From Branchiostoma floridae (lineage: Eukaryota; Chordata; Leptocardii; Amphioxiformes; Branchiostomatidae), in NCBI RefSeq assembly GCF_000003815.2, contig NC_049991.1, positions 642,011 through 706,010 of the forward strand: a stretch of DNA of 64,000 nucleotides, written 5' to 3'. Under the pieces are notes generated by a model that was not told the origin of the DNA, did no database searches, and was given only the letters and a program-made list of their open reading frames with translations. Of this stretch, positions 1 through 64,000 are shown one piece after another; within the stretch, counting starts at the first letter, position 1; the number at the start of each line of letters is the position of its first letter. The translations under genes and the position numbers were made by a program.

Positions 1-423
1 TCTTAAGCAATATTGTTAAGAACATCCTCACCTATCTTTCTTTGATTCATCATTGAGGGTTAATCAACAGTTGGCCACACCATACAGTTTATGACACAAA
101 TTCAAAATAAAGTTGAAGTTGACCTCTGTAGAATGTTGAAGGCTTGATATGGAATTTAGGAATCCAAGGTCTTTGTTTAGTTTGTTATGATATCATACCA
201 AAACTCACATCATCTTCTTTACATTGTTAAGGGCCAAAATCAAGTTTGCAGTATGAATATTCATATTTTAAGCAATAACATTTCAACACTTCAACATTGG
301 TCTGTGTAAAATGTAAGCCTAGGATGGAGTTATCATTCTAGGCTTTCACTTAAACCACCACAGAGTTTATAAAAAGAATGTAAATACAGTGTATTCAAGA
401 GGATTCTATTGCATGGTATTCAG

Positions 424-3400
424 GCAGATATTACACTGGGCCGACCTGTTGGTGAGTTTGCAAGACATTCACTAACAGTTGCCGAAATGTATCCATGAGG
501 CACCAATTGGTTATGTTAGACTTTTTTTTACTTAAAGAAAAATTTGTAATTGGCAAATGTCACAAATTAGCACAATCAAGTCATCAACAGGTGCAATCAG
601 GCAAATCTCTTTTACATGAATTTTAATCATGATTGTACAGTCAATATTGTTTTTAATTCAGCGGTTAAATTGCGATTTCCAATTGAGTAATCTTGTACCT
701 GATTTCAGGCCCAAACTGAGAATGTGACATTACAGGTGTGGCTTTTGTTAGATATAATGTAGAGGTCATATGTTTTACCAGTGTGTAACCGCAAGGCAAA
801 AACAATCGAAGAGTTGCCGCAACAATATGTCACCAACAGGCACATCCCAGGGAGATGCAGAGTTGAACCTGCTAGCATTCCTTTTCAATGGTACATATTT
901 ACAATGTACCACCAAGTTTTTATTTTGTCAGTTATAACCCAGTCTTATTGAGAACTGTTCAGTAACATAAGCTTCTTCTTATTTGTAGACTGGATGTTGG
1001 GGGAGGTGAAAGGAGACAAAGGCTACTTTCCAAAGGACTATGTGCAGCCAGTGGCCCACAGATCATCTATCTCATCTGGGTCAGATCCAGATAGGGCCAG
1101 TCAGGTCAGTACATTTCACCATTGTCAAGAAGGTTATGTTTCAGTAGAGCTATGGTTTTGGGCAAAATTCAAGTATGCAAAATTCAAGATTGAGCAGTTG
1201 ATGGGTCTTAATGGTACATGTATTAGTGGAATTGAGGAGACAAAGGTCAAGTTCTAAGATGGACATCGTAGGTTGTTCCCATGGTGCTGCAGTGGAACAT
1301 GTGTGTACTGTTTGTTTGTGAACAACATAACTTAAGTAGTAAATTGTTAATGATAAGACTTTGATAAAGCTGCATTACATGGATCATGTTAATCATCCCT
1401 TAGTAGGTACTGCAGGAAATAATGTGGGTGTAAAGCCTTCAGCTGCTGTAAATATTTTGATGATTATTTTCTCTTTTTTGTGATTTTAGGCTGCAAATGA
1501 CACAAAGAGTGACCTGACATCACTGGCTGTTGGGACATCCCCCATGATGGAATATGCAGGAAAATATTTCAGGGAGGCAACAACCAGGTAATCAAACCAG
1601 GCATTTGATCAAGGCACCTCTTTACCAAATTTCAGTTCATTCTGTTGTAATATCAGGGTACAGGGGCCAAAATATACAGTTCTAAAATCTACAAATGACA
1701 AAAAAAACCCATTAAAATCATTTAAGAGGCAGTTATGAAAAAAATGAAGAAAAAAACCATCGCCCGGCTAAATGATGATTACTCCTAATACACAGCCAGG
1801 TAGTTATTCCTAAAAAATAAATACTACACAACCAGGTAAATACATGTATTCCTAAAGCTTGCTCATATTTTCCCAAATGATGCTTATCTTTGGAGTGACA
1901 TGTTTCTGGTTTATTATGCAAATAAAGCCCTCATTTTCATAAATTTTGATCAGTGTTTTCAAGTATGGAAATTATGAAAATGAAAACTTGATAGTAGTAG
2001 CAGTATGATAGATGTGCATGGTTTTTATCAAATAATGTTCATTCTTTACTTAATATATTACCCGAGTGTTTTAATGCTGTAAGTAGAATTAGTGAGCTGT
2101 AGAGCATGTTATTCCTACAAAGTACATATTGTATGTTATTGCATGGAACCTTCGATCTGCTACATGGTAAACACTATTGGAGCGACCTATGGATTCAATT
2201 ATCAACAATTTACTTATCTACTTCCCCAGGTCTTTGACAGAGGAGGAGAAATCAGAACTTGTACAATTCACAAAGGTATGTATTGTAAAAGGAGTAATCT
2301 ACATGATCGTCTTCTGTGCCATAACACTGTACAGTCAAACCTGCCCGAGCGACCACCTCTTCTCAGTGACCACCTGGCCATTTCGACTGCTTTTTGTCGG
2401 TCCCGATTTTTTTTCCAATTGACGTAAGCATTAAGCGGCCTTTTCTCAACGACCGCCTGACCAACGCGACCGCGACCGGCCCAAATTGGGACCCATAACG
2501 ACCGCATCATTTTCAAAATTGAGGTTTTCATCGATTTTTGATGATAACTAGTGCAATTTTGTGCCGAAATCGGGCAGTTTGCGTCAGATTTTGACCAACT
2601 GTACTGTACATTCACCCGTGGGTAGCTACGCTATCGGGACGTACCGGGTTCGAATTCGAAAGGTGCACCGTAGTTATTTCAGATACGGCGATCAAGAACA
2701 CAGCGACGCATAAAGGTTTGTATGGTAACTGTCAGCATCAAAGTTCCCTTCCTGTCTAAAACGTTAGTGTACAAATATTGAGCTTTAAAACACTATCGAA
2801 TAAAAGCTCGATAAAAGCTTGCGGTTAAGTTTACAGTGTGCATGTTGTATTTGACATTAAAGACCTCGCTTCTTTGCGTACGTGCAGTGTGCTTGCTATT
2901 TGCCATTAAAAGTCAAAGTCAAAGTCAAACACAACGGAAACTATTTTTACTTTGCATCGGGCATGTTTTGAGTCGATACTCTTCTCAGCGACCACCTGTC
3001 CAAATCGACCGCTTTTTTCCGGTCCCCTGGGTGGTCGTCTTGGGCAGGTTTGACTGTACATATTGTTCTGCATGTTTGCAATCCTTTGATAGAACTCAAT
3101 TTATATATTGATTATTAGTGCAAATTGCCTCTGTATTTAATCTAACTAGTCTTTCTAATAAATTATGTAAATGTGACACTCATAACTTATGTACATGTGA
3201 CCCTGATTTGCATGATTTATGTCTAATAATGTTCACCTTTGGTGAGTTGGTGAAAAACTAGGATTGGATTGAAGCCTACCTTCTGATCTAACTGGGGCCT
3301 CCATTCAATAAGTTATATATGCATGAAAACATAAATTATCTTTCCTATACCTTGCATGTATGTTTTTTTTTATAAAACAAACACAGTGTAGGTTATAACT

Positions 3401-6400
3401 GAAAGACACTGCTGTTGAGTTTGGAACTTGTCTGCTTGCTTTAACTTTATTCTGTATCCACAGTCTCCATTGGAGAAGCCATTATTACCGCTGGACAGAG
3501 AATTATATCAGTGCTGCACTGACAACTTTGTTTGTAAGTAGAAAAAAACTGCACATGTTAACATGCAAATCAATGGTCTAATGTTACATCTATAATGTAC
3601 ATTTTTTACAACATTTACTGTAAATCTATAGTAATGTCAAAATCTCACAAACACGGATCAAAGTTATGGTACTGGTACGGTTTTTAAATTTGATGATTAC
3701 TCAATTTTAAAAGTTTTTAATCAAAGTCTATAATTCTGTTTTAGTATTTGCATTTGCAATTTTCTGTTCAGGGGAAACTGAAGCTGTATTATTTCTGTTC
3801 CAGCTGTGATGAAGTACATGGGTGATTACCCACTCAGGGGGAAAGATGACACTGAAAATGCCTTTGATATAATCAAGGTATGTAACCATAGCAATACAAC
3901 AAAAAAAGTAACTTGTCTACACAACATCTTTGATATATCTTACAAAATATCAGGTATTGCAACTTTTCAACCAACAATCTTCCTTTAAGCTATCCATACC
4001 CTCTAGACATTCAAGAATGACACCTTTACTTCCCTCTTTGGGCCTGAATACCACCATCCACACACACACAACCAGGACTGGCCTTAGTGCTGACCACCAT
4101 CCACACACACTCCACCAACACTGGTCTTATTGCTGACCACCCTCTAGACACACTCAACCAGGACTGGCCTTATTGCTGACCACCATCCACACACACTCAA
4201 ACAGGACTGGCCTTAGTGCTGACCACCATCCACACACACTCAACCAGGACTGGCCTTAGTGCTGACCACCATCCACACACACTCAACCAGAACTGGCCTT
4301 ATTGCTGACCACCATCCACACACACTCAACCAGGACTGGCCTTAGTGCTGACCACCATCCACACACACTCAACCAGGACTGGCCTTAGTGCTGACCACCA
4401 TCCACACACACTCAACCAGGACTGGCCTTAGTGCTGACCACCACCCACATACACACACAGGACTGGCATTAGTGCTGACCACCATCCATACACACAACCA
4501 GGACTGGCCTTAGTGCTGACCACCATCCACACACACACAACCATGACTGGCCTTATTGCTGACCACCATCCACACACACACAACCAGGACTGGCCTTAGT
4601 GCTGACCACCATCCACACACACTCAACCAGGACTGGCCTTATTGCTGACCACCATCCACACACACTCAACCAGGACTGGCCTTATTGCTGACCACCATCC
4701 ACACACACTCAACCAGGACTGGCCTTATTGCTGACCACCATCCACACACACACAACCAGGACTGGCCTTATTGCTGACCACCATCCACACACACTCAACC
4801 AGGACTGGCCTTAGTGCTGACCACCACCCACATACACAACCAGGACTGGCATTAGTGCTGAGCACCATCCACACACACACACACAGGAGTGTCCTTAGTG
4901 TTAAACACCATCCACACACACACACAGAACTGTCTTTAGTGTTGATCACCATCCACATACACACACACACAGGAGTGGCGTTAGTGCTGACCCCCATCCA
5001 CACACACACACACAGGACTGGCCTTAGTGCTGAGCACCATCCACACACACACACACAAGACTGGCTTTAGTGCTGACCACCATCCACACACACAACCAGG
5101 ACTGGCCTTAGTGCTGACCACCATTCACACACACACAACCAGGACTGGCATTAGTGCTGACCACCATCCACACACACACAACCAGGACTGGCCTTAGTGT
5201 TGACCACCATCCACACACACACAACCAGGACTTACCTTAGTGTTGACCACCATCCACACACACACAACCAGGACTTACCTTAGTGCTGACCACCATCCAC
5301 ACACACACAACCAGGACTTACCTTAGTGTTGACCACCATCCACACACACACAACCAGGACTGGCCTTAGACACCATACAAGGAGTACTGGCCTTAGTCTA
5401 TCTCAAAAAATCAAATTTACCTAAGGCTAGGGGGGGTCGATAAATTGGCAAAAAATGGAAATTTTCAAATATGACCACACCCANNNNNNNNNNNNNNNNN
5501 NNNNNNNNNNNNNNNNNNNNNNNNNNNNNNNNNNNNNNNNNNNNNNNNNNNNNNNNNNNNNNNNNNNNNNNNNNNNNNNNNNNATTAGGTCATTTGAGAG
5601 AATTTTGCATAAAAATTGGCATCTAATATAAAATAAACCCCCCACCTCACCCAAAAAACGAAATCCATATTATATGCACTATTAGTACACTATTGGGGTA
5701 ATCAGGTGAAGAGGTCACCGCCGCCCGCCGCAGCGTACCATGGCATATCACATTTCATTATTCTCCCGCGCTTTAGGCATGTTTGAGACACTCAACCAAC
5801 AGAATATTAGTAAACATGGCGACCTGTAGTAGGCCTAAAACTAGATCGGAAGCAAAAGAGCTTGATGCCGATAAGGCCTTCCCACCGTCCAAACATTTCA
5901 ACCCGCCCACAAAACTGCCAACCCTGCAAAGTGTGATATCAATGCTTAGATACCACTTGGAAGTGGAGGGAATAGGTAAAGTGACCACCGACATGGCGGT
6001 ATCAGAGGTGGCAAAGCAGGTCTACGCAAAGTACTACCATGACACAGTGTATTGTGTATCCTTGAGCACAATCAAGAGGAGGGTGGAGGCCTTGAGAAAA
6101 CAGTTTACGGAAGGCAGGAAGAGATATGGGCAAAAAGGGAAAGAGAACTCAAAGGCCGTCAATGACTACAAAGAGCTGTTTGAAAGAAAGGGCCAGCTCT
6201 TCGATGTTTATCTAGAGGACCCTGTACGGCGTCAAGCCCTGCAAGAAGAATGGGGGGTGAGCATGAGTGACATGGAGCATAAGTACTATGAAGACCAGAA
6301 GACAGAGCGGAAGATGTATTGTCACAAAGGCGTGGACCCTGTGTGGTACCAAAGTACAATGAGAGCCCAGAGGGTGAGGGAGAGGCAGGAAGAGTACAGG

Positions 6401-9400
6401 AAGGAAAGAGACCAGCAGTTCCAGTACAGGACTCTAGATGAGATTACCGCTAATCTCATTGAAGCTGGTGAGATTTTTAGCAGCACTGCCAGCAGTGGTG
6501 GAGAAGAGCCAGAGGAAAGCGAGCCAAAGCAAAAGCGACAAAAGACTTCTGAGACTGATAAACACCACAAGGTACAGTTACCTCCTATCTACCTGTGTTT
6601 TTACACATGCATTTTGTAATTGCAGTCTTTATTCTTGTGTCTGTAGTTGAATGCGCGTGTGTGACATATGAATTATTTTCAATAAATATTTTTCACATTA
6701 GGAAGGCGAGCTTTCGGACAACCCCAAGGGAAAGAAAAGAAAGATCTTCACGGCTGTTGCTGAGATGGAGGTAGATGACCCACTACCTCCAGCGTTTCAA
6801 CACATACGAGAGTCGGAGAGAAAAATACGTGAGGACTTTTACAAGACTGTAGCTAATCTCTCAGGAAAGGGGCTTTCCATTAGTGAAGCAAGCTCAGCTG
6901 TGATTGAAGTTGGTAACACAATGTTTGGACGAAGATGGAAAAGCCCTGGGGAATATGATGAGATCTTTGATGTAGATACTGTGCCAACGAACAAGAACAT
7001 CAGGGAAGCTCTGCAGCAGATCGAGGCCCAGAGTCTCTCTCTAGTGGTGGACAAGCTTGACGAGGAGAAGCAGAAGGGTCGGATGATTACTCACGCATCA
7101 GACAGTACCACAAAGAAAGGTGTAGGTCAGTTCATGGTGCAAGGGCTGCATGTTGGTCAGGAGACCCCATTTCCTCTGCCTATCCTACCAATCCATGGAG
7201 AGACAACTGAAGATATAGCAATGCAGGTGGATATGGGCTTTGAGATACTGGCATCAGTTCGAGGAGTCAGTGCAGAGGATGTGTATAAGCTTGTAGACAC
7301 ACACATGACAGACAGCACAGAACACAACAAGGGGTTTGCAAATCTTCTTGCAGAGATGTACGACATAGAGAAACCAGCAGGACAGCTATTTTGTGGTACA
7401 CACACTACACTTGGCTTCAGCAGTGCCATGAACAAGGTTATGAAGATAGTGGAGGCAGATATGAAGATGGAGCAGGTTCTGAAGGGTTTCATGGTGGATA
7501 TGGAAGTAGAAAGCAAGAATACCAGTCTGGCTGGGCAATCGCTAGACATGTGCCTGAAGCTGGTGGCTCCAGAATATTCACACAAGCCCTGGAACCGCTA
7601 CAAGCCATTTCTCCTCTTCTTGGAGCAAAGGAATGTATCTAATGTCTTGTTTGCGTACAAGGACAACCGGTTTGGATGCCTCTCAAGAGCAGCAGCCGTA
7701 TTGATCCACATCTATGACCATCTGGTAGAATTCCTAAGGCAGAACCCACACATTAATAACCGCCTGGCCTGCCTGGTGAGAGAAGTTTTGGAACTTCCCT
7801 ATCTGAAAGTGGTCCTTGTGGTCTTTGCCTGTCTCGGTGTGCACTTGGTGGAACCATTCTATGCCAGGACAATAGAGAAGGGTGCTACCCATACTCAGCT
7901 GAGTGAGTTCTACAAAGGATTGCACACAGGTCTGGGCAAGCCTATCAGTGATGACTTCACAAGGTTCATAAAGCCTGAGTACACTGCGGTGTCTGATGAC
8001 CTGTTTGCTGGTGTAAAGAAGAGTTACACGGAAGAGGTCCTGAGTTCTGTGTCCGACGTAGCTGAGGAGCACATGGAAGAAGTGAAGAAGTTGACTAACT
8101 TGATGCTGCCCCACATGCAGACTGTCCTAGCCAGGCAAAGGAGAGACTATGGGATTGATGAAGAGTCCTTCCCAATGGACTATCCAGTGAGCGACCAGGC
8201 AAGCAACATTGATGAAACCCCTGTTCACAACATCGGTATGGAGAGGCAGTGTGGCAAGGTAGACCACAGACTGAAAAAGCTTGGCACGCTGAATGCGGTG
8301 AGCAGATCAATCATCTTGCAGAAGAGCCAAGAGCTCAGACATGGGCAGGTTCCCTCCTTCAGGGGTTTCAAAGCAGCAGTTCAGGCTAAGAGGGAGGTCG
8401 AACTCAACTGGAGTAGACATACACAGGAGAAGTTTGAGATGGGGGCAGCGCAAAAGCAGGAGATGGCTCAAAGAAATGAGAGGAAGAGACTTGACATGCT
8501 AGACAAACTGAAAGCTAGCGGTGGCCCCTTCACTGACAGTTCGGAGGTTGAGCAATTCATTGCAAGCGAAAAACTGAATGACAAAGAGAAACAACAGAGA
8601 ATGAAGCTAGAAGTTCAGTTTGCCAGAGAGAGTACCACTCTTCTGCCAAAAGTCGACCCTATCTTCCGAATCCAGGTGACACTGCCGAGCGGGAAGAGGA
8701 GGACCAAAACAGCACAGGAGTTTGGGGAGGCACTGATGTCTTTCCTGGGAAAGAAAAGCGACAGAACAACCCTGGACTATGACAAATTCAAGGAAAGCCT
8801 TAACAAGATCGCATCTTTGTAATTTATCATTGTGACTCAAATTGTACTTTCGACTTTGCCAGTAATTTCGTTTTGAAAATTAAAATGTGAACAAACTTTT
8901 CACACTGCAAGCTGTCGTTTATTGTTACTAGTACACGGCAAGTATAGCTAGGGCGCACAAATGACAGAGTGCCAAAAAAATACAATTCTAAATGGCAAGA
9001 AAGTACTTTACAATATGTATCTGCATAATTAAAAAAATACCTTACTAGCAATATTGATGGTAAATTGGAAGAAATAGCCATTTTTAATCACACCTTTCCA
9101 TAACTTAAACTACATATAAACCATAATTTTCAGGTTTCCGATTATAGTGAAATTTGGACTAATAATAGGTCAAAATTGTTACATGGGGCAGTTTGGAGAG
9201 GAAAAATTTCAACATTCCCGATATTGCAAAGAAATCAAACTTTACAGAGTATTTAAATCTATTGCATGTTAGAAGAAGACGTTAGAAGCAGATGCAAAAA
9301 TGGCAAATTAAAATGAAACGGGCCATATGAACTTTGCTTTATTTTACACATGTGCATATTATTGGTCTAACTGTTGATAATTTTGAATTGCAAGGGGTGG

Positions 9401-12400
9401 GGGTTTATAACCAAGGTCCTTGGTGAAACTCAAAGAAGCCGCGCCCCGGCCGCATGTGTCAATCAATTGAGCGGCGCGGTGGGAGCCCGGGTCAGACCCA
9501 TTTTTGCTACAATTCTACCGGTATCTGAACATCTAATAAACATATTCACATGCACAAAACAGCTATTGATTTTGATTTTAACAATGCAGGCCTCATATTT
9601 TCACCCAAAACCACAAAGATTGACAACATTTCCCACTTTCTAAACGTCACACAAAACTCTATCCTCGGCTGTGACATCGTAATTACGGCGTGTACACACC
9701 GACTGCGCGTGTCATACCGAGGAGAAAATTGTCTCACTATAGAATCTTTGGTTATAATTAATAGGAAGCGAGGACGAAGTAGCTCTAAAATAGCTCCACC
9801 ATTCCAGGTATGTATTTGTCGAACATTAATGGTGCAAAGATATTCCTATCAAAATTCGTAGGTTTTCCGCGTGCGTGCGTGCGGATGTTCCCGATCGCTG
9901 ACAAATTCGGCGGCAAAATCTTCGATAAAAACACACCAAAACCTCTTCAAAGCGGATTATTAGACAGAGAACTCCTTTTTTCAGTGCTGTGCCGTTAAAT
10001 TCACTGATATAAACATAGCCATAGACGTAATTCCTGCAAGCGTCATGTAATATTTACATACTGTTACGCAATGGTGGGCCCGTCGTCCGTAATGGAGCAG
10101 CTATAATAAACATGGCAAAGTTTTCAGTTGAAGTTTACGCCGTATTTAACTTAAAGATACCGGGACTCGAACTTATATGATATTTTTACGTCTTGCACAA
10201 TAATTATATGAAGGTACCTCTGTGAAAATTCAAGCGTCTCAGACGGCGAAACGCCGTTTGCGACAACCGTCCAAGGCGTCTTAAATTATTGGGACGCTTT
10301 GGACGGTTACGGCGGCGGACGGCATGGGACGGGCTTTTGAACGCCCGACAAAAGGTCCAAGACGGTCCGAACGGCATAACAAACGCTTGGACGCGTCTAG
10401 ATTGGCACTTTAGGTATCCGGAGAATGTTTCCCGACCACAGAACTCTTTTACTACAAGATGTTTTGAACATGATTGCTGTTGACAATTTTGCTCCGATTT
10501 TTTTGCAAATGTAACGTTACACCACCTCCCGGCCGGGAGTTTTATCGAGGAATGATACTTTCGTGATAAAATCAACAACAATAATTAACAGGCAAATGAA
10601 GAGCTAATGAGCAAAATAAGTAATTGATAAAGTAAGATAAAACAGCTCCACTCTTAGCAAGCAGTAACAGAAGAAAATGTCTGTATAATTCGATCTACTC
10701 AAATGCAGGCAAGATCGCCGTCTCTTTCCGCTGTTCAGTTTTCGTATCGGCAAGTTTCTGCGCAGCATGATGCAAATTACTTCTCCTCCCACTAATCTGT
10801 GATGTTACCGCGGCCTGCATATGAATGATTCGTCATTTGATAACGCTGACCAGTCAGAAAAGCGACAGTCTCCGTCAGTGACGCGTCAGAAAAATGCTGT
10901 GACGGAATAATGTCCGTCAGAAATCGTCAGTGACGCGTCAGAAATCGTCAGCGTCAGTGACGGGTGTTAACTATGGCGCGAACGCCGCTGTACGGCTTTA
11001 CTTTTTGTATCCAAAGTCTTGTATTGATGGTGTTAACCATTTCCCAAGTGGGTGTCAAAAAATTTTGAACTTGCCATTTATCGACCCCCCCTACTAAGGC
11101 CTCTTTTTAAACTAATCTGTTTCATTTTGTTGCAGAGGGCTCGCCGGTACCCAGATGTACAAGATGAGATTTTCTGTCAGATAGTAAAGCAAACAACTGC
11201 CAACAGGAGTGCCAGAAAGTAGGTTGTGATTCTATATTGCAATTAGATAGAGTATATTATATATTCCACCGTAACTCAAGAGGTCGTGGATTGATCTTAA
11301 TGACACTAAGTAGGTGGGTACAGGTTTGACAGGTAGGTAGGGTTTGGTACAAAGTAGGTGGGTTTTTGAAAGAAGATGCTATAATGGACCTCCTTGCTGT
11401 CTTCTAACGTTACAGAACTGCAGTAGAAATTTTAGTATTGATATTTTTGTGGTGTTGAACTGCCAGGCTGATATGTTCTCTGTCATATTTTCTATTTAGG
11501 GATGGCTGTGTGAAGGGCTGGAGGCTGCTGTCATTGTACAGTGCATACTACCCATGCTCAGACAACCTGAAACCATACCTGATTAAACATCTACATAACA
11601 TGTCAACTGACACCTCAGAAGAGCATCATGGTTGGTAACAACAGTTATCTGTAAAGTGAAATTGGTAATGTTAGATGTCATACCACACGGTACATTAGTA
11701 AAAGTTTACTTCAGGCTCTTGTTCAATGAAACCAATGTATTTTTTGCAGTTGAGTGATATTTTGACCTGAAATACAGAGTGAAATAATTGTTATTTTCTC
11801 ATCATTTATAACATCAACAATTTATAACATCTCAAAAGCAGGCTTCATAATAAACCTTGTTATTTGGCAAATGTATGTGTTTGTTGAACTCTAGTTCTCA
11901 TTGAAATGTGCAAAATGTCACCTGAGTCTTTACAACTTCATATGAGGCAAATTACATTTTCCCACAACACCTATTATGTATTATGGAAGTTGAACCACAA
12001 CATTAGTATTGGCTAGACACTCAAGTACAAATGTATGTATGTTTAGTCCATCTGGCATTACTTTCAATTTGGCCTTATACATGTATGATGATTTTTGTTG
12101 CTGTATTATGTCAAAAGTGTTGAATTGTATGGTCCATGGAAATATCAGAAGATTGGATTGCGTTGGTACCTAGATTACTTATTTGTGTTTATAACTAATC
12201 CTACCATCTCCCCTTCCTGCAGCTGCGGCCACTCAGTGTTTGGAGAATCTTCGCGCAACATTGAGCAATGGAGGGAGACAGAAACCCCCACATCCTTTGG
12301 AAGTCAAGGCAATTGGAGTGAGTCAGTGACGTAATTTTCTAGGATAGCAAATAAATTGTGTGCGTGTAAGAAATGCTGAGCTGAATGCAAACATATTGGG

Positions 12401-15400
12401 TCAGGTGCATGCATGTACATGTACAAACTGTACATGAACATTGTAACATGGTTTTATACACTGAAGACAGTACAGTTACACAACAGTCTTGTAGCTCAGT
12501 GCACACACAATATACATTGTATATACTATATTGGATATTGCAGAAATGGTGACAAAACTTCAATGAAATTGAAGGTGGTCTGCTTCAGAATTTTGAAGAT
12601 TTTGATGAGACATGTATAATTGTTCCTTCAGATTGGCCGCAGCACCAAACGGCAAATGATTGTGATGCCAGGAAGTCAGAGTGCTGTTGTGAAGATCAAG
12701 ACATGCACGGTAAGGTTGACAAGATACATGTATGTGCTTGTCTAAAAGTAATGTACTGACTGAGAATCATAGTCTGTGCCATCCAGCCACTGTTGCATGT
12801 CAGTGTTTTTGTGCTGGACCAAATATTAGTTACTTAAAACCCCTTTCACATTGTCGACGAGCACTGGCCGTACTTCTTGATCGCTGTAAGGTTGGCCAAA
12901 TCTAACATTGAGTTGCACATATTTTTCGTCCAAACAAGGCTTGGGCAATTGCCTGGGAATACATTTATGATAATGAATGGCTTGCATGCGAACAAGTTAA
13001 GACAAAACGTTCCTCACAAAAAGGCAATAGTTCAATCAATTTTGGTGTCTTAGTTGTGGAAGTCTTTTTTACCAATTAATGGACTGTACTGGCAGAATAG
13101 AAATGATCACAGAAAACGAATTGTGTCATAAGCCTATGCCACATGTTAACACTGGAGCCAAAATGTCAGAATTAAATGCTAGGTTAAATAAAGTCAACAT
13201 CTGCAAACAAGCGGGATTCGGGAAAACTCATCTGACTGATGGGCATATGTCACCTGTTTTGCAATCGATGATCAATAAGTCAGTCTATACTAGCCCGACA
13301 CCTTAAGGCTCGAAACTAGCCCGTAACCTCAAAGATCACCGGCAACCAGCACACTCAGGATAAGTTTTTCAGTGGCAAAAAGACTTCACATTTTCATGGC
13401 ACTAATAGTTTTTCATAACTCTTTCATTCAGCTTGTCCATCAGATTATTGAGGAGATCTCTACGAGGGAATTAGGAGTGACTGCTGATAATAAGATTGAG
13501 GAATTTTCCCTTTACTCCATTGTAGAGCATGGTAAGGAAAAAGGTAAGCTGTACAACATCATGTTACTAAAATGATAATTATAAGTTCAACTATTTTAAG
13601 AATGACTTCTATCAACACAGATGAACTTTCAAGTTAAGAGTCCCTTTATTCAATTCCATCAGATTCTGTATGCAGAAATGGTTACTCTTCCATTTCCACA
13701 TGTGGTCTGTTTGTACAGAGAATGAAGTGGAGATGCTGGGTAGGAAGGTGTACCTGATGGATGTGCTGACTGACTATGAAGGTGCAGGTCAGGAGTACAC
13801 CCTGATCCTGAAGAAGGTGGTTTGGTACCATCCCATCAAACTGGACAATGAGAACTTTGTTACTCTTTTGTACCATCAGGTCAGTTCTAAAGACAGCGAG
13901 TGTCCAGCACATAGGGCTATGGTATCTCTGAAGGTCATATCAAAGCTTTAGAAGAGCAATGTTGTAAAAAAATTGCCTGTTGGGTACTAAGGGAAGCCAG
14001 TCATTTTATGATATTTTTTATTTTAGTGAGCCCTATGCAATCCGGCCTTTAATATTGCATAGCCATATGTTTGGAGCACAAAATGCGATGTCATTGTTAT
14101 GGAATTCTGCTCTTTTCACGTCAGGGTATCCAACTTGAGTTTGCATTAAAACAACTTCTATCTCAAGTACCCCAGACTACTTGTCTATGGTTTATCATAC
14201 AACAATGCTGTAACAGCAGCCAGTCAACCATGAATGCTTGTTTACCTGTTCTACAGATTCTCCCTGACTTTGTGAATGGTCGGCTGGTGCAGATACAAGG
14301 AACCAAACTCAGCAAGCAGACAATGGTCAGATATAAGAATTTTGCGGAGTAAAGGGGTCATGACACTAATACCAAGCTGGTTACTTATTGCTTACTTTTA
14401 AACTGAAGAAATGCAGCATGCTACATACAATGTACAATGCTGAGACTGTAAGACATAGTGTTGTACCACTGTGTGCAACAAGGATTTGAATCAACGTATA
14501 ATGACAATGTCAACAGATTACAGAATGGAATATTGAGCTATCATTCTGACCTTCAAATTGAAGATCTTTGATTCCTTTTTTGTGCTTTCTTCCATGACCT
14601 TGAGACTAATGCAGTCTAAAGCTGCATTAGAATCCAATATAATTTATCCACAATATTAATTAATCACTGGTTTGCAGCTGCCCTGTGTATCCTCTGAATT
14701 TGTGTTTTGGTCAATTTTGTTTGTTCTACATGTTGTATAGTGCTGGTGGTTCTGTGGAATATTTCAACACTCACATATTTCAATATGTTAAGTTGTTTCA
14801 ATAGTGGATAAATTTATGTTTGTACAATACAATTCATTATACGATGTACATGTACATGTACATTTATGAGATAAGGAATTTGTTCCTGCAGCATGACATT
14901 GCAAGGCTGACAGCATTGGAGTTCCGGGCTGGGGAGAACCTGAAGACAACCCCAACAATGTGAGTACACGTGACCCTGGTACTGTTCTTACCGGTACCTT
15001 TGCCAAGAAGGTTATGTTTTCAGAGTGTTCCTATCTGTTTGTCCGTCTATCAACATGAGAATGCCTGGATGGATTGTCTTACTTCATCATCATTAGTCGA
15101 TATGCTTACACACGACAGGGTTATACCGCCCCTTACGGGGTGATAGAACCTTTCCTTGGCTAATTACAAGGCGGAGATGCGCCAGGTCTCCTGTCTTACT
15201 TGGTAACGTTATGCAGGTGTTGAGTAGACTTAGGAATTATTAGGTTGTGGCCCCCAAGTGGATTCTTCTGTAAATACTGTCCTATTGTCATGATATTTGA
15301 GTGATAGACAGCTCCTTTGACATATGTTGCTGAGAAAGATGGATATCATGTATGTAAATGAGACCTAATTTGCATGGAAGTTAGTGGTAAATGATCATGG

Positions 15401-18304
15401 GAATTTCATTATGTCATTTGGATGTCAAGTGGAGGTACATCATTGTGTAGACATCATTGGACATAAACCAATTGTAAATGAAGGCATATTCACATGATTA
15501 TTGAGGAAATATGCAACATACCCTTCTTTGCTGAAATATGACTTTAATACATGGAATAACTTGTGTTAGTTTGTTATGTTATGCAACAAAATGTGTAAAT
15601 GTTTGTGTGTAAATGAGTCCAATTTCCCTTCACTATTGTGTAATATGTGAATAATTTGGGACCCTACCTGTAGTTTTGTACATGTAGCAGGGCTGAAACC
15701 TCACTCCTCTGTATGACCACACAGGGCAGACATTGAGAGTGCTTTGCCCCAGAACTGTGTCCAGATGCAGAAGATTCAACAATGGGCCAACATGATCCAC
15801 TCCTATCTCAACCATGTGGTGAGACTCTCTACTAACCAGGCCAGAGTTCAGTTCATAGGTATGTACATGTATACAATGTATAAAATATATATAATTAAAA
15901 AAAAGGTTAAGGGTATGAAGGGCTTCATTTTGGTAACTTCCAGTGCCCTTCTGTTTCCACAGTAAGAGATGGAGCGAATGAGTTTGAGTGAACTCCAGTA
16001 CCTTTAATGTGAAGCAGCTTTTCAGTTACTTAAAACTCAAGTATCAAAAGATTGTGTGTGATTTACCAATCTGATATAACTGGTGAGGACTTTTAAAATT
16101 AAATCATAACTTCCATTTTAAATTATTTTCTTGGAGAGGAATCTTAAGTCAACCATATCCCTAGCTAAGTCTAGAACCATATTTTGGCATTGTGTCTGCC
16201 TCTAATACATAGGGGCCAGATTATCAGGGGTTTAAGTGTGAATGTATCAAACTGTTGGAATGGAGGATGACATACATGTACTTTACTTACATCACCATAG
16301 GAACTATCATGCAGTGGCCGCTGTTTGGATCAAGCTTCTACAGTGTTGATGTGAGTATGACATAAAGATAAATTAATCTCATCTTTTTGCTTGCCAAGAA
16401 GGTTATGTTTGTGTGTTTGTTTACGAAAGCCCATAGCAACAGGTGTGTGTGAAGGGCATAGACAGGGCACATGCTGGTGTATATTTTTCAAATGTGAATT
16501 TCATGAACCTGGTCCTACAGTTTTTATGCAGGTTTATTGACTTGACAAAAAGTACCATGACTTTTGTATGGTCGACTATTAACTACAAAATGAGGATACA
16601 GAATAAATCAGATTCTTAACGATTCTTGAATAGGCAATTAAAAGTTAATGACCCGCCCCAAGGTGTATATGGTGTCATAACGCCTGGTCCTTTGCTATAA
16701 CCACCAAATAAAACCACCGATGTGAGCAAGCGAGGTGGTTACAGCAAAGGACCAGGTGTTGTGACACTAAATACACCAGGAACAGGCGGGTCATTAACGT
16801 TATTATCATATATTTCTTATCTAATATCACATGCTAAGCCAGTCAGATATAATGTTAATGCGGAATCTGAATCTTAAATGTGGCGCTGGTCCCAAACACC
16901 ACTTCACGCCAGATAACTGCACCTGAAGCTATGTACTCATCTCCACCTGAAGAAGGTTGTGAAAGTGCCTTTCCAAAGGGCATAAGATTGGTGATTTGCA
17001 CTCGAGACCTGTGCTTCTACACACGACCACACACTATGAAGCCATGTAGGTAACATTACATGAGGGGTCCAGATGAGGATCTAAAGAAACAGAATCATGA
17101 CTGCTTGTGAAAGGTTGGGGAGTGTTACATTACTGATTTGATTGTTCTTTTCACAGAGTACCACTGAGCCACAGGCCAAAGAGGGATGTTTGATTGCCAT
17201 CAACAAATCTGGCATTCACTTCCTACCGGAATCACATGTGAGTACACCCTGGTTTAAAGGGGTTCAAAGTTGTCAGAGATGGAGTGCGTCTGTCTTCTGT
17301 CTTCAAGTGTCATCCACTGTTTTCATTTTGGTAACACTACCATCCCTGTTTTAGCTGTTTGTACAGAATCTGGCAGCTTGGTTCTGTACCCTTTTCCGTT
17401 TATGTTTATCTTTCTTTGTATATGGATCCCATACTGTTGCAGCATATTCAAGGTTAGCTCTTACCAGTGATGTGTATGCAAGTGAAAATACATGTAATAT
17501 GTCAGCAAAATAACAGAGAGTGTTGGTATCAATCCTGACTGTCCCTCAAGGTTCCCATTGTCAGCTATGACTTTTCCAACCTGGTGTCCACCCGCAAGCT
17601 GCGGACCAAAGATGGTGTCGGTTACCTGGACATCAAACTGGGCAACATGTTGAGTCAGCGGGTGATACGCCTGGAGACTGAGCAGGTAACAATGACAGAC
17701 AGAAGGAACTCTAACAATGGGACTATTAGCAAAGCAATGCTTATTTTAATGCTGTACTTAGTATTATTGATGAGTTGCAACATGGTGATAGGAACACTGT
17801 GAGGAAGTAGAATGGTTACCTCGCTCTTATCAATAATGAAATTCCGACTTGCTATCAATCATACGTATGCTTAAGTAGTGTCTGGATCATGGATCCTCCA
17901 AAACAGTTAAAATGAAGTGTAGTTACATGGCTACCCTGTGTTCCTCTTAGAAATAGGTAATATACAATCATGAATCATGAAGATATAGAATGATAATATA
18001 TTAGGTGATAGTGATGTTGACAGTCCTGCTCATACCTCGTACCCTCAAAATGCTTCAAGGTTTCAAAATCAGATGTGCCAGGTCAAGAGCCTCAACTTAC
18101 ATGTAAGCAGCCAGTCAGTACACTGTTACACTGGAGTTGGGAATATAGTCATGGAAGATACATGTAACTTGTGTTATTGATCAATGCAGATGATGCTGAC
18201 ATCTTATGTTTTCTGTCCCAAAGGGTGGTGAGATTTCTTCTCTCATCCAACAGTACATCAGCATTCTCATCACTGAGAAGGGCGCTCCAACTGCCAAGAA
18301 GTAA
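424..18304 (+). CDS. Unconventional myosin tail, class XV-like (SH3-MyTH4-FERM), 3' part
   Basis: Actin motor of the MyTH4-FERM class; the tail binds cargo and membrane partners in actin protrusions. Only the 3' part lies here. Exons: 424-451, 989-1104, 1490-1587, 2230-2275, 3464-3533, 3804-3877, 11136-11218, 11500-11630, 12223-12317, 12632-12709, 13432-13531, 13719-13879, 14257-14325, 14892-14959, 15725-15858, 16301-16350, 17157-17237, 17551-17685, 18224-18304. They total 1,698 nt (565 aa plus stop) with all phases matching. Visible motifs: SH3 end (DWMLGEVKGDKGYFPKDYV), MyTH4 (YAGKYFREA, VMKYMGDYPL, DEIFCQIVKQTT, GWRLLSLYSAYYPCS, EVKAIGRSTKRQ) and FERM through KSGIHFLPESH and VSTRKLR to a C-terminus ending TAKK. 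An SH3 directly before MyTH4-FERM also occurs in myosin VII; the FPxDxVQPV ending of the SH3 favours class XV. Motor and first MyTH4 are outside the window. Exon 424-451 is a 28-nt micro-exon inferred from phase and SH3 fit. Confidence 0.85.
2332..3056. mobile_element. TA-flanked MITE in myosin intron (Tc1/mariner-like)
   Basis: A 725-bp element with inverted ends beginning CAGTCAAACCTGCCC and TA directly outside both ends (2330-2331 and 3057-3058). Behind the ends the two arms stay related: a GACCACC segment, then CGACCGC/CGGTC repeats facing each other. It has no transposase frame, so it looks non-autonomous. TA duplication fits Tc1/mariner-type insertion; the superfamily is inference. The open frames over this segment are by-products of the inverted repeats. 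Confidence 0.75.
4050..5375. repeat. 43-bp minisatellite in myosin intron
   Basis: About 30 head-to-tail copies of a 43-bp unit containing CCACCATCCACACACAC, ACCAGGACTGG and CCTTAGTGCTGA. Copies differ mainly in the length of the CA run and by single substitutions (CTTATTGC versus CTTAGTGC). The array lies in the intron between MyTH4 exons 3804-3877 and 11136-11218 and stops about 50 bp before the transposon at 5428. Confidence 0.95.
5484..5583. other. Assembly gap (100 N)
   Basis: Run of exactly 100 N just inside the left end of the transposon, probably a gap of unknown size. The element length given above therefore depends on it. Confidence 0.99.
5816..8822 (+). CDS. Putative transposase, RNase H-fold (hAT-like), 958 aa, two exons
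   Basis: Exon 1 5816-6571 and exon 2 6702-8822 join in phase 0 across a 130-bp GT-AG intron (AAG|GTACAG ... CATTAG|GAA), giving 958 aa. The start is the ATG in AAACATGGC (good context); the open frame extends slightly upstream but only to a TTG. The N-terminal 250 aa is basic and charged, perhaps DNA-binding; basic clusters EPKQKRQK and PKGKKRK flank the intron. Candidate catalytic elements: HASDSTTKKGV (D386), LVDTHMTDSTEHNKG (D451 or D456), then a C-x-x-H pair in FCGTHTTLG (C483, H486), the layout seen in hAT-type RNase H cores; KDNRFGCLSRAA sits where hAT proteins have a TRW motif. The final acidic residue is not identified. No stop or frameshift breaks the frame, and it sits inside matched TIRs and TSD. 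I do not recognise the exact family. Confidence 0.8.
10243..10307. repeat. Two adjacent hairpins in transposon non-coding part
   Basis: ACGGCG-AAA-CGCCGT (10243-10257) is a perfect 6-bp stem. Next to it, 10266-10280 and 10293-10307 form a 15-bp stem with one mismatch (ACCGTCCAAGGCGTC against GACGCTTTGGACGGT). The surrounding 10230-10400 is rich in ACGG/CCGT words, unlike the AT-rich flanks. Possible transposase sites or a nested MITE. Confidence 0.6.
10873..10966. repeat. Sub-terminal 20-bp direct repeats of the transposon
   Basis: CGTCAGTGACGCGTCAGAAA occurs exactly at 10873-10892 and 10925-10944, with a partial third copy at 10952-10966 and further GTCAG words nearby, all within 220 bp of the right end. 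Clustered sub-terminal repeats are typical transposase-binding arrays in several superfamilies; that function is inferred here. Confidence 0.7.
16644..16798. mobile_element. 155-bp near-perfect palindrome (fold-back MITE)
   Basis: The left arm begins GTTAATGACCCGCC and runs to CCTTTGCTATAACCACC; the right arm is its inverted copy ending GGCGGGTCATTAAC. The arms are about 70 bp with a few mismatches around a short centre near 16715. It sits in the myosin intron between exons 16301-16350 and 17157-17237. No coding content. Confidence 0.85.
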
Positions 18305-19961
18305 ACACAGCAATGGGCACATGGACAGCAGGAAGCTCCTTTCTGCAATATGTGCTGATGGAGTGTAGCATGTTTATACCAGTAAGCTAGTAACTGAGAT
18401 GCTTGTATGTAGAACCTTACTACTGTTATATATAGTAATACACAATTCACATCACCAGTTGACCAACAACACATTGTTGACTGAAAGTCAGCATTTTGTA
18501 GTGCTAGTGATGATTATTGTTAGACCATTAATAGAGCGCTGTGATGTGTATACCTTACTCTCTTCAGTGAGTTGTATCAAGGGCTATATAATTTCCTTAG
18601 CTGAATTAAAATTAGTATAATAATAGGAAAGGTGCAAGAAAAGAACTTTTAACTTGGGTGGCAATTTCTTACAAATTACAACTTTGCCTTAAACGCAATG
18701 TTAAGTTTTGTTAGTCGCAATGTTAATATTAAGACAATGATGATGATTAGTGCTGAATTTGAGTACCCCAAAAAATTTGTGACCTTTCCTTTTCCTTCAT
18801 ACAATGTACAATGTATATTGACCATCTCATTCCAGCTGTTTTTGTTAGCTATATATGAACCCATGTACAAAAAAAAAATGTACCAACAAGATACATCTAT
18901 ATAACAATATTATCAATATGAACGTTATACAATATCATTAATATGAACGTTAATATGAATGTTACATGAATGTCACCACATGTGGATTATGTAAATTTGG
19001 AAGAAATTTGCATAAAATCTGAATTTAAATAAGCTAGAAATATTTCATGAAAGTTTGAGGTCTGAACCGGAAACTTTTTTGGAACTTAGAAATAACAGCC
19101 TTCTGATAACTATAACATGGAAATTTCAGATTCATAATACTTTTCTTCTCAAGATTATTCAAGATTCAAGCTCCCCATGGCATATCTTCCTTGTTTTTTT
19201 TTTCTGCAAAAATATGCAGAAAATTTGACATTAAAATTGAAATGCATTCATACATCTAGCTTTATGTTTACCTGTTCACAAACCAAAACACAAGATAGAA
19301 TTTGATCATGATTTATTAGATTTTCATTATCTCAGGAGTTAAATGTACATTTGTACATGTATATGAGATTGAGCACCTCACACATAACTAGGACTGGCCT
19401 TGAAAATGTAAAACAGCTTCAATGGAACAAGGAGTATATATTTAGAAAATGTTGTGACTACAGACTGTAATGGTTGGAATAGCTAAAAAGATATCTGGTG
19501 TTTCATCATGGTGAGATTTGTGTGTACATGTATATTAACCTCCTCAACTCAGACAAATGTATACATGTAGGTAGCACATGGTGCATTTTAGTGCAGTATT
19601 GGAAGTTTTGACCTCATAATGTAGTACAAGTCACATTGTTCAAAACCAAGTTGTTACAATCCCCACCATTCAAGTAATACATTGTATATAAACAGAGGTA
19701 AAAATGTGTTTGTACAGTTAATAGTATCTGCAGTAATTAATATAGCATGAATCTAATATGTACTAATTTTATTGTGCTATGGATTGTGTGTGTGTGTGTG
19801 TGTGTGAGAGAGTTGGTGTGTGTGTGAGTTGGTGAGTGTGTATAATATCATCTTAAATTCTAATAGTCTAAGATCTATTCAACATATTTCTTACTGTATT
19901 TTACTTTGCCACAGCTAAATTACAGGTCTCATATTACAAAGTGGTACCATAAAGTAATTCA
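18305..19961. other. Intergenic region, myosin 3' side to NEURL-like 3' end
   Basis: The two flanking genes converge here. The sequence is AT-rich with a GT-microsatellite at about 19788-19842. I see no coding exon, RNA gene or clear mobile element; both 3' UTRs and polyadenylation signals must lie here but are not delimited. Confidence 0.6.
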
Positions 19962-22613
19962 TTACAAACATGAGATTGTGGACAGACTGTCCTCTGGAAG
20001 CTGCATGTCCACCTGTGCAGGTGTGGTCTGGGCGAGTTGTGTGCAGACTGGACAGCTGGACCGGCACATGGGCCTCCCACACATCCTGCACCACAGCCGG
20101 GCAGCACAGGACGAGCAGAGCCAGACATGGCCACAAGTAAACACAGCCTTCTCTCCGACATTCCTGAAGGATAAACCACGAAACATTCAACCCAGTCACG
20201 TCCTGCACAATACACCGTAAAATAATTACCTTATTCATGATTTTATTAAGCTTGATTGTAATACTTACACCTGCGGCAGGCACACACACTGATGCAAAAG
20301 CACTCACACAAACTAACTCAGTCTACATCCTTACTTGTTGCACACATGGCAGAGGCGTGAAACAGTCTTCCTCTCCAGATCCACATACACCTCCTCAGCA
20401 GTGTTCCTGGGTACTGGTGCCTCCTTTGGGATCAGCCCTGAGGAATACGTGCATAGCCAGAATTGTTAACAAAGACTGCTGCTGTTGTAGAGGAGAATAC
20501 AGACAACTGTGGCTGTGACTTGTTGCTGCAATCAGGCTTCTGCTACTATTGTTGTTATCCAGCAAAACAAGCCTGCAAACACTGAACCAAATGTTCTGTT
20601 GTGACTTTTGGGCAATTTGTTGGTTGGCTATGTAATATGCATAATTTTTCAACAGTAATAAATTCAGGATTATAACATAACATGGATAAAAGACCATCCA
20701 TGTTTCCACCCTAGAATTTGTACAATCTACAGTCACGTTTCAATTTCAAAGTTTTTTTTTTTTTTCTGTACCATTACCATTACCATTTATAGCCCAATTA
20801 CATCATGATGACATTGTACATTGTTCATTAGCAGCTTCTCTACAAGAAAAGAAGGTGTGCATATTACAGCAAACCACCAGATTTGAATGACACTATGACA
20901 AGTACTCACCCATAAGTTGGACTTTCCTAATGCCAATACTGAGGCACAAGCCAAGCCAGAGGGGCCGAGACAGATCAAACACATGTAGGATCAATCCTTC
21001 TTCTTCGTTGTTCCTCTGGCAGTAAAGGTTTCCTTCATCAGTTAACCTAATGGGCAATATTCCAGTCAGCTATGTTTGTTCCACATCTCGTGCCTTCACC
21101 AATTACAATTGAACCGATGTATGAAGTATGCCCTTTTTAGCCTACATGTAGCATGAACAAATGATATTACATATAAACTGGAAACTGGTCTAGGCTCCCC
21201 TCAGAAATTTTCAACCAACCTGCATTCAGAGGGATAAGTCAATTCATTATTAAATCGGAAAAAGACAGTTTCTAAGTTTTGTAAGACAAAATTTCATTAA
21301 ATGACAGACTACAAAAAAAATGCCGCAAACATAAAGGAAAACGTGTAGTGGTAGTGGATGTAATCACCTAATAAACAGGAGATCCCCAGGCTTCAGGCCC
21401 TGCAGCGCATCAGACCGACACCAGGCGGGGGACTGGAAGTTCCGACTCTGGCATCCAGCCGGGAGGGATGCAGGTGACAGTGTGGCTGGGTCATTAGAGG
21501 TCAGGCACATGTACAGGATACTCATACGCTTATCAACTCCCTTAATCTTCAACACAATGGTGTCATCAGTACGTAATGGATGGGATAAGAAAACAAGACC
21601 ATCCTGGAGGGACCAAGAGCAATCTTTGTACAGAGCTGTAATCTTGTGTCCTGCATCATTAGTGTCAAGATAAATCTTCCTCCCAGAAATATTGTGAAAT
21701 CCACATGGCCAAAGGAGGTTAACTCTAAGTCTATTGAATCTAGAGTGTATGTGTAAGATGGATCCTGAAGGATCTACAAAGTCAACATGCTTGACTTTCC
21801 TGTCGGGCAGAACCCATTCAGGATTAGCTAACTTCTTCATCTTTGCCATCTCCAGCACTTGTCTTCTTGCTGCCAGCCAGGACATCACATGTGCGGCACT
21901 TGTCTCGTAACCTTGGTCACCTTCTACTCCGTTGTGTGTGTCTTTCTTCCATGGCTTTTCATGTTTATTGGTGCTTCCTCTTGTTGAGGTACATGTAGTC
22001 CAGATCTCTGTGGAGGCTGGTGTTGCTGGTCCAGATGTGGAGCTGAGGGAGGGTGTGTCTGGTCTCCTGCCTGAGGGGACCAGCTGCAGGTGCGGACTTG
22101 TGTTCCATTCTGACAGGTGTTGGTGCCAGGTGTTGGAACGTTGTGAAGCAATGGCTGGTGGGTAACTGCTGTGGGCTATGGAACTCGTGCCATTGGAACA
22201 TTCAGGTATCACACTTGTTGAAACTTTGCTCCTGAGGCAGTACACTTCAAGTGCACGGTCTGTAGCACTCCTACAAGATCAGAAACAACAGACAAAATGT
22301 TATACTGTAGTGTAGCTACTCATAAACTAAGAAATAAGTTTATCATTCAGGAGAATTGGGTGATGATGAGAAGAGGGTATTTATTGTACATCAGTGCTAA
22401 CTCTATATGCTGTGTGTGAAAGTTTTGAGAAGACTATCAGGCATACGGTACATAAAGATTTTTAACAGCAGGGCTTTTGATCAACATAATACATGTAATG
22501 TTACTTCTTGATAAAGTATATGAAAGCATGGTCTCATGTAACATTACCCACCTTGCTCGATAGTGTATTCGGCCTCTGATGGGGCTCCTCTCAAACCAGA
22601 AATTCTCTGTCAT
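19962..22613 (-). CDS. Neuralized-like E3 ubiquitin ligase (one NHR + RING), 468 aa
   Basis: Exons on the minus strand: 22613-22552, 22270-21368, 21046-20910, 20437-20335, 20163-19962; 1,407 nt, phases consistent, all GT-AG. Start is ATG at 22613. Residues about 22-180 are a low-complexity Ser/Thr/Pro linker. A Neuralized homology repeat begins near residue 212 (FHNISGRKIYL, then LQDGLVFLSHPL, CLTSNDPATL, LPAGC, GDLLFIR, LTDEGNLYCQ, RPLWLGL). A C-terminal C3HC4 RING follows (LCHVCNK, FTCGH, LCSSCA, CPVC), split by the last intron. NHR domains bind substrates such as Notch ligands in Neuralized, and the RING recruits E2. One NHR plus RING matches NEURL3-type architecture rather than the two-NHR NEURL1, though at 468 aa it is longer than vertebrate NEURL3. 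Orthology within the family is not established. Confidence 0.88.
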
Positions 22614-23940
22614 AGCTCCTACACATGTATGTCCCGTTTACTGTCAACACGAACTTGGTGACACAACAAACTTGAACTAAACATGAACACCTTGGACTGA
22701 CAAACTACAGTACTACAGCATTGTAGGCTAGCTACTCTTCCTTCCTTCACATTTGCGGAAATTGACCAGAATGGGCAACTAGAATGAGAACATTTTCAGG
22801 AGAAATGTTTCGTCCACTGGACTGCATCTAATTTCGTGTATCACTGACAAATTATATGAGGGGTGTATCTTAACCAGTAGCACAAATCATGTCATTCCTT
22901 ATACCAAACTTTGGTCCTACATTGACAAAACTGATACATTTAACAAAACTGATACATTTAAGATAAGTTTTGACAACGATTTTACAAAAGGTGGCTCAAT
23001 TCTTCACAGTCATGAGATCAACAGCACTCCTCTGGAACTTTCCCCACCCATCACAGAATGGTTCCATCTACAGCTAAGTGAGATCACAACAATGCAGAGG
23101 TTGCTATGGGAAACCTGATCAATGTTGTGATGAAAGTCAATACAGCTTGTCTTTGTTGATATGTGACAGCTGATAGCTATCCTATAGGACCTGTGGTTAC
23201 AAACTGAATGGGCCTGTGAAATACAATCATGTAGCATCGCTTTCTATTGTATTTGCACATAACTTTCGTTACAGTCATTAAAAGAATGCTTTACCTGAAG
23301 GAATTGCGCGTAACTAGTTTTCCCACTGCATCAGTAAACATAAAGTATCATGACATATCAAGTTGTGTTGTAACCTTGCTTATATACTGAACTCATATAT
23401 GGCTCCTTTGGTCAATATCGAGCATGGTAAAGTCCTAATTGGTACTAACTTATAGCTGTTATTGATAATTAATGTCTAAGAAGTATAAATATATATGATG
23501 CAGAGTTGAAATTGTACATTTTTTTTCATTTCTAACTGTTGAAGGGATCACTGGTGAAAGCCAAGAAAAGAAGTGACACTATACAAATGTAAATGTACTG
23601 CAGGAAATATCCTACGTTTACTAAGAAAATAATCTTGTTAATATTCTAATTTACAACTTACATCCCAAAGTAGAGGACAGTTGATTTTTACCAAGATTCT
23701 ACTGTCAAACTTGGTCTAAAACAATGATGTTTACATGAAGATAGAATTTTAAAACGCCAATGGACGTCGGATACTCCACCAAACAGAATCCTTAGTAGCG
23801 AAATGGACGTTTGTTTTGAGAATCACCTGTTCACAAGTTTTCACCGTTAGGTCCAGGTCCGGACTGGGACCTGATCCTCTGGACCTGGACTGTACCTGTA
23901 CCTGAATTTTATGTACCGGTACCCACCCCTAACTCTAAGT
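22614..23940. other. Upstream region of the NEURL-like gene
   Basis: About 1.3 kb with no exon or RNA gene that I can support. Near 23850-23930 there is a self-complementary stretch of GGTCCAGGTCC/GGACCTGG words, probably part of a dispersed repeat. The 5' UTR and promoter of the minus-strand NEURL-like gene should lie just above 22613. Confidence 0.5.
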
Positions 23941-24136
23941 ACTGTCATTCCTGATTTTTTCAATGTACTTTTATATTCATGACTGTAACGTGAACTTATC
24001 ATTACTGATAACAAATAATATAAGAGACTTTTTCATTTGCACTTGCTGCCACCGTGGACATCTAGTTCTGAGAAAAAGTTAAATTTTCTCAGACCATGAA
24101 AGTTTGGTACCGAGAAGACAAAGTGAATTACAGTAT
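23941..24136. repeat. Dispersed ~200-bp repeat, copy 1
   Basis: Begins around CATTCCTGATTTTTTCAATG and ends around GGTACCGAGAAGACAAAGTG AATTACAGTA. A second diverged copy in the same orientation lies at 40621-40840. Shared blocks include AACGTGAACTTATCAT, CTGATAACAAATAAT and GCACTTGC. Too short to classify; possibly a SINE or solo terminal repeat. Confidence 0.75.
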
Positions 24137-24139
24137 ATA

Positions 24140-26285
24140 GATAGATATAGATAGAAACACTTAGAATGTGACATGGAGGTTATATTTACATGTACCTCCA
24201 TGAAATGTCATGGAGGTTATATTTTACCCTGCATTTGTGTGTCTGTCTGTCTGTCTGTCAACAAGATAACTCAAGAACGGCTGGGTGAATTGGTTTCATA
24301 CTTGGTGTGTTGGTGGGGTGTGATGAAAGCTAGAAATGATTAGATTTTGGGCCCCCTAGCGGCTTCCCTTAGTACTGCAGCGCAACTTTTGGTTTTGCTA
24401 TCTCGTGTTCTGAACAAGCTATGGTCACGATTTTGGGGTGTTAGATAGCTCTTGTGCTCAGGAATAAGTGAAAAAAGTTTGGGCCCCCTAGCGGCTAGTT
24501 TGGGGATAGCAGGGGTATTTTTGTCAAAAACTTCTGAAGACGATAACTGAAGAAGGGAACAACGGATTTTCATGATTTTTGGTATGTAGGTACCTTAGAC
24601 AATGTTGTACAAAATGAAATACTAATTATGCATAATAGGAGCACATTTGCATAATTAATGAGAATTTTCTATCATAGCAGTTTTTTCTATGTATCTCTTG
24701 TCCCAGATGTGATATGGTCTTGACATTTGGGTGGTAGATAGCTTTCAGTGTCATGACAAAGTGGGGCAAGTTTCAGCCCCCTAACATTTAATTTGGGAAC
24801 TGCAGGGGCATTTTTGTCAAGACATTCCAAAGAGGATAAATGCAGAAAGGATTGACGGATTGGCATCATATTAGGCATGCGGGTACCTTAGGCAAAGATG
24901 TTCATAATGATATACATGTTATGCAAATGAGGAGTTGATTTGCATAATTAATGAGGAGATTGTATAATTCCATTGTTTTCAATAACTGGACTTTAATAAA
25001 TGTAACACAAGTTAATTATGACAGGTGGAATATAAGCAGATACCAAATATGGTAATGAGGAACTTATTTGCATAATTTATGTAAAAATTGCAAAACTGCT
25101 TTATGATTAATAATGGGAATTTTATAATTGTGACATGTGTACGTTAGTCAATGGTGAACAACGCCATGCATAAATTATGTTAATGTGTTAGTCAATTGCA
25201 TGAAAATTTACAAAAGCTCTAAATTTTCATGGAGGTATGAGGTCGCCGAACTCTAGTTTCAGTAGCGTTTGTGTGTGTGTGTGTGTCTGTCTGTCTGTCA
25301 ACAAGATAACTCAAGAACGGCTGGATGGATTGGTTTCATACTTGGTATGTTGGTAGGGTGTGATGAAAGCTGGAAGTGATTAGATTTTTGGCCCCCTAGC
25401 AGCTATCCTTGGTACTGCAGCTCAACTTCCGGTTTTGCTATCTCGTGTTTTAAACAAGCTATGGTCCCAATTTTTGGGTGTTAGATAGCTCTTGTGCTCA
25501 GGAATAAGTGACATAAGTTTGGGCCCCCTAGCGTCTTGTTTGGGGATAGCAGGGGCATTTTTGTCAAAAACTTCTGAAGCAGATAACTCAAGAAGGAAAC
25601 AACAGATTTTCACGATTTTTGGTATGTAGGTACCTTAGACAATGTTGTACAAGATAAAATACTAATCATGCAAAATTAGAGTACATTTGCATAAATGAAT
25701 ATTCTATCATAGCAGTTTTTTCAATGTATCTCCTGTCCCGGAAATGATATGATCTTGACAATTTGTGGGTAGACAGCGTTTAGCGTCATGACATGGTGGG
25801 CCAAGTTTCAGCCCCCTAACATCTAATTTTGGAACTACTATTTTTGTCAAGACATTGCAAAGAAGATAACTGCAGAGAGGAATGATGGATTTCCATCATT
25901 TTAGGCCTGCAAGTAGCTTAGGCAAATATGTTCATAATGATATACATGTTATGCAAATGAGGACATTATTTGCATAATTAATGAGGAAATTTTATAATTC
26001 CATTATTTCAATAACTTGACTTCAATAAATGTAACAAATGTACATTATGATAGATGGAACATAGGCAGATGTCAAATATGCTAATTAGGAACTGATTTGC
26101 ATAATATATGCGAAAATTGCAATGATATTTGCTCAATGATTAATGATAGGAATTCCATACTTGACGTGTATGTTAGTCAATGATGAACATCACCATGCAT
26201 GAATCATGAAAATGTGCAAGTCTGTTGCATAAAATTTACAAAAGCTTGAATATTTCATGGAGGTACGAGGTCACCGAACTCTAGT
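24140..26285. repeat. Tandem pair of ~1.05-kb interspersed repeats
   Basis: Two consecutive copies, about 24180-25256 and 25262-26285, share ordered blocks about 1,040 bp apart: a GT/CTGT microsatellite, CAACAAGATAACTCAAGAA, GGGCCCCCTAGCG, ATTTTTGTCAAAAACTTCTG, TTTTGGTATGTAGGTACC, TATACATGTTATGCAAATGA, and a closing ATTTTCATGGAGGTA ... CCGAACTCTAGTT. There are no long frames. Inverted relatives lie near 53290-53900 and their ends near 55165 and 63340, so this is a family spread through the window. Confidence 0.85.
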
Positions 26286-26751
26286 TGGCAATCAATTTGT
26301 CCAGCATCAGCAGATTGATTCCTGTTCGTTACTGTGATCACTAGCTGACTCTGTGAATTATTAAATATTATTTGATTATAGGGGAACTGGAATATCTTCT
26401 GAACACTCATGACTCCATCATGAGCAAAATCAGACTACACTGTACTTTACTAGCTTGTGCAATACCATATAAACAGAACCAATTTTCATCTTGACTGCTT
26501 TTGATGCTATCATCTCCATGAAAATGAAGGTACAGTTTTGCTCAGCATGTGTGTGTGTGTGTGTGTCTGCACTTCCAGTGCTATACCTACAGAGCTTGCT
26601 GTGGTCTTGATTTTTTTATTGACACACAGCTTTCAATTTGTAAAGAAGAAGAAGTGGATGTAGCATAGAGACACAACCAACTAGACTATACTAGAAGATA
26701 CTATACTAGGCCGTCACCATACACCAACCATGCAAGTTAATATCATGATAG

Positions 26752-27250
26752 GTGGAAATATGCAGACTCCATTACAGCGAAGTCTTTCGTCTGTATGGCT
26801 GGGAGTGCTGGACAGTTACAAAGTCAGACATGAAGAAAATTGATGTATTTCACAATAGTTTTCTGCATAGAATACTAGAACTATATAGAAAAACGAACAC
26901 GAGACAGTTACTGGATTTTCCATCAGAAGACTAAAATACTGTCTACGCCCAGTGCAGAACAATGTGGCGAGAACTGTCCGAACTGTCTGTAGCCGCCACG
27001 CATCAATTCGTGTTCTGCGGATGTCAGATGACCATATTCCCAAAGTTGCTCTACGTTGGGCCCCCGAGGGGATGAGGAACGGGGTGTCCTAAAAACTACA
27101 TATAGATGTGCTGTGGCTTAAGACCTACATGTAGTGGCCATTGGGATCCCCTGGAATGCTGCTGTCCCTAGAACAGAACAGACCCCAGTGGAGGAAACTT
27201 ATCACAGCCTTATGTCCCACATGGGATGAAGAGGATAACAGTCATGCTTC
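26752..27250 (+). pseudogene. Broken 3' end of a LINE reverse-transcriptase ORF
   Basis: Frame 1 (26752-26934) reads LYGWECWTVTKSDMKKIDVF and HNSFLHRILEL, the conserved region after the RT domain of non-LTR retrotransposons. After a frame shift come VLRMSDDHIPKVALRWAPEG and, in another frame, QWRKLITALCPTWDEED, a typical ORF2 C-terminus. Stops and frame changes show it is dead. Only the last ~150 codons remain; the upstream RT core is absent, as expected for 5' truncation. Confidence 0.8.
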
Positions 27251-28028
27251 CAGCTTCAAAATGTATTTTGATGGGTGGGTTTGAGGCACATACTGCTATG
27301 AACTTTGATTTAAGAATTATCATCAGAATGTTAGGAAAACATCCCACACTGACATTTTCATAATCAACTTTATTTTGAAGGAAGTGGTGGTGAAATTAAG
27401 TCAAAATTAAGATTTTGTATTAAAAAAAATAAACAACAGTTGCTGGTTATATGGCCTGAGGCATATCTTTTTACACAGTGTCATGCATGCAGTAATCTAA
27501 GCAATACATTATATACTTAACTGCACGTTATGCACAATCGTGACTGTAACAGTTACATGTATTCCGAGGCTATCATAGAAAAAAAAATTGTTGATATACA
27601 TGTACAAGAATATGTACATAGATCAGAAAAATAATATCAGACAGACTAAGAGTTAGTAAAGTCACTATGTATGTTTGTTCCACATCTTGCTTGATGCAAT
27701 TGAAGCAGTTGTACGGTCCATTTCAGCAACACTGAGCAGTGTGAAATTTTAATGTTTTTACATGTGATGTGATATCAAACCTTCCTAAAACTAGCAATAG
27801 TTTCTAATCTCTAATCACCATAGACACTTTAGATAACAGAGAAATGTTTCTCAGCTACATGTACTATAAGCAGACCTGGACATGTGGAGAAAGATGAACC
27901 AAATGGGACGATACCTGGTGGTGCAGGATAATTGGTAGGCTAAGCACTACATTTGTATGCTGCAAACATTAAATAACTCCAGTAACAGGATTGTCCTACA
28001 CATGTACAGTACATTTAGTCAGATTACA

Positions 28029-31000
28029 TCATGCATCTCCTGCAGATGATTGGTTGTTATCTGTGGTATCAGTCTCCACCCCATCTGTCTTTCTCTCCTC
28101 TAGTTTGCTGGATTTGTCACCATGTCTGTCTTTATTGTCCTGCAAACAAATGTTAAGTTAAATACATTATTTCCATAGTGATATTGCAATCCATACAGAA
28201 ACCCTGTCCAGTCCAGACAGATGGGGCGGAAAACCCTGTCCAGTCTGGAAAGAGGGTCTGAATAGGAGTTCCTGGTAAAGCTTAAAACTATCTTCAGGCG
28301 GCGCTTAACACATAAAGTGATGCACATTACTATTAGAATATAGAATCGGCAGCATCATGAGTGACCCAAAGGTGCAGCATGCACACGAAATCAGTTCTGT
28401 CAAATGCAAAGTACCCAATTAACATTAGTCTGGTGGGACATGAGGGGGAGAGAATTACACTCATTATTTGTCAATTTCCGGTTGTTAAATACAACAAAAA
28501 GACAGGTTTTGAAAGGTTTTCTTTAAATGATTTGTGTGCAGCATTTATTTTGAGAGCTGGTCTGTTTAACTCCTAGTTTATGTAGAATAGAATGACAGCG
28601 AAAGGTTTCAACATCAAAACGACTTTTAGTACACAATGTTATACCATTTCCCATATTTTACAAAGCACTGCAGTAAAGCCGAGACTGCATTCTTCAAACC
28701 CTAGTACAAGTTGTGAGCTAGCCTGTTTACCAGCACGATAGATATTTTTGAGGTAGGGGTCTGGTATCCAGGCTAGTTGTGAGCTATATATATAGAACTA
28801 CGTATCTTTTTAAAAATAATTTGTGTTTTATTTGCAAAATCATGCCTAAGGCTAATTGCATGTTAAGTCTCAAAGAGTAGATTTCTGAAGGTAATTCTTT
28901 ATGTGATGCACAGAAGTGACAATGATGGACAATCTTGCCATTGTGTCACACTATAAGTTGTTGTTTCTGTGCATAGCCATAAAATGTTGTTTTCTGACTT
29001 AGTAGCTTACAGCATATACCCCCATGCAGACCCTCTTTTCAGACTGGACAGAGTTTTCCGCTATCCGAACTGGACAGGATTTTCCGAAAACCCTTGCTGC
29101 CCCCGTCCCATGACTTGATTAACAACATGAAAACATACCACAAGATTGATCAACTTATTGCTGCCATGTGTGATCTTTGTGAGCTCAAACTAAGTTGTAT
29201 ACGTCACTGGTTTTGTAAAGCACTCAAAAGAATTTGCATACCAGAGGTAATTTTTGACTGACAGATGGGTTCTGAAAAGTGTCAGATTATGACTGCGTCA
29301 GATAAAGGTTCTTTGCCGTTAGAGTAAAAGAAAAAAGAAGAGCAAAGCTATCCTTACCGCCTCACTATCCAGAGCAGCCATCTTCTCAAACATGTTCCCA
29401 TACAGTTTCTTCTCTCGTTCCCTCTCCTTCTTTTGTTGCTGAAGAATGGTTGTCACCTGATTCTTGGCAGCCTACAGATAACATGACAGTGCTGAACTCA
29501 GAACTAAAAATCTTCAATGAATCTTCACAGCAACCTAACAACCTTTCATTGCTGCTGGGATATTACCTAGGAATTGACAGCATAATATTCTCAAATGAAG
29601 GAAGGAAACAAAGGTGAAAGGTCACCATTACAGACATGCGCAAAAATAGCATTTTGATGCCATTGAAGATGGCTTGCAAAAGTAAGTGTAAGAGGCCTTT
29701 CTGTTGGGAAATGTTGGCATTTTGGAGCTGAAAATTATAGGTAGGGGTTCTGGCTATTTTATTTTGGGACAAAAATGGGCTTTCTACCATGTTTTCAGTG
29801 TTGTTGACAGTCTAGAGTAAGTATAGTTTGGGTGTTATCAGGGAGGTCAAAGGTCACCAGAGTTTCTTATTCTGTTTGTGGGGGCGCGTTGCGCCGAACC
29901 AAATGTTTTCAAAATCGCCATATGCACTCTTTAGAAGTCAGACTTCCCTGCCAATGTGAGTTTTTCACCAACTAAACCTTAGGTAGGTGACTTTGGACAG
30001 CCTTTTTCTTACATCTTATGCCTGCATTAGGTGCCTGGCAGGCATAAGTGGTGTGTGCCCCAAACAAACAAAACTGTAATAAAAACTGCGTCAGACCAGA
30101 AAAGTTTGCCAAACTTTTATGGAAAACTGAAATGATGTGGAATAAGGTCAGTGACCTACACATAAAAAGTAAACAAAAACCTCAGCAATGCCCTGTACGA
30201 CTTTCTACCTTCTTTCTTCTCAAGGAGAGCATGAAAAGAATTATCACCTTTGTTACATGTAAAGTTTGTTTCTTCTAAAAGACCCTGAGACAACTTTCGA
30301 ATGACTAACAGTAACAAGCCAAAGCATTAGCCTAGGAAACAAGAGTTTGGCAGTGTAAAAATAATGCTCAATGAACATAAGCTAGCGGTACCAACCTTGT
30401 TATTGGGATCAATCTTCAGAACTGCATTAAAGTCACTTTTGGCTTCTTCATAGTCCCGGATGGTAAATCTAGCTTGTCCTCGGCGGAAATAAGCCTTTTC
30501 GTTGTTAGGGTCCTTCACAAGAGCCTATGGAATATACAAGTTGTTGCTGATTATCATTTGGTCCTAAACAATCAGCATTTCCAATTTGATAAAATCTTTC
30601 ACACGTTTTAAACTTTTCATGTTACAGTTAGGTGTAAAGAGGAACTAACCTTACTACAGTGGTCGATGACCTCATATGGCTCTCCTGTCTTGAGGTAACA
30701 CATGGCCAGGTTGAGATGAGCTGCCAGCATCAGCTGTCCTGCACGAGTCTTCTCCTCATCATCTTCAATCCGGTCAGCATCAAACTCCAGGTAGTCCAGA
30801 ATCTTCTTGTACTGAGTCAGAGCCTCCTTGTACTTCCCTCCCTGCACACAGAGGTGGAGAACTCAAACATTTAAGGAATACATCTCTGATATGGGAAGCA
30901 ACACGACAATGACCTTTCCTAGTGTATTGTCATTGTATCTTGTATAAACGAAAAACCTGGGTGGTGTGCAGCAATACTTTCTACCTTCTGCAACACTCAA

Positions 31001-34000
31001 GATTGGGACTGATTTGGTTGATGATACAGTTTGATTTCTGTCACTTAGAAAACAAATAAAAGGGAATTGAAAAGACTTGTTTTGTTCATTTCTGGGAGTG
31101 AGTAAAACATGAATGAAAGAATGAATGTACATCCTTTATCATACTGGATAACTCATAATTAGCTGATCTTCCCAGAAGTCCAATGGTAGGGATTATTATG
31201 AGCAACATAGAATATGTGACAAGCCAAAGCCAGCCCATTTGCCAGGTGGACAGGATTCTGATGGCGTATCCACATGATTGACAGCTGTCCCCTTTGTCAA
31301 ACCTCCTGACTAGTGCCTGGTAGTGTGTGTTAGCTATGGGTGGTCAAACCTGCTGACTAGTGCCCGGTAGTGTGTGTTAGCTATGGGTGGTCAAACCTGC
31401 TGACTAGTGCCTGGTAGTGTGTGCTAGCTATGGGTGGTCAAATCTGCTGACTAGTGCCTGGTAGTGTGTGTTAGCTATGGGTGGTCAAATCTGCTGACTA
31501 GTGCCTGGTAGTGTGTGTTAGCTATGGGTGGTCAAACCTGCTGACTAGTGCCTGGTAGTGTGTGCTAGCTATGGGTGGTCAAACCTGCTGACTAGTGCCT
31601 GGTAGTGTGTGCTAGCTATGGGTGGTCAAATCTGCTGACTAGTGCCTGGTAGTGTGTGTTAGCTATGGGTGGTCAAACCTGCTGACTAGTGCCAGGTAGT
31701 GTGCTAGCTATGGGTGGTCAAACCTGCTGACTAGTGCCTGGTAGTGTGTGTTAGCTATGGGTGGTCAAACCTGCTGACTAGTGCCAGGTAGTGTGCTAGC
31801 TATGGGTGGTCAAACCTGCTGACTAGTGCCTGGTAGTGTGTGTTAGCTATGGGTGGTCAAATCTGCTGACTAGTGCCAGGTAGTGTGTGTTAGCTATGGG
31901 TGGTCAAACCTGCTGACTAGTGCCTGGTAGTGTATGTTAGCTATGGGTGGTCAAACCCTGCTGACCTAGTGCCCTGGTAGTGTGTGTTAGCTATGGGTGG
32001 TCAAACCTTCTGACCAGTGCCTGGTAGTGTGTGTTAGCTATGGGTGGTCAAACCTGCTGACTAGTGCCTGGTAGTGTGTGTTAGCTATGGGTGGTCAAAC
32101 CTGCTGACTAGTGCCAGGTAGTGTGTGTTAGCTATGGGTGGTCAAACCTGCTGACTAGAGCCTGGTAGTGTGTGTTAGATATGTGTGGTCAAACCTTCTG
32201 ACCAGTGCCTGGTAGTGTGTGTTAGCTATGGGTGGTCAAACCTGCTGACTAGTGCCTGGTAGTGTGTGTTAGCTATGGGTGGTCAAACCTGCTGACTAGT
32301 GCCAGGTAGTGTGCTAGCTATGGGTGGTCAAACCTGCCGACTAGTGCCTGGTAGTGTGTGTTAGCTATGGGTGGTCAAACCTGCTGACTAGTGCCTGGTA
32401 GTGTGTGCTAGCTATGGGTGGTCAAACCTGCTGACCAGTGCCTGGTAGTGTGTGTTAGCTATGGGTGGTCAAACCTGCTGACTAGTGCCTGGTAGTGTGT
32501 GTTAGCTATGGGTGGTCAAACCTGCTGACTAGTGCCTGGTAGTGTGTGTTAGCTATGGGTGGTCAAACCTTCTGACCAGTGCCTGGTAGTGTGTGTTAGC
32601 TATGGGTGGTCAAACCTGCCGACTAGTGCCTGGTAGTGTGTGTTAGCTACGGGTGGCCAGAGACGCCCATCCAATTATCTGAGCAGCCACATGTTAACTA
32701 ACAAATACTAACCTTGAAAAATGTGGTACCCTTGGCCTTGACTTTGTCTGAGGCCTCTAACTTTTCTTTAGTGTCCATTTGCCAAGACTCCTTCACCTAC
32801 ACAGGGGAAATATGCTACAATTAGATAAATCTTAAGTATGCTTAGGATAGCTAAATATTACTATAAATACAGGACTGGTAGTTGTTTACTTATTAACACT
32901 AGGCAGTAACTAAGGGAAGTCAGTGCCTAAATTCTGCTTGGAGAGTAGGTAATTGGCCACAGGTTACCATTGGCTACAGGTTGTGTAACACAGGCTACCA
33001 TTGTGCAAACAACAACTGATTGAACACCTTCAAGACACACTCCTTCAAGATGGGGGTGTCAATCTACAATTCTGCAGTACCTGAAGATGCTGCTATGGTG
33101 CCCAAAGTTGCCATGTTTAATCAGGACCTCACTAACTACCAACATGCAAAAATTCAAACAAGCCCATCAAAAGGCTCTTGATTTATAGATGGGAACACAC
33201 AAACACAAAGACTTAAAGGGGCATTCCACTCCACACGGGAGTGTTATTTTCCGATAGATATTAATTTTAGAAAGTGATAACTGCATACTACTTTACATTA
33301 TACGATAAAGTACCCAATTCCTCCACGTTCCTCAAAAGCATTCAGTCTTCTACTAAACTCCCCAAGTAACCTCTGATTGAATTAATCCTATGGCTGAATA
33401 CAATGCAAAACCTTCAGGTAAGATTACAAAACTAATTTCAGGATTGCTAAGAAATCTCGTCTTGTTATTTTTTTCTTTGCTATCTTATGAAAAATTTACC
33501 TTCTCGGTGTGCTTAGCGATCCTCAATTATTCTGAAAATATGCACGATAAACAAAGTGTCTGTGCCTATAGGGAATGCATGGGTTTAGTGAGTATCATAT
33601 TGTTTTACAAAACACANNNNNNNNNNNNNNNNNNNNNNNNNNNNNNNNNNNNNNNNNNNNNNNNNNNNNNNNNNNNNNNNNNNNNNNNNNNNNNNNNNNN
33701 NNNNNNNNNNNNNNNNNNNNNNNNNNNNNNNNNNNNNNNNNNNNNNNNNNNNNNNNNNNNNNNNNNNNNNNNNNNNNNNNNNNNNNNNNNNNNNNNNNNN
33801 NNNNNNNNNNNNNNNNNNNNNNNNNNNNNNNNNNNNNNNNNNNNNNNNNNNNNNNNNNNNNNNNNNNNNNNNNNNNNNNNNNNNNNNNNNNNNNNNNNNN
33901 NNNNNNNNNNNNNNNNNNNNNNNNNNNNNNNNNNNNNNNCAATCAGAGAATAGGCCTTTCTTGGGGCTTGTTGCTGTCGCAAGCTGTTTCGCAAAGGCCG

Positions 34001-37000
34001 CTGGGAAGCTATCAGCCAATCATGTTACGTATTACCATGGCTTTGTTTGCTCACCATGCCGACGCCCGATCCCCAACGGCTGACTGCCCATATAAGGGCA
34101 AGCTCATTAATATTCATAAGCAAGGCACCCCTAATAACCAAATACTGTGGCTGAGTTGTCAGGGGTGATATCATAGGCTTTGCCGTGATTGTCAACCCTG
34201 AGTGTGAGGGTGCCCAGCGGCAAAACTAAGGCATTCCTACCTTTTCAAAAGTCTTCAGCTCCACCTCATACTCCACCTGGGCATTGGGAGGAATGTTCAA
34301 GTCTTTCTTCCCTTCAGCTCCAAATGCAAATGGAGCTTTCAGCTGGACTCTCCACTTTTCCTCTGCCTTCATCTTGGTGACAGCATAGTCTACTCCCTTT
34401 ACAATGCCATTGTCTCCAGCTGAAGCAAACAGTAATGATAGTCATACAGCTACTAGTATGTACTTTGCTTCACCTTTACATGTAGCATACTAAAATAAAA
34501 CAAAAATGCTTCCGATCACAGCAAAACTTCAACTACAAACATATTGATTTGATAATCTGAGTTCCATTTTCGAAAACTTCTGAATTGGATGGAAGGGTCA
34601 AAGTCAAGTCAAGTTTTTCACAGAGAATGTCTCTATCAAGGCTCAACAGGCCATACTTAAAATGACGATGACTATAGCTCAAAATTAGTTTACTTCAGAA
34701 TCTAAACGCAATTGAATACTTTTCTATTAATTTGCAATAGTGTTTGTAACATTCAAAATTACCTTTTTCAGACAAACTTCAGCAGCTGAACTACTCATTA
34801 GCTTTTACATGAAAATCCGATGTTCCTGGTACATCTAACATCGAACTTATAATCTGCTAGTTAACAGGCCATTCATAAAACTGCATGAAATCTATGTGGT
34901 TAGCAATGTTGAATAAATCAATAAACACATACAAACCAAATATAAATAACAACAACATTAATCATTTCTTTTCAAGCACATCTTCTTCTTTGACAGTCAC
35001 TTTGGAAACCTTCACTCAGGACTTGACGTTTTCCTTCTTACTTGCAAGCAGTGAGTTTAAGATGAAATCAGTTCATTCCACAATAGTAAAAAAAGGCATT
35101 GTTTAAGTTGTCTCAATTTTGTCATACATTTGCTTATTTTGAAGCTTCTTTGTACAATCTACAGTATGGCTGCAATACTTGAATGGAAATTAATGCACGA
35201 GTGGACCTCATCCACATAATCAAGTCAGTGTGGCCTAAACTTGACAATAGAACCATTCATTAACAAATTTGCATAATCTAATCATATCTTTTACCTACCA
35301 GTTTCACCCACAATATATTGTACATCTCTGTCTTCAAACACAGCCCCATTGTAGGTACCCAACAGATGAACTGGAACAGAAAAAAATTACAAGATCAACA
35401 TCATTCATAATTGTACATCTTCTTTTACTCCAAACAACCATTTTTTTCACAATGTGCAAGCATGTCTAAATGACTAAAAAAATTTTTTTAAGGAATGAAA
35501 CAGGAAACACAACATTTAAGACCTGAAACCAGTTTGCAAACACCAGTCTGAATGCAGTTGAAAGGTGTTTTGGACCTGTATGAAAAGAATAACTATGGCT
35601 AGGGAAAGACGAGTCTAGAGACAACTCTCTATCTTCATGTCTGCCTTGTCATCCCAACGACCTGGAGGTCAAGGGACTAGGTAGGTAGTTAGGTATGAAA
35701 AGACGCCTCAACTGAACGTGAACCAATACTGAAGCCCTTCTGCATGAACAAAAACACCAGTCTAGGATTTAAGCACATCAAAAGGACCACTCACTTTCTG
35801 CTGTTGCTCCTTCCTTTGGTCTGTCATATCCCACACCTTTACTCATGACACGCCGTACAATGCCACCTTCCTTCTCTTCACTTATGTCTTCTCCAGAGAA
35901 GTCCAGTAGTTCTACCTCAAAAATCAGTGTGGCATCCTCTGGGATCTTAGGTGGACTGCCTGAAGTAAAGAAACCACTCAAGATGATTATGAATGAGTAG
36001 CCTACATGTGCACAAACTACAGGAACACTCACCCCTATACACCTACCTATACCTCTGTACAACCACCTCCAACCCTAAACTCCCACCTGCACCCCTGTAC
36101 ACCCACATGCACCCCTGTACACCCACATGCACCCCTGTACACCAACACCCAACCCTGTATACTCACCCTGAGGGCTCAAAATACTTTTTTTCTGCATACC
36201 AGCACTGNNNNNNNNNNNNNNNNNNNNNNNNNNNNNNNNNNNNNNNNNNNNNNNNNNNNNNNNNNNNNNNNNNNNNNNNNNNNNNNNNNNNNNNNNNNNN
36301 NNNNNNNNNNNNNNNNNAAAAGGGAGAGGGGGGGCAGTCCAGAGTAGGTCGGACCATGTACACCACCTGCAACCTGTAACACACTTGCGTCGCTGTACAC
36401 CTACATATACCTCTGTGCATCCACCTGCACCACTTTACAGCACATCACATACATATTACATCATATATCAATATATAAACAATGTATCATCGCATGATGT
36501 TTTTTGACGTTCCTTTTTCCGTAGGCATACTGTGGATTGCACATCAGTCGAGCCAGTTCCCCTCTCTTCATCGTAGCCACGCCGAGATCCCAGCCTTTGA
36601 TCACCTGCCCTGAAACAACCATATAATAACAGCAAATGGATTAATCTTCTACCCATATTGATATTCTTCAATAACATGACTTCTGAACCCAGGCACACCC
36701 AATGTAACCCTTAAACTTACAAAATCAGGGCCTAGAGGCAACGGCTCATCATCCTGTCCATTTTTTTCCATTTTCGACAAAAAGAATTAAGTCCCCCAAA
36801 AAATAATACTGGTTTTGCTATCACAATACTTTAAATATTGCGAGTTAATGATTCAGAGCCACATACACATAATTTCAGTCTAAAAACCATGTCTTTCATT
36901 CAGAACATTAGTAAAAAACCAAAAGAAGGGATTCATTGCATAAAATGTGCCACTATAAAATCCTCAGAGCAGCGAAAGACAAAAAATTTGTTAAACCCTG

Positions 37001-38025
37001 GACTGTAACATCTGTTTGGGGATTTCTCTTGAGCAGCAAGGTTATATAAGTTTATAACATCCTTGCTCTCAGTCTGCCCCAACAGCTGTTCTACATTAGA
37101 GAACACATAACCCATATCTGCTTGGAGATAAGCTAATTACCAAACCCTAAGGTAATCATGGAACAGCATGGAACAGCTGAAAACACGATGTGCACAAAAA
37201 TCATGCAACATCTGCTTGACAACATCGAATTACCGCAAGGCCCTAACAGGCAGAGATAACGCAGACCTGGACCAATACTGTATACCTAAGGACGTACATG
37301 TGTTGTAGGAGTGATTTCTGAAATTATTACATTGATTATAAAAATAGCTACTGCAACTGCGTGCAGAGGACATGCCAAATTACATACGAATGCGGCAAAT
37401 GTAGCATACAGATACAGATGCGAACACTCATCATGAATACAAGACTCTGTCGCCGGAGGTTACCCTTCGGTCACAACAATAATAAAAAAAACTGGATGGA
37501 CCAGGCCTGAATGACACCAAGGACGTCGTTGATGACACCAACCACATCAAAATTCAAAACAGATTTAACGTCAGAGTAAGAGTGCATTCATGTAACTGTT
37601 ATATCTTTATTGCTAATTGTTTAGATTTTATGTGTACTATGAGTGTGCTCATGTGTGTGTGTGTAACATTATGTATGTGTGTTTGTGTCACTTTGTGTGT
37701 GTTTGTCAACTTTGTGCGCATGTGTTACATATGGTCTAGTGGTTAGGATTTGGCGCTCTCACCGCCAAGGCCCGGGTTCGATTCCCGGCGTTTTTGCATA
37801 GTGATTCGTGCGAATTTCATAATATTCGTGCGTTTTCGCATAGTGATTCGTGTGTATCACATAATATTCGTACGAATTTCATAGGGTTCGTGCAAATGCT
37901 TTAATAGGCACCCCTGATTATGTATGTGTGTTTGTGTCACTTTGTGTGTGTTTGTCAACTTTGTGCGCATGTGTTACTTCGTGTGCATGTAACATAATAG
38001 TGTGTGAGAGTGTATGTGTGGAATG

Positions 38026-38074
<49 letters not shown>

Positions 38075-38535
38075 CGTGTGTGCGTGTGTGTGTTGTATCT
38101 AACCTACCAAAAAACAGGAATGAATTACAATGTAAATTATATTATACAGACCTGAACGTGAACCTCTGGACTAAATCGTGGTAAATAATGGCTAACATGC
38201 TTTGAAAAAAACGGATGAAAATTCTGTGACCAAATAACGTTAATATCATAAAGCCATTCAGAAAAACCCTGACATCTAAAATGAACAACTTTTATACCTT
38301 TGCCGAGTGTAAACTCGAACTTGTCGTCCCTATCTCGGCTAGAGTCGAACTTGGTGCCATCAGTCAGTGTCCCCACATAATGCACGGACACTTTGTCTTC
38401 AGCCAGAGGCAGTTCGTCTCCCTCGCCGGCTCGGAGGATCTTCTTCAGCACCCCTCCATCCTTGTTCGGGGTAATATCCTCCCCATCAGGGGCCGTAACA
38501 GAAGCGTCTGTCTGGTCTACAGAACTCCCTGCCAT
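28029..38535 (-). CDS. FKBP4: Peptidyl-prolyl isomerase FKBP4 (FKBP52-like), ~457-461 aa
   Basis: Co-chaperone of HSP90 in the cytosol. Exons (minus): 38535-38298, 36609-36520 (or 36509), 35959-35795, 35370-35299, 34419-34241, 32796-32713, 30841-30650, 30524-30396, 29471-29358, 28139-28029. FKBP domain 1 (about residues 40-140) keeps pocket residues: [27 protein letters not shown]. Domain 2 has IVKGV in place of VIxxW, so it is probably not catalytic, as in vertebrate FKBP52. TPR helices follow ([41 protein letters not shown]), then the FKBP4/5-like [12 protein letters not shown] and an acidic Ser-rich tail. Length and ten-exon structure resemble vertebrate FKBP4. The start ATG follows a frame that only reaches a TTG upstream. 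The exon 2/3 junction has no clean in-frame GT donor (see findings). FKBP5 is an alternative; an invertebrate may have one gene pre-dating that split. Confidence 0.93.
28200..29086. mobile_element. Inverted-repeat element in the last FKBP4 intron
   Basis: The arm at 28200-28260 (ACCCTGTCCAGTCCAGACAG ... GGAAAGAGGGTCTG) recurs inverted at about 29027-29086, with several mismatches, across a 766-bp spacer. The motif CTGTCCAGT also repeats within each arm. No frame is seen inside. Probably a diverged non-autonomous DNA element; no target duplication was identified. Confidence 0.65.
31296..32658. repeat. 47-bp minisatellite in FKBP4 intron
   Basis: About 29 tandem copies of a 47-bp unit containing TAGCTATGGGTGGTCAAACC, TGCTGACTAGTGCC and TGGTAGTGTGTGT. 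Variants (TCTGACCAG, CCAGGTAGTGTGC with a 2-bp loss) alternate along the array. It lies between FKBP4 exons 32796-32713 and 30841-30650. Confidence 0.95.
33617..33939. other. Assembly gap (323 N)
   Basis: Gap in an FKBP4 intron; flanking exons 34419-34241 and 32796-32713 are intact and in phase, so no coding sequence is missing. The sequence after it (33940-34150) looks repeat-like but was not assigned. Confidence 0.99.
36208..36317. other. Assembly gap (110 N) between FKBP4 exons 2 and 3
   Basis: Lies inside the one FKBP4 intron whose splice junction does not resolve, so a micro-exon could be hidden here. The flanking ACCCCTGTACACC repeats explain the assembly failure. Confidence 0.99.
37668..37977. 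mobile_element. tRNA-Glu-headed SINE-like insertion between 61-bp direct repeats
   Basis: 37732-37788 has a tRNA-Glu(CTC)-like core: A box TGGTCTAGTGG, anticodon arm TGGCG-CTCTCAC-CGCCA with CTC at 37758-37760, B box GGTTCGATTCC at 37775-37785. The acceptor halves (TTACATA and CGTTTTT) cannot pair, so it is not a working tRNA. A body with a duplicated GCATAGTGATTCGTG motif follows, ending in GGCACCCCTG. The 188-bp insert (37729-37916) is bounded by exact 61-bp direct repeats at 37668-37728 and 37917-37977, far longer than normal LINE-type target duplications. Located in FKBP4 intron 1. Confidence 0.75.
38030..38092. repeat. GT/GC microsatellite
   Basis: An alternating purine-pyrimidine run, (TG)n then (CG)4 then (TG)n, in FKBP4 intron 1 about 200 bp from exon 1. 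Such sequence can adopt Z-DNA. Confidence 0.9.
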
Positions 38536-38648
38536 GACGCTACTCAAATGTGTACAATGTAACGTTAGCTGGTAGGTTTACAGAAAGGATTAGATGAAGG
38601 CTGGACTAGTGTAGTGCGGTTACTTCCTGGTCACACGTGCGTCTCCGG

Positions 38649-38661
38649 GAAGCTTCCAGAA
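38649..38661. promoter_or_regulatory. Canonical heat-shock element upstream of FKBP4
   Basis: GAAGCTTCCAGAA matches the three-unit HSF1 consensus GAAnnTTCnnGAA exactly, about 115 bp upstream of the FKBP4 ATG (38535). Vertebrate FKBP4 (also called HSP56) is an HSP90 co-chaperone reported as stress-responsive, so an HSF site fits. Function is inferred from sequence only. Confidence 0.7.
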
Positions 38662-40620
38662 ATACAGTCTCACACCGGCGTTTCCTTACACGTGCTGCCT
38701 GGATCCTGGATAGTCTCCCACCGATGTTTCTGTGCTCCCAGCGTTCCTACGTTCCTACACCTTCAAAAATCTTTTTTCTCTGACATGAATGCAATTACAT
38801 TTAGCATTGTCCACCAGCAAAGTTTGTCCTCCAAAATGCAGGAAATAGTGTTTCAGAGGGTCCAGAATTAAAAAATTTTCCCCGGATTTATTACCTTGCG
38901 ACGGGTCATACCATCGGCACTCGAGATCGTGAAAATACATGGGGGGCGTCGTCGCCGTCAGTAACTTAAACTAAAACCATGTGAATATCTACTAGAAGGG
39001 CTATTAAACTTAGCTCAGTCTGCCAGCAAATTTTTTTCCCCTTGGATTACGTCAAAATTATGTAGTTCACCCTCCCCGACTTTGCTGCCGCTGCCTCTGT
39101 TTTGAACTTTTGTGATTCCATGTTCGAACGAAGTTTACGAAGACTATAGAAACTAAACTTGGTATCAATATCAATCCTGCATACAGCGGTACTTCCACTT
39201 TTGTAAACGGAATGGTTCACGGACGGTAAAACTAAAAGAATAAGACGTTACGATGCTTCGGGATCTTTCGGGTCACGATTGGCTGGTTGCGGGCTCTCTG
39301 TTGTATATATGACTTTAGCATGAAGGCGCGAAAATATTTAATCAAGTTTGTAGGTTGGACAAAATCACTCCAGTTTGGGAATTATCAAAGCAGACTTGAA
39401 GCGGTTTTCATAACGATATCACATATCGTACATGCGTTGCCGAAAAGATCGCCATGGAACCGCCCTCCCCGCCAGCCTTTCCGTCGGCGTTGATATGAAC
39501 GCGGGAATGCGGGAAATTGCGTTTTAGAGCGTCAACATGTCAAAATGTCCCCGAATCAACCCCGGATGTACCCGTGAAGTTTTCATACATATCTACAAAG
39601 GTGTCGAATGGATTGCGCTTTGGTCACCTCGTCGATCTTAGGTCAAGCGAGGGAGGTGTAGAGGACAGAACTTTTGTAGTCTTAACCTTGGAACTTCACA
39701 ATGTATTGATATATAAACATATAACGTTAGGTATATACTCGACGTTTGAAAGAAAACCTTACAGGACCGTTAGAGGTTTCTGGTCTTTCCGATATGTTCC
39801 CTTTCTGTTGAAACCAAAAGACTTGTTTATTCAAACACGGGTCAAAGAGGCAAACAAACAAAAATTAGATTGATCCAATCAGTTTTCTACCAACCTACAC
39901 TAAGTTTCGAAATATAAGGTCAAATGATAAATATTGTAAGTTGTGTTGTGCAAAGAACAGTTGTAGCAATATAGAGTAGTGCAGAGATGCAAAATAAAAA
40001 CATAATAATGCAAATATTTGACGGACATACATCCATTAGTCGATTTGCTGATTACCATACTGTCGTTGGTTGAACTCCTAATTATGGTCTTTTGTCTGCC
40101 ATATTGGCCTCGTTTTCGATCTATCATGTCCAGAGCAAGTAGCAGTGTAACCAAATTGACCTGGGGTAATAAATCACAATCAACAATCACAAAATACAAT
40201 CAAAGTATACAATTAAGTATATCAACATACAGGTACATGGAATACACGGGCAGGGGCAGGGAGTATTATATTGTTTTCCAATTTTCCTACCGGTGAGACG
40301 TCGCGTAATTCACCGCAAGTAGAATTCTGCAAAATGTCCAGTGATTATGCACGCATTGATGCATTGGAAAATAACACAAACCCTGGAGTTAAGCTTTTAG
40401 CTTTTTACTTATCCTATATATATACTGTATTAACAATCGTGCGAACAATCATAGAAATCTATTGTGAAGGTGAAAATGCATAGCCCTCAATGCAGGTCAA
40501 ATGTACAATGTAGCAGAGTCAACTCAATGAATGGTCCAAACAGCTTGCCATATGTACACAATACAATGCGGCTTCACCTACCATACGTAATTATCTCACC
40601 CACTTAGAATTTTCTAATAT

Positions 40621-40840
40621 ATCTGTAATTCCTGATTTTTTCAATGTACTGTTATGTTCACGGTTTTCACGGTAACGACTGTAACGTGAACTTATCATCA
40701 CTGATAACAAATAATTCACAGCCTTTTTTTATGTGCACTTGCCGCGACAGTGAACATTTCGTTCCGAGAACAATTTAAATTTTTTTTTGGCTCAGACCGT
40801 GAAGGTTTGGTACCGAGAAGACAAAGTGAATTACAGTAAC
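40621..40840. repeat. Dispersed ~200-bp repeat, copy 2
   Basis: Same orientation and block order as 23941-24136, including TTCCTGATTTTTTCAATGTA, CTGTAACGTGAACTTATCAT, CTGATAACAAATAAT and GTTTGGTACCGAGAAGACAA. It carries a small extra stretch (CACGGTTTTCACGGTAACG) absent from copy 1. Confidence 0.75.
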
Positions 40841-40996
40841 GTTATGCGTTTTTAGATTTATGGAATCACGACTCTGTGTGCATTCTTTGAAAACCATACT
40901 TTAATAATCTACGATTACAAGCACAAAGAACCAACTCCTTTAGATCTTTCATTTACTTCTGTAAGGTTCTCACGCACATTTTAATTCAGTTCAAGG

Positions 40997-43900
40997 CTAT
41001 ATAGCTTGAACGATAAGCACAATGGCGGAAGCCAAGACGAGGATGAAATCCGATGTTGTCAGCCCCGCGTCACTGGTTCTCTCATCAATGATTGCAAAAA
41101 CTCGAGAGGGAGCTCCGCTTCCGTCGCCGATCTTTATGGGCATGGCGTATACAGTGGAGCCGGTAGGGGGCATCTCGTTCAGGTGACCCACGTTCTCTAT
41201 GATGATGATGTTGTTGGGTAGGAGGATCTTGTGAGTCGGACACGTCTAGTGAGGTGAGAAAGACAAAGAAAGAAAAAAGGCGAGGGTTAAAAAAGAACAA
41301 TACTTCTGAGACCGCATACCTCCGTGAAATTTTTGTGTAAATTTTTTGCTTCATCTTCTCTCATCAAGGTACAATTCCGCCGTTTTCACGGAGTTAGATA
41401 TAGGATAAGTGTAACAGTAACCTTAGAGTCTCCAGTATCCGCGGAGACAGTGTCAAATCCGATCACTTTCACATCACGGTTGTCAACAAGCCACTGGGCG
41501 GCATCTGGGTGCAGTCCCGGAGAGTGCAGAAGGGAGTCGTTCTTTTGGCCCACGCCCAGATACGGCACTGGTCCTTCCTCATAGAACTGCTCACCCCAAC
41601 CTGAACGGACTGCATATTGCACGGGATACAAGTGGTAAGCTTAAGGCTATGGAGATGACTATCGTACCTTGTATGTGTATTATGCTACCTGCTGATGTAC
41701 GCCTACTAGATATCATCAAATGATGACAGTTGCTAAAATACTTGAACATCGCTATCCTTCAAACACACACTACATCCGCAAGCGAAAACAGGTACTAGTA
41801 CCCATTTTTACCCCTGGGTATTCACCTCACCTCACCGATCTCATAGCCTGTAATGTTGGACGCCCGTTTGAGGCACTTGACATGGTCACGTAAAAAAAAG
41901 ATTAAAAAATTGCGGTGGGCTAAATCAGGCTGTCAAAGGTGTCCTTGTAATCCCCACGAGTTGTTCTATCTGCCTTGTGAATCTCAAGCGATGGACTTTT
42001 ACGAGAAAGTATATATTTGATGTCAAAGTTGACCGATTTTCGACAGCTTTTTCCTATGGTTTCGCCATTGTTTTCAAGCCGAAATACGCACCGTATGGGG
42101 GTTTCGGGGTGTCCGCTTAGTGGGCGAGGTTCAACTGTTTCCGGGTCACGCTATACCGTTGCGGCAGTCACTCGTGACCTCACTCGGTAGTGTACACATT
42201 CAAGTACTTTTGATGGTGCTGTCAGCGTTTTATCATGTTACGAAGTAATATTGAAATGTCTTTGAAGTATAAGACAGCACTATGATCTGTAAGGTGTTAT
42301 TCCAATAGGTTGCGTCGTGGGTAAAGTGAACTGTAGGTAACGTTACCCGACGAAGGCTTTTTGCATCTGACTGTTAACTGTTGAAGATATTAGATACATT
42401 GCTCGCGCCTGACTGAGGGATTAACTAAGATTAGAACAGTATATAGCTAATTAATAGCGAAAAACGTGTCAGAAGAGAAATGTGNNNNNNNNNNNNNNNN
42501 NNNNNNNNNNNNNNNNNNNNNNNNNNNNNNNNNNNNNNNNNNNNNNNNNNNNNNNNNNNNNNNNNNNNNNNNNNNNNNNNNNNNGTTCAGAAGACAAACT
42601 GTGTCAATTTGAATGACACACTTACAGGTAGCGCAATAAGAAATGTATATAGCAAACTAATAGCGGAAAAAGTGTTCAGGAGACAAACTGTGTCAATTTG
42701 AATGACACACTTGCAGATAGCGCAATAAGAACTGTATATAGCAAACTAATAGCGGAAAAAGTGTTCAGGAGACAAACTGTGTCAATTTGAATGACACACT
42801 TACAGGTAGCGCAATAAGAAATGTATATAGCTAACTCATAGCGAAGTGTAACGTGATCAGAAGACAAACTGTGTCAATTTGAATGACACACTTGCAGATA
42901 GCGCAATAAGAACTGTATATAGCAAACNNNNNNNNNNNNNNNNNNNNNNNNNNNNNNNNNNNNNNNNNNNNNNNNNNNNNNNNNNNNNNNNNNNNNNNNN
43001 NNNNNNNNNNNNNNNNNNNNNNNNNNNNNNNNNNNNNNNNNNNNNNNNNNNNNNNNNNNNNNNNNNNNNNNNNNNNNNNNNNNNATATTAAGTGTATATA
43101 GCTAACTCATAGCGAAAAACGTGTTCAGAAGACAAACTGTGTCATTTGAATGACACACTTACAGGTAGCGCAATAAGAAATGTATATAGCAAACTAATAG
43201 CGGAAAAAGTGTTCAGGAGACAAACTGTGTCATTGTGAATGACACACTTGCAGATAGCGCAATAAGAACTGTATATAGCAAACTAATTGCGGAAAAAGTG
43301 TTCAGAAGACAAACTGTGTCAATTTGAATGACACACTTACAGATAGCGCAATAAGAAATGTATATAGCTAACTCATAGCGAAGTGTAACGTGATCAGAAG
43401 ACAAACTGTGTCAATTTGAATGACACACTTGCAGATAGCGCAATAAGAACTGTATATAGCAAACTGATAGCGGAAAAAGTGTTCAGGAGACAAACTGTGT
43501 CAATTTGAATGACACACTTACAGGTAGCGCAATAAGAAATGTATATAGCTAACTCATAGCGAAGTGTAACGTGATCAGAAGACAAACTGTGTCAATTTGA
43601 ATGACACACTTGCAGATAGCGCAATAAGAACTGTATATAGCAAACTGATAGCGGAAAAAGTGTTCAGGAGACAAACTGTGTCAATTTGAATGACACACTT
43701 GCAGATAGCGCAATAAGAACTGTATATAGCAAACTGATAGCGGAAAAAGTGTTCAGGAGACAAACTGTGTCAATTTGAATGACACACTTGCAGATAGCGC
43801 AATAAGAACTGTATATAGCAAACTAATAGCGGAAAAAGTGTTCAGGAGACAAACTGTGTCAATTTGAATGACACACTTGCAGATAGTGCAATAAGAACTG

Positions 43901-46900
43901 TATATAGCAAACTAATAGCGGAAAAAGTGTTCAGAAGACAAACTGTGTCAATTTGAATGACACACTTGCAGATAGTGCAATAAGAACTGTATATAGCAAA
44001 CTAATAGCGGAAAAAGTGTTCAGAAGACAAACTGTGTCAATTTGAATGACACACTTGCAGATAGCGCAATAAGAAATGTACGTAGCAAACTCATAGCGAA
44101 GTGTTACGTGTTCAGAAGACAAACTGTGTCAATTTGAATGACACACTTACAGGTAGCGCAATAAGAAATGTATATAGCTAACTCATAGCGAAAAACGTGT
44201 TCAGAAGACAAACTGTGTCAATTTGAATGACACACTTACAGGTAGCGCAATAAGAAATGTATATAGCAAACTAATAGCGGAAAAAGTGTTCAGAAGACAA
44301 ACTGTGTCAATTTGAATGACACACTTGCAGATAGCGCAATAAGAACTGTATATAGCAAACTGATAGCGGAAAAAGTGTTCAGGAGACAAACTGTGTCAAT
44401 TTGAATGACACACTTACAGGTAGCGCAATAAGAAATGTATATAGCTAACTCATAGCGAAGTGTAACGTGATCAGAAGACAAACTGTGTCAATTTGAATGA
44501 CACACTTGCAGATAGCGCAATAAGAACTGTATATAGCAAACTGATAGCGGAAAAAGTGTTCAGGAGACAAACTGTGTCAATTTGAATGACACACTTGCAG
44601 ATAGCGCAATAAGAACTGTATATAGCAAACTGATAGCGGAAAAAGTGTTCAGGAGACAAACTGTGTCAATTTGAATGACACACTTGCAGATAGCGCAATA
44701 AGAACTGTATATAGCAAACTAATAGCGGAAAAAGTGTTCAGGAGACAAACTGTGTCAATTTGAATGACACACTTGCTGATAGTGCAATAAGAACTGTATA
44801 TAGCAAACTAATAGCGGAAAAAGTGTTCAGAAGACAAACTGTGTCAATTTGAATGACACACTTGCAGATAGCGCAATAAGAAATGTATGTAGCAAACTCA
44901 TAGCGAAGTATTACGTGTTCAGAAGACAAACTGTGTCAATTTGAATGACACACTTGCAGGTAGCGCAATAAGAAATGTATATAGCTAACTCATAGCGAAA
45001 AACGTGTTCAGAAGACAAACTGTGTCAATTTGAATGACACACTTGCAGGTAGCGCAATAAGAAATGTATATAGCAAACTAATAGCGGAAAAAGTGTTCAG
45101 GAGACAAACTGTGTCAATTTGAATGACACACTTGCAGATAGCGCAATAAGAACTGTATATAGCAAACTAATAGCGGAAAAAGTGTTCAGGAGACAAACTG
45201 TGTCAATTTGAATGACACACTTACAGATAGCGCAATAAGAAATGTATATAGCTAACTCATAGCGAAGTGTAACGTGATCAGAAGACAAACTGTGTCAATT
45301 TGAATGACACACTTGCAGATAGCGCAATAAGAACTGTATATAGCAAACTGATAGCGGAAAAAGTGTTCAGGAGACAAACTGTGTCAATTTGAATGACACA
45401 CTTACAGGTAGCGCAATAAGAACTGTATATAGCAAACTAATAGCGGTAAAAGTGTTCAGGAGACAAACTGTGTCAATTTGAATGACACACTTACAGGTAG
45501 CGGAATAAGAAATGTATATAGCAAACTAATAGCGGAAAAAGTGTTCAGGAGACAAACTGTGTCAATTTGAATGACACACTTGCTGATAGCGCAATAAGAA
45601 CAGTATATAGCAGACTAATAGCGGAAAAGGTGTTCAGGAGACAAACTGTGTCAATTTGAATGACACACTTGCAGATAGCGCAATAAGAACTGTATATAGC
45701 AAACTAATAGCGGAAAAAGTGTTCAGAAGACAAACTGTGTCAATTTGAATGACACACTTACAGGTAGCGCAATAAGAAATGTATATAGCTAACTCATAGC
45801 GAAGTGTAACGTGTTCAGAAGACAAACTGTGTCAATTTGAATGACACACTTGCAGATAGCGCAATAAGAACAGTATAAAGCAGACTAATAGCGGAAAAAG
45901 TGTTCAGGAGACAAACTGTGTCAATTTGAATGACACACTTACAGATAGCGCAATAAGAAATGTATATAGCTAACTCATAGCGAAGTGTAACGTGATCAGA
46001 AGACAAACTGTGTCAATTTGAATGACACACTTGCAGATAGCGCAATAAGAACTGTATATAGCAAACTAATAGCGGAAAAAGTGTTCAGAAGACAAACTGT
46101 GTCAATTTGAATGACACACTTACAGAATAGCGCCGTTAAAACAGTATATAACTAACTTAAAGCGAAAAGTGTATTCAGTAGACTACCTGTGTCAATTTGA
46201 ATGACAGATTTATAGAAAAGTGCTGTAAGAACTGTATATAGCGGAAAACGTGTTCATGGGACAAACTGTGTCAATTTGCATGACATACTCACATTATAGC
46301 GCCGTAAAAACAGTACATAGCTAACCAATTTAAAAAACGTGTTTAGGATACAAAATGTGTCTATGTGAATGACACATTCATAGAACAGCGAGGTAAATTT
46401 ATTTTGACGAAAGCTTGCTCTAACAAAACCTTTTTCAATCGGATGATCATACTATTTAATTATCGCTTTACTTTACTTGTGTGTCATATGAATTGACACA
46501 GTTGCCATCCTCACGAAGTTTTCTGTTGTAAAATGGTTATATGCAGTTCTTACAGCGCTTTTCTTTAGGTGTGTCATACAAATTGACACAGTTTTGTGTC
46601 CTGAACACATTAGCCGTTAAGATTTAGTCATACATTTGTATACTATACGTTCGGCGCTATTCTACAAATGTGTCGAAACAAATCGACACAGCTGTGCTTT
46701 TGACTACATTTTCAGCAATAAAGTTGTTAGGTACAGCCCAAAGTACACTTTTTACCAGTGTGTCATATAAATTGACACAAATTCTTTACTGTCTTTTTCC
46801 GTGATCAATTCTACACACGTTAAACAGCGCTTTTCTAATTGTGGGTGATATAGATTGACACAGTTGTCCCCCGGGAAAACGTTTTCCATTTTTAAGACAC

Positions 46901-49900
46901 GGTTCAAACATCGCTAACAAAGGTGTCAGACAAATTCACACAATTTCCCTCCTGAAAAAGTCGTCCGCCATCAAGACAACTTTACACTGATTTCACATCG
47001 TGTTTCATAGTGTGTCATATGAAATAACAGTTGTCCTCCTGACAAGTTTTTCTGTCATTTGATACAGTTGTCGTCCTGACCGTGAGGGTTTTCCGTTTTG
47101 TGAAATTTTAATAAGTTAAAAAAACTTGTTAATTGACACAGTTGTCGTCCCGACCAAGTCTTCCATCAGTTTAATACTGTTTAATCATCGCACTAGTGTG
47201 CCATACTATCAGTGACAGTTGTCCACCAAAGTTTCCGTCATGAGGCAGTTTTATACTGTTTAACACTCGGTTATTAATTGCAAAGCCGTCCTCCTGACAA
47301 AGTTTTCTGTTATAAACTATTGTGTCAATTAATGTGACAAATTAGCAGACTGAATAGATATGCCTAAATCGTATAATCATTCGATTGAAAAAGTTTTCGG
47401 CAGAGCGAGTTTTCCGTCATAAGATAGTTATTATGCGTTTCAAAAGTGTGTCATATGATTGACACAGTTTTCAGCTCAGACAGCGCAGTACTAGATTTGA
47501 CAGTTTACTTGAACAAGTTAGTATTTCAGTTACTTTAAACCCTACCATGGTCCAAACTCCAGTAATCAGTTGTTAATTGCTATGAAATAACCGCATCTAA
47601 AGTCATGTATATACGAAGGAACGCCATTTAGTTCGTAAGAAGGGGCCTTAGAACTTGTCTGACACACTTGCAGAAAAGCGCTGCCTGAACCACGCTATTA
47701 TATAAGTGTGTCATTCATATTGACACAGTTTGACTTCTGAACACGCATTAATATTCCGCTTTAAGTTAGCTATATACAGTTCTTACGGCGCTATTATGTA
47801 AGTGTGTCATTCAAATTGACACAGTTTGTCTCCTGAATACGTTTTCGGTATTAGTTTGTTATATACAGTTATTTGGGCGCTGTCTACAAGTGTGTCATTC
47901 AAATTGACACAGTTTGACATTTGAACACGCATTGCGCTTTAAGTTAGCTATATACAGTTCTTACAGCGCTGTTCTATGAATGCATCATTCAAATTGACAC
48001 AATTTGTCTCCTGAACACCCTTTTTCGCTATTAGTTAGCTATATAAAGTTCATTCAGCTTTGTTCTGTAAGTGTGTCATTCAAATTGGCACAGTTTGACA
48101 CCTGAATACGTTTTCCGCGATTTCTTAGCTATATACAGGTCTTACATTGCTGTTCTATAAATGTGTCATTCAAAGTGAAACATTTTGTCTCCTGAACACG
48201 TTTCTCGCTATTAGTGAGCTATACACAGTTCTTACGGCGCTATTATGTCAGTGTGTCATTCAAATTGACATAGTTTGTCTCCTGAACACGTTTACGCTCC
48301 TAGTTAGCTATATACAGTTCTTACGGCACTATCATGTAAGTGTGTCATTCAAATTGACACAGTTTGACTCCTGAACACGTTTTCCGCTATTAGTTAGCTA
48401 TATACAGTTCTTTTAGCTTTGTTCTATAAGTGTGTCATTCAAATTGACACAGTTTGACATTTGAACACGCATTCCGCTTTAAGTTAACTATATACAGTTC
48501 TTACAGCGCTATTCTATAATGCATTGTGTCATTCAAATTGACACAGTTTGTCTCCTGAATACGTTTTCGCTATTAGTTTGCTATATACAGTTCTTTGGGC
48601 GCTGTCTACAAGTGTGTCATTCAAATTAACACAGATTGACATTTGAACACGCATTCCGCTTCAAGTTAACTATATACAGTNNNNNNNNNNNNNNNNNNNN
48701 NNNNNNNNNNNNNNNNNNNNNNNNNNNNNNNNNNNNNNNNNNNNNNNNNNNNNNNNNNNNNNNNNNNNNNNNNNNNNNNNNNNNNNNNNNNNNNNNNNNN
48801 NNNNNNNNNNNNNNNNNNNNNNNNNNNNNNNNNNNNNNNNNNNNNNNNNNNNNNNNNNNNNNNNNNNNNNNNNNNNNNNNNNNNNNNNNNNNNNNNNNNN
48901 NNNNNNNNNNNNNNNNNNNNNNNNNNNNNNNNNNNNNNNNNNNNNNNNNNNNNNNNNNNNNNNNNNNNNNNNNNNNNNNNNNNNNNNNNNNNNNNNNNNN
49001 NNNNNNNNNNNTCCTGGACACGTTTCTCGCTATTTGTTAGCTACATACAGTTCTTACGGCGCTATTATGTAAGTGCGCCATTCAAATTGACATAGTTTGT
49101 CTCCTAAACACGTTTATCGCTATTAGTTAAGCTACATACAGTTCTTACGGCGCTATTATGTAATGTAACAGTGGTGTTCAAGGACTGCTTAACCGAAGAC
49201 GCCTAACGGCTTAAGCCTTTTGGCCGAACGGTTTGCACGTTCGATTTGTGATCCGGCTGCCCGGGTTCGGCGCGGGTTCGAATCCCGGGATTCGGGGTGT
49301 TGTTTCTTTCTGTTCTTACTCGCCCCTCTGGTTGTTTCAGTAAGTGTGTCATTCAAATTGACACAGTTTGTCTCCCCAAGGAGGTCTCCCGAACACGTTT
49401 TCCGCTATTAGTTCCCTGTATACACTTCTTACAGCACTGTTCTATAAATGTGTTATTCAAATTAACACAGTTTGTCTCCTGATGTCTACGAGAATGCCAG
49501 TAACTTAGTTCGTTCGGAAGGGACCTTACAACCGTTGCAGATTCGCAACGTGGGCCGAGACGATACGAACATACACAAACTTAAAAAACGTTCTGCAAGT
49601 TCAAACATACTTTCGCCAAGAGTCCCTTAACAAACCTAATTTAACAATATGCGTAAGCCTGACTTGAATCCTCCTCTACCGAACCTAGCGCAGATTGAGA
49701 CCGTCAAGATACCTGGTGGCCCGCGTTCCATGACCTCACTCGTACGACCCGGAAGTATATGATCGTAATCGGTTGCACGGAAACCCCCATGTAGTGCGAA
49801 ATCGAGGCCGAAAACAGGCATAAAGAGCCAGTTTGAAGGCTAACTTTGACTCTTCAAATCTCATCCCGAAATAATATTTGAATCAACACGAGTACTGTAG

Positions 49901-51667
49901 GCGATAGAACAACTCGTGGGGATTACGTGGGTACCTTTGACAGCCTGATTTGGGCCACCGCGATTTTTTAATCTTTTTTTTACGCGACCATGTCAAGTGC
50001 CTCAAACGGGCGTCCAACAGTAAGTGTAAAGTGCCCATCATAAGGATACAACGTCTCGCCAGGAACGGTAGGAATCAAACCCGCGACCTCTCGATCTCGC
50101 GTCCGCCAACTCGGCCATTCGACGTTTCTTACCCTACTCAATTCATCTCAAATACCTACTACAATACAATACTGTGCATCAAGTTTGAAATAAGAACATT
50201 GCACCTTGACTGTACTGATTGTAAAACATTGATGGGAGACTTACGCATGATAATGCCACCTTCTGGGATATGCCCATATTCTCGTTCCCAGTCCTGTAAG
50301 TCTTGCGCCGTGACGGCGTAGTCCGTGTTGTCTCCTATCCTATCCCTCACGTCAATCATCACTCCAGGGCCGGTCAGGTGGCCGAGCGGGATCTGGTCAA
50401 CTGGGGATGGAATCAGCGCACTTAGTTATAATTATATGTTCTACTTGAAAATTGTACGAAAGGCTATCTACAGCATTTGTCTAGTAGGGAATTGGACATA
50501 CTAGTAACTAGTGACTAGTACTAGTAACTAGTGACTAGTAAATTGTACAATTACAATAAGAGGAATATCCAAAAGACCATTATACTATTTTGGTTTTGTA
50601 TATACTTGTATAACGTTATGAATAACGCTAGTAACCAATATCCGTTGTGTTAAAAACGGTATTAATATATATTTTGAGTATCTTTTATGTGTTAAAAATA
50701 TTTGCAACCACGACAGTTTAGCTAAGAGTAAATCGTTTTGTATGACGACCGGAAAAAAAACATAGCCTGAGTACCATCCTCCGTAGTGACCGCTGGCTCA
50801 CTATTTTCGCTTGCTAACCACCGTACGGTCCGCCGAGTTTTTTTAAAGAACGGATATATGTTACCCCATGGATAAAGGTGAAGAAGCGTTAACTCACGTC
50901 TCCAAGCTCCTCTCGCGAAATGTGCGGGCGCGTCTATGTGAGTCCCGGTGTGCTCGTTCATGGCGATCTCGTTAGACTCCAAGTAGTAGCCTCCAGGATG
51001 GTCATCTCTGTATCAAACACACGGCGGTTTTATTCGTTTGGTTGGTGTCAAGGTCACCTCTGTATCAAACACACGGCGGTTTTAGTCGTTTGGTTGGTGT
51101 CAAGGTCACCTCTGTATCAAACACACGGCGGTTTTAGTCGTTTGGTTGGTGTCAAGGTCACCTCTGTATCAAACACACGGCGGTTTTAGTCATTTGGTTG
51201 GTGTCAAGGTCACCTCTGTATCAAACACACGGCGGTTTTAGTCGTTTGGTTGGTGTCAAGGTCACCTCTGTATCAAACACACGGCGGTTTTAGTCGTTTG
51301 GTTGGTGTCAAGGTCACCTCTGTATCAAACACACGGCGGTTTTAGTCGTTTGGTTGGTGTCAAGGTCACCTCTGTATCAAACACACGGCGGTTTTAGTCA
51401 TTTGGTTGGTGTCAAGGTTACCTTTTATCAAACAAACGGGGAAGGAGGCTAGGACAAACTACTATCTTTTGTGGTATCTTTTGTACCATAGAATTTCATC
51501 CATGGCACTTTTGTCACGCTGATGTATTGTGCTTACCTGTAAACAATAGTGAACTGGTAGGGAGGGAAGAATGGATGAACAGGAATGCCAGCCTTCAGGG
51601 TCCATGTCAGGTCGATCAGACGAGGCACAGATTGTCCCCAACAACCAAGAAGGAGTCCAGACGTTAT
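40997..51667 (-). CDS. Cyclase-family (kynurenine formamidase / isatin hydrolase-like) enzyme, 5' end missing
   Basis: Metal-dependent hydrolase of the cyclase/KynB fold. Exons (minus): 51667-51537, 51007-50898, 50400-50245, 41609-41422, 41245-40997; 834 nt, 277 aa plus stop, phases consistent. The metal-binding motif HxGTHxDxP is intact (NEHTGTHIDAPAHF). Other family landmarks: RLIDLTWTLKAGIPVHP, QIPLGHLTGPGVMIDVR, IPEGGIIMLRSGWGEQFYEE, SPGLHPDAAQWLV, VIGFDTVSADTG, NNIIIIENVGHLNEMPP. The first visible exon starts in phase 0 with a hydrophobic SGLLLGCWG, probably the end of a signal peptide; the ATG exon was not found. The C-terminus ends in a hydrophobic tail (FILVLASAIVLIVQAI) after SDAGLTTSD, suggesting a GPI or tail anchor. 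Substrate cannot be told from sequence. Intron 41610-50244 holds the fold-back element. Confidence 0.88.
41727..41805. repeat. 79-bp perfect inverted repeat, left copy
   Basis: Identical over 79 bp to the reverse complement of 52415-52493. It contains the 16-bp palindrome TGGGTACTAGTACCCA. It ends 48 bp before the fold-back element (41854), within the cyclase intron. Confidence 0.93.
42485..42584. other. Assembly gap (100 N) in satellite
   Basis: Gap of nominal size; the copy number of the left array is therefore uncertain. Confidence 0.99.
42928..43084. other. Assembly gap (157 N) in satellite
   Basis: Second gap in the left array, flanked on both sides by the ~90-bp units. Confidence 0.99.
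48681..49011. other. Assembly gap (331 N) in satellite
   Basis: Gap in the right array; units continue on both sides in the same orientation. Confidence 0.99.
49164..49339. mobile_element. 176-bp TG...CA insertion with tRNA-like segment
   Basis: Interrupts one satellite unit: CTATTATGTAA, then 176 bp, then GTAAGTGTGTCATT. GTAA (49160-49163 and 49340-49343) is duplicated, and the insert begins TGTAACA and ends TGTTTCA (weak inverted ends). Inside is a class II tRNA-like stretch with A box TGGCCGAACGG (49221-49231) and B box GGTTCGAATCC (49275-49285), resembling Ser/Leu tRNAs. The acceptor halves do not pair and the anticodon stem has a mismatch, so it is not a functional tRNA. It lacks the poly-A tail expected of a LINE-moved SINE. 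Confidence 0.65.
51006..51421. repeat. 52-bp tandem repeat duplicating a 3' splice site
   Basis: Eight copies (starts 51006, 51058, 51110, 51162, 51214, 51266, 51318, 51370) immediately upstream, in gene sense, of cyclase exon 51007-50898. On the minus strand each ends GTGTGTTTGATACAG followed by AGGTGACC; the true exon border reads GTGTTTGATACAG followed by AGATGACC. The repeat therefore copies the acceptor itself. The plus-strand open frame here is a by-product. Confidence 0.92.
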
Positions 51668-52414
51668 CTGTGTAAATGTGTGAATAATATTCGCGAATAT
51701 TTTTCATTAAGTTGGTATATGAGATTTTATTAAGCAGGGTTGCTTGACAGTATCTATGCAATACTTTTGAGACCGCATTCTACAACAGCGACTCCTAACT
51801 AGAACTGCGCGGTGCGGGGTAGAACCAGTCATTATTGTTCAGAGGAAGGCGACAGACGGTCACAGAAATTTAACGTCTTGGTTTGTGAATGAGGAACCTT
51901 GTCATTCTGTGGGAATGATAGTTTTGCGTAAAATATCTTATTGGGACTCTAAAACTGACAGGCGGAAAGGTTTTCACCAATATTTCAGTACCTGGGACGG
52001 ACGCCTTTGTTTTTATTATCTGTGCCTTTGCGGGTGAGCAAAAATAATGTGTCGGGGTTTGAGACTGCTTAAGAGCACCACCTGGCGTTATGTGGCGACA
52101 CTTGCAAGTGAAATGTATTGATTCATCAAAATACGTCCAAAACGCCTCCTCATGTCACAATATCGACACAGTGAAACAACGCCACAGCTCTATACCTAAC
52201 GTTACGTCATTTTAAGGTCATCGCTAAACGATACTATATACGGGTTGTCACATCTGGGTAAGGAGCGCTCCCGGTGCCAGCCATATGGGGAGGACAGGCC
52301 GGGGAGAGTAGGCCGGGGAGAGGGGGCCAGACTGTACCATTGTACCTGTAGGGAAAGAAAGTACAGCATTATTGCAATCACTTCTATGTCCTCTCAAACA
52401 CATTTCTGGCAAAC

Positions 52415-52493
52415 ATGGGTACTAGTACCTGTTTTCGCTTGCGGATGTAGTGTGTGTTTGAAGGATAGCGATGTTCAAGTATTTTAGCAACTG
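52415..52493. repeat. 79-bp perfect inverted repeat, right copy
   Basis: Exact reverse complement of 41727-41805, 10.6 kb away. It lies upstream (gene sense) of the first recognised cyclase exon, so the pair brackets the fold-back element and three cyclase exons. Confidence 0.93.
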
Positions 52494-53289
52494 CCATCTT
52501 GACATTATCTGTGAAGATCTTTGCTACAGTCCTGCATATTTTGCATAGTGATCCACGTAGAGACATTTGTGCCGAACCACCTGATATGGAACGCACGGCA
52601 GAGACGGCAAATTAATCATAAAGTGGTTTCCTATATTGTGAATACGCTGCTAGATGTTCGAAGTTCCAATACACGCCGACCCAGAAGAAGTTTATTCTAA
52701 CAGCGCGTAATGCGAAACAGCGCGAGAGTGTCTCTAAGCTTCAAATCGACGTTTGATTCTGTGCCCCCGGGCAACTTAACCCCAAGTATAGAAGAAGATA
52801 TCCAATTTTGCGGTCTTCTTTACCCCCTATATAGACAAGACGAAGTCGACTATCCATGGTGCTGCATTCTGTGTCCGAATGGACTCTACTGACTTCCATC
52901 GCCTGTACAGAGATTCCTGCTAAGACCTGGTGATACAGATCAAGAATAGGGCCAAACACACCATTTATAGTTAGCGGAGACAGGATCCACCATGGCTACA
53001 ACAGCTGCATTACGTTATCTAGAAACATGATAAACAGTGGCTGGGAGTACCAGGCAGATACCTACAAGTTACAAAATCTAACAGATTGCAAAATACGGAA
53101 TGAATGTTTAGCGTACTTGAATCTAAATACCAGTGATGGGAAATTCAAGACGTTATGTTGAACAAAGGGGTTCTTTATGGTACTCTGCACAGAAGCAGCG
53201 TTGACAAAGCGGTGACTAGCTGCTGTAAACAAGAACATTTTAGTTCATAATTCTACCGCAACTTCAAAGAAACAGGACCAGTTCCCATC

Positions 53290-53900
53290 ATTTACCACAA
53301 TGACATTATAGCATTTTCTCATTAATCATGCAAATTAAGTCTTTTTTGCATAGAATATATCTATCAATATTCTTCTCCTTCTCAGTTACAAATGTCACCT
53401 GTTGCAATAATCACCAGGTGTATTTTGCCAGCCAGTAGGTACCCATTATGAGTAATGAGGCTGATTAACGTGGTCGAGGCAATAGTTCTATAAGCGTGTC
53501 TACACAATTTCCTAATTAATTATGTAAATAAGATACCAATTATCATAATCAATGTATAATTATATGAAGCATGTCTTAAGTTATCTACATACCAAAAATC
53601 ATAACAATCCGTCAACCCCTTCTTGAGTTATTCCCTTTCAAAGTCTGACACTAAACCTGCCCTGCAGTTCCAAAACAAGCCGCTAGGAGGCCCAAACCTA
53701 TACCCCTTACTCTCGGCATCAAGAGCAGGCTACCACTCAAACATCATAGCCGCAGTATGGTCAGAACTCGAGATATCAAACGAGGACGTTTTGCTGCAGT
53801 ACCATAACAGGCTGCTAGGGGGCCCAAAATATAACCGTTTCCAGGTCTCATCAAGGCCTATTCACATACCGAATATTTATACAATCCATCTAGGCGTTCT
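53290..53900. repeat. Inverted copy of the 24140-26285 repeat family
   Basis: The reverse complement shows the same ordered blocks: GGCCCCCTAGC, a CTGCAG segment, AACTCAAGAAGGGGTTGACG, and TTTTTGGTATGTAGATAAC. More diverged than the tandem pair at 24-26 kb. Confidence 0.75.
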
Positions 53901-54539
53901 TGAGGTATGCTGGTTTTCTACATACATACATACATACATACATACATACATACATACATACATACATAACGTTACATACATACAAACCCTACCAAAATAT
54001 AACCTTCTTGTGTAAGGTAACTATCGCTGTCTCATTTTACAAACACTACACATTTTTCAGGCCCTGACTCAAGTTTGTGACTCGTTAAAGAAGACAAGAC
54101 CCCATAACCTAATCTCGAACCAGATCCACGGTGCGTAATGTATAGTATCAAACTTCACTCCGGTGCCCATTTGACTCCCTTAGCCGGCTATAGTCCCTGG
54201 CCAGCTTTGATACTATCTTATGGCACCGTAGGATCTGCTTGGAGATTACCCATAACCGCCCCTTCTTTAGTCCCCTGCAGCTGTGCTGTGTTGGGAAATC
54301 AGCGAAATCTGAGAACTGGGTCCCTAAACTAAACCGTAAACTCAGCAACTTACCGTGATAAGTAGAATTGGACGATGTTTTGCTGCCATGTTTCTTCAGT
54401 GACACACTGTATGTGCTTGACCTTTAAAACTGCCAACTTGAAACTTGAGCAGCTTGATGCCGAGGAAGCGGCCGATTCTGCTGGAGTAAACGTAGCACCT
54501 GATTCGGATATTTGAAGGTCATGGAAGTCTTACAACTGC

Positions 54540-54810
54540 CCCTACACACGCACACATGTACACATACAGACACACAGACAGACACATACACACGCACACG
54601 TGCGCACGCACACACACACATGCACACGCACACATACATGTACACATACACATGCACACACACAAGCACCGCACTCACACACACACATGCACACGCGCAC
54701 ACATGCATACGCGCGCGCGCACACACACACACACACACAAGCACGAACTCAGACACATACATACACACACATGCACACACGCGCGCTCACACACACATAG
54801 ATGTACATTT
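54540..54810. repeat. CA-rich microsatellite
   Basis: Interrupted (CA)n/(CG)n tract with ACACATGCACAC variants. Open frames in all phases here encode only Thr/His or Cys/Val repeats and are not genes. Confidence 0.95.
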
Positions 54811-56125
54811 ACACATACAAGCACGTGGAGATACAATCTTGCCTTTCTACGGGGTTATGGTTGGGAGAATTTGGCAAAAATCACTCCCCGGGAAGGGTGA
54901 CATTTCCCCCTATAGCCAGTGTACTACTGACTAAAAACTGGTGTGTTGCGCCTAAACTCTAACGGCGGCTCACCGGTTTTGCTTATGCGAAACAAACAAA
55001 TCTAACGACAAAGTCTGCAACTTTATATGCAAGCTTTTTGCCGCTTTTTTTATATACACCCTTGCTTTTTTTTTTACAATATGGAATAAGGCGCTTTCAC
55101 GAAGTTCTTGTTTGGAGATAAACAAGGCCCGATTTTGAGAGGTACTACTAAGGTAAATTCGATGTTTAAACTAGAGTTCCACGAACACATACCTTCGCCA
55201 AATAAGCCAGGTTTGTGATGTAAACTGATGTCTGATGTCTATTCCTCATTTGTATATTTTGTATCTTTTTATGTTCCATCTATCATAAGATACATCTGTT
55301 ACATCATCTCTCAACATACCAAAAATCATGATGATCCGTTCGTAAAGCCTAATATTTTGAATGGGAAACAAGTCACATGTTGCAAACAAGACATGTAACC
55401 GATAGATAATGCCATGTTGTTTAGATGCCGCTATGAAGACTACACAGCCAGCATAAAGAAATGATGCAGAGACAAGGCACTAGGCACGGCGAACTTTAAG
55501 GTGGACTGACTAATGACTACATAATGCTGACCCCGCTAACTTCGGTCTTTACTGAGGATCTCTACTGCTGTCCTGAACTCTACCATATAAATACATTGAA
55601 TCTCATCTTCAAATTCTACCTTATCAAACAGACAGGACTTATCACACCGCAAAACATAGCATGGTTTCTTCATCGCTTTGTTGTAATCACACAATTACAC
55701 GTTGTTGATAATATTGCCCAACATTTCTAATCTGCTGTAGCACTGAATCTTGTTGCAAGTGAGATATCCGGTTTCTTTAGCTTTTTGTACAGTACATCTG
55801 AATTGTTCTTATCCTTGGAAGGAGCTTGAATGGACTTGAGAGTGAAATATGGCCGCAGTCTCAGTAAGTAAATTACTTGATGGTATAACACAACATATAG
55901 CGGATATTTGGTACTACGTACATGTAGTTCAACTCTAATGGTGATTCACCTTTTGTCATTTGCATGGACATCAATTAAATGACACTCTTGATCATTCTGT
56001 ATAATTATAGTATTTTATATAGTATTAACACAATTAAAATCAAATGATTTCAACAAGTAATTTGGTCAAAACAGTGCATTGTGAAGTATGAGAAGAATGG
56101 AGTGAAGGTTTGAATGGGCGTGGCT

Positions 56126-59100
56126 TTAATGTTTGGGCAAGATTGTTACAAAGTAGTCAGTGGACACTACCAGCTGCCCCTCCCCACCTATAGCAACACG
56201 CACTGGTCTACTGATGTAGGCAACAGTGCAGACATGATCCCCCTCAGCTGTGAACATCTCCACTCGCTGGTTACCATTATCAGCCACAATCACACGGTCC
56301 CGACTATCCACACAGATTCCCAAGGGCGATAAAAGATACCCCGCTCCAGTGCCTCGACTGCCGAAACTGGAAAGGTAGACTCCATTCTTGTCATACTTCA
56401 AAACACGATCATTTTTCTTGTCTGCTATGAAGATGTTCCCTCTCTTGTCCTCTGTGACAGGCGGTGGCACCCATCCTCCTTCTATAGACCCAAACCTGCT
56501 CATGTTACACGTCGGCTTCCCACCCGTGTAACCAGGACGGAACCACACAGCCTCCATTTGCGAGCTTCCCGGACCAGAAAATCGCTGTATTGTCAGTATG
56601 ATCTTGTCGGAAAGATTGTTCACTGCAATCCCATGGATTCTAAATTGGCCATTGCAATTGTACTTGGCAAGGACGTGGCCATCTTTGCTGTACTGACCGA
56701 CAGCATTTTCATAAATGGGGTGATTTTCGCGGCCTCCTTGCAAAACAACCCACAGGGAGTTGTTGGTTCCTGTTGCTATACCACATGGATTCATGCCTCC
56801 TGTAGGGATATTGCGGATATTAGCACCCTTCATGCTGAGGACTTGGATTGTCTTTATGGAGTTGTGAGTCACAAATATCTCATTATCGGATGACACAGCC
56901 AGTCCCTCCGTAATGCCATAGCGCATCTTGCCAACTCGTATAGCGCCAGTTCCTTGCAGTCGGGAACTGACTCTTTCTTTCTTTTCTGTCGGCGAAACAA
57001 AGTAAAACGCTTAGTAAAGTGAGCACTTTTTACACTATAAAAGATACAAAAACAATAAACTATTAGGTAAATCCCATCCAAAGGTTGCCATTTTGACTGT
57101 TCAGGCCATTATTTATCGTTGACTTGATTGTATGGATGACATCCTCTAACATCCATTATCATAATACCGGCACTAATCATAATACCGCCAAATAAATCAG
57201 CGATGGATTTAAGATCTACTAGTGCAACAACAGTAAGTTCAGAGCTATGCATACTTCAGACATCCACGGGTTCAACACATTCTTAAAAAGGCTTCGATAA
57301 GGATGCATTCGAAGACAACAATGCCAAAAGTTTTCAGTTCTTTTTCGGGGCAGGCGAGCTCGTCGTGGGACGAATACACTGTCACGTTCATCGCCAGATG
57401 TGTAGATAATAATCACATGTGCTCACGGCACAAGACGGGCATGATTCAACAGCAATCTTTTATTTCTGTTGGTGACCTAAAACTCGTGTAAAAGTGTGAA
57501 GAACCGTTGCTAAATGGGCAAAACTGAACGTACGCCGCCATTTTCCTGCCATTTTTATATCTACGCTAGCAGTAAAGTTTTACGTCATGGCGGTTGTGAC
57601 GGACCAAAATTAAATGAAAATTCCTGACAGTATACGTATGTTTTTTCATGACTTTTTGTATGCTCATGCATGTTTATGTTTTATGCAATTACTAACCGAA
57701 AAGGAAGGAACAACAGAGGAAGTATAAAGGTACATAGCGACAGTTGATTGTACCGAGTTTCTCAGAGTCCTGGCGGTATTGTGGAACGTCCTCCCAACCA
57801 CGCGCCCGTTCTCTGTGCGATTCCGCGGTGTGTTACAATTACGATATTACGCTTTTAGCAGGAAAAGAGAAACAAAAAAAGATACACAGAAGAATTGGCA
57901 AAGGTAAACTGTAACATCAACATGTAACTGGAGAAAATGATGCGTTGACAATTTGTCAAATCCAGTATGGCTAGGGAAATCGTCGGAAACGTGGCGGTAT
58001 TATGATAATAGATGTTAGCTCTGGAAACTCCAAAACTGAAGTTTTCAGGAATGTATAAAAATTGTAGATTCTTCATTTTTGTCGTTTCACACCTTTTTTG
58101 ACTTTGGTATCCTAGACAGAAGTATTCATTTTCAATATGTTTTCAATTCGCATATTCTCAATTTTCAGATGCTTTAAATTTTGTATGATTTACAGTATTG
58201 TTGGGAACTTTGTTTTTCGGAAATGGACAAAACTTGAGGCGCATGTGGATGTCATCCATAGAATTGTATCGACATGGCTCTATCAACTGCAAATGAGGAA
58301 AACCTCTGAAATAAACCATTTACCACTACAAAAGACAGTTGGTGTGTAGTCATGTTAAAAGTTAAAGCCCATGTGAAACTCACACAAAACCAATCTCCAA
58401 GCAGAGGTTAGGCTCCGGCTGTTTTTGACGTTTTTTTTTAGGTATTCTTATCAGGCTTTCTATTTTGTACCGTTTTCTCGCGGCCGCGAGGCACCAACAA
58501 AAGGGTACAAAATAGAAAACCCGATATGAACGCCTAAAGACAACGGATAACTAAAACAACAGCCGGAGCCTAACCTCTGCTTGGAGATTGGTTATCTGTG
58601 ACAGGGGTTTATCAAGGTTGGGAAGCCATGGTTTGCTATGTTTGACAGGAGCTCTAGACTTATAAAACTGTATTTATGCCTGTACGTGATCCTGCTATTA
58701 GAAGAGAAATTTTTAGATATTTGTGCCCACCTTCACAATGGTACATTACCTCCAAGTACTTCTTAGTTTTCGGACAGGGGTCACCAAAGTTAGAGGTTGT
58801 TACTTCCACGTTGCACTGCTGCAAACCCTGACATATCTTCCTTGCACTGACTTCGGCACTGTTTAGCAATTGTCTGTTACAAGATACAAGGTGGTACAAA
58901 ATTACTTACAGTGCGTATGTCACCAATGACACTTAAAATGCAACAGTTTCTGATTACAAGCAACCCTTACTTCTTTTTATAGTGCTTCTACGTACCGTGC
59001 CTCCTTTTGTCCACACTTAGTGTTACATCGGCTGAACCAGCCACATTTACATCCGCTGACGCTCTCTTTGGTCCTCCGCCCGTAGAAGACGTCGTCAATC

Positions 59101-62100
59101 ACAAGCAACTTGTCCGTTGGGCAAGACAGGTGCATGGTTTCCCCTTGGCAGGCTGTTTCTGTGTTGGTGATAGCTTCATCTTATGAAATATTTTCTGGAA
59201 TATTCATAAACTTTTCAAAAAAGGTGCTTCAAATTGTTGCCAAAGTTGGTTGTTTACTTTATTTGAGGTTATTGCAACTGAAATATCATGGGAAAAGGGC
59301 CTCAAATATAGCAAGGTGGTGCGTAACTGTTCTAGGAAGGATGCTAAGCTATCCACGTAGTTTTCGTGTACAACATTTCTTCTATTCTGAGCTAGCAATA
59401 CCTTAGTGGTAGGTGATTCATAATTGCAAAGTGGCAACCATTAGATTCATTAATTTTGTAAACGAATAGATAAAATGGCAAAGTTAAAGAGGCAGTGCCG
59501 GAAATCTAAACAAGGATATTATATAGAAATCTTTGATTTGTGCAAAGTTACCCAGTGCCTTTCCCAAGAGCACAACATTGTGGTCAAACCTGGAACCTAT
59601 TTCTTCTGAGCCAAACACTCTAACCATGACGTCACGGTAGTCAAAGCCCAGGTAACATGAAATTTCACACTAAGGTCCACTTTAGACACAGTTTTTCCCG
59701 ACGCCTGGGCGGAGTTGTCGGGGAGGATTTATACACATCGACACTTGTGGTGCTTGGGTTGCAGCTGTGATACATCGTGATAAAACTAAGTGTAGGTTAT
59801 AATTAGTGTAAGGTAAAAAAAACTAATGAGAACATGAGATTTGTCTCCTTCTGCCTTTTTTGTAACTGTAACTATATGCTAATCAACCTGAACTCAGATC
59901 TCCAGGTGTCAGGACGCATTTAAACGCAAGCTTGAGTTGTAGGGAAATTTTGTCTGGCATCTGGACTTATGAATCTGCCACGAAATTAATTGTAGGTGCG
60001 CAGATGTTAAAACTGTGTCTAGATTGGACTGTACCTAAGCTTAGATTTTACTTTCAATACTTACTTTGGATGAGTTGGTCGATACCACCAGTGTTGCAAC
60101 TGACTGGGTTGGTACCATGTGTACCATCAATGCTACCAAGGTTGGTGGGTAGGTTGGTACCATTGATGCTACCAATGGAGGGTGCATTGGTACCATCGAT
60201 CCTACCAAGGGTGGGTGAGTTGGTACCATTAATGCTACCAAGGGTGGGTGCATTGGTACCATTGATGCTTCCACCTTGAAGGTTGGTTGGTCTGGTACCA
60301 TTGATGCTTCCTAGGTAGGTTGGGTTGGTACCATAATTGATGCTACCAAGGCTGGTTGGGTTGGTACCATTAATGCTACCAACTTGGATGTTGGTTGGTT
60401 TGGTACCTCTGATGCTCTGCATAAAAAAGCAGTAGAGCCTTTTAACACTTACATAAATTTACTGTTTTTGGCGATGCCTCAGAGGCGTGCCTAATGGTGT
60501 GCAGTCCAAGTTGTGTGCAAGAATTCTAGTCCACGGGCATGTTTAGAATGTCCAAGTAATGTTAATGAAGGAAAATTTACTCCTCAGAGAATTCCTTCTG
60601 AAGTTCTGTGTACTAGGCCCATCTACAGTTTTTTTAAACAGTGTGTGGTTGTATCAATGCTGTGCCTTTACAACTTTTCATAGCTAAGTGAAGTCTGAAG
60701 TCTGTGAACATACTGCTAAATATGACAAGATAGATGTTACAGAAATGAATAGAGGGTTTGCCTTTTGGTATTGTTTTATAATATACATTGTATATATCTA
60801 AATTCCAATTGGCTGTTAAATGTGAATTAATTCATGTGGACCTTACCAGTTGAAAGCCTTGGGTATTGTGATAAGCTGTAACTTACTGTGAGAATTCCAG
60901 TGGCAACAGCTCCAACCACGAACAGGACAACTGCCAAAGCAGCAAACATGCAACATCGGCGGACTGCAAAATAGCCTGTTTGTTTGATAATGAATGTTAA
61001 AACAATGAGTTTGTAATAAATGTAAAACAAACTTAAAAGGATCTTAGCATGAAAGTTCATCTGTGCTGGTGAATGACATTATGGATGAAGACCGCACTTG
61101 GTTATGTTTATTATGTTCATAGTGTGGAATTTAGACCATCGTGAACAGGATTGTTACATGTAAAGGTGACAGCATTAATCAAAGAGTGTTCCAGTGTTTT
61201 TACACCGTAGGGGGCATCTTAGTATTGCAAATCCATGTGGCGTGTGCATGAACATAGTAGGGGAGATTAGGGGCATCCTCCCCCTGAAAATGTTAAAATG
61301 TATAAACCTCAGAAATAATTTCCATCATTGTGGGGGCCAAATTCAATGAAGTAAAGTCAACATTTCATACGTTTGTTACAAAACAACAGAAAAGCCACTG
61401 GTTATTGTAAAGGGGCCCAAATCTTAGCATAGGGCATGCAAAACCAGCGTAGGGCCCCCTATGCTCAACTGTGTTGGCAAGAACCCTGGGTTCCAACTAC
61501 AAAATGTATGAACAACAAGGTGGACCTTACTCTTTCCTGTCCTGAAATACAACAAATTTGTGTCATCTTACCATTGACGTCATCTGGGGCCTGCTGGCCA
61601 GCATTTGCGCTGTACATTGGATTTGCTTTAAGTTCATTTGCATTATTCGAAGGATCCTGAATATCATGTACTCCCGTGTCTTTTGAGGCTTGTTGGGGAA
61701 CGTTTGCTCTGTACATCGGGTTTGGAAATCCTTTTCTTCGGGGATTCTGAGCCTCCTGTGCATCAGTGTCACTGTCTGTTTTGTCAACATCACTACACCC
61801 GTCTGCCTGGGGTATTTCTGAAGCTGTTTTGCGGAGATACGTTTCGTGATCACGCATGTCTGCAACAGCGTACGGTTGGATGTCACTATCGTCAAATAGG
61901 TCGTCACGATGTGCTTCATCATTAGCATCATATTCTGAAGTGTCGGGCTGAGATCTGTCAGCATCTCTGTTGGTGCTGGAATTCGTAGCAACTGCACTGC
62001 CTGCTTGCTCGACTTGAGGTTCTCCTTCAGTGTGTCCATGATTGTTGGGATCTAGTTCTTCATTGTCGGTAGAGGCAGTGTACACGACCGAGTGTTCAGT

Positions 62101-62592
62101 ATTGTTCTTGTCAGATACAAAATATACATCAGCAGATGGGGAGGGCACATCTTTATTTTCTGAAATTACATAAAAATGTTCATTCGTGATCGTATCAGAC
62201 TGACTTGTATGTTCAGGTTCATTGCCAGTTACATACGTGGCCTCTTCCTCTGAAATGTTGTGTCCTTGAACTCTAAGAGAGCCTTTGCCACATGTTGACA
62301 TTCTTGTTGGATCTGCAGTGTTTTCTGTGTACAGGACATCAGACTCGAGCTCCTCTTCGTTTTGTAATGGGCTTGTCAGCTCCTCTGGATTTGTAAGATA
62401 AATTGGATTTTCTCCTCTGAGCATGTCTTGTCCTTGGGTATTTGGAGAGACTTTAAGGCAGGCTGACATTCTTGTTGGCTCTGCAGTGTTTGCTGGATTC
62501 ATCACATGATGCACATCGTCATGTTCTGGATTATCTTCATGTTGTAATGGGCTTGTCAGTCCTTCTTGCTCTCTATGATTTGTAGGATCATT
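56126..62592 (-). CDS. Type II membrane protein with SUEL lectin and NHL propeller, 5' end open
   Basis: Exons (minus): about 62580-61572, 60963-60887, 60416-60065, 59158-58996, 58873-58731, 56985-56126 (stop). All phases match; about 860 aa are visible. Order: acidic cytoplasmic N-terminus (~330 aa) with ~60-aa repeats (PTRMS) and tyrosine motifs (NPIY, IQPYAV, two NPMY); one transmembrane helix (MFAALAVVLFVVGAVATGIL) preceded by VRRCC, positive-inside, hence type II; a ~117-aa linker of repeated GSINGTN/PT with NGT sequons; a SUEL/rhamnose-binding lectin domain (ACQGETMHLSCP ... GDPCPKTKKYLEVMYHC) split over two exons; then about six NHL repeats (GICVDSRDRVIVADNGNQRV). Probably a cell-surface carbohydrate-binding receptor with a signalling tail; function is inference. 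The frame hits an in-frame TAA at 62595-62593, so a splice acceptor and a further 5' exon (perhaps in gap 62645-62838) are needed. Confidence 0.85.
58390..58591. mobile_element. 202-bp palindromic MITE in lectin-NHL intron
   Basis: Ends are exact inverted copies over at least 32 bp: CCAATCTCCAAGCAGAGGTT then AGGCTCCGGCTG at 58390, and the reverse ending at 58591. Pairing resumes inside (CTATTTTGTACC against GGTACAAAATAG) around the centre CGCGGCCGCG. Located between the last lectin exon and the NHL exon. A related end (CCAAGCAGAGGTAAGG) occurs near 63952. Confidence 0.88.
60065..60416 (-). repeat. In-frame coding repeat: NGT sequon linker exon
   Basis: One exon of the lectin-NHL gene made of about nine 33-39-bp units, each coding a variant of GSINGTNxPT(x)L. 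Every unit carries an N-G-T (N-glycosylation) sequon and contains the KpnI-like word GGTACC. The length divides into the frame, so unit gain or loss need not break the protein. Confidence 0.85.
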
Positions 62593-62644
62593 TTATCCTG
62601 TGACTGACTGGCTGGCACATTGTGTCTGGTAAAAAAGCCAGAAG

Positions 62645-62838
62645 NNNNNNNNNNNNNNNNNNNNNNNNNNNNNNNNNNNNNNNNNNNNNNNNNNNNNNNN
62701 NNNNNNNNNNNNNNNNNNNNNNNNNNNNNNNNNNNNNNNNNNNNNNNNNNNNNNNNNNNNNNNNNNNNNNNNNNNNNNNNNNNNNNNNNNNNNNNNNNNN
62801 NNNNNNNNNNNNNNNNNNNNNNNNNNNNNNNNNNNNNN
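62645..62838. other. Assembly gap (194 N) at the 5' side of the lectin-NHL gene
   Basis: Just upstream of the first recognised coding exon; may hide the start-codon exon. Confidence 0.99.
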
Positions 62839-64000
62839 ATGTTGTACTGGTTGCTTTGGATCCGTGGTGTATGTGTTACATTTTGTATTGTTATTGTGTG
62901 CTTTTCCTTTCTGTAAAATGAACAAAAATAGATTAAAAAAAAGAAATTTAAGATATACTCATATTTGACAAGCATCTTATAAAATAACATTGTATGATAT
63001 CTGATACACAATGAGACACTCAGCTGACAACGATTCAATACATTGATTTTGAAAATCATCAAGTTTCACAATGGCTGTGATCCAAACACTAGTACTTAGC
63101 AACAGCTGTGGTTGTCTGAGACCTGTCCTTGGTGCTGAAAACTTGGCTATATGTACTAGTATTCTGCAAATACTAGAAAATAATTGTTTTTTTCTTATTA
63201 GAAAAAATCATTTTCTAATAGCTGTAGACAAAAACAAGATATCATGATGTGCGAACTTTGACTTTGTAGCTTTGATCATTATGCATATGGAAAACATTGC
63301 AGTGGTATGTACCAAAGTACTGTATTTTCTCATATAAAAAACTAGAGTTCCACTAAATCATACCTTTGCCAAATGAACCAGGTTTTTTTTATGTAGAAAG
63401 ATGTCTGTAGAAATAAGTATGCTACTCATTAAATATAATTTTATATGTTATTTGATAAAGTCACACCTCTATGAGTGCAAGACTGCAAGCAAAAGCTTGT
63501 GCTAAGACGATTTCATTTTGGTAGTCTAGAGCTGAGATACCATTTTTTCCGAAATTCAGAAAAATAGGACCAGTGAATCCGTGAACCAAGACATTGAATT
63601 GGACTGGCCTGACGTTAAACTTGATAACAGTCAATGCTGTGAGCAACCTGATACTCCAGAGTAGCAAGGACGTTGGTACTGTAAGGTCACCTTGCATATG
63701 GTAGATGATCCAGAAACACAAACACACAGGCACATCCCAAAGTATATCTCATTTGTCATGGAAATAACTATTAACAAAACCGCAGAAGTTCAAAACACAT
63801 GGAATCAACCTATCCTCCCCAATTCTCCTTTAAAATAAGCCTGCTCTAGTCGGTAAGAGTGTTTGGCACCCAGGGGCAGGGGTCAAGGCCGGGTCAGCCT
63901 GCTAGCTTGATCTACTTGCCTGGCACTTACCAGCTGCCAATAAGACACGTCCAAGCAGAGGTAAGGAGAGACAGTGGGTTTATAAACTACATCTTCACTT
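62839..64000. other. Non-coding right edge
   Basis: AT-rich. A repeat end (AACTAGAGTTCCACTAAATC at about 63342) matches the repeat at 55165 and, inverted, the ends of the 24-26 kb family. The last 60 bp start a sequence like the 58390 MITE terminus. No exon recognised; the 90-aa minus frame at 63461-63733 has no family resemblance. Confidence 0.5.

Follow-up and report, generated by a model that had tools for sequence, protein, structure and literature searches.

Within a 64,000-nucleotide stretch of the Branchiostoma floridae genome (NC_049991.1, positions 642,011 to 706,010; the window), an intron is filled with tandem satellite repeats, raising the question of how a satellite came to occupy this position. 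Three exon-like pieces on the minus strand (50722-51012, 50159-50425 and 41386-41640) matched consecutive parts of the Pfam Cyclase family (PF04199). As these pieces flank the repeats, the segment 41854-50019 lies inside an intron of a cyclase gene, in agreement with a preliminary description of this locus. This segment is a non-coding transposon; its termini are TG...CA, and GTAA is duplicated immediately outside them (Table 1). The sequence TGTTGGACGCCCGTTTGAGG is read at both ends, and the inverted ends recognised in that description were confirmed over 120 nt (i.e. 41851-41970 with 49903-50022; 93% complementary). Other minisatellites are also present in the window.

Table 1. Features of the window element and its immediate flanks (positions in the window)
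Feature	Position	Strand	Details
Left target duplication GTAA	41850..41853	.	4 bp
Left terminal inverted repeat	41854..41973	+	~120 bp, starts TGTTGGACGCCC; 93% complementary to right end
Left subterminal stretch	41974..42438	+	single copy within element
Left satellite array	42439..46376	+	~89-bp unit, dyad TGTGTCA-N7-TGACACA, units facing centre; N gaps 42485-42584, 42928-43084
Centre, ~1.3 kb	46377..47703	-	decayed 90-bp repeats, mostly reverse orientation
Right satellite array	47704..49482	-	opposite orientation; N gap 48681-49011
Right subterminal stretch	49483..49899	-	
Right terminal inverted repeat	49900..50019	-	ends ...GGGCGTCCAACA
Right target duplication GTAA	50020..50023	.	4 bp
CCAT core, YY1-like target motif	50035..50038	+	bases 16-19 outward from right end; GTGCCCATCATA at 50031-50042

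Opposed satellite arrays of the element

Arrays with a period of ~89-90 bp were detected at 42585-42927, 43093-46242 and 47693-48680, with array lengths being uncertain in this copy because N makes up 588 bases of the element; the two gaps of the left array may be gaps in the assembly or withheld letters. A single change of orientation was found, with 40 left-type dyads followed by 19 right-type dyads, and was located at 46.38-46.48 kb, i.e. between 46376 and the reverse repeats that start at about 46479. Left-facing repeats likewise preceded right-facing repeats, with one flip, in 20/20 tested copies of the main subfamily (19 dyads fitting both orientations equally well being omitted). The proposal of a giant, fold-back-like palindrome holds for the opposed arrays and fails for a full palindrome: the two arms differ in length and are ~80% alike, complementarity is 78-93% in the 25 longest inverted pairs listed, and at E 1e-5 nothing in the right subterminal stretch matches the left one (about 41976-42430) in inverted orientation. 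No stop-to-stop frame of at least 80 aa was present in the open-reading-frame list for the centre.

Conservation was modestly higher in the dyad than in the remainder of the unit (0.97 versus 0.87 and 0.95 versus 0.85), with some bias arising from anchoring on the dyad itself. Single-stranded dyads folded better than shuffled sequences (z -2.6 and -2.3) and a 91-base piece of the element end did not (z -0.9). Double changes within the dyad gave no evidence of compensation (4 compensating versus 3 non-compensating, in a count that took palindromic dyads on both strands). The dyad half-site of the satellite also occurs in the element ends: TTGACA and TGTCAA are found in the left terminal repeat at element positions 25 and 78. 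Observed and expected numbers of half-sites were 2 versus 0.24 for the 120-bp end, 2 versus 1.0 for the left subterminal stretch and 0 versus 0.86 for the right one.

A family of copies with shared boundaries

A search of the 513-Mb assembly with the terminus, as the preliminary description had suggested, produced 65 matching ends (control, 0), distributed over about 35 loci and many contigs. The existence of these copies excludes chance as the source of the window element's ends. Both ends fell at the same boundaries in 28 loci, all with both flanks available, and 21 of these 28 carried an exact duplication (4 bp long in 19 loci and 5 bp long in 2). The duplicated sequences included GTAA, CGCG, CTCA, TTGC, CCAC and TTTA, and their columns were nearly flat; GTAA is thus the duplication of the window copy and not a rule for the family, for which a length of 4 bp is general. 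One copy (C139) had five uninterrupted empty paralogous sites in which the target 4-mer was present once. These observations substantiate the earlier idea that the array moved as one unit. An empty site was also searched for the window copy and none was found; the right flank of this copy is a dispersed repeat starting at about the insertion point.

Main-subfamily copies aligning over the first 590 bp were 96-99.7% identical in that region, and the median pairwise divergence was 1.3% for the first 480 bp and 1.8% for the last 400 bp. Part of the centre (47300-47700) had 29 genome matches of at least 94% over at least 366 bases, including the window and C341 copies (40 of 53 candidates scored). 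A genome search with the satellite core gave 798 matches, and the 100 listed were all inside element loci or beside a found end (coordinates read by eye). These copies form a young family of non-autonomous DNA transposons whose unit consists of ~120-bp inverted ends, TG...CA termini, 4-bp (sometimes 5-bp) duplications and two inward-facing satellite arrays. The family illustrates one way for satellite DNA to spread into gene introns as a single unit. A plain intronic satellite grown in place, or an assembly artefact, might be suggested by the N gaps in the arrays and by the additional minisatellites of the window; this explanation is refuted by the recurrence of the same ends (about 35 loci, many contigs), the duplications, the shared centre and the empty sites for one copy, and retains a negligible probability.

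A YY1-like motif at one distance from insertions

Most insertions of this family are at one fixed distance from GCCGCCATNTTGG, a one-sided consensus of about 13 bases that includes the whole published YY1 motif, given as CGCCATNTT (PMC7481187). Counted outward from one end, the core CCAT occupied bases 16-19 in 25/35 loci, with every other offset from 0 to 59 having CCAT in at most one locus. The same placement was found in 22/28 loci with both flanks known, for which the binomial P was about 1e-40 (the word and offset having been picked after some flanks were seen, and the background being that of the window only). In the later-examined set the figure was 17/22, or 16/21 when the window copy, with flanks already known, was excluded. 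The opposite flank yielded no consensus. The motif-bearing end was right-type in 12 and left-type in 5 of 17 copies. CCAT was missing from the exact place in 10/35 loci, four of which had one flank known, and one locus (L016) combined an exact duplication with absence of the motif. The match of the window copy to the family consensus is weak (GTGCCCATCATA). In one case, C139, the occupied site carried CCAT whilst the five empty paralogs carried CCGT (4) or CTGT (1). This phasing to a YY1-like motif is what YY1-guided integration would produce. The fixed-distance motif, the strongest feature of the family, was absent from the preliminary description.

YY1 is a gene regulator common to lancelets and humans. 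The genome has a YY1 gene, represented by two exon pieces whose identity to human YY1 zinc fingers is 96% and 100%. Joint searches for motif and end found ATGGC-N14-TGTTGGACG at 21 places (control, 7), comprising 18 known copies and 3 others. Other families with like targeting were sought with ANATGGCGG-N12-TGTNR-N8-V, which occurred at 163 places versus 78 for the reversed control. The excess is real; the matches listed were motif-carrying dispersed repeats, with identical bases separating the motif from TGT, and included no repeated end with differing targets. This test was partial because the last letter, V, left out the present family and similar ends. Among the titles and abstract openings listed by literature searches (several showing only the top 8-15 of many papers, with Repbase and most subscription journals outside their scope), neither this family nor a DNA transposon phased to YY1 was described.

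Mobilisation and site choice

We infer that an integrase-type transposase mobilises the family in trans, with YY1 or a YY1-like factor setting its position. A retroviral-integrase-type transposase made elsewhere would pair both ends and join them to the target DNA at points 4-5 bp apart, and a motif-bound protein, most likely host YY1, would position the complex such that insertion occurs about 12 bp beside its site. Overall, this reading has a probability of roughly 0.55. The fuller version, in which host YY1 at its site serves as the dock for the transposase complex and fixes integration to the base, 12 bp to the side, the cargo is only two opposed dyad-satellite arrays and the satellite travels only within the transposon, has about an even chance. 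More tentatively, the dyad TGTGTCA-N7-TGACACA may bind a protein and owe its multiplication to slippage or unequal exchange; multiplied dyads would favour transposase capture, as has been suggested for Galileo and Tetris, and the arrays would lengthen and shorten between moves. If YY1 phasing of a DNA transposon is true, YY1-guided integration becomes testable with purified proteins.

No transposase frame, including a Gypsy-integrase-like frame as in Ginger1, was found in 24 copies read whole (frames judged by length; N gaps of up to 4,067 bases in some), and these copies likewise did not provide the autonomous relative that had been looked for, which may lie elsewhere. The first 16 element bases, with at most one mismatch, occurred at 69 places versus 9 for a reversed control, and added to the known loci the second end of a 14-kb copy and four unpaired places. 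Candidates rejected as autonomous partners were a 17-kb copy, whose left subterminal part is lengthened by a nested insertion that has DDE_Tnp_4 and YqaJ/PHD frames; the 14-kb copy, which carries a nested endonuclease/reverse-transcriptase element; L064, with a gag-like frame; and L063, another diverged copy made of repeats. The integrase core family PF24764 had 13 matches, and none of the four loci read produced an end-like match below E 0.04.

The motif could be read by the transposase itself, with its own DNA-binding domain recognising a GCCGCCAT-type sequence and joining at a fixed distance, and the likeness to a YY1 site being coincidence or convergence. This is a serious but less probable alternative: fixed spacing is expected of a single protein complex, the role of YY1 is here deduced from DNA sequence, and lancelet YY1 left ProtoRAG target choice unaltered in the sections available of that study (PMC7481187). 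Against it stand the containment of the entire quoted YY1 motif in the consensus and the statement, second hand in a review seen in excerpt, that YY1 binds the HIV-1 and MLV integrases (PMC12958612). The excerpt describes no fixed single-base spacing for these retroviruses. ProtoRAG is alike in that lancelet YY1 binds its RAG-like transposase, acts on the transposon and has the same motif, GCCATCTTG; that motif is inside the ProtoRAG ends (PMC7481187), whereas the present family has it in the target DNA, adjacent to the insertion. ProtoRAG is further described by a CACTATG terminal element, GCCATCTTG in the ends and a 5-bp duplication, whereas the present ends are TGTTGGAC with mostly 4-bp duplications; GCCATCTTG was absent from the 120-bp end (by eye) and a partial likeness, CGCCATTGT, was seen in the left subterminal part. 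The fission yeast LTR retrotransposon Tf1, guided by Sap1, resembles the family in being base-precise (positions -9 and +19 from the host-protein motif) and differs in the factor and in having two positions rather than one spacing on one side (PMC5741268, in part).

To our knowledge, single-base phasing to a host-factor motif is known mainly from Tf1/Sap1. Returning to the enzyme, the Ginger-like, integrase-type mobiliser of the preliminary description survives in its general part, as TG...CA ends and 4-5-bp duplications fit an integrase-type enzyme, although these two features alone do not prove one; the Ginger identity is not supported, as the targets differ. A non-autonomous Ginger1 or Ginger2 derivative with an interior grown in fold-back fashion is rather unlikely, even though both groups are reported from B. 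floridae (PMC2836005). In the accessible description, Ginger1 has TGTNR 5' ends and 40-270-bp inverted repeats, and the TGTTG ends and ~120-bp repeats found here agree with this, as does the 4-bp duplication length. Ginger2/TDD also has TGTNR ends, and its duplications of 4 or 5 bp agree with the 4-bp and occasional 5-bp duplications of the family. However, Ginger1 duplications are specific for CCGG or CCGT/ACGG and Ginger2 prefers RTATAY (PMC2836005), and CCGG, CCGT, ACGG and TATA accounted for 0/21 exact duplications (Ginger being compared by published description). Ginger membership is unsupported: these targets do not fit, and no transposase was found in the copies read (with gaps in some). 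The opposed satellite arrays and the fixed-distance external motif are further differences from the published description of Ginger1 and Ginger2 (TDD).

A fold-back element of Mutator or P type (FB, Galileo, Tetris) has only a slight probability. The long inverted arms of tandem repeats between unique ends, with one flip in every copy tested and no coding capacity seen, are as in such elements. As excerpted, Tetris is non-autonomous, with opposed arms of internal tandem repeats that vary in number, and Galileo has repeats with extra transposase sites (PMC4079207). Duplication length disfavours this type, being 8-10 bp in Tetris (PMC4079207) versus 4-5 bp here, and the end segments are inverted copies over about 120 bp only. 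Tetris repeats also exist as free satellites (PMC4079207), whereas the listed 100 of the satellite-core matches lay in element loci.

Anatomy and insertion of the element

The termini of the satellite-armed element are inverted copies of one another (~120 bp at 93% identity) and GTAA directly adjoins the element on either side. Between the ends are arrays of a ~89-90-bp unit that face each other, with 40 copies of the satellite-unit dyad (TGTGTCA-N7-TGACACA) in one orientation followed by 19 in the other and the change located between positions 46376 and about 46479. These observations confirmed the preliminary description of inverted ends with a GTAA duplication and of opposed arrays flipping near 46.4 kb. 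The further description of a giant palindrome holds only in part: past the first ~120 bp, the left end segment lacks an inverted counterpart in the right end segment, and the arms are of unequal length. Element lengths as assembled are uncertain because three N gaps, totalling 588 bases, lie inside this copy. On the minus strand the element is flanked by three exon-like pieces, which match successive portions of Pfam Cyclase; it therefore occupies an intron of the cyclase gene, as had been proposed.

Features of the window
Feature	Position	Strand	Length or unit	Copies
Minisatellite	4050-5369		43-bp unit	about 31
Minisatellite	31296-32656		47-bp unit	about 29
Frame with FKBP domain	38137-38577	minus
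Element	41854-50019		8,166 bp
Minisatellite	51000-51439		52-bp unit	about 8.5
Frame with NHL repeats	56126-57010	minus

Searches of the 513-Mb assembly with the first 26 bases of the element (≤2 mismatches) yielded 65 occurrences, and none for a reversed control. Ends paired by hand from coordinates, with one extra end added from a separate search, gave 28 loci carrying a pair of ends, 7 at which a single end was found and contig C341, which holds three of the ends; distances between paired ends ranged from 3,897 bp to 17,224 bp. Exact duplications were present at 21 of the 28 two-ended loci (4 bp in 19, 5 bp in 2) and absent from L011, L015, L017, L019, L024, C158 and C16_190. The joined flanks of one copy, C139, aligned from end to end with five further places in the assembly (88-91% identity). 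In the alignment these places, which are paralogs and not alleles, contain the 4-bp target once in an uninterrupted site, indicating that the C139 copy is a precise insertion. The search for other copies and empty sites advocated in the preliminary description thus supports its view that the element moved as one unit. The first base of contig C341 (13,794 bp) coincides with an element end; another end lies at 10001 and a third at about 8372, adjoining N. This contig is probably a copy that was collapsed or wrongly assembled.

Over the first 590 bp, main-subfamily copies that align that far agree at 96-99.7%, L013 and L019 being covered in part; over the last 537 bp the figure is 94.7-99.4%, with no right-end match of at least 100 bp for L025 among the matches listed. 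The ~1.3-kb centre, composed of decayed 90-bp repeats, is complete at 96-99% in at least 10 other copies, partial in L011, L014, L015, L018 and L019 and not seen in L010, with N at the centre position in L010, L011, L014 and L018. A 401-bp part of the centre had at least 29 matches at ≥94% over ≥366 bases. Median pairwise differences, with L017, L024, C16_190 and C12big left out, were 1.3% among the 171 pairs formed by 19 copies in the first 480 bp and 1.8% among the 153 pairs formed by 18 copies (L025 dropped) in the last 400 bp. As these medians fall below the heterozygosity of 3.2-4.2% given for sequenced lancelets in an excerpt of PMC12500494, the copies look young, provided that the host is a lancelet. 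Diverged copies are L017, L024, C16_190 and L063. The elements constitute a genuine family of transposons, which is apparently young and has an unusual interior.

A target motif at a fixed distance from one end

ATGGCGG adjoins several element ends in the flank sequences. Counted away from one end, base 12 is the start of the consensus GCCGCCATNTTGG, and CCAT occupies bases 16-19 at 25 of 35 loci, including 22 of the 28 with both flanks; any other CCAT offset from 0 to 59 was found at one locus at most. This was the commonest combination of 4-mer and offset up to 80, followed by words overlapping it. CCAT was in place at 8 of 13 loci of the discovery set (7 with one flank known) and at 17 of 22 later-examined loci, or 16 of 21 if the window copy, with flanks already known, is not counted. 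The binomial chance of 22/28 is about 1e-40 (with the window giving a background of 0.0043 per position), uncorrected for word and offset being picked after viewing the discovery flanks. No locus had CCAT in place on both sides, and the opposite flank shows no consensus of any kind. The family follows a precise target rule, of which no description was found in the literature searched.

In the window copy, a weak version of the motif, GCCCATC, is found at precisely this distance. A strong motif was observed at another distance in L011 (offset 30, no duplication) and five bases closer in C16_190, whilst CCAT was one base off in L023, CCAC was at the motif place in L017 and no motif was at the place in L016 and L019. 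Among the misses, C7, C13_1648, C5_426 and C12_203 are represented by a single flank. The occupied C139 site contains CCAT and its five empty paralogs CCGT (four) or CTGT (one), a single case in which the paralogs differ elsewhere and two are without one base just before the motif.

Array orientation and possible means of movement

In all 20 main-subfamily copies examined (L017, L024, C16_190 and L063 excluded), every left-type dyad precedes every right-type dyad with a single flip (5-49 left-type and 14-33 right-type per copy), 19 dyads fitting both orientations equally having been set aside. Unit runs in L017, L024 and L063 likewise go from plus to minus. The satellite core pattern (≤2 mismatches) occurred 798 times and never in a control; of these matches 100 were listed, and every one of the 100 was located, on reading of coordinates, between paired ends or within a few kb of a single end. 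Nested insertions apart, none of the stop-to-stop frames listed for 24 copies read whole exceeded 178 aa, frames being judged by length, with six nested or other frames scanned for domains; sequence could be concealed from this survey in N gaps, which reach 4,067 bases in L019. A nested element at about 355-7852 of L029, in the left subterminal part of this 17-kb copy on C12, carries DDE_Tnp_4/HTH_Tnp_4 and YqaJ/PHD frames and is presumably ISL2EU-like.

The architecture resembles that of a fold-back element and the TG...CA ends and 4-5-bp duplications fit an integrase-moved element, both in line with the preliminary description. The suggested Ginger-like mobiliser was not borne out, since the Ginger1 and Ginger2 target sequences, as given in PMC2836005, are not those of this family. 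Duplications of 8-10 bp are described for Tetris (PMC4079207, in part), compared to 4-5 bp here. For IS481EU, parabasalids are the reported hosts and duplications measure about 4, 15 or 25 bp (extract of PMC10045372).

Movement as a unit, short duplications, TG...CA ends, opposed arrays and motif phasing are all observed. Judging from the end and duplication types, an integrase-type transposase would act in trans on the element. As the spacing is fixed and one-sided, a motif-bound protein may position insertion, with YY1 a candidate because of the motif and a conserved YY1 in the genome. This gene is present as two exon pieces (C1:4608481-4609153), which match the human YY1 zinc fingers at 96% and 100%. 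The YY1 motif is quoted as CGCCATNTT in a portion of PMC7481187, wherein lancelet YY1 binds GCCATCTTG in ProtoRAG transposon ends and also the ProtoRAG transposase, with ProtoRAG target choice unchanged by YY1. Phased integration is described for Tf1, which inserts -9 and +19 from the motif of Sap1 (PMC5741268, in part). Half-sites TTGACA and TGTCAA, which resemble halves of the satellite-unit dyad, number 2 in the 120-bp end (0.24 expected), and 2 and 0 in the subterminal parts (1.0 and 0.86 expected). The arrays might, tentatively, be multiplied binding sites, for which Galileo provides a model (PMC4079207, in part).

Neighbouring sequences and a separate integrase frame

Locus L058 (C18:10581800-10589600) contains an open 549-aa frame at 2778-4424 that carries an integrase core domain (rva_4) and ranks among five strong matches in the genome. 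No matching ends were seen for this frame, which could represent either a host gene or a transposon of integrase type that is unrelated. In the window, the NHL-repeat and FKBP frames are ordinary neighbouring genes and the three minisatellite arrays are unrelated. Close to the left end of the element, on its outer side, 91 bp (41722-41812) recur inverted at 52408-52498, ~10 kb off, with 97% identity. The right flank (50020-50123) is a dispersed repeat starting about at the insertion point, tRNA-SINE-like by eye and with 71-93% identity to 36 other places among the matches listed.
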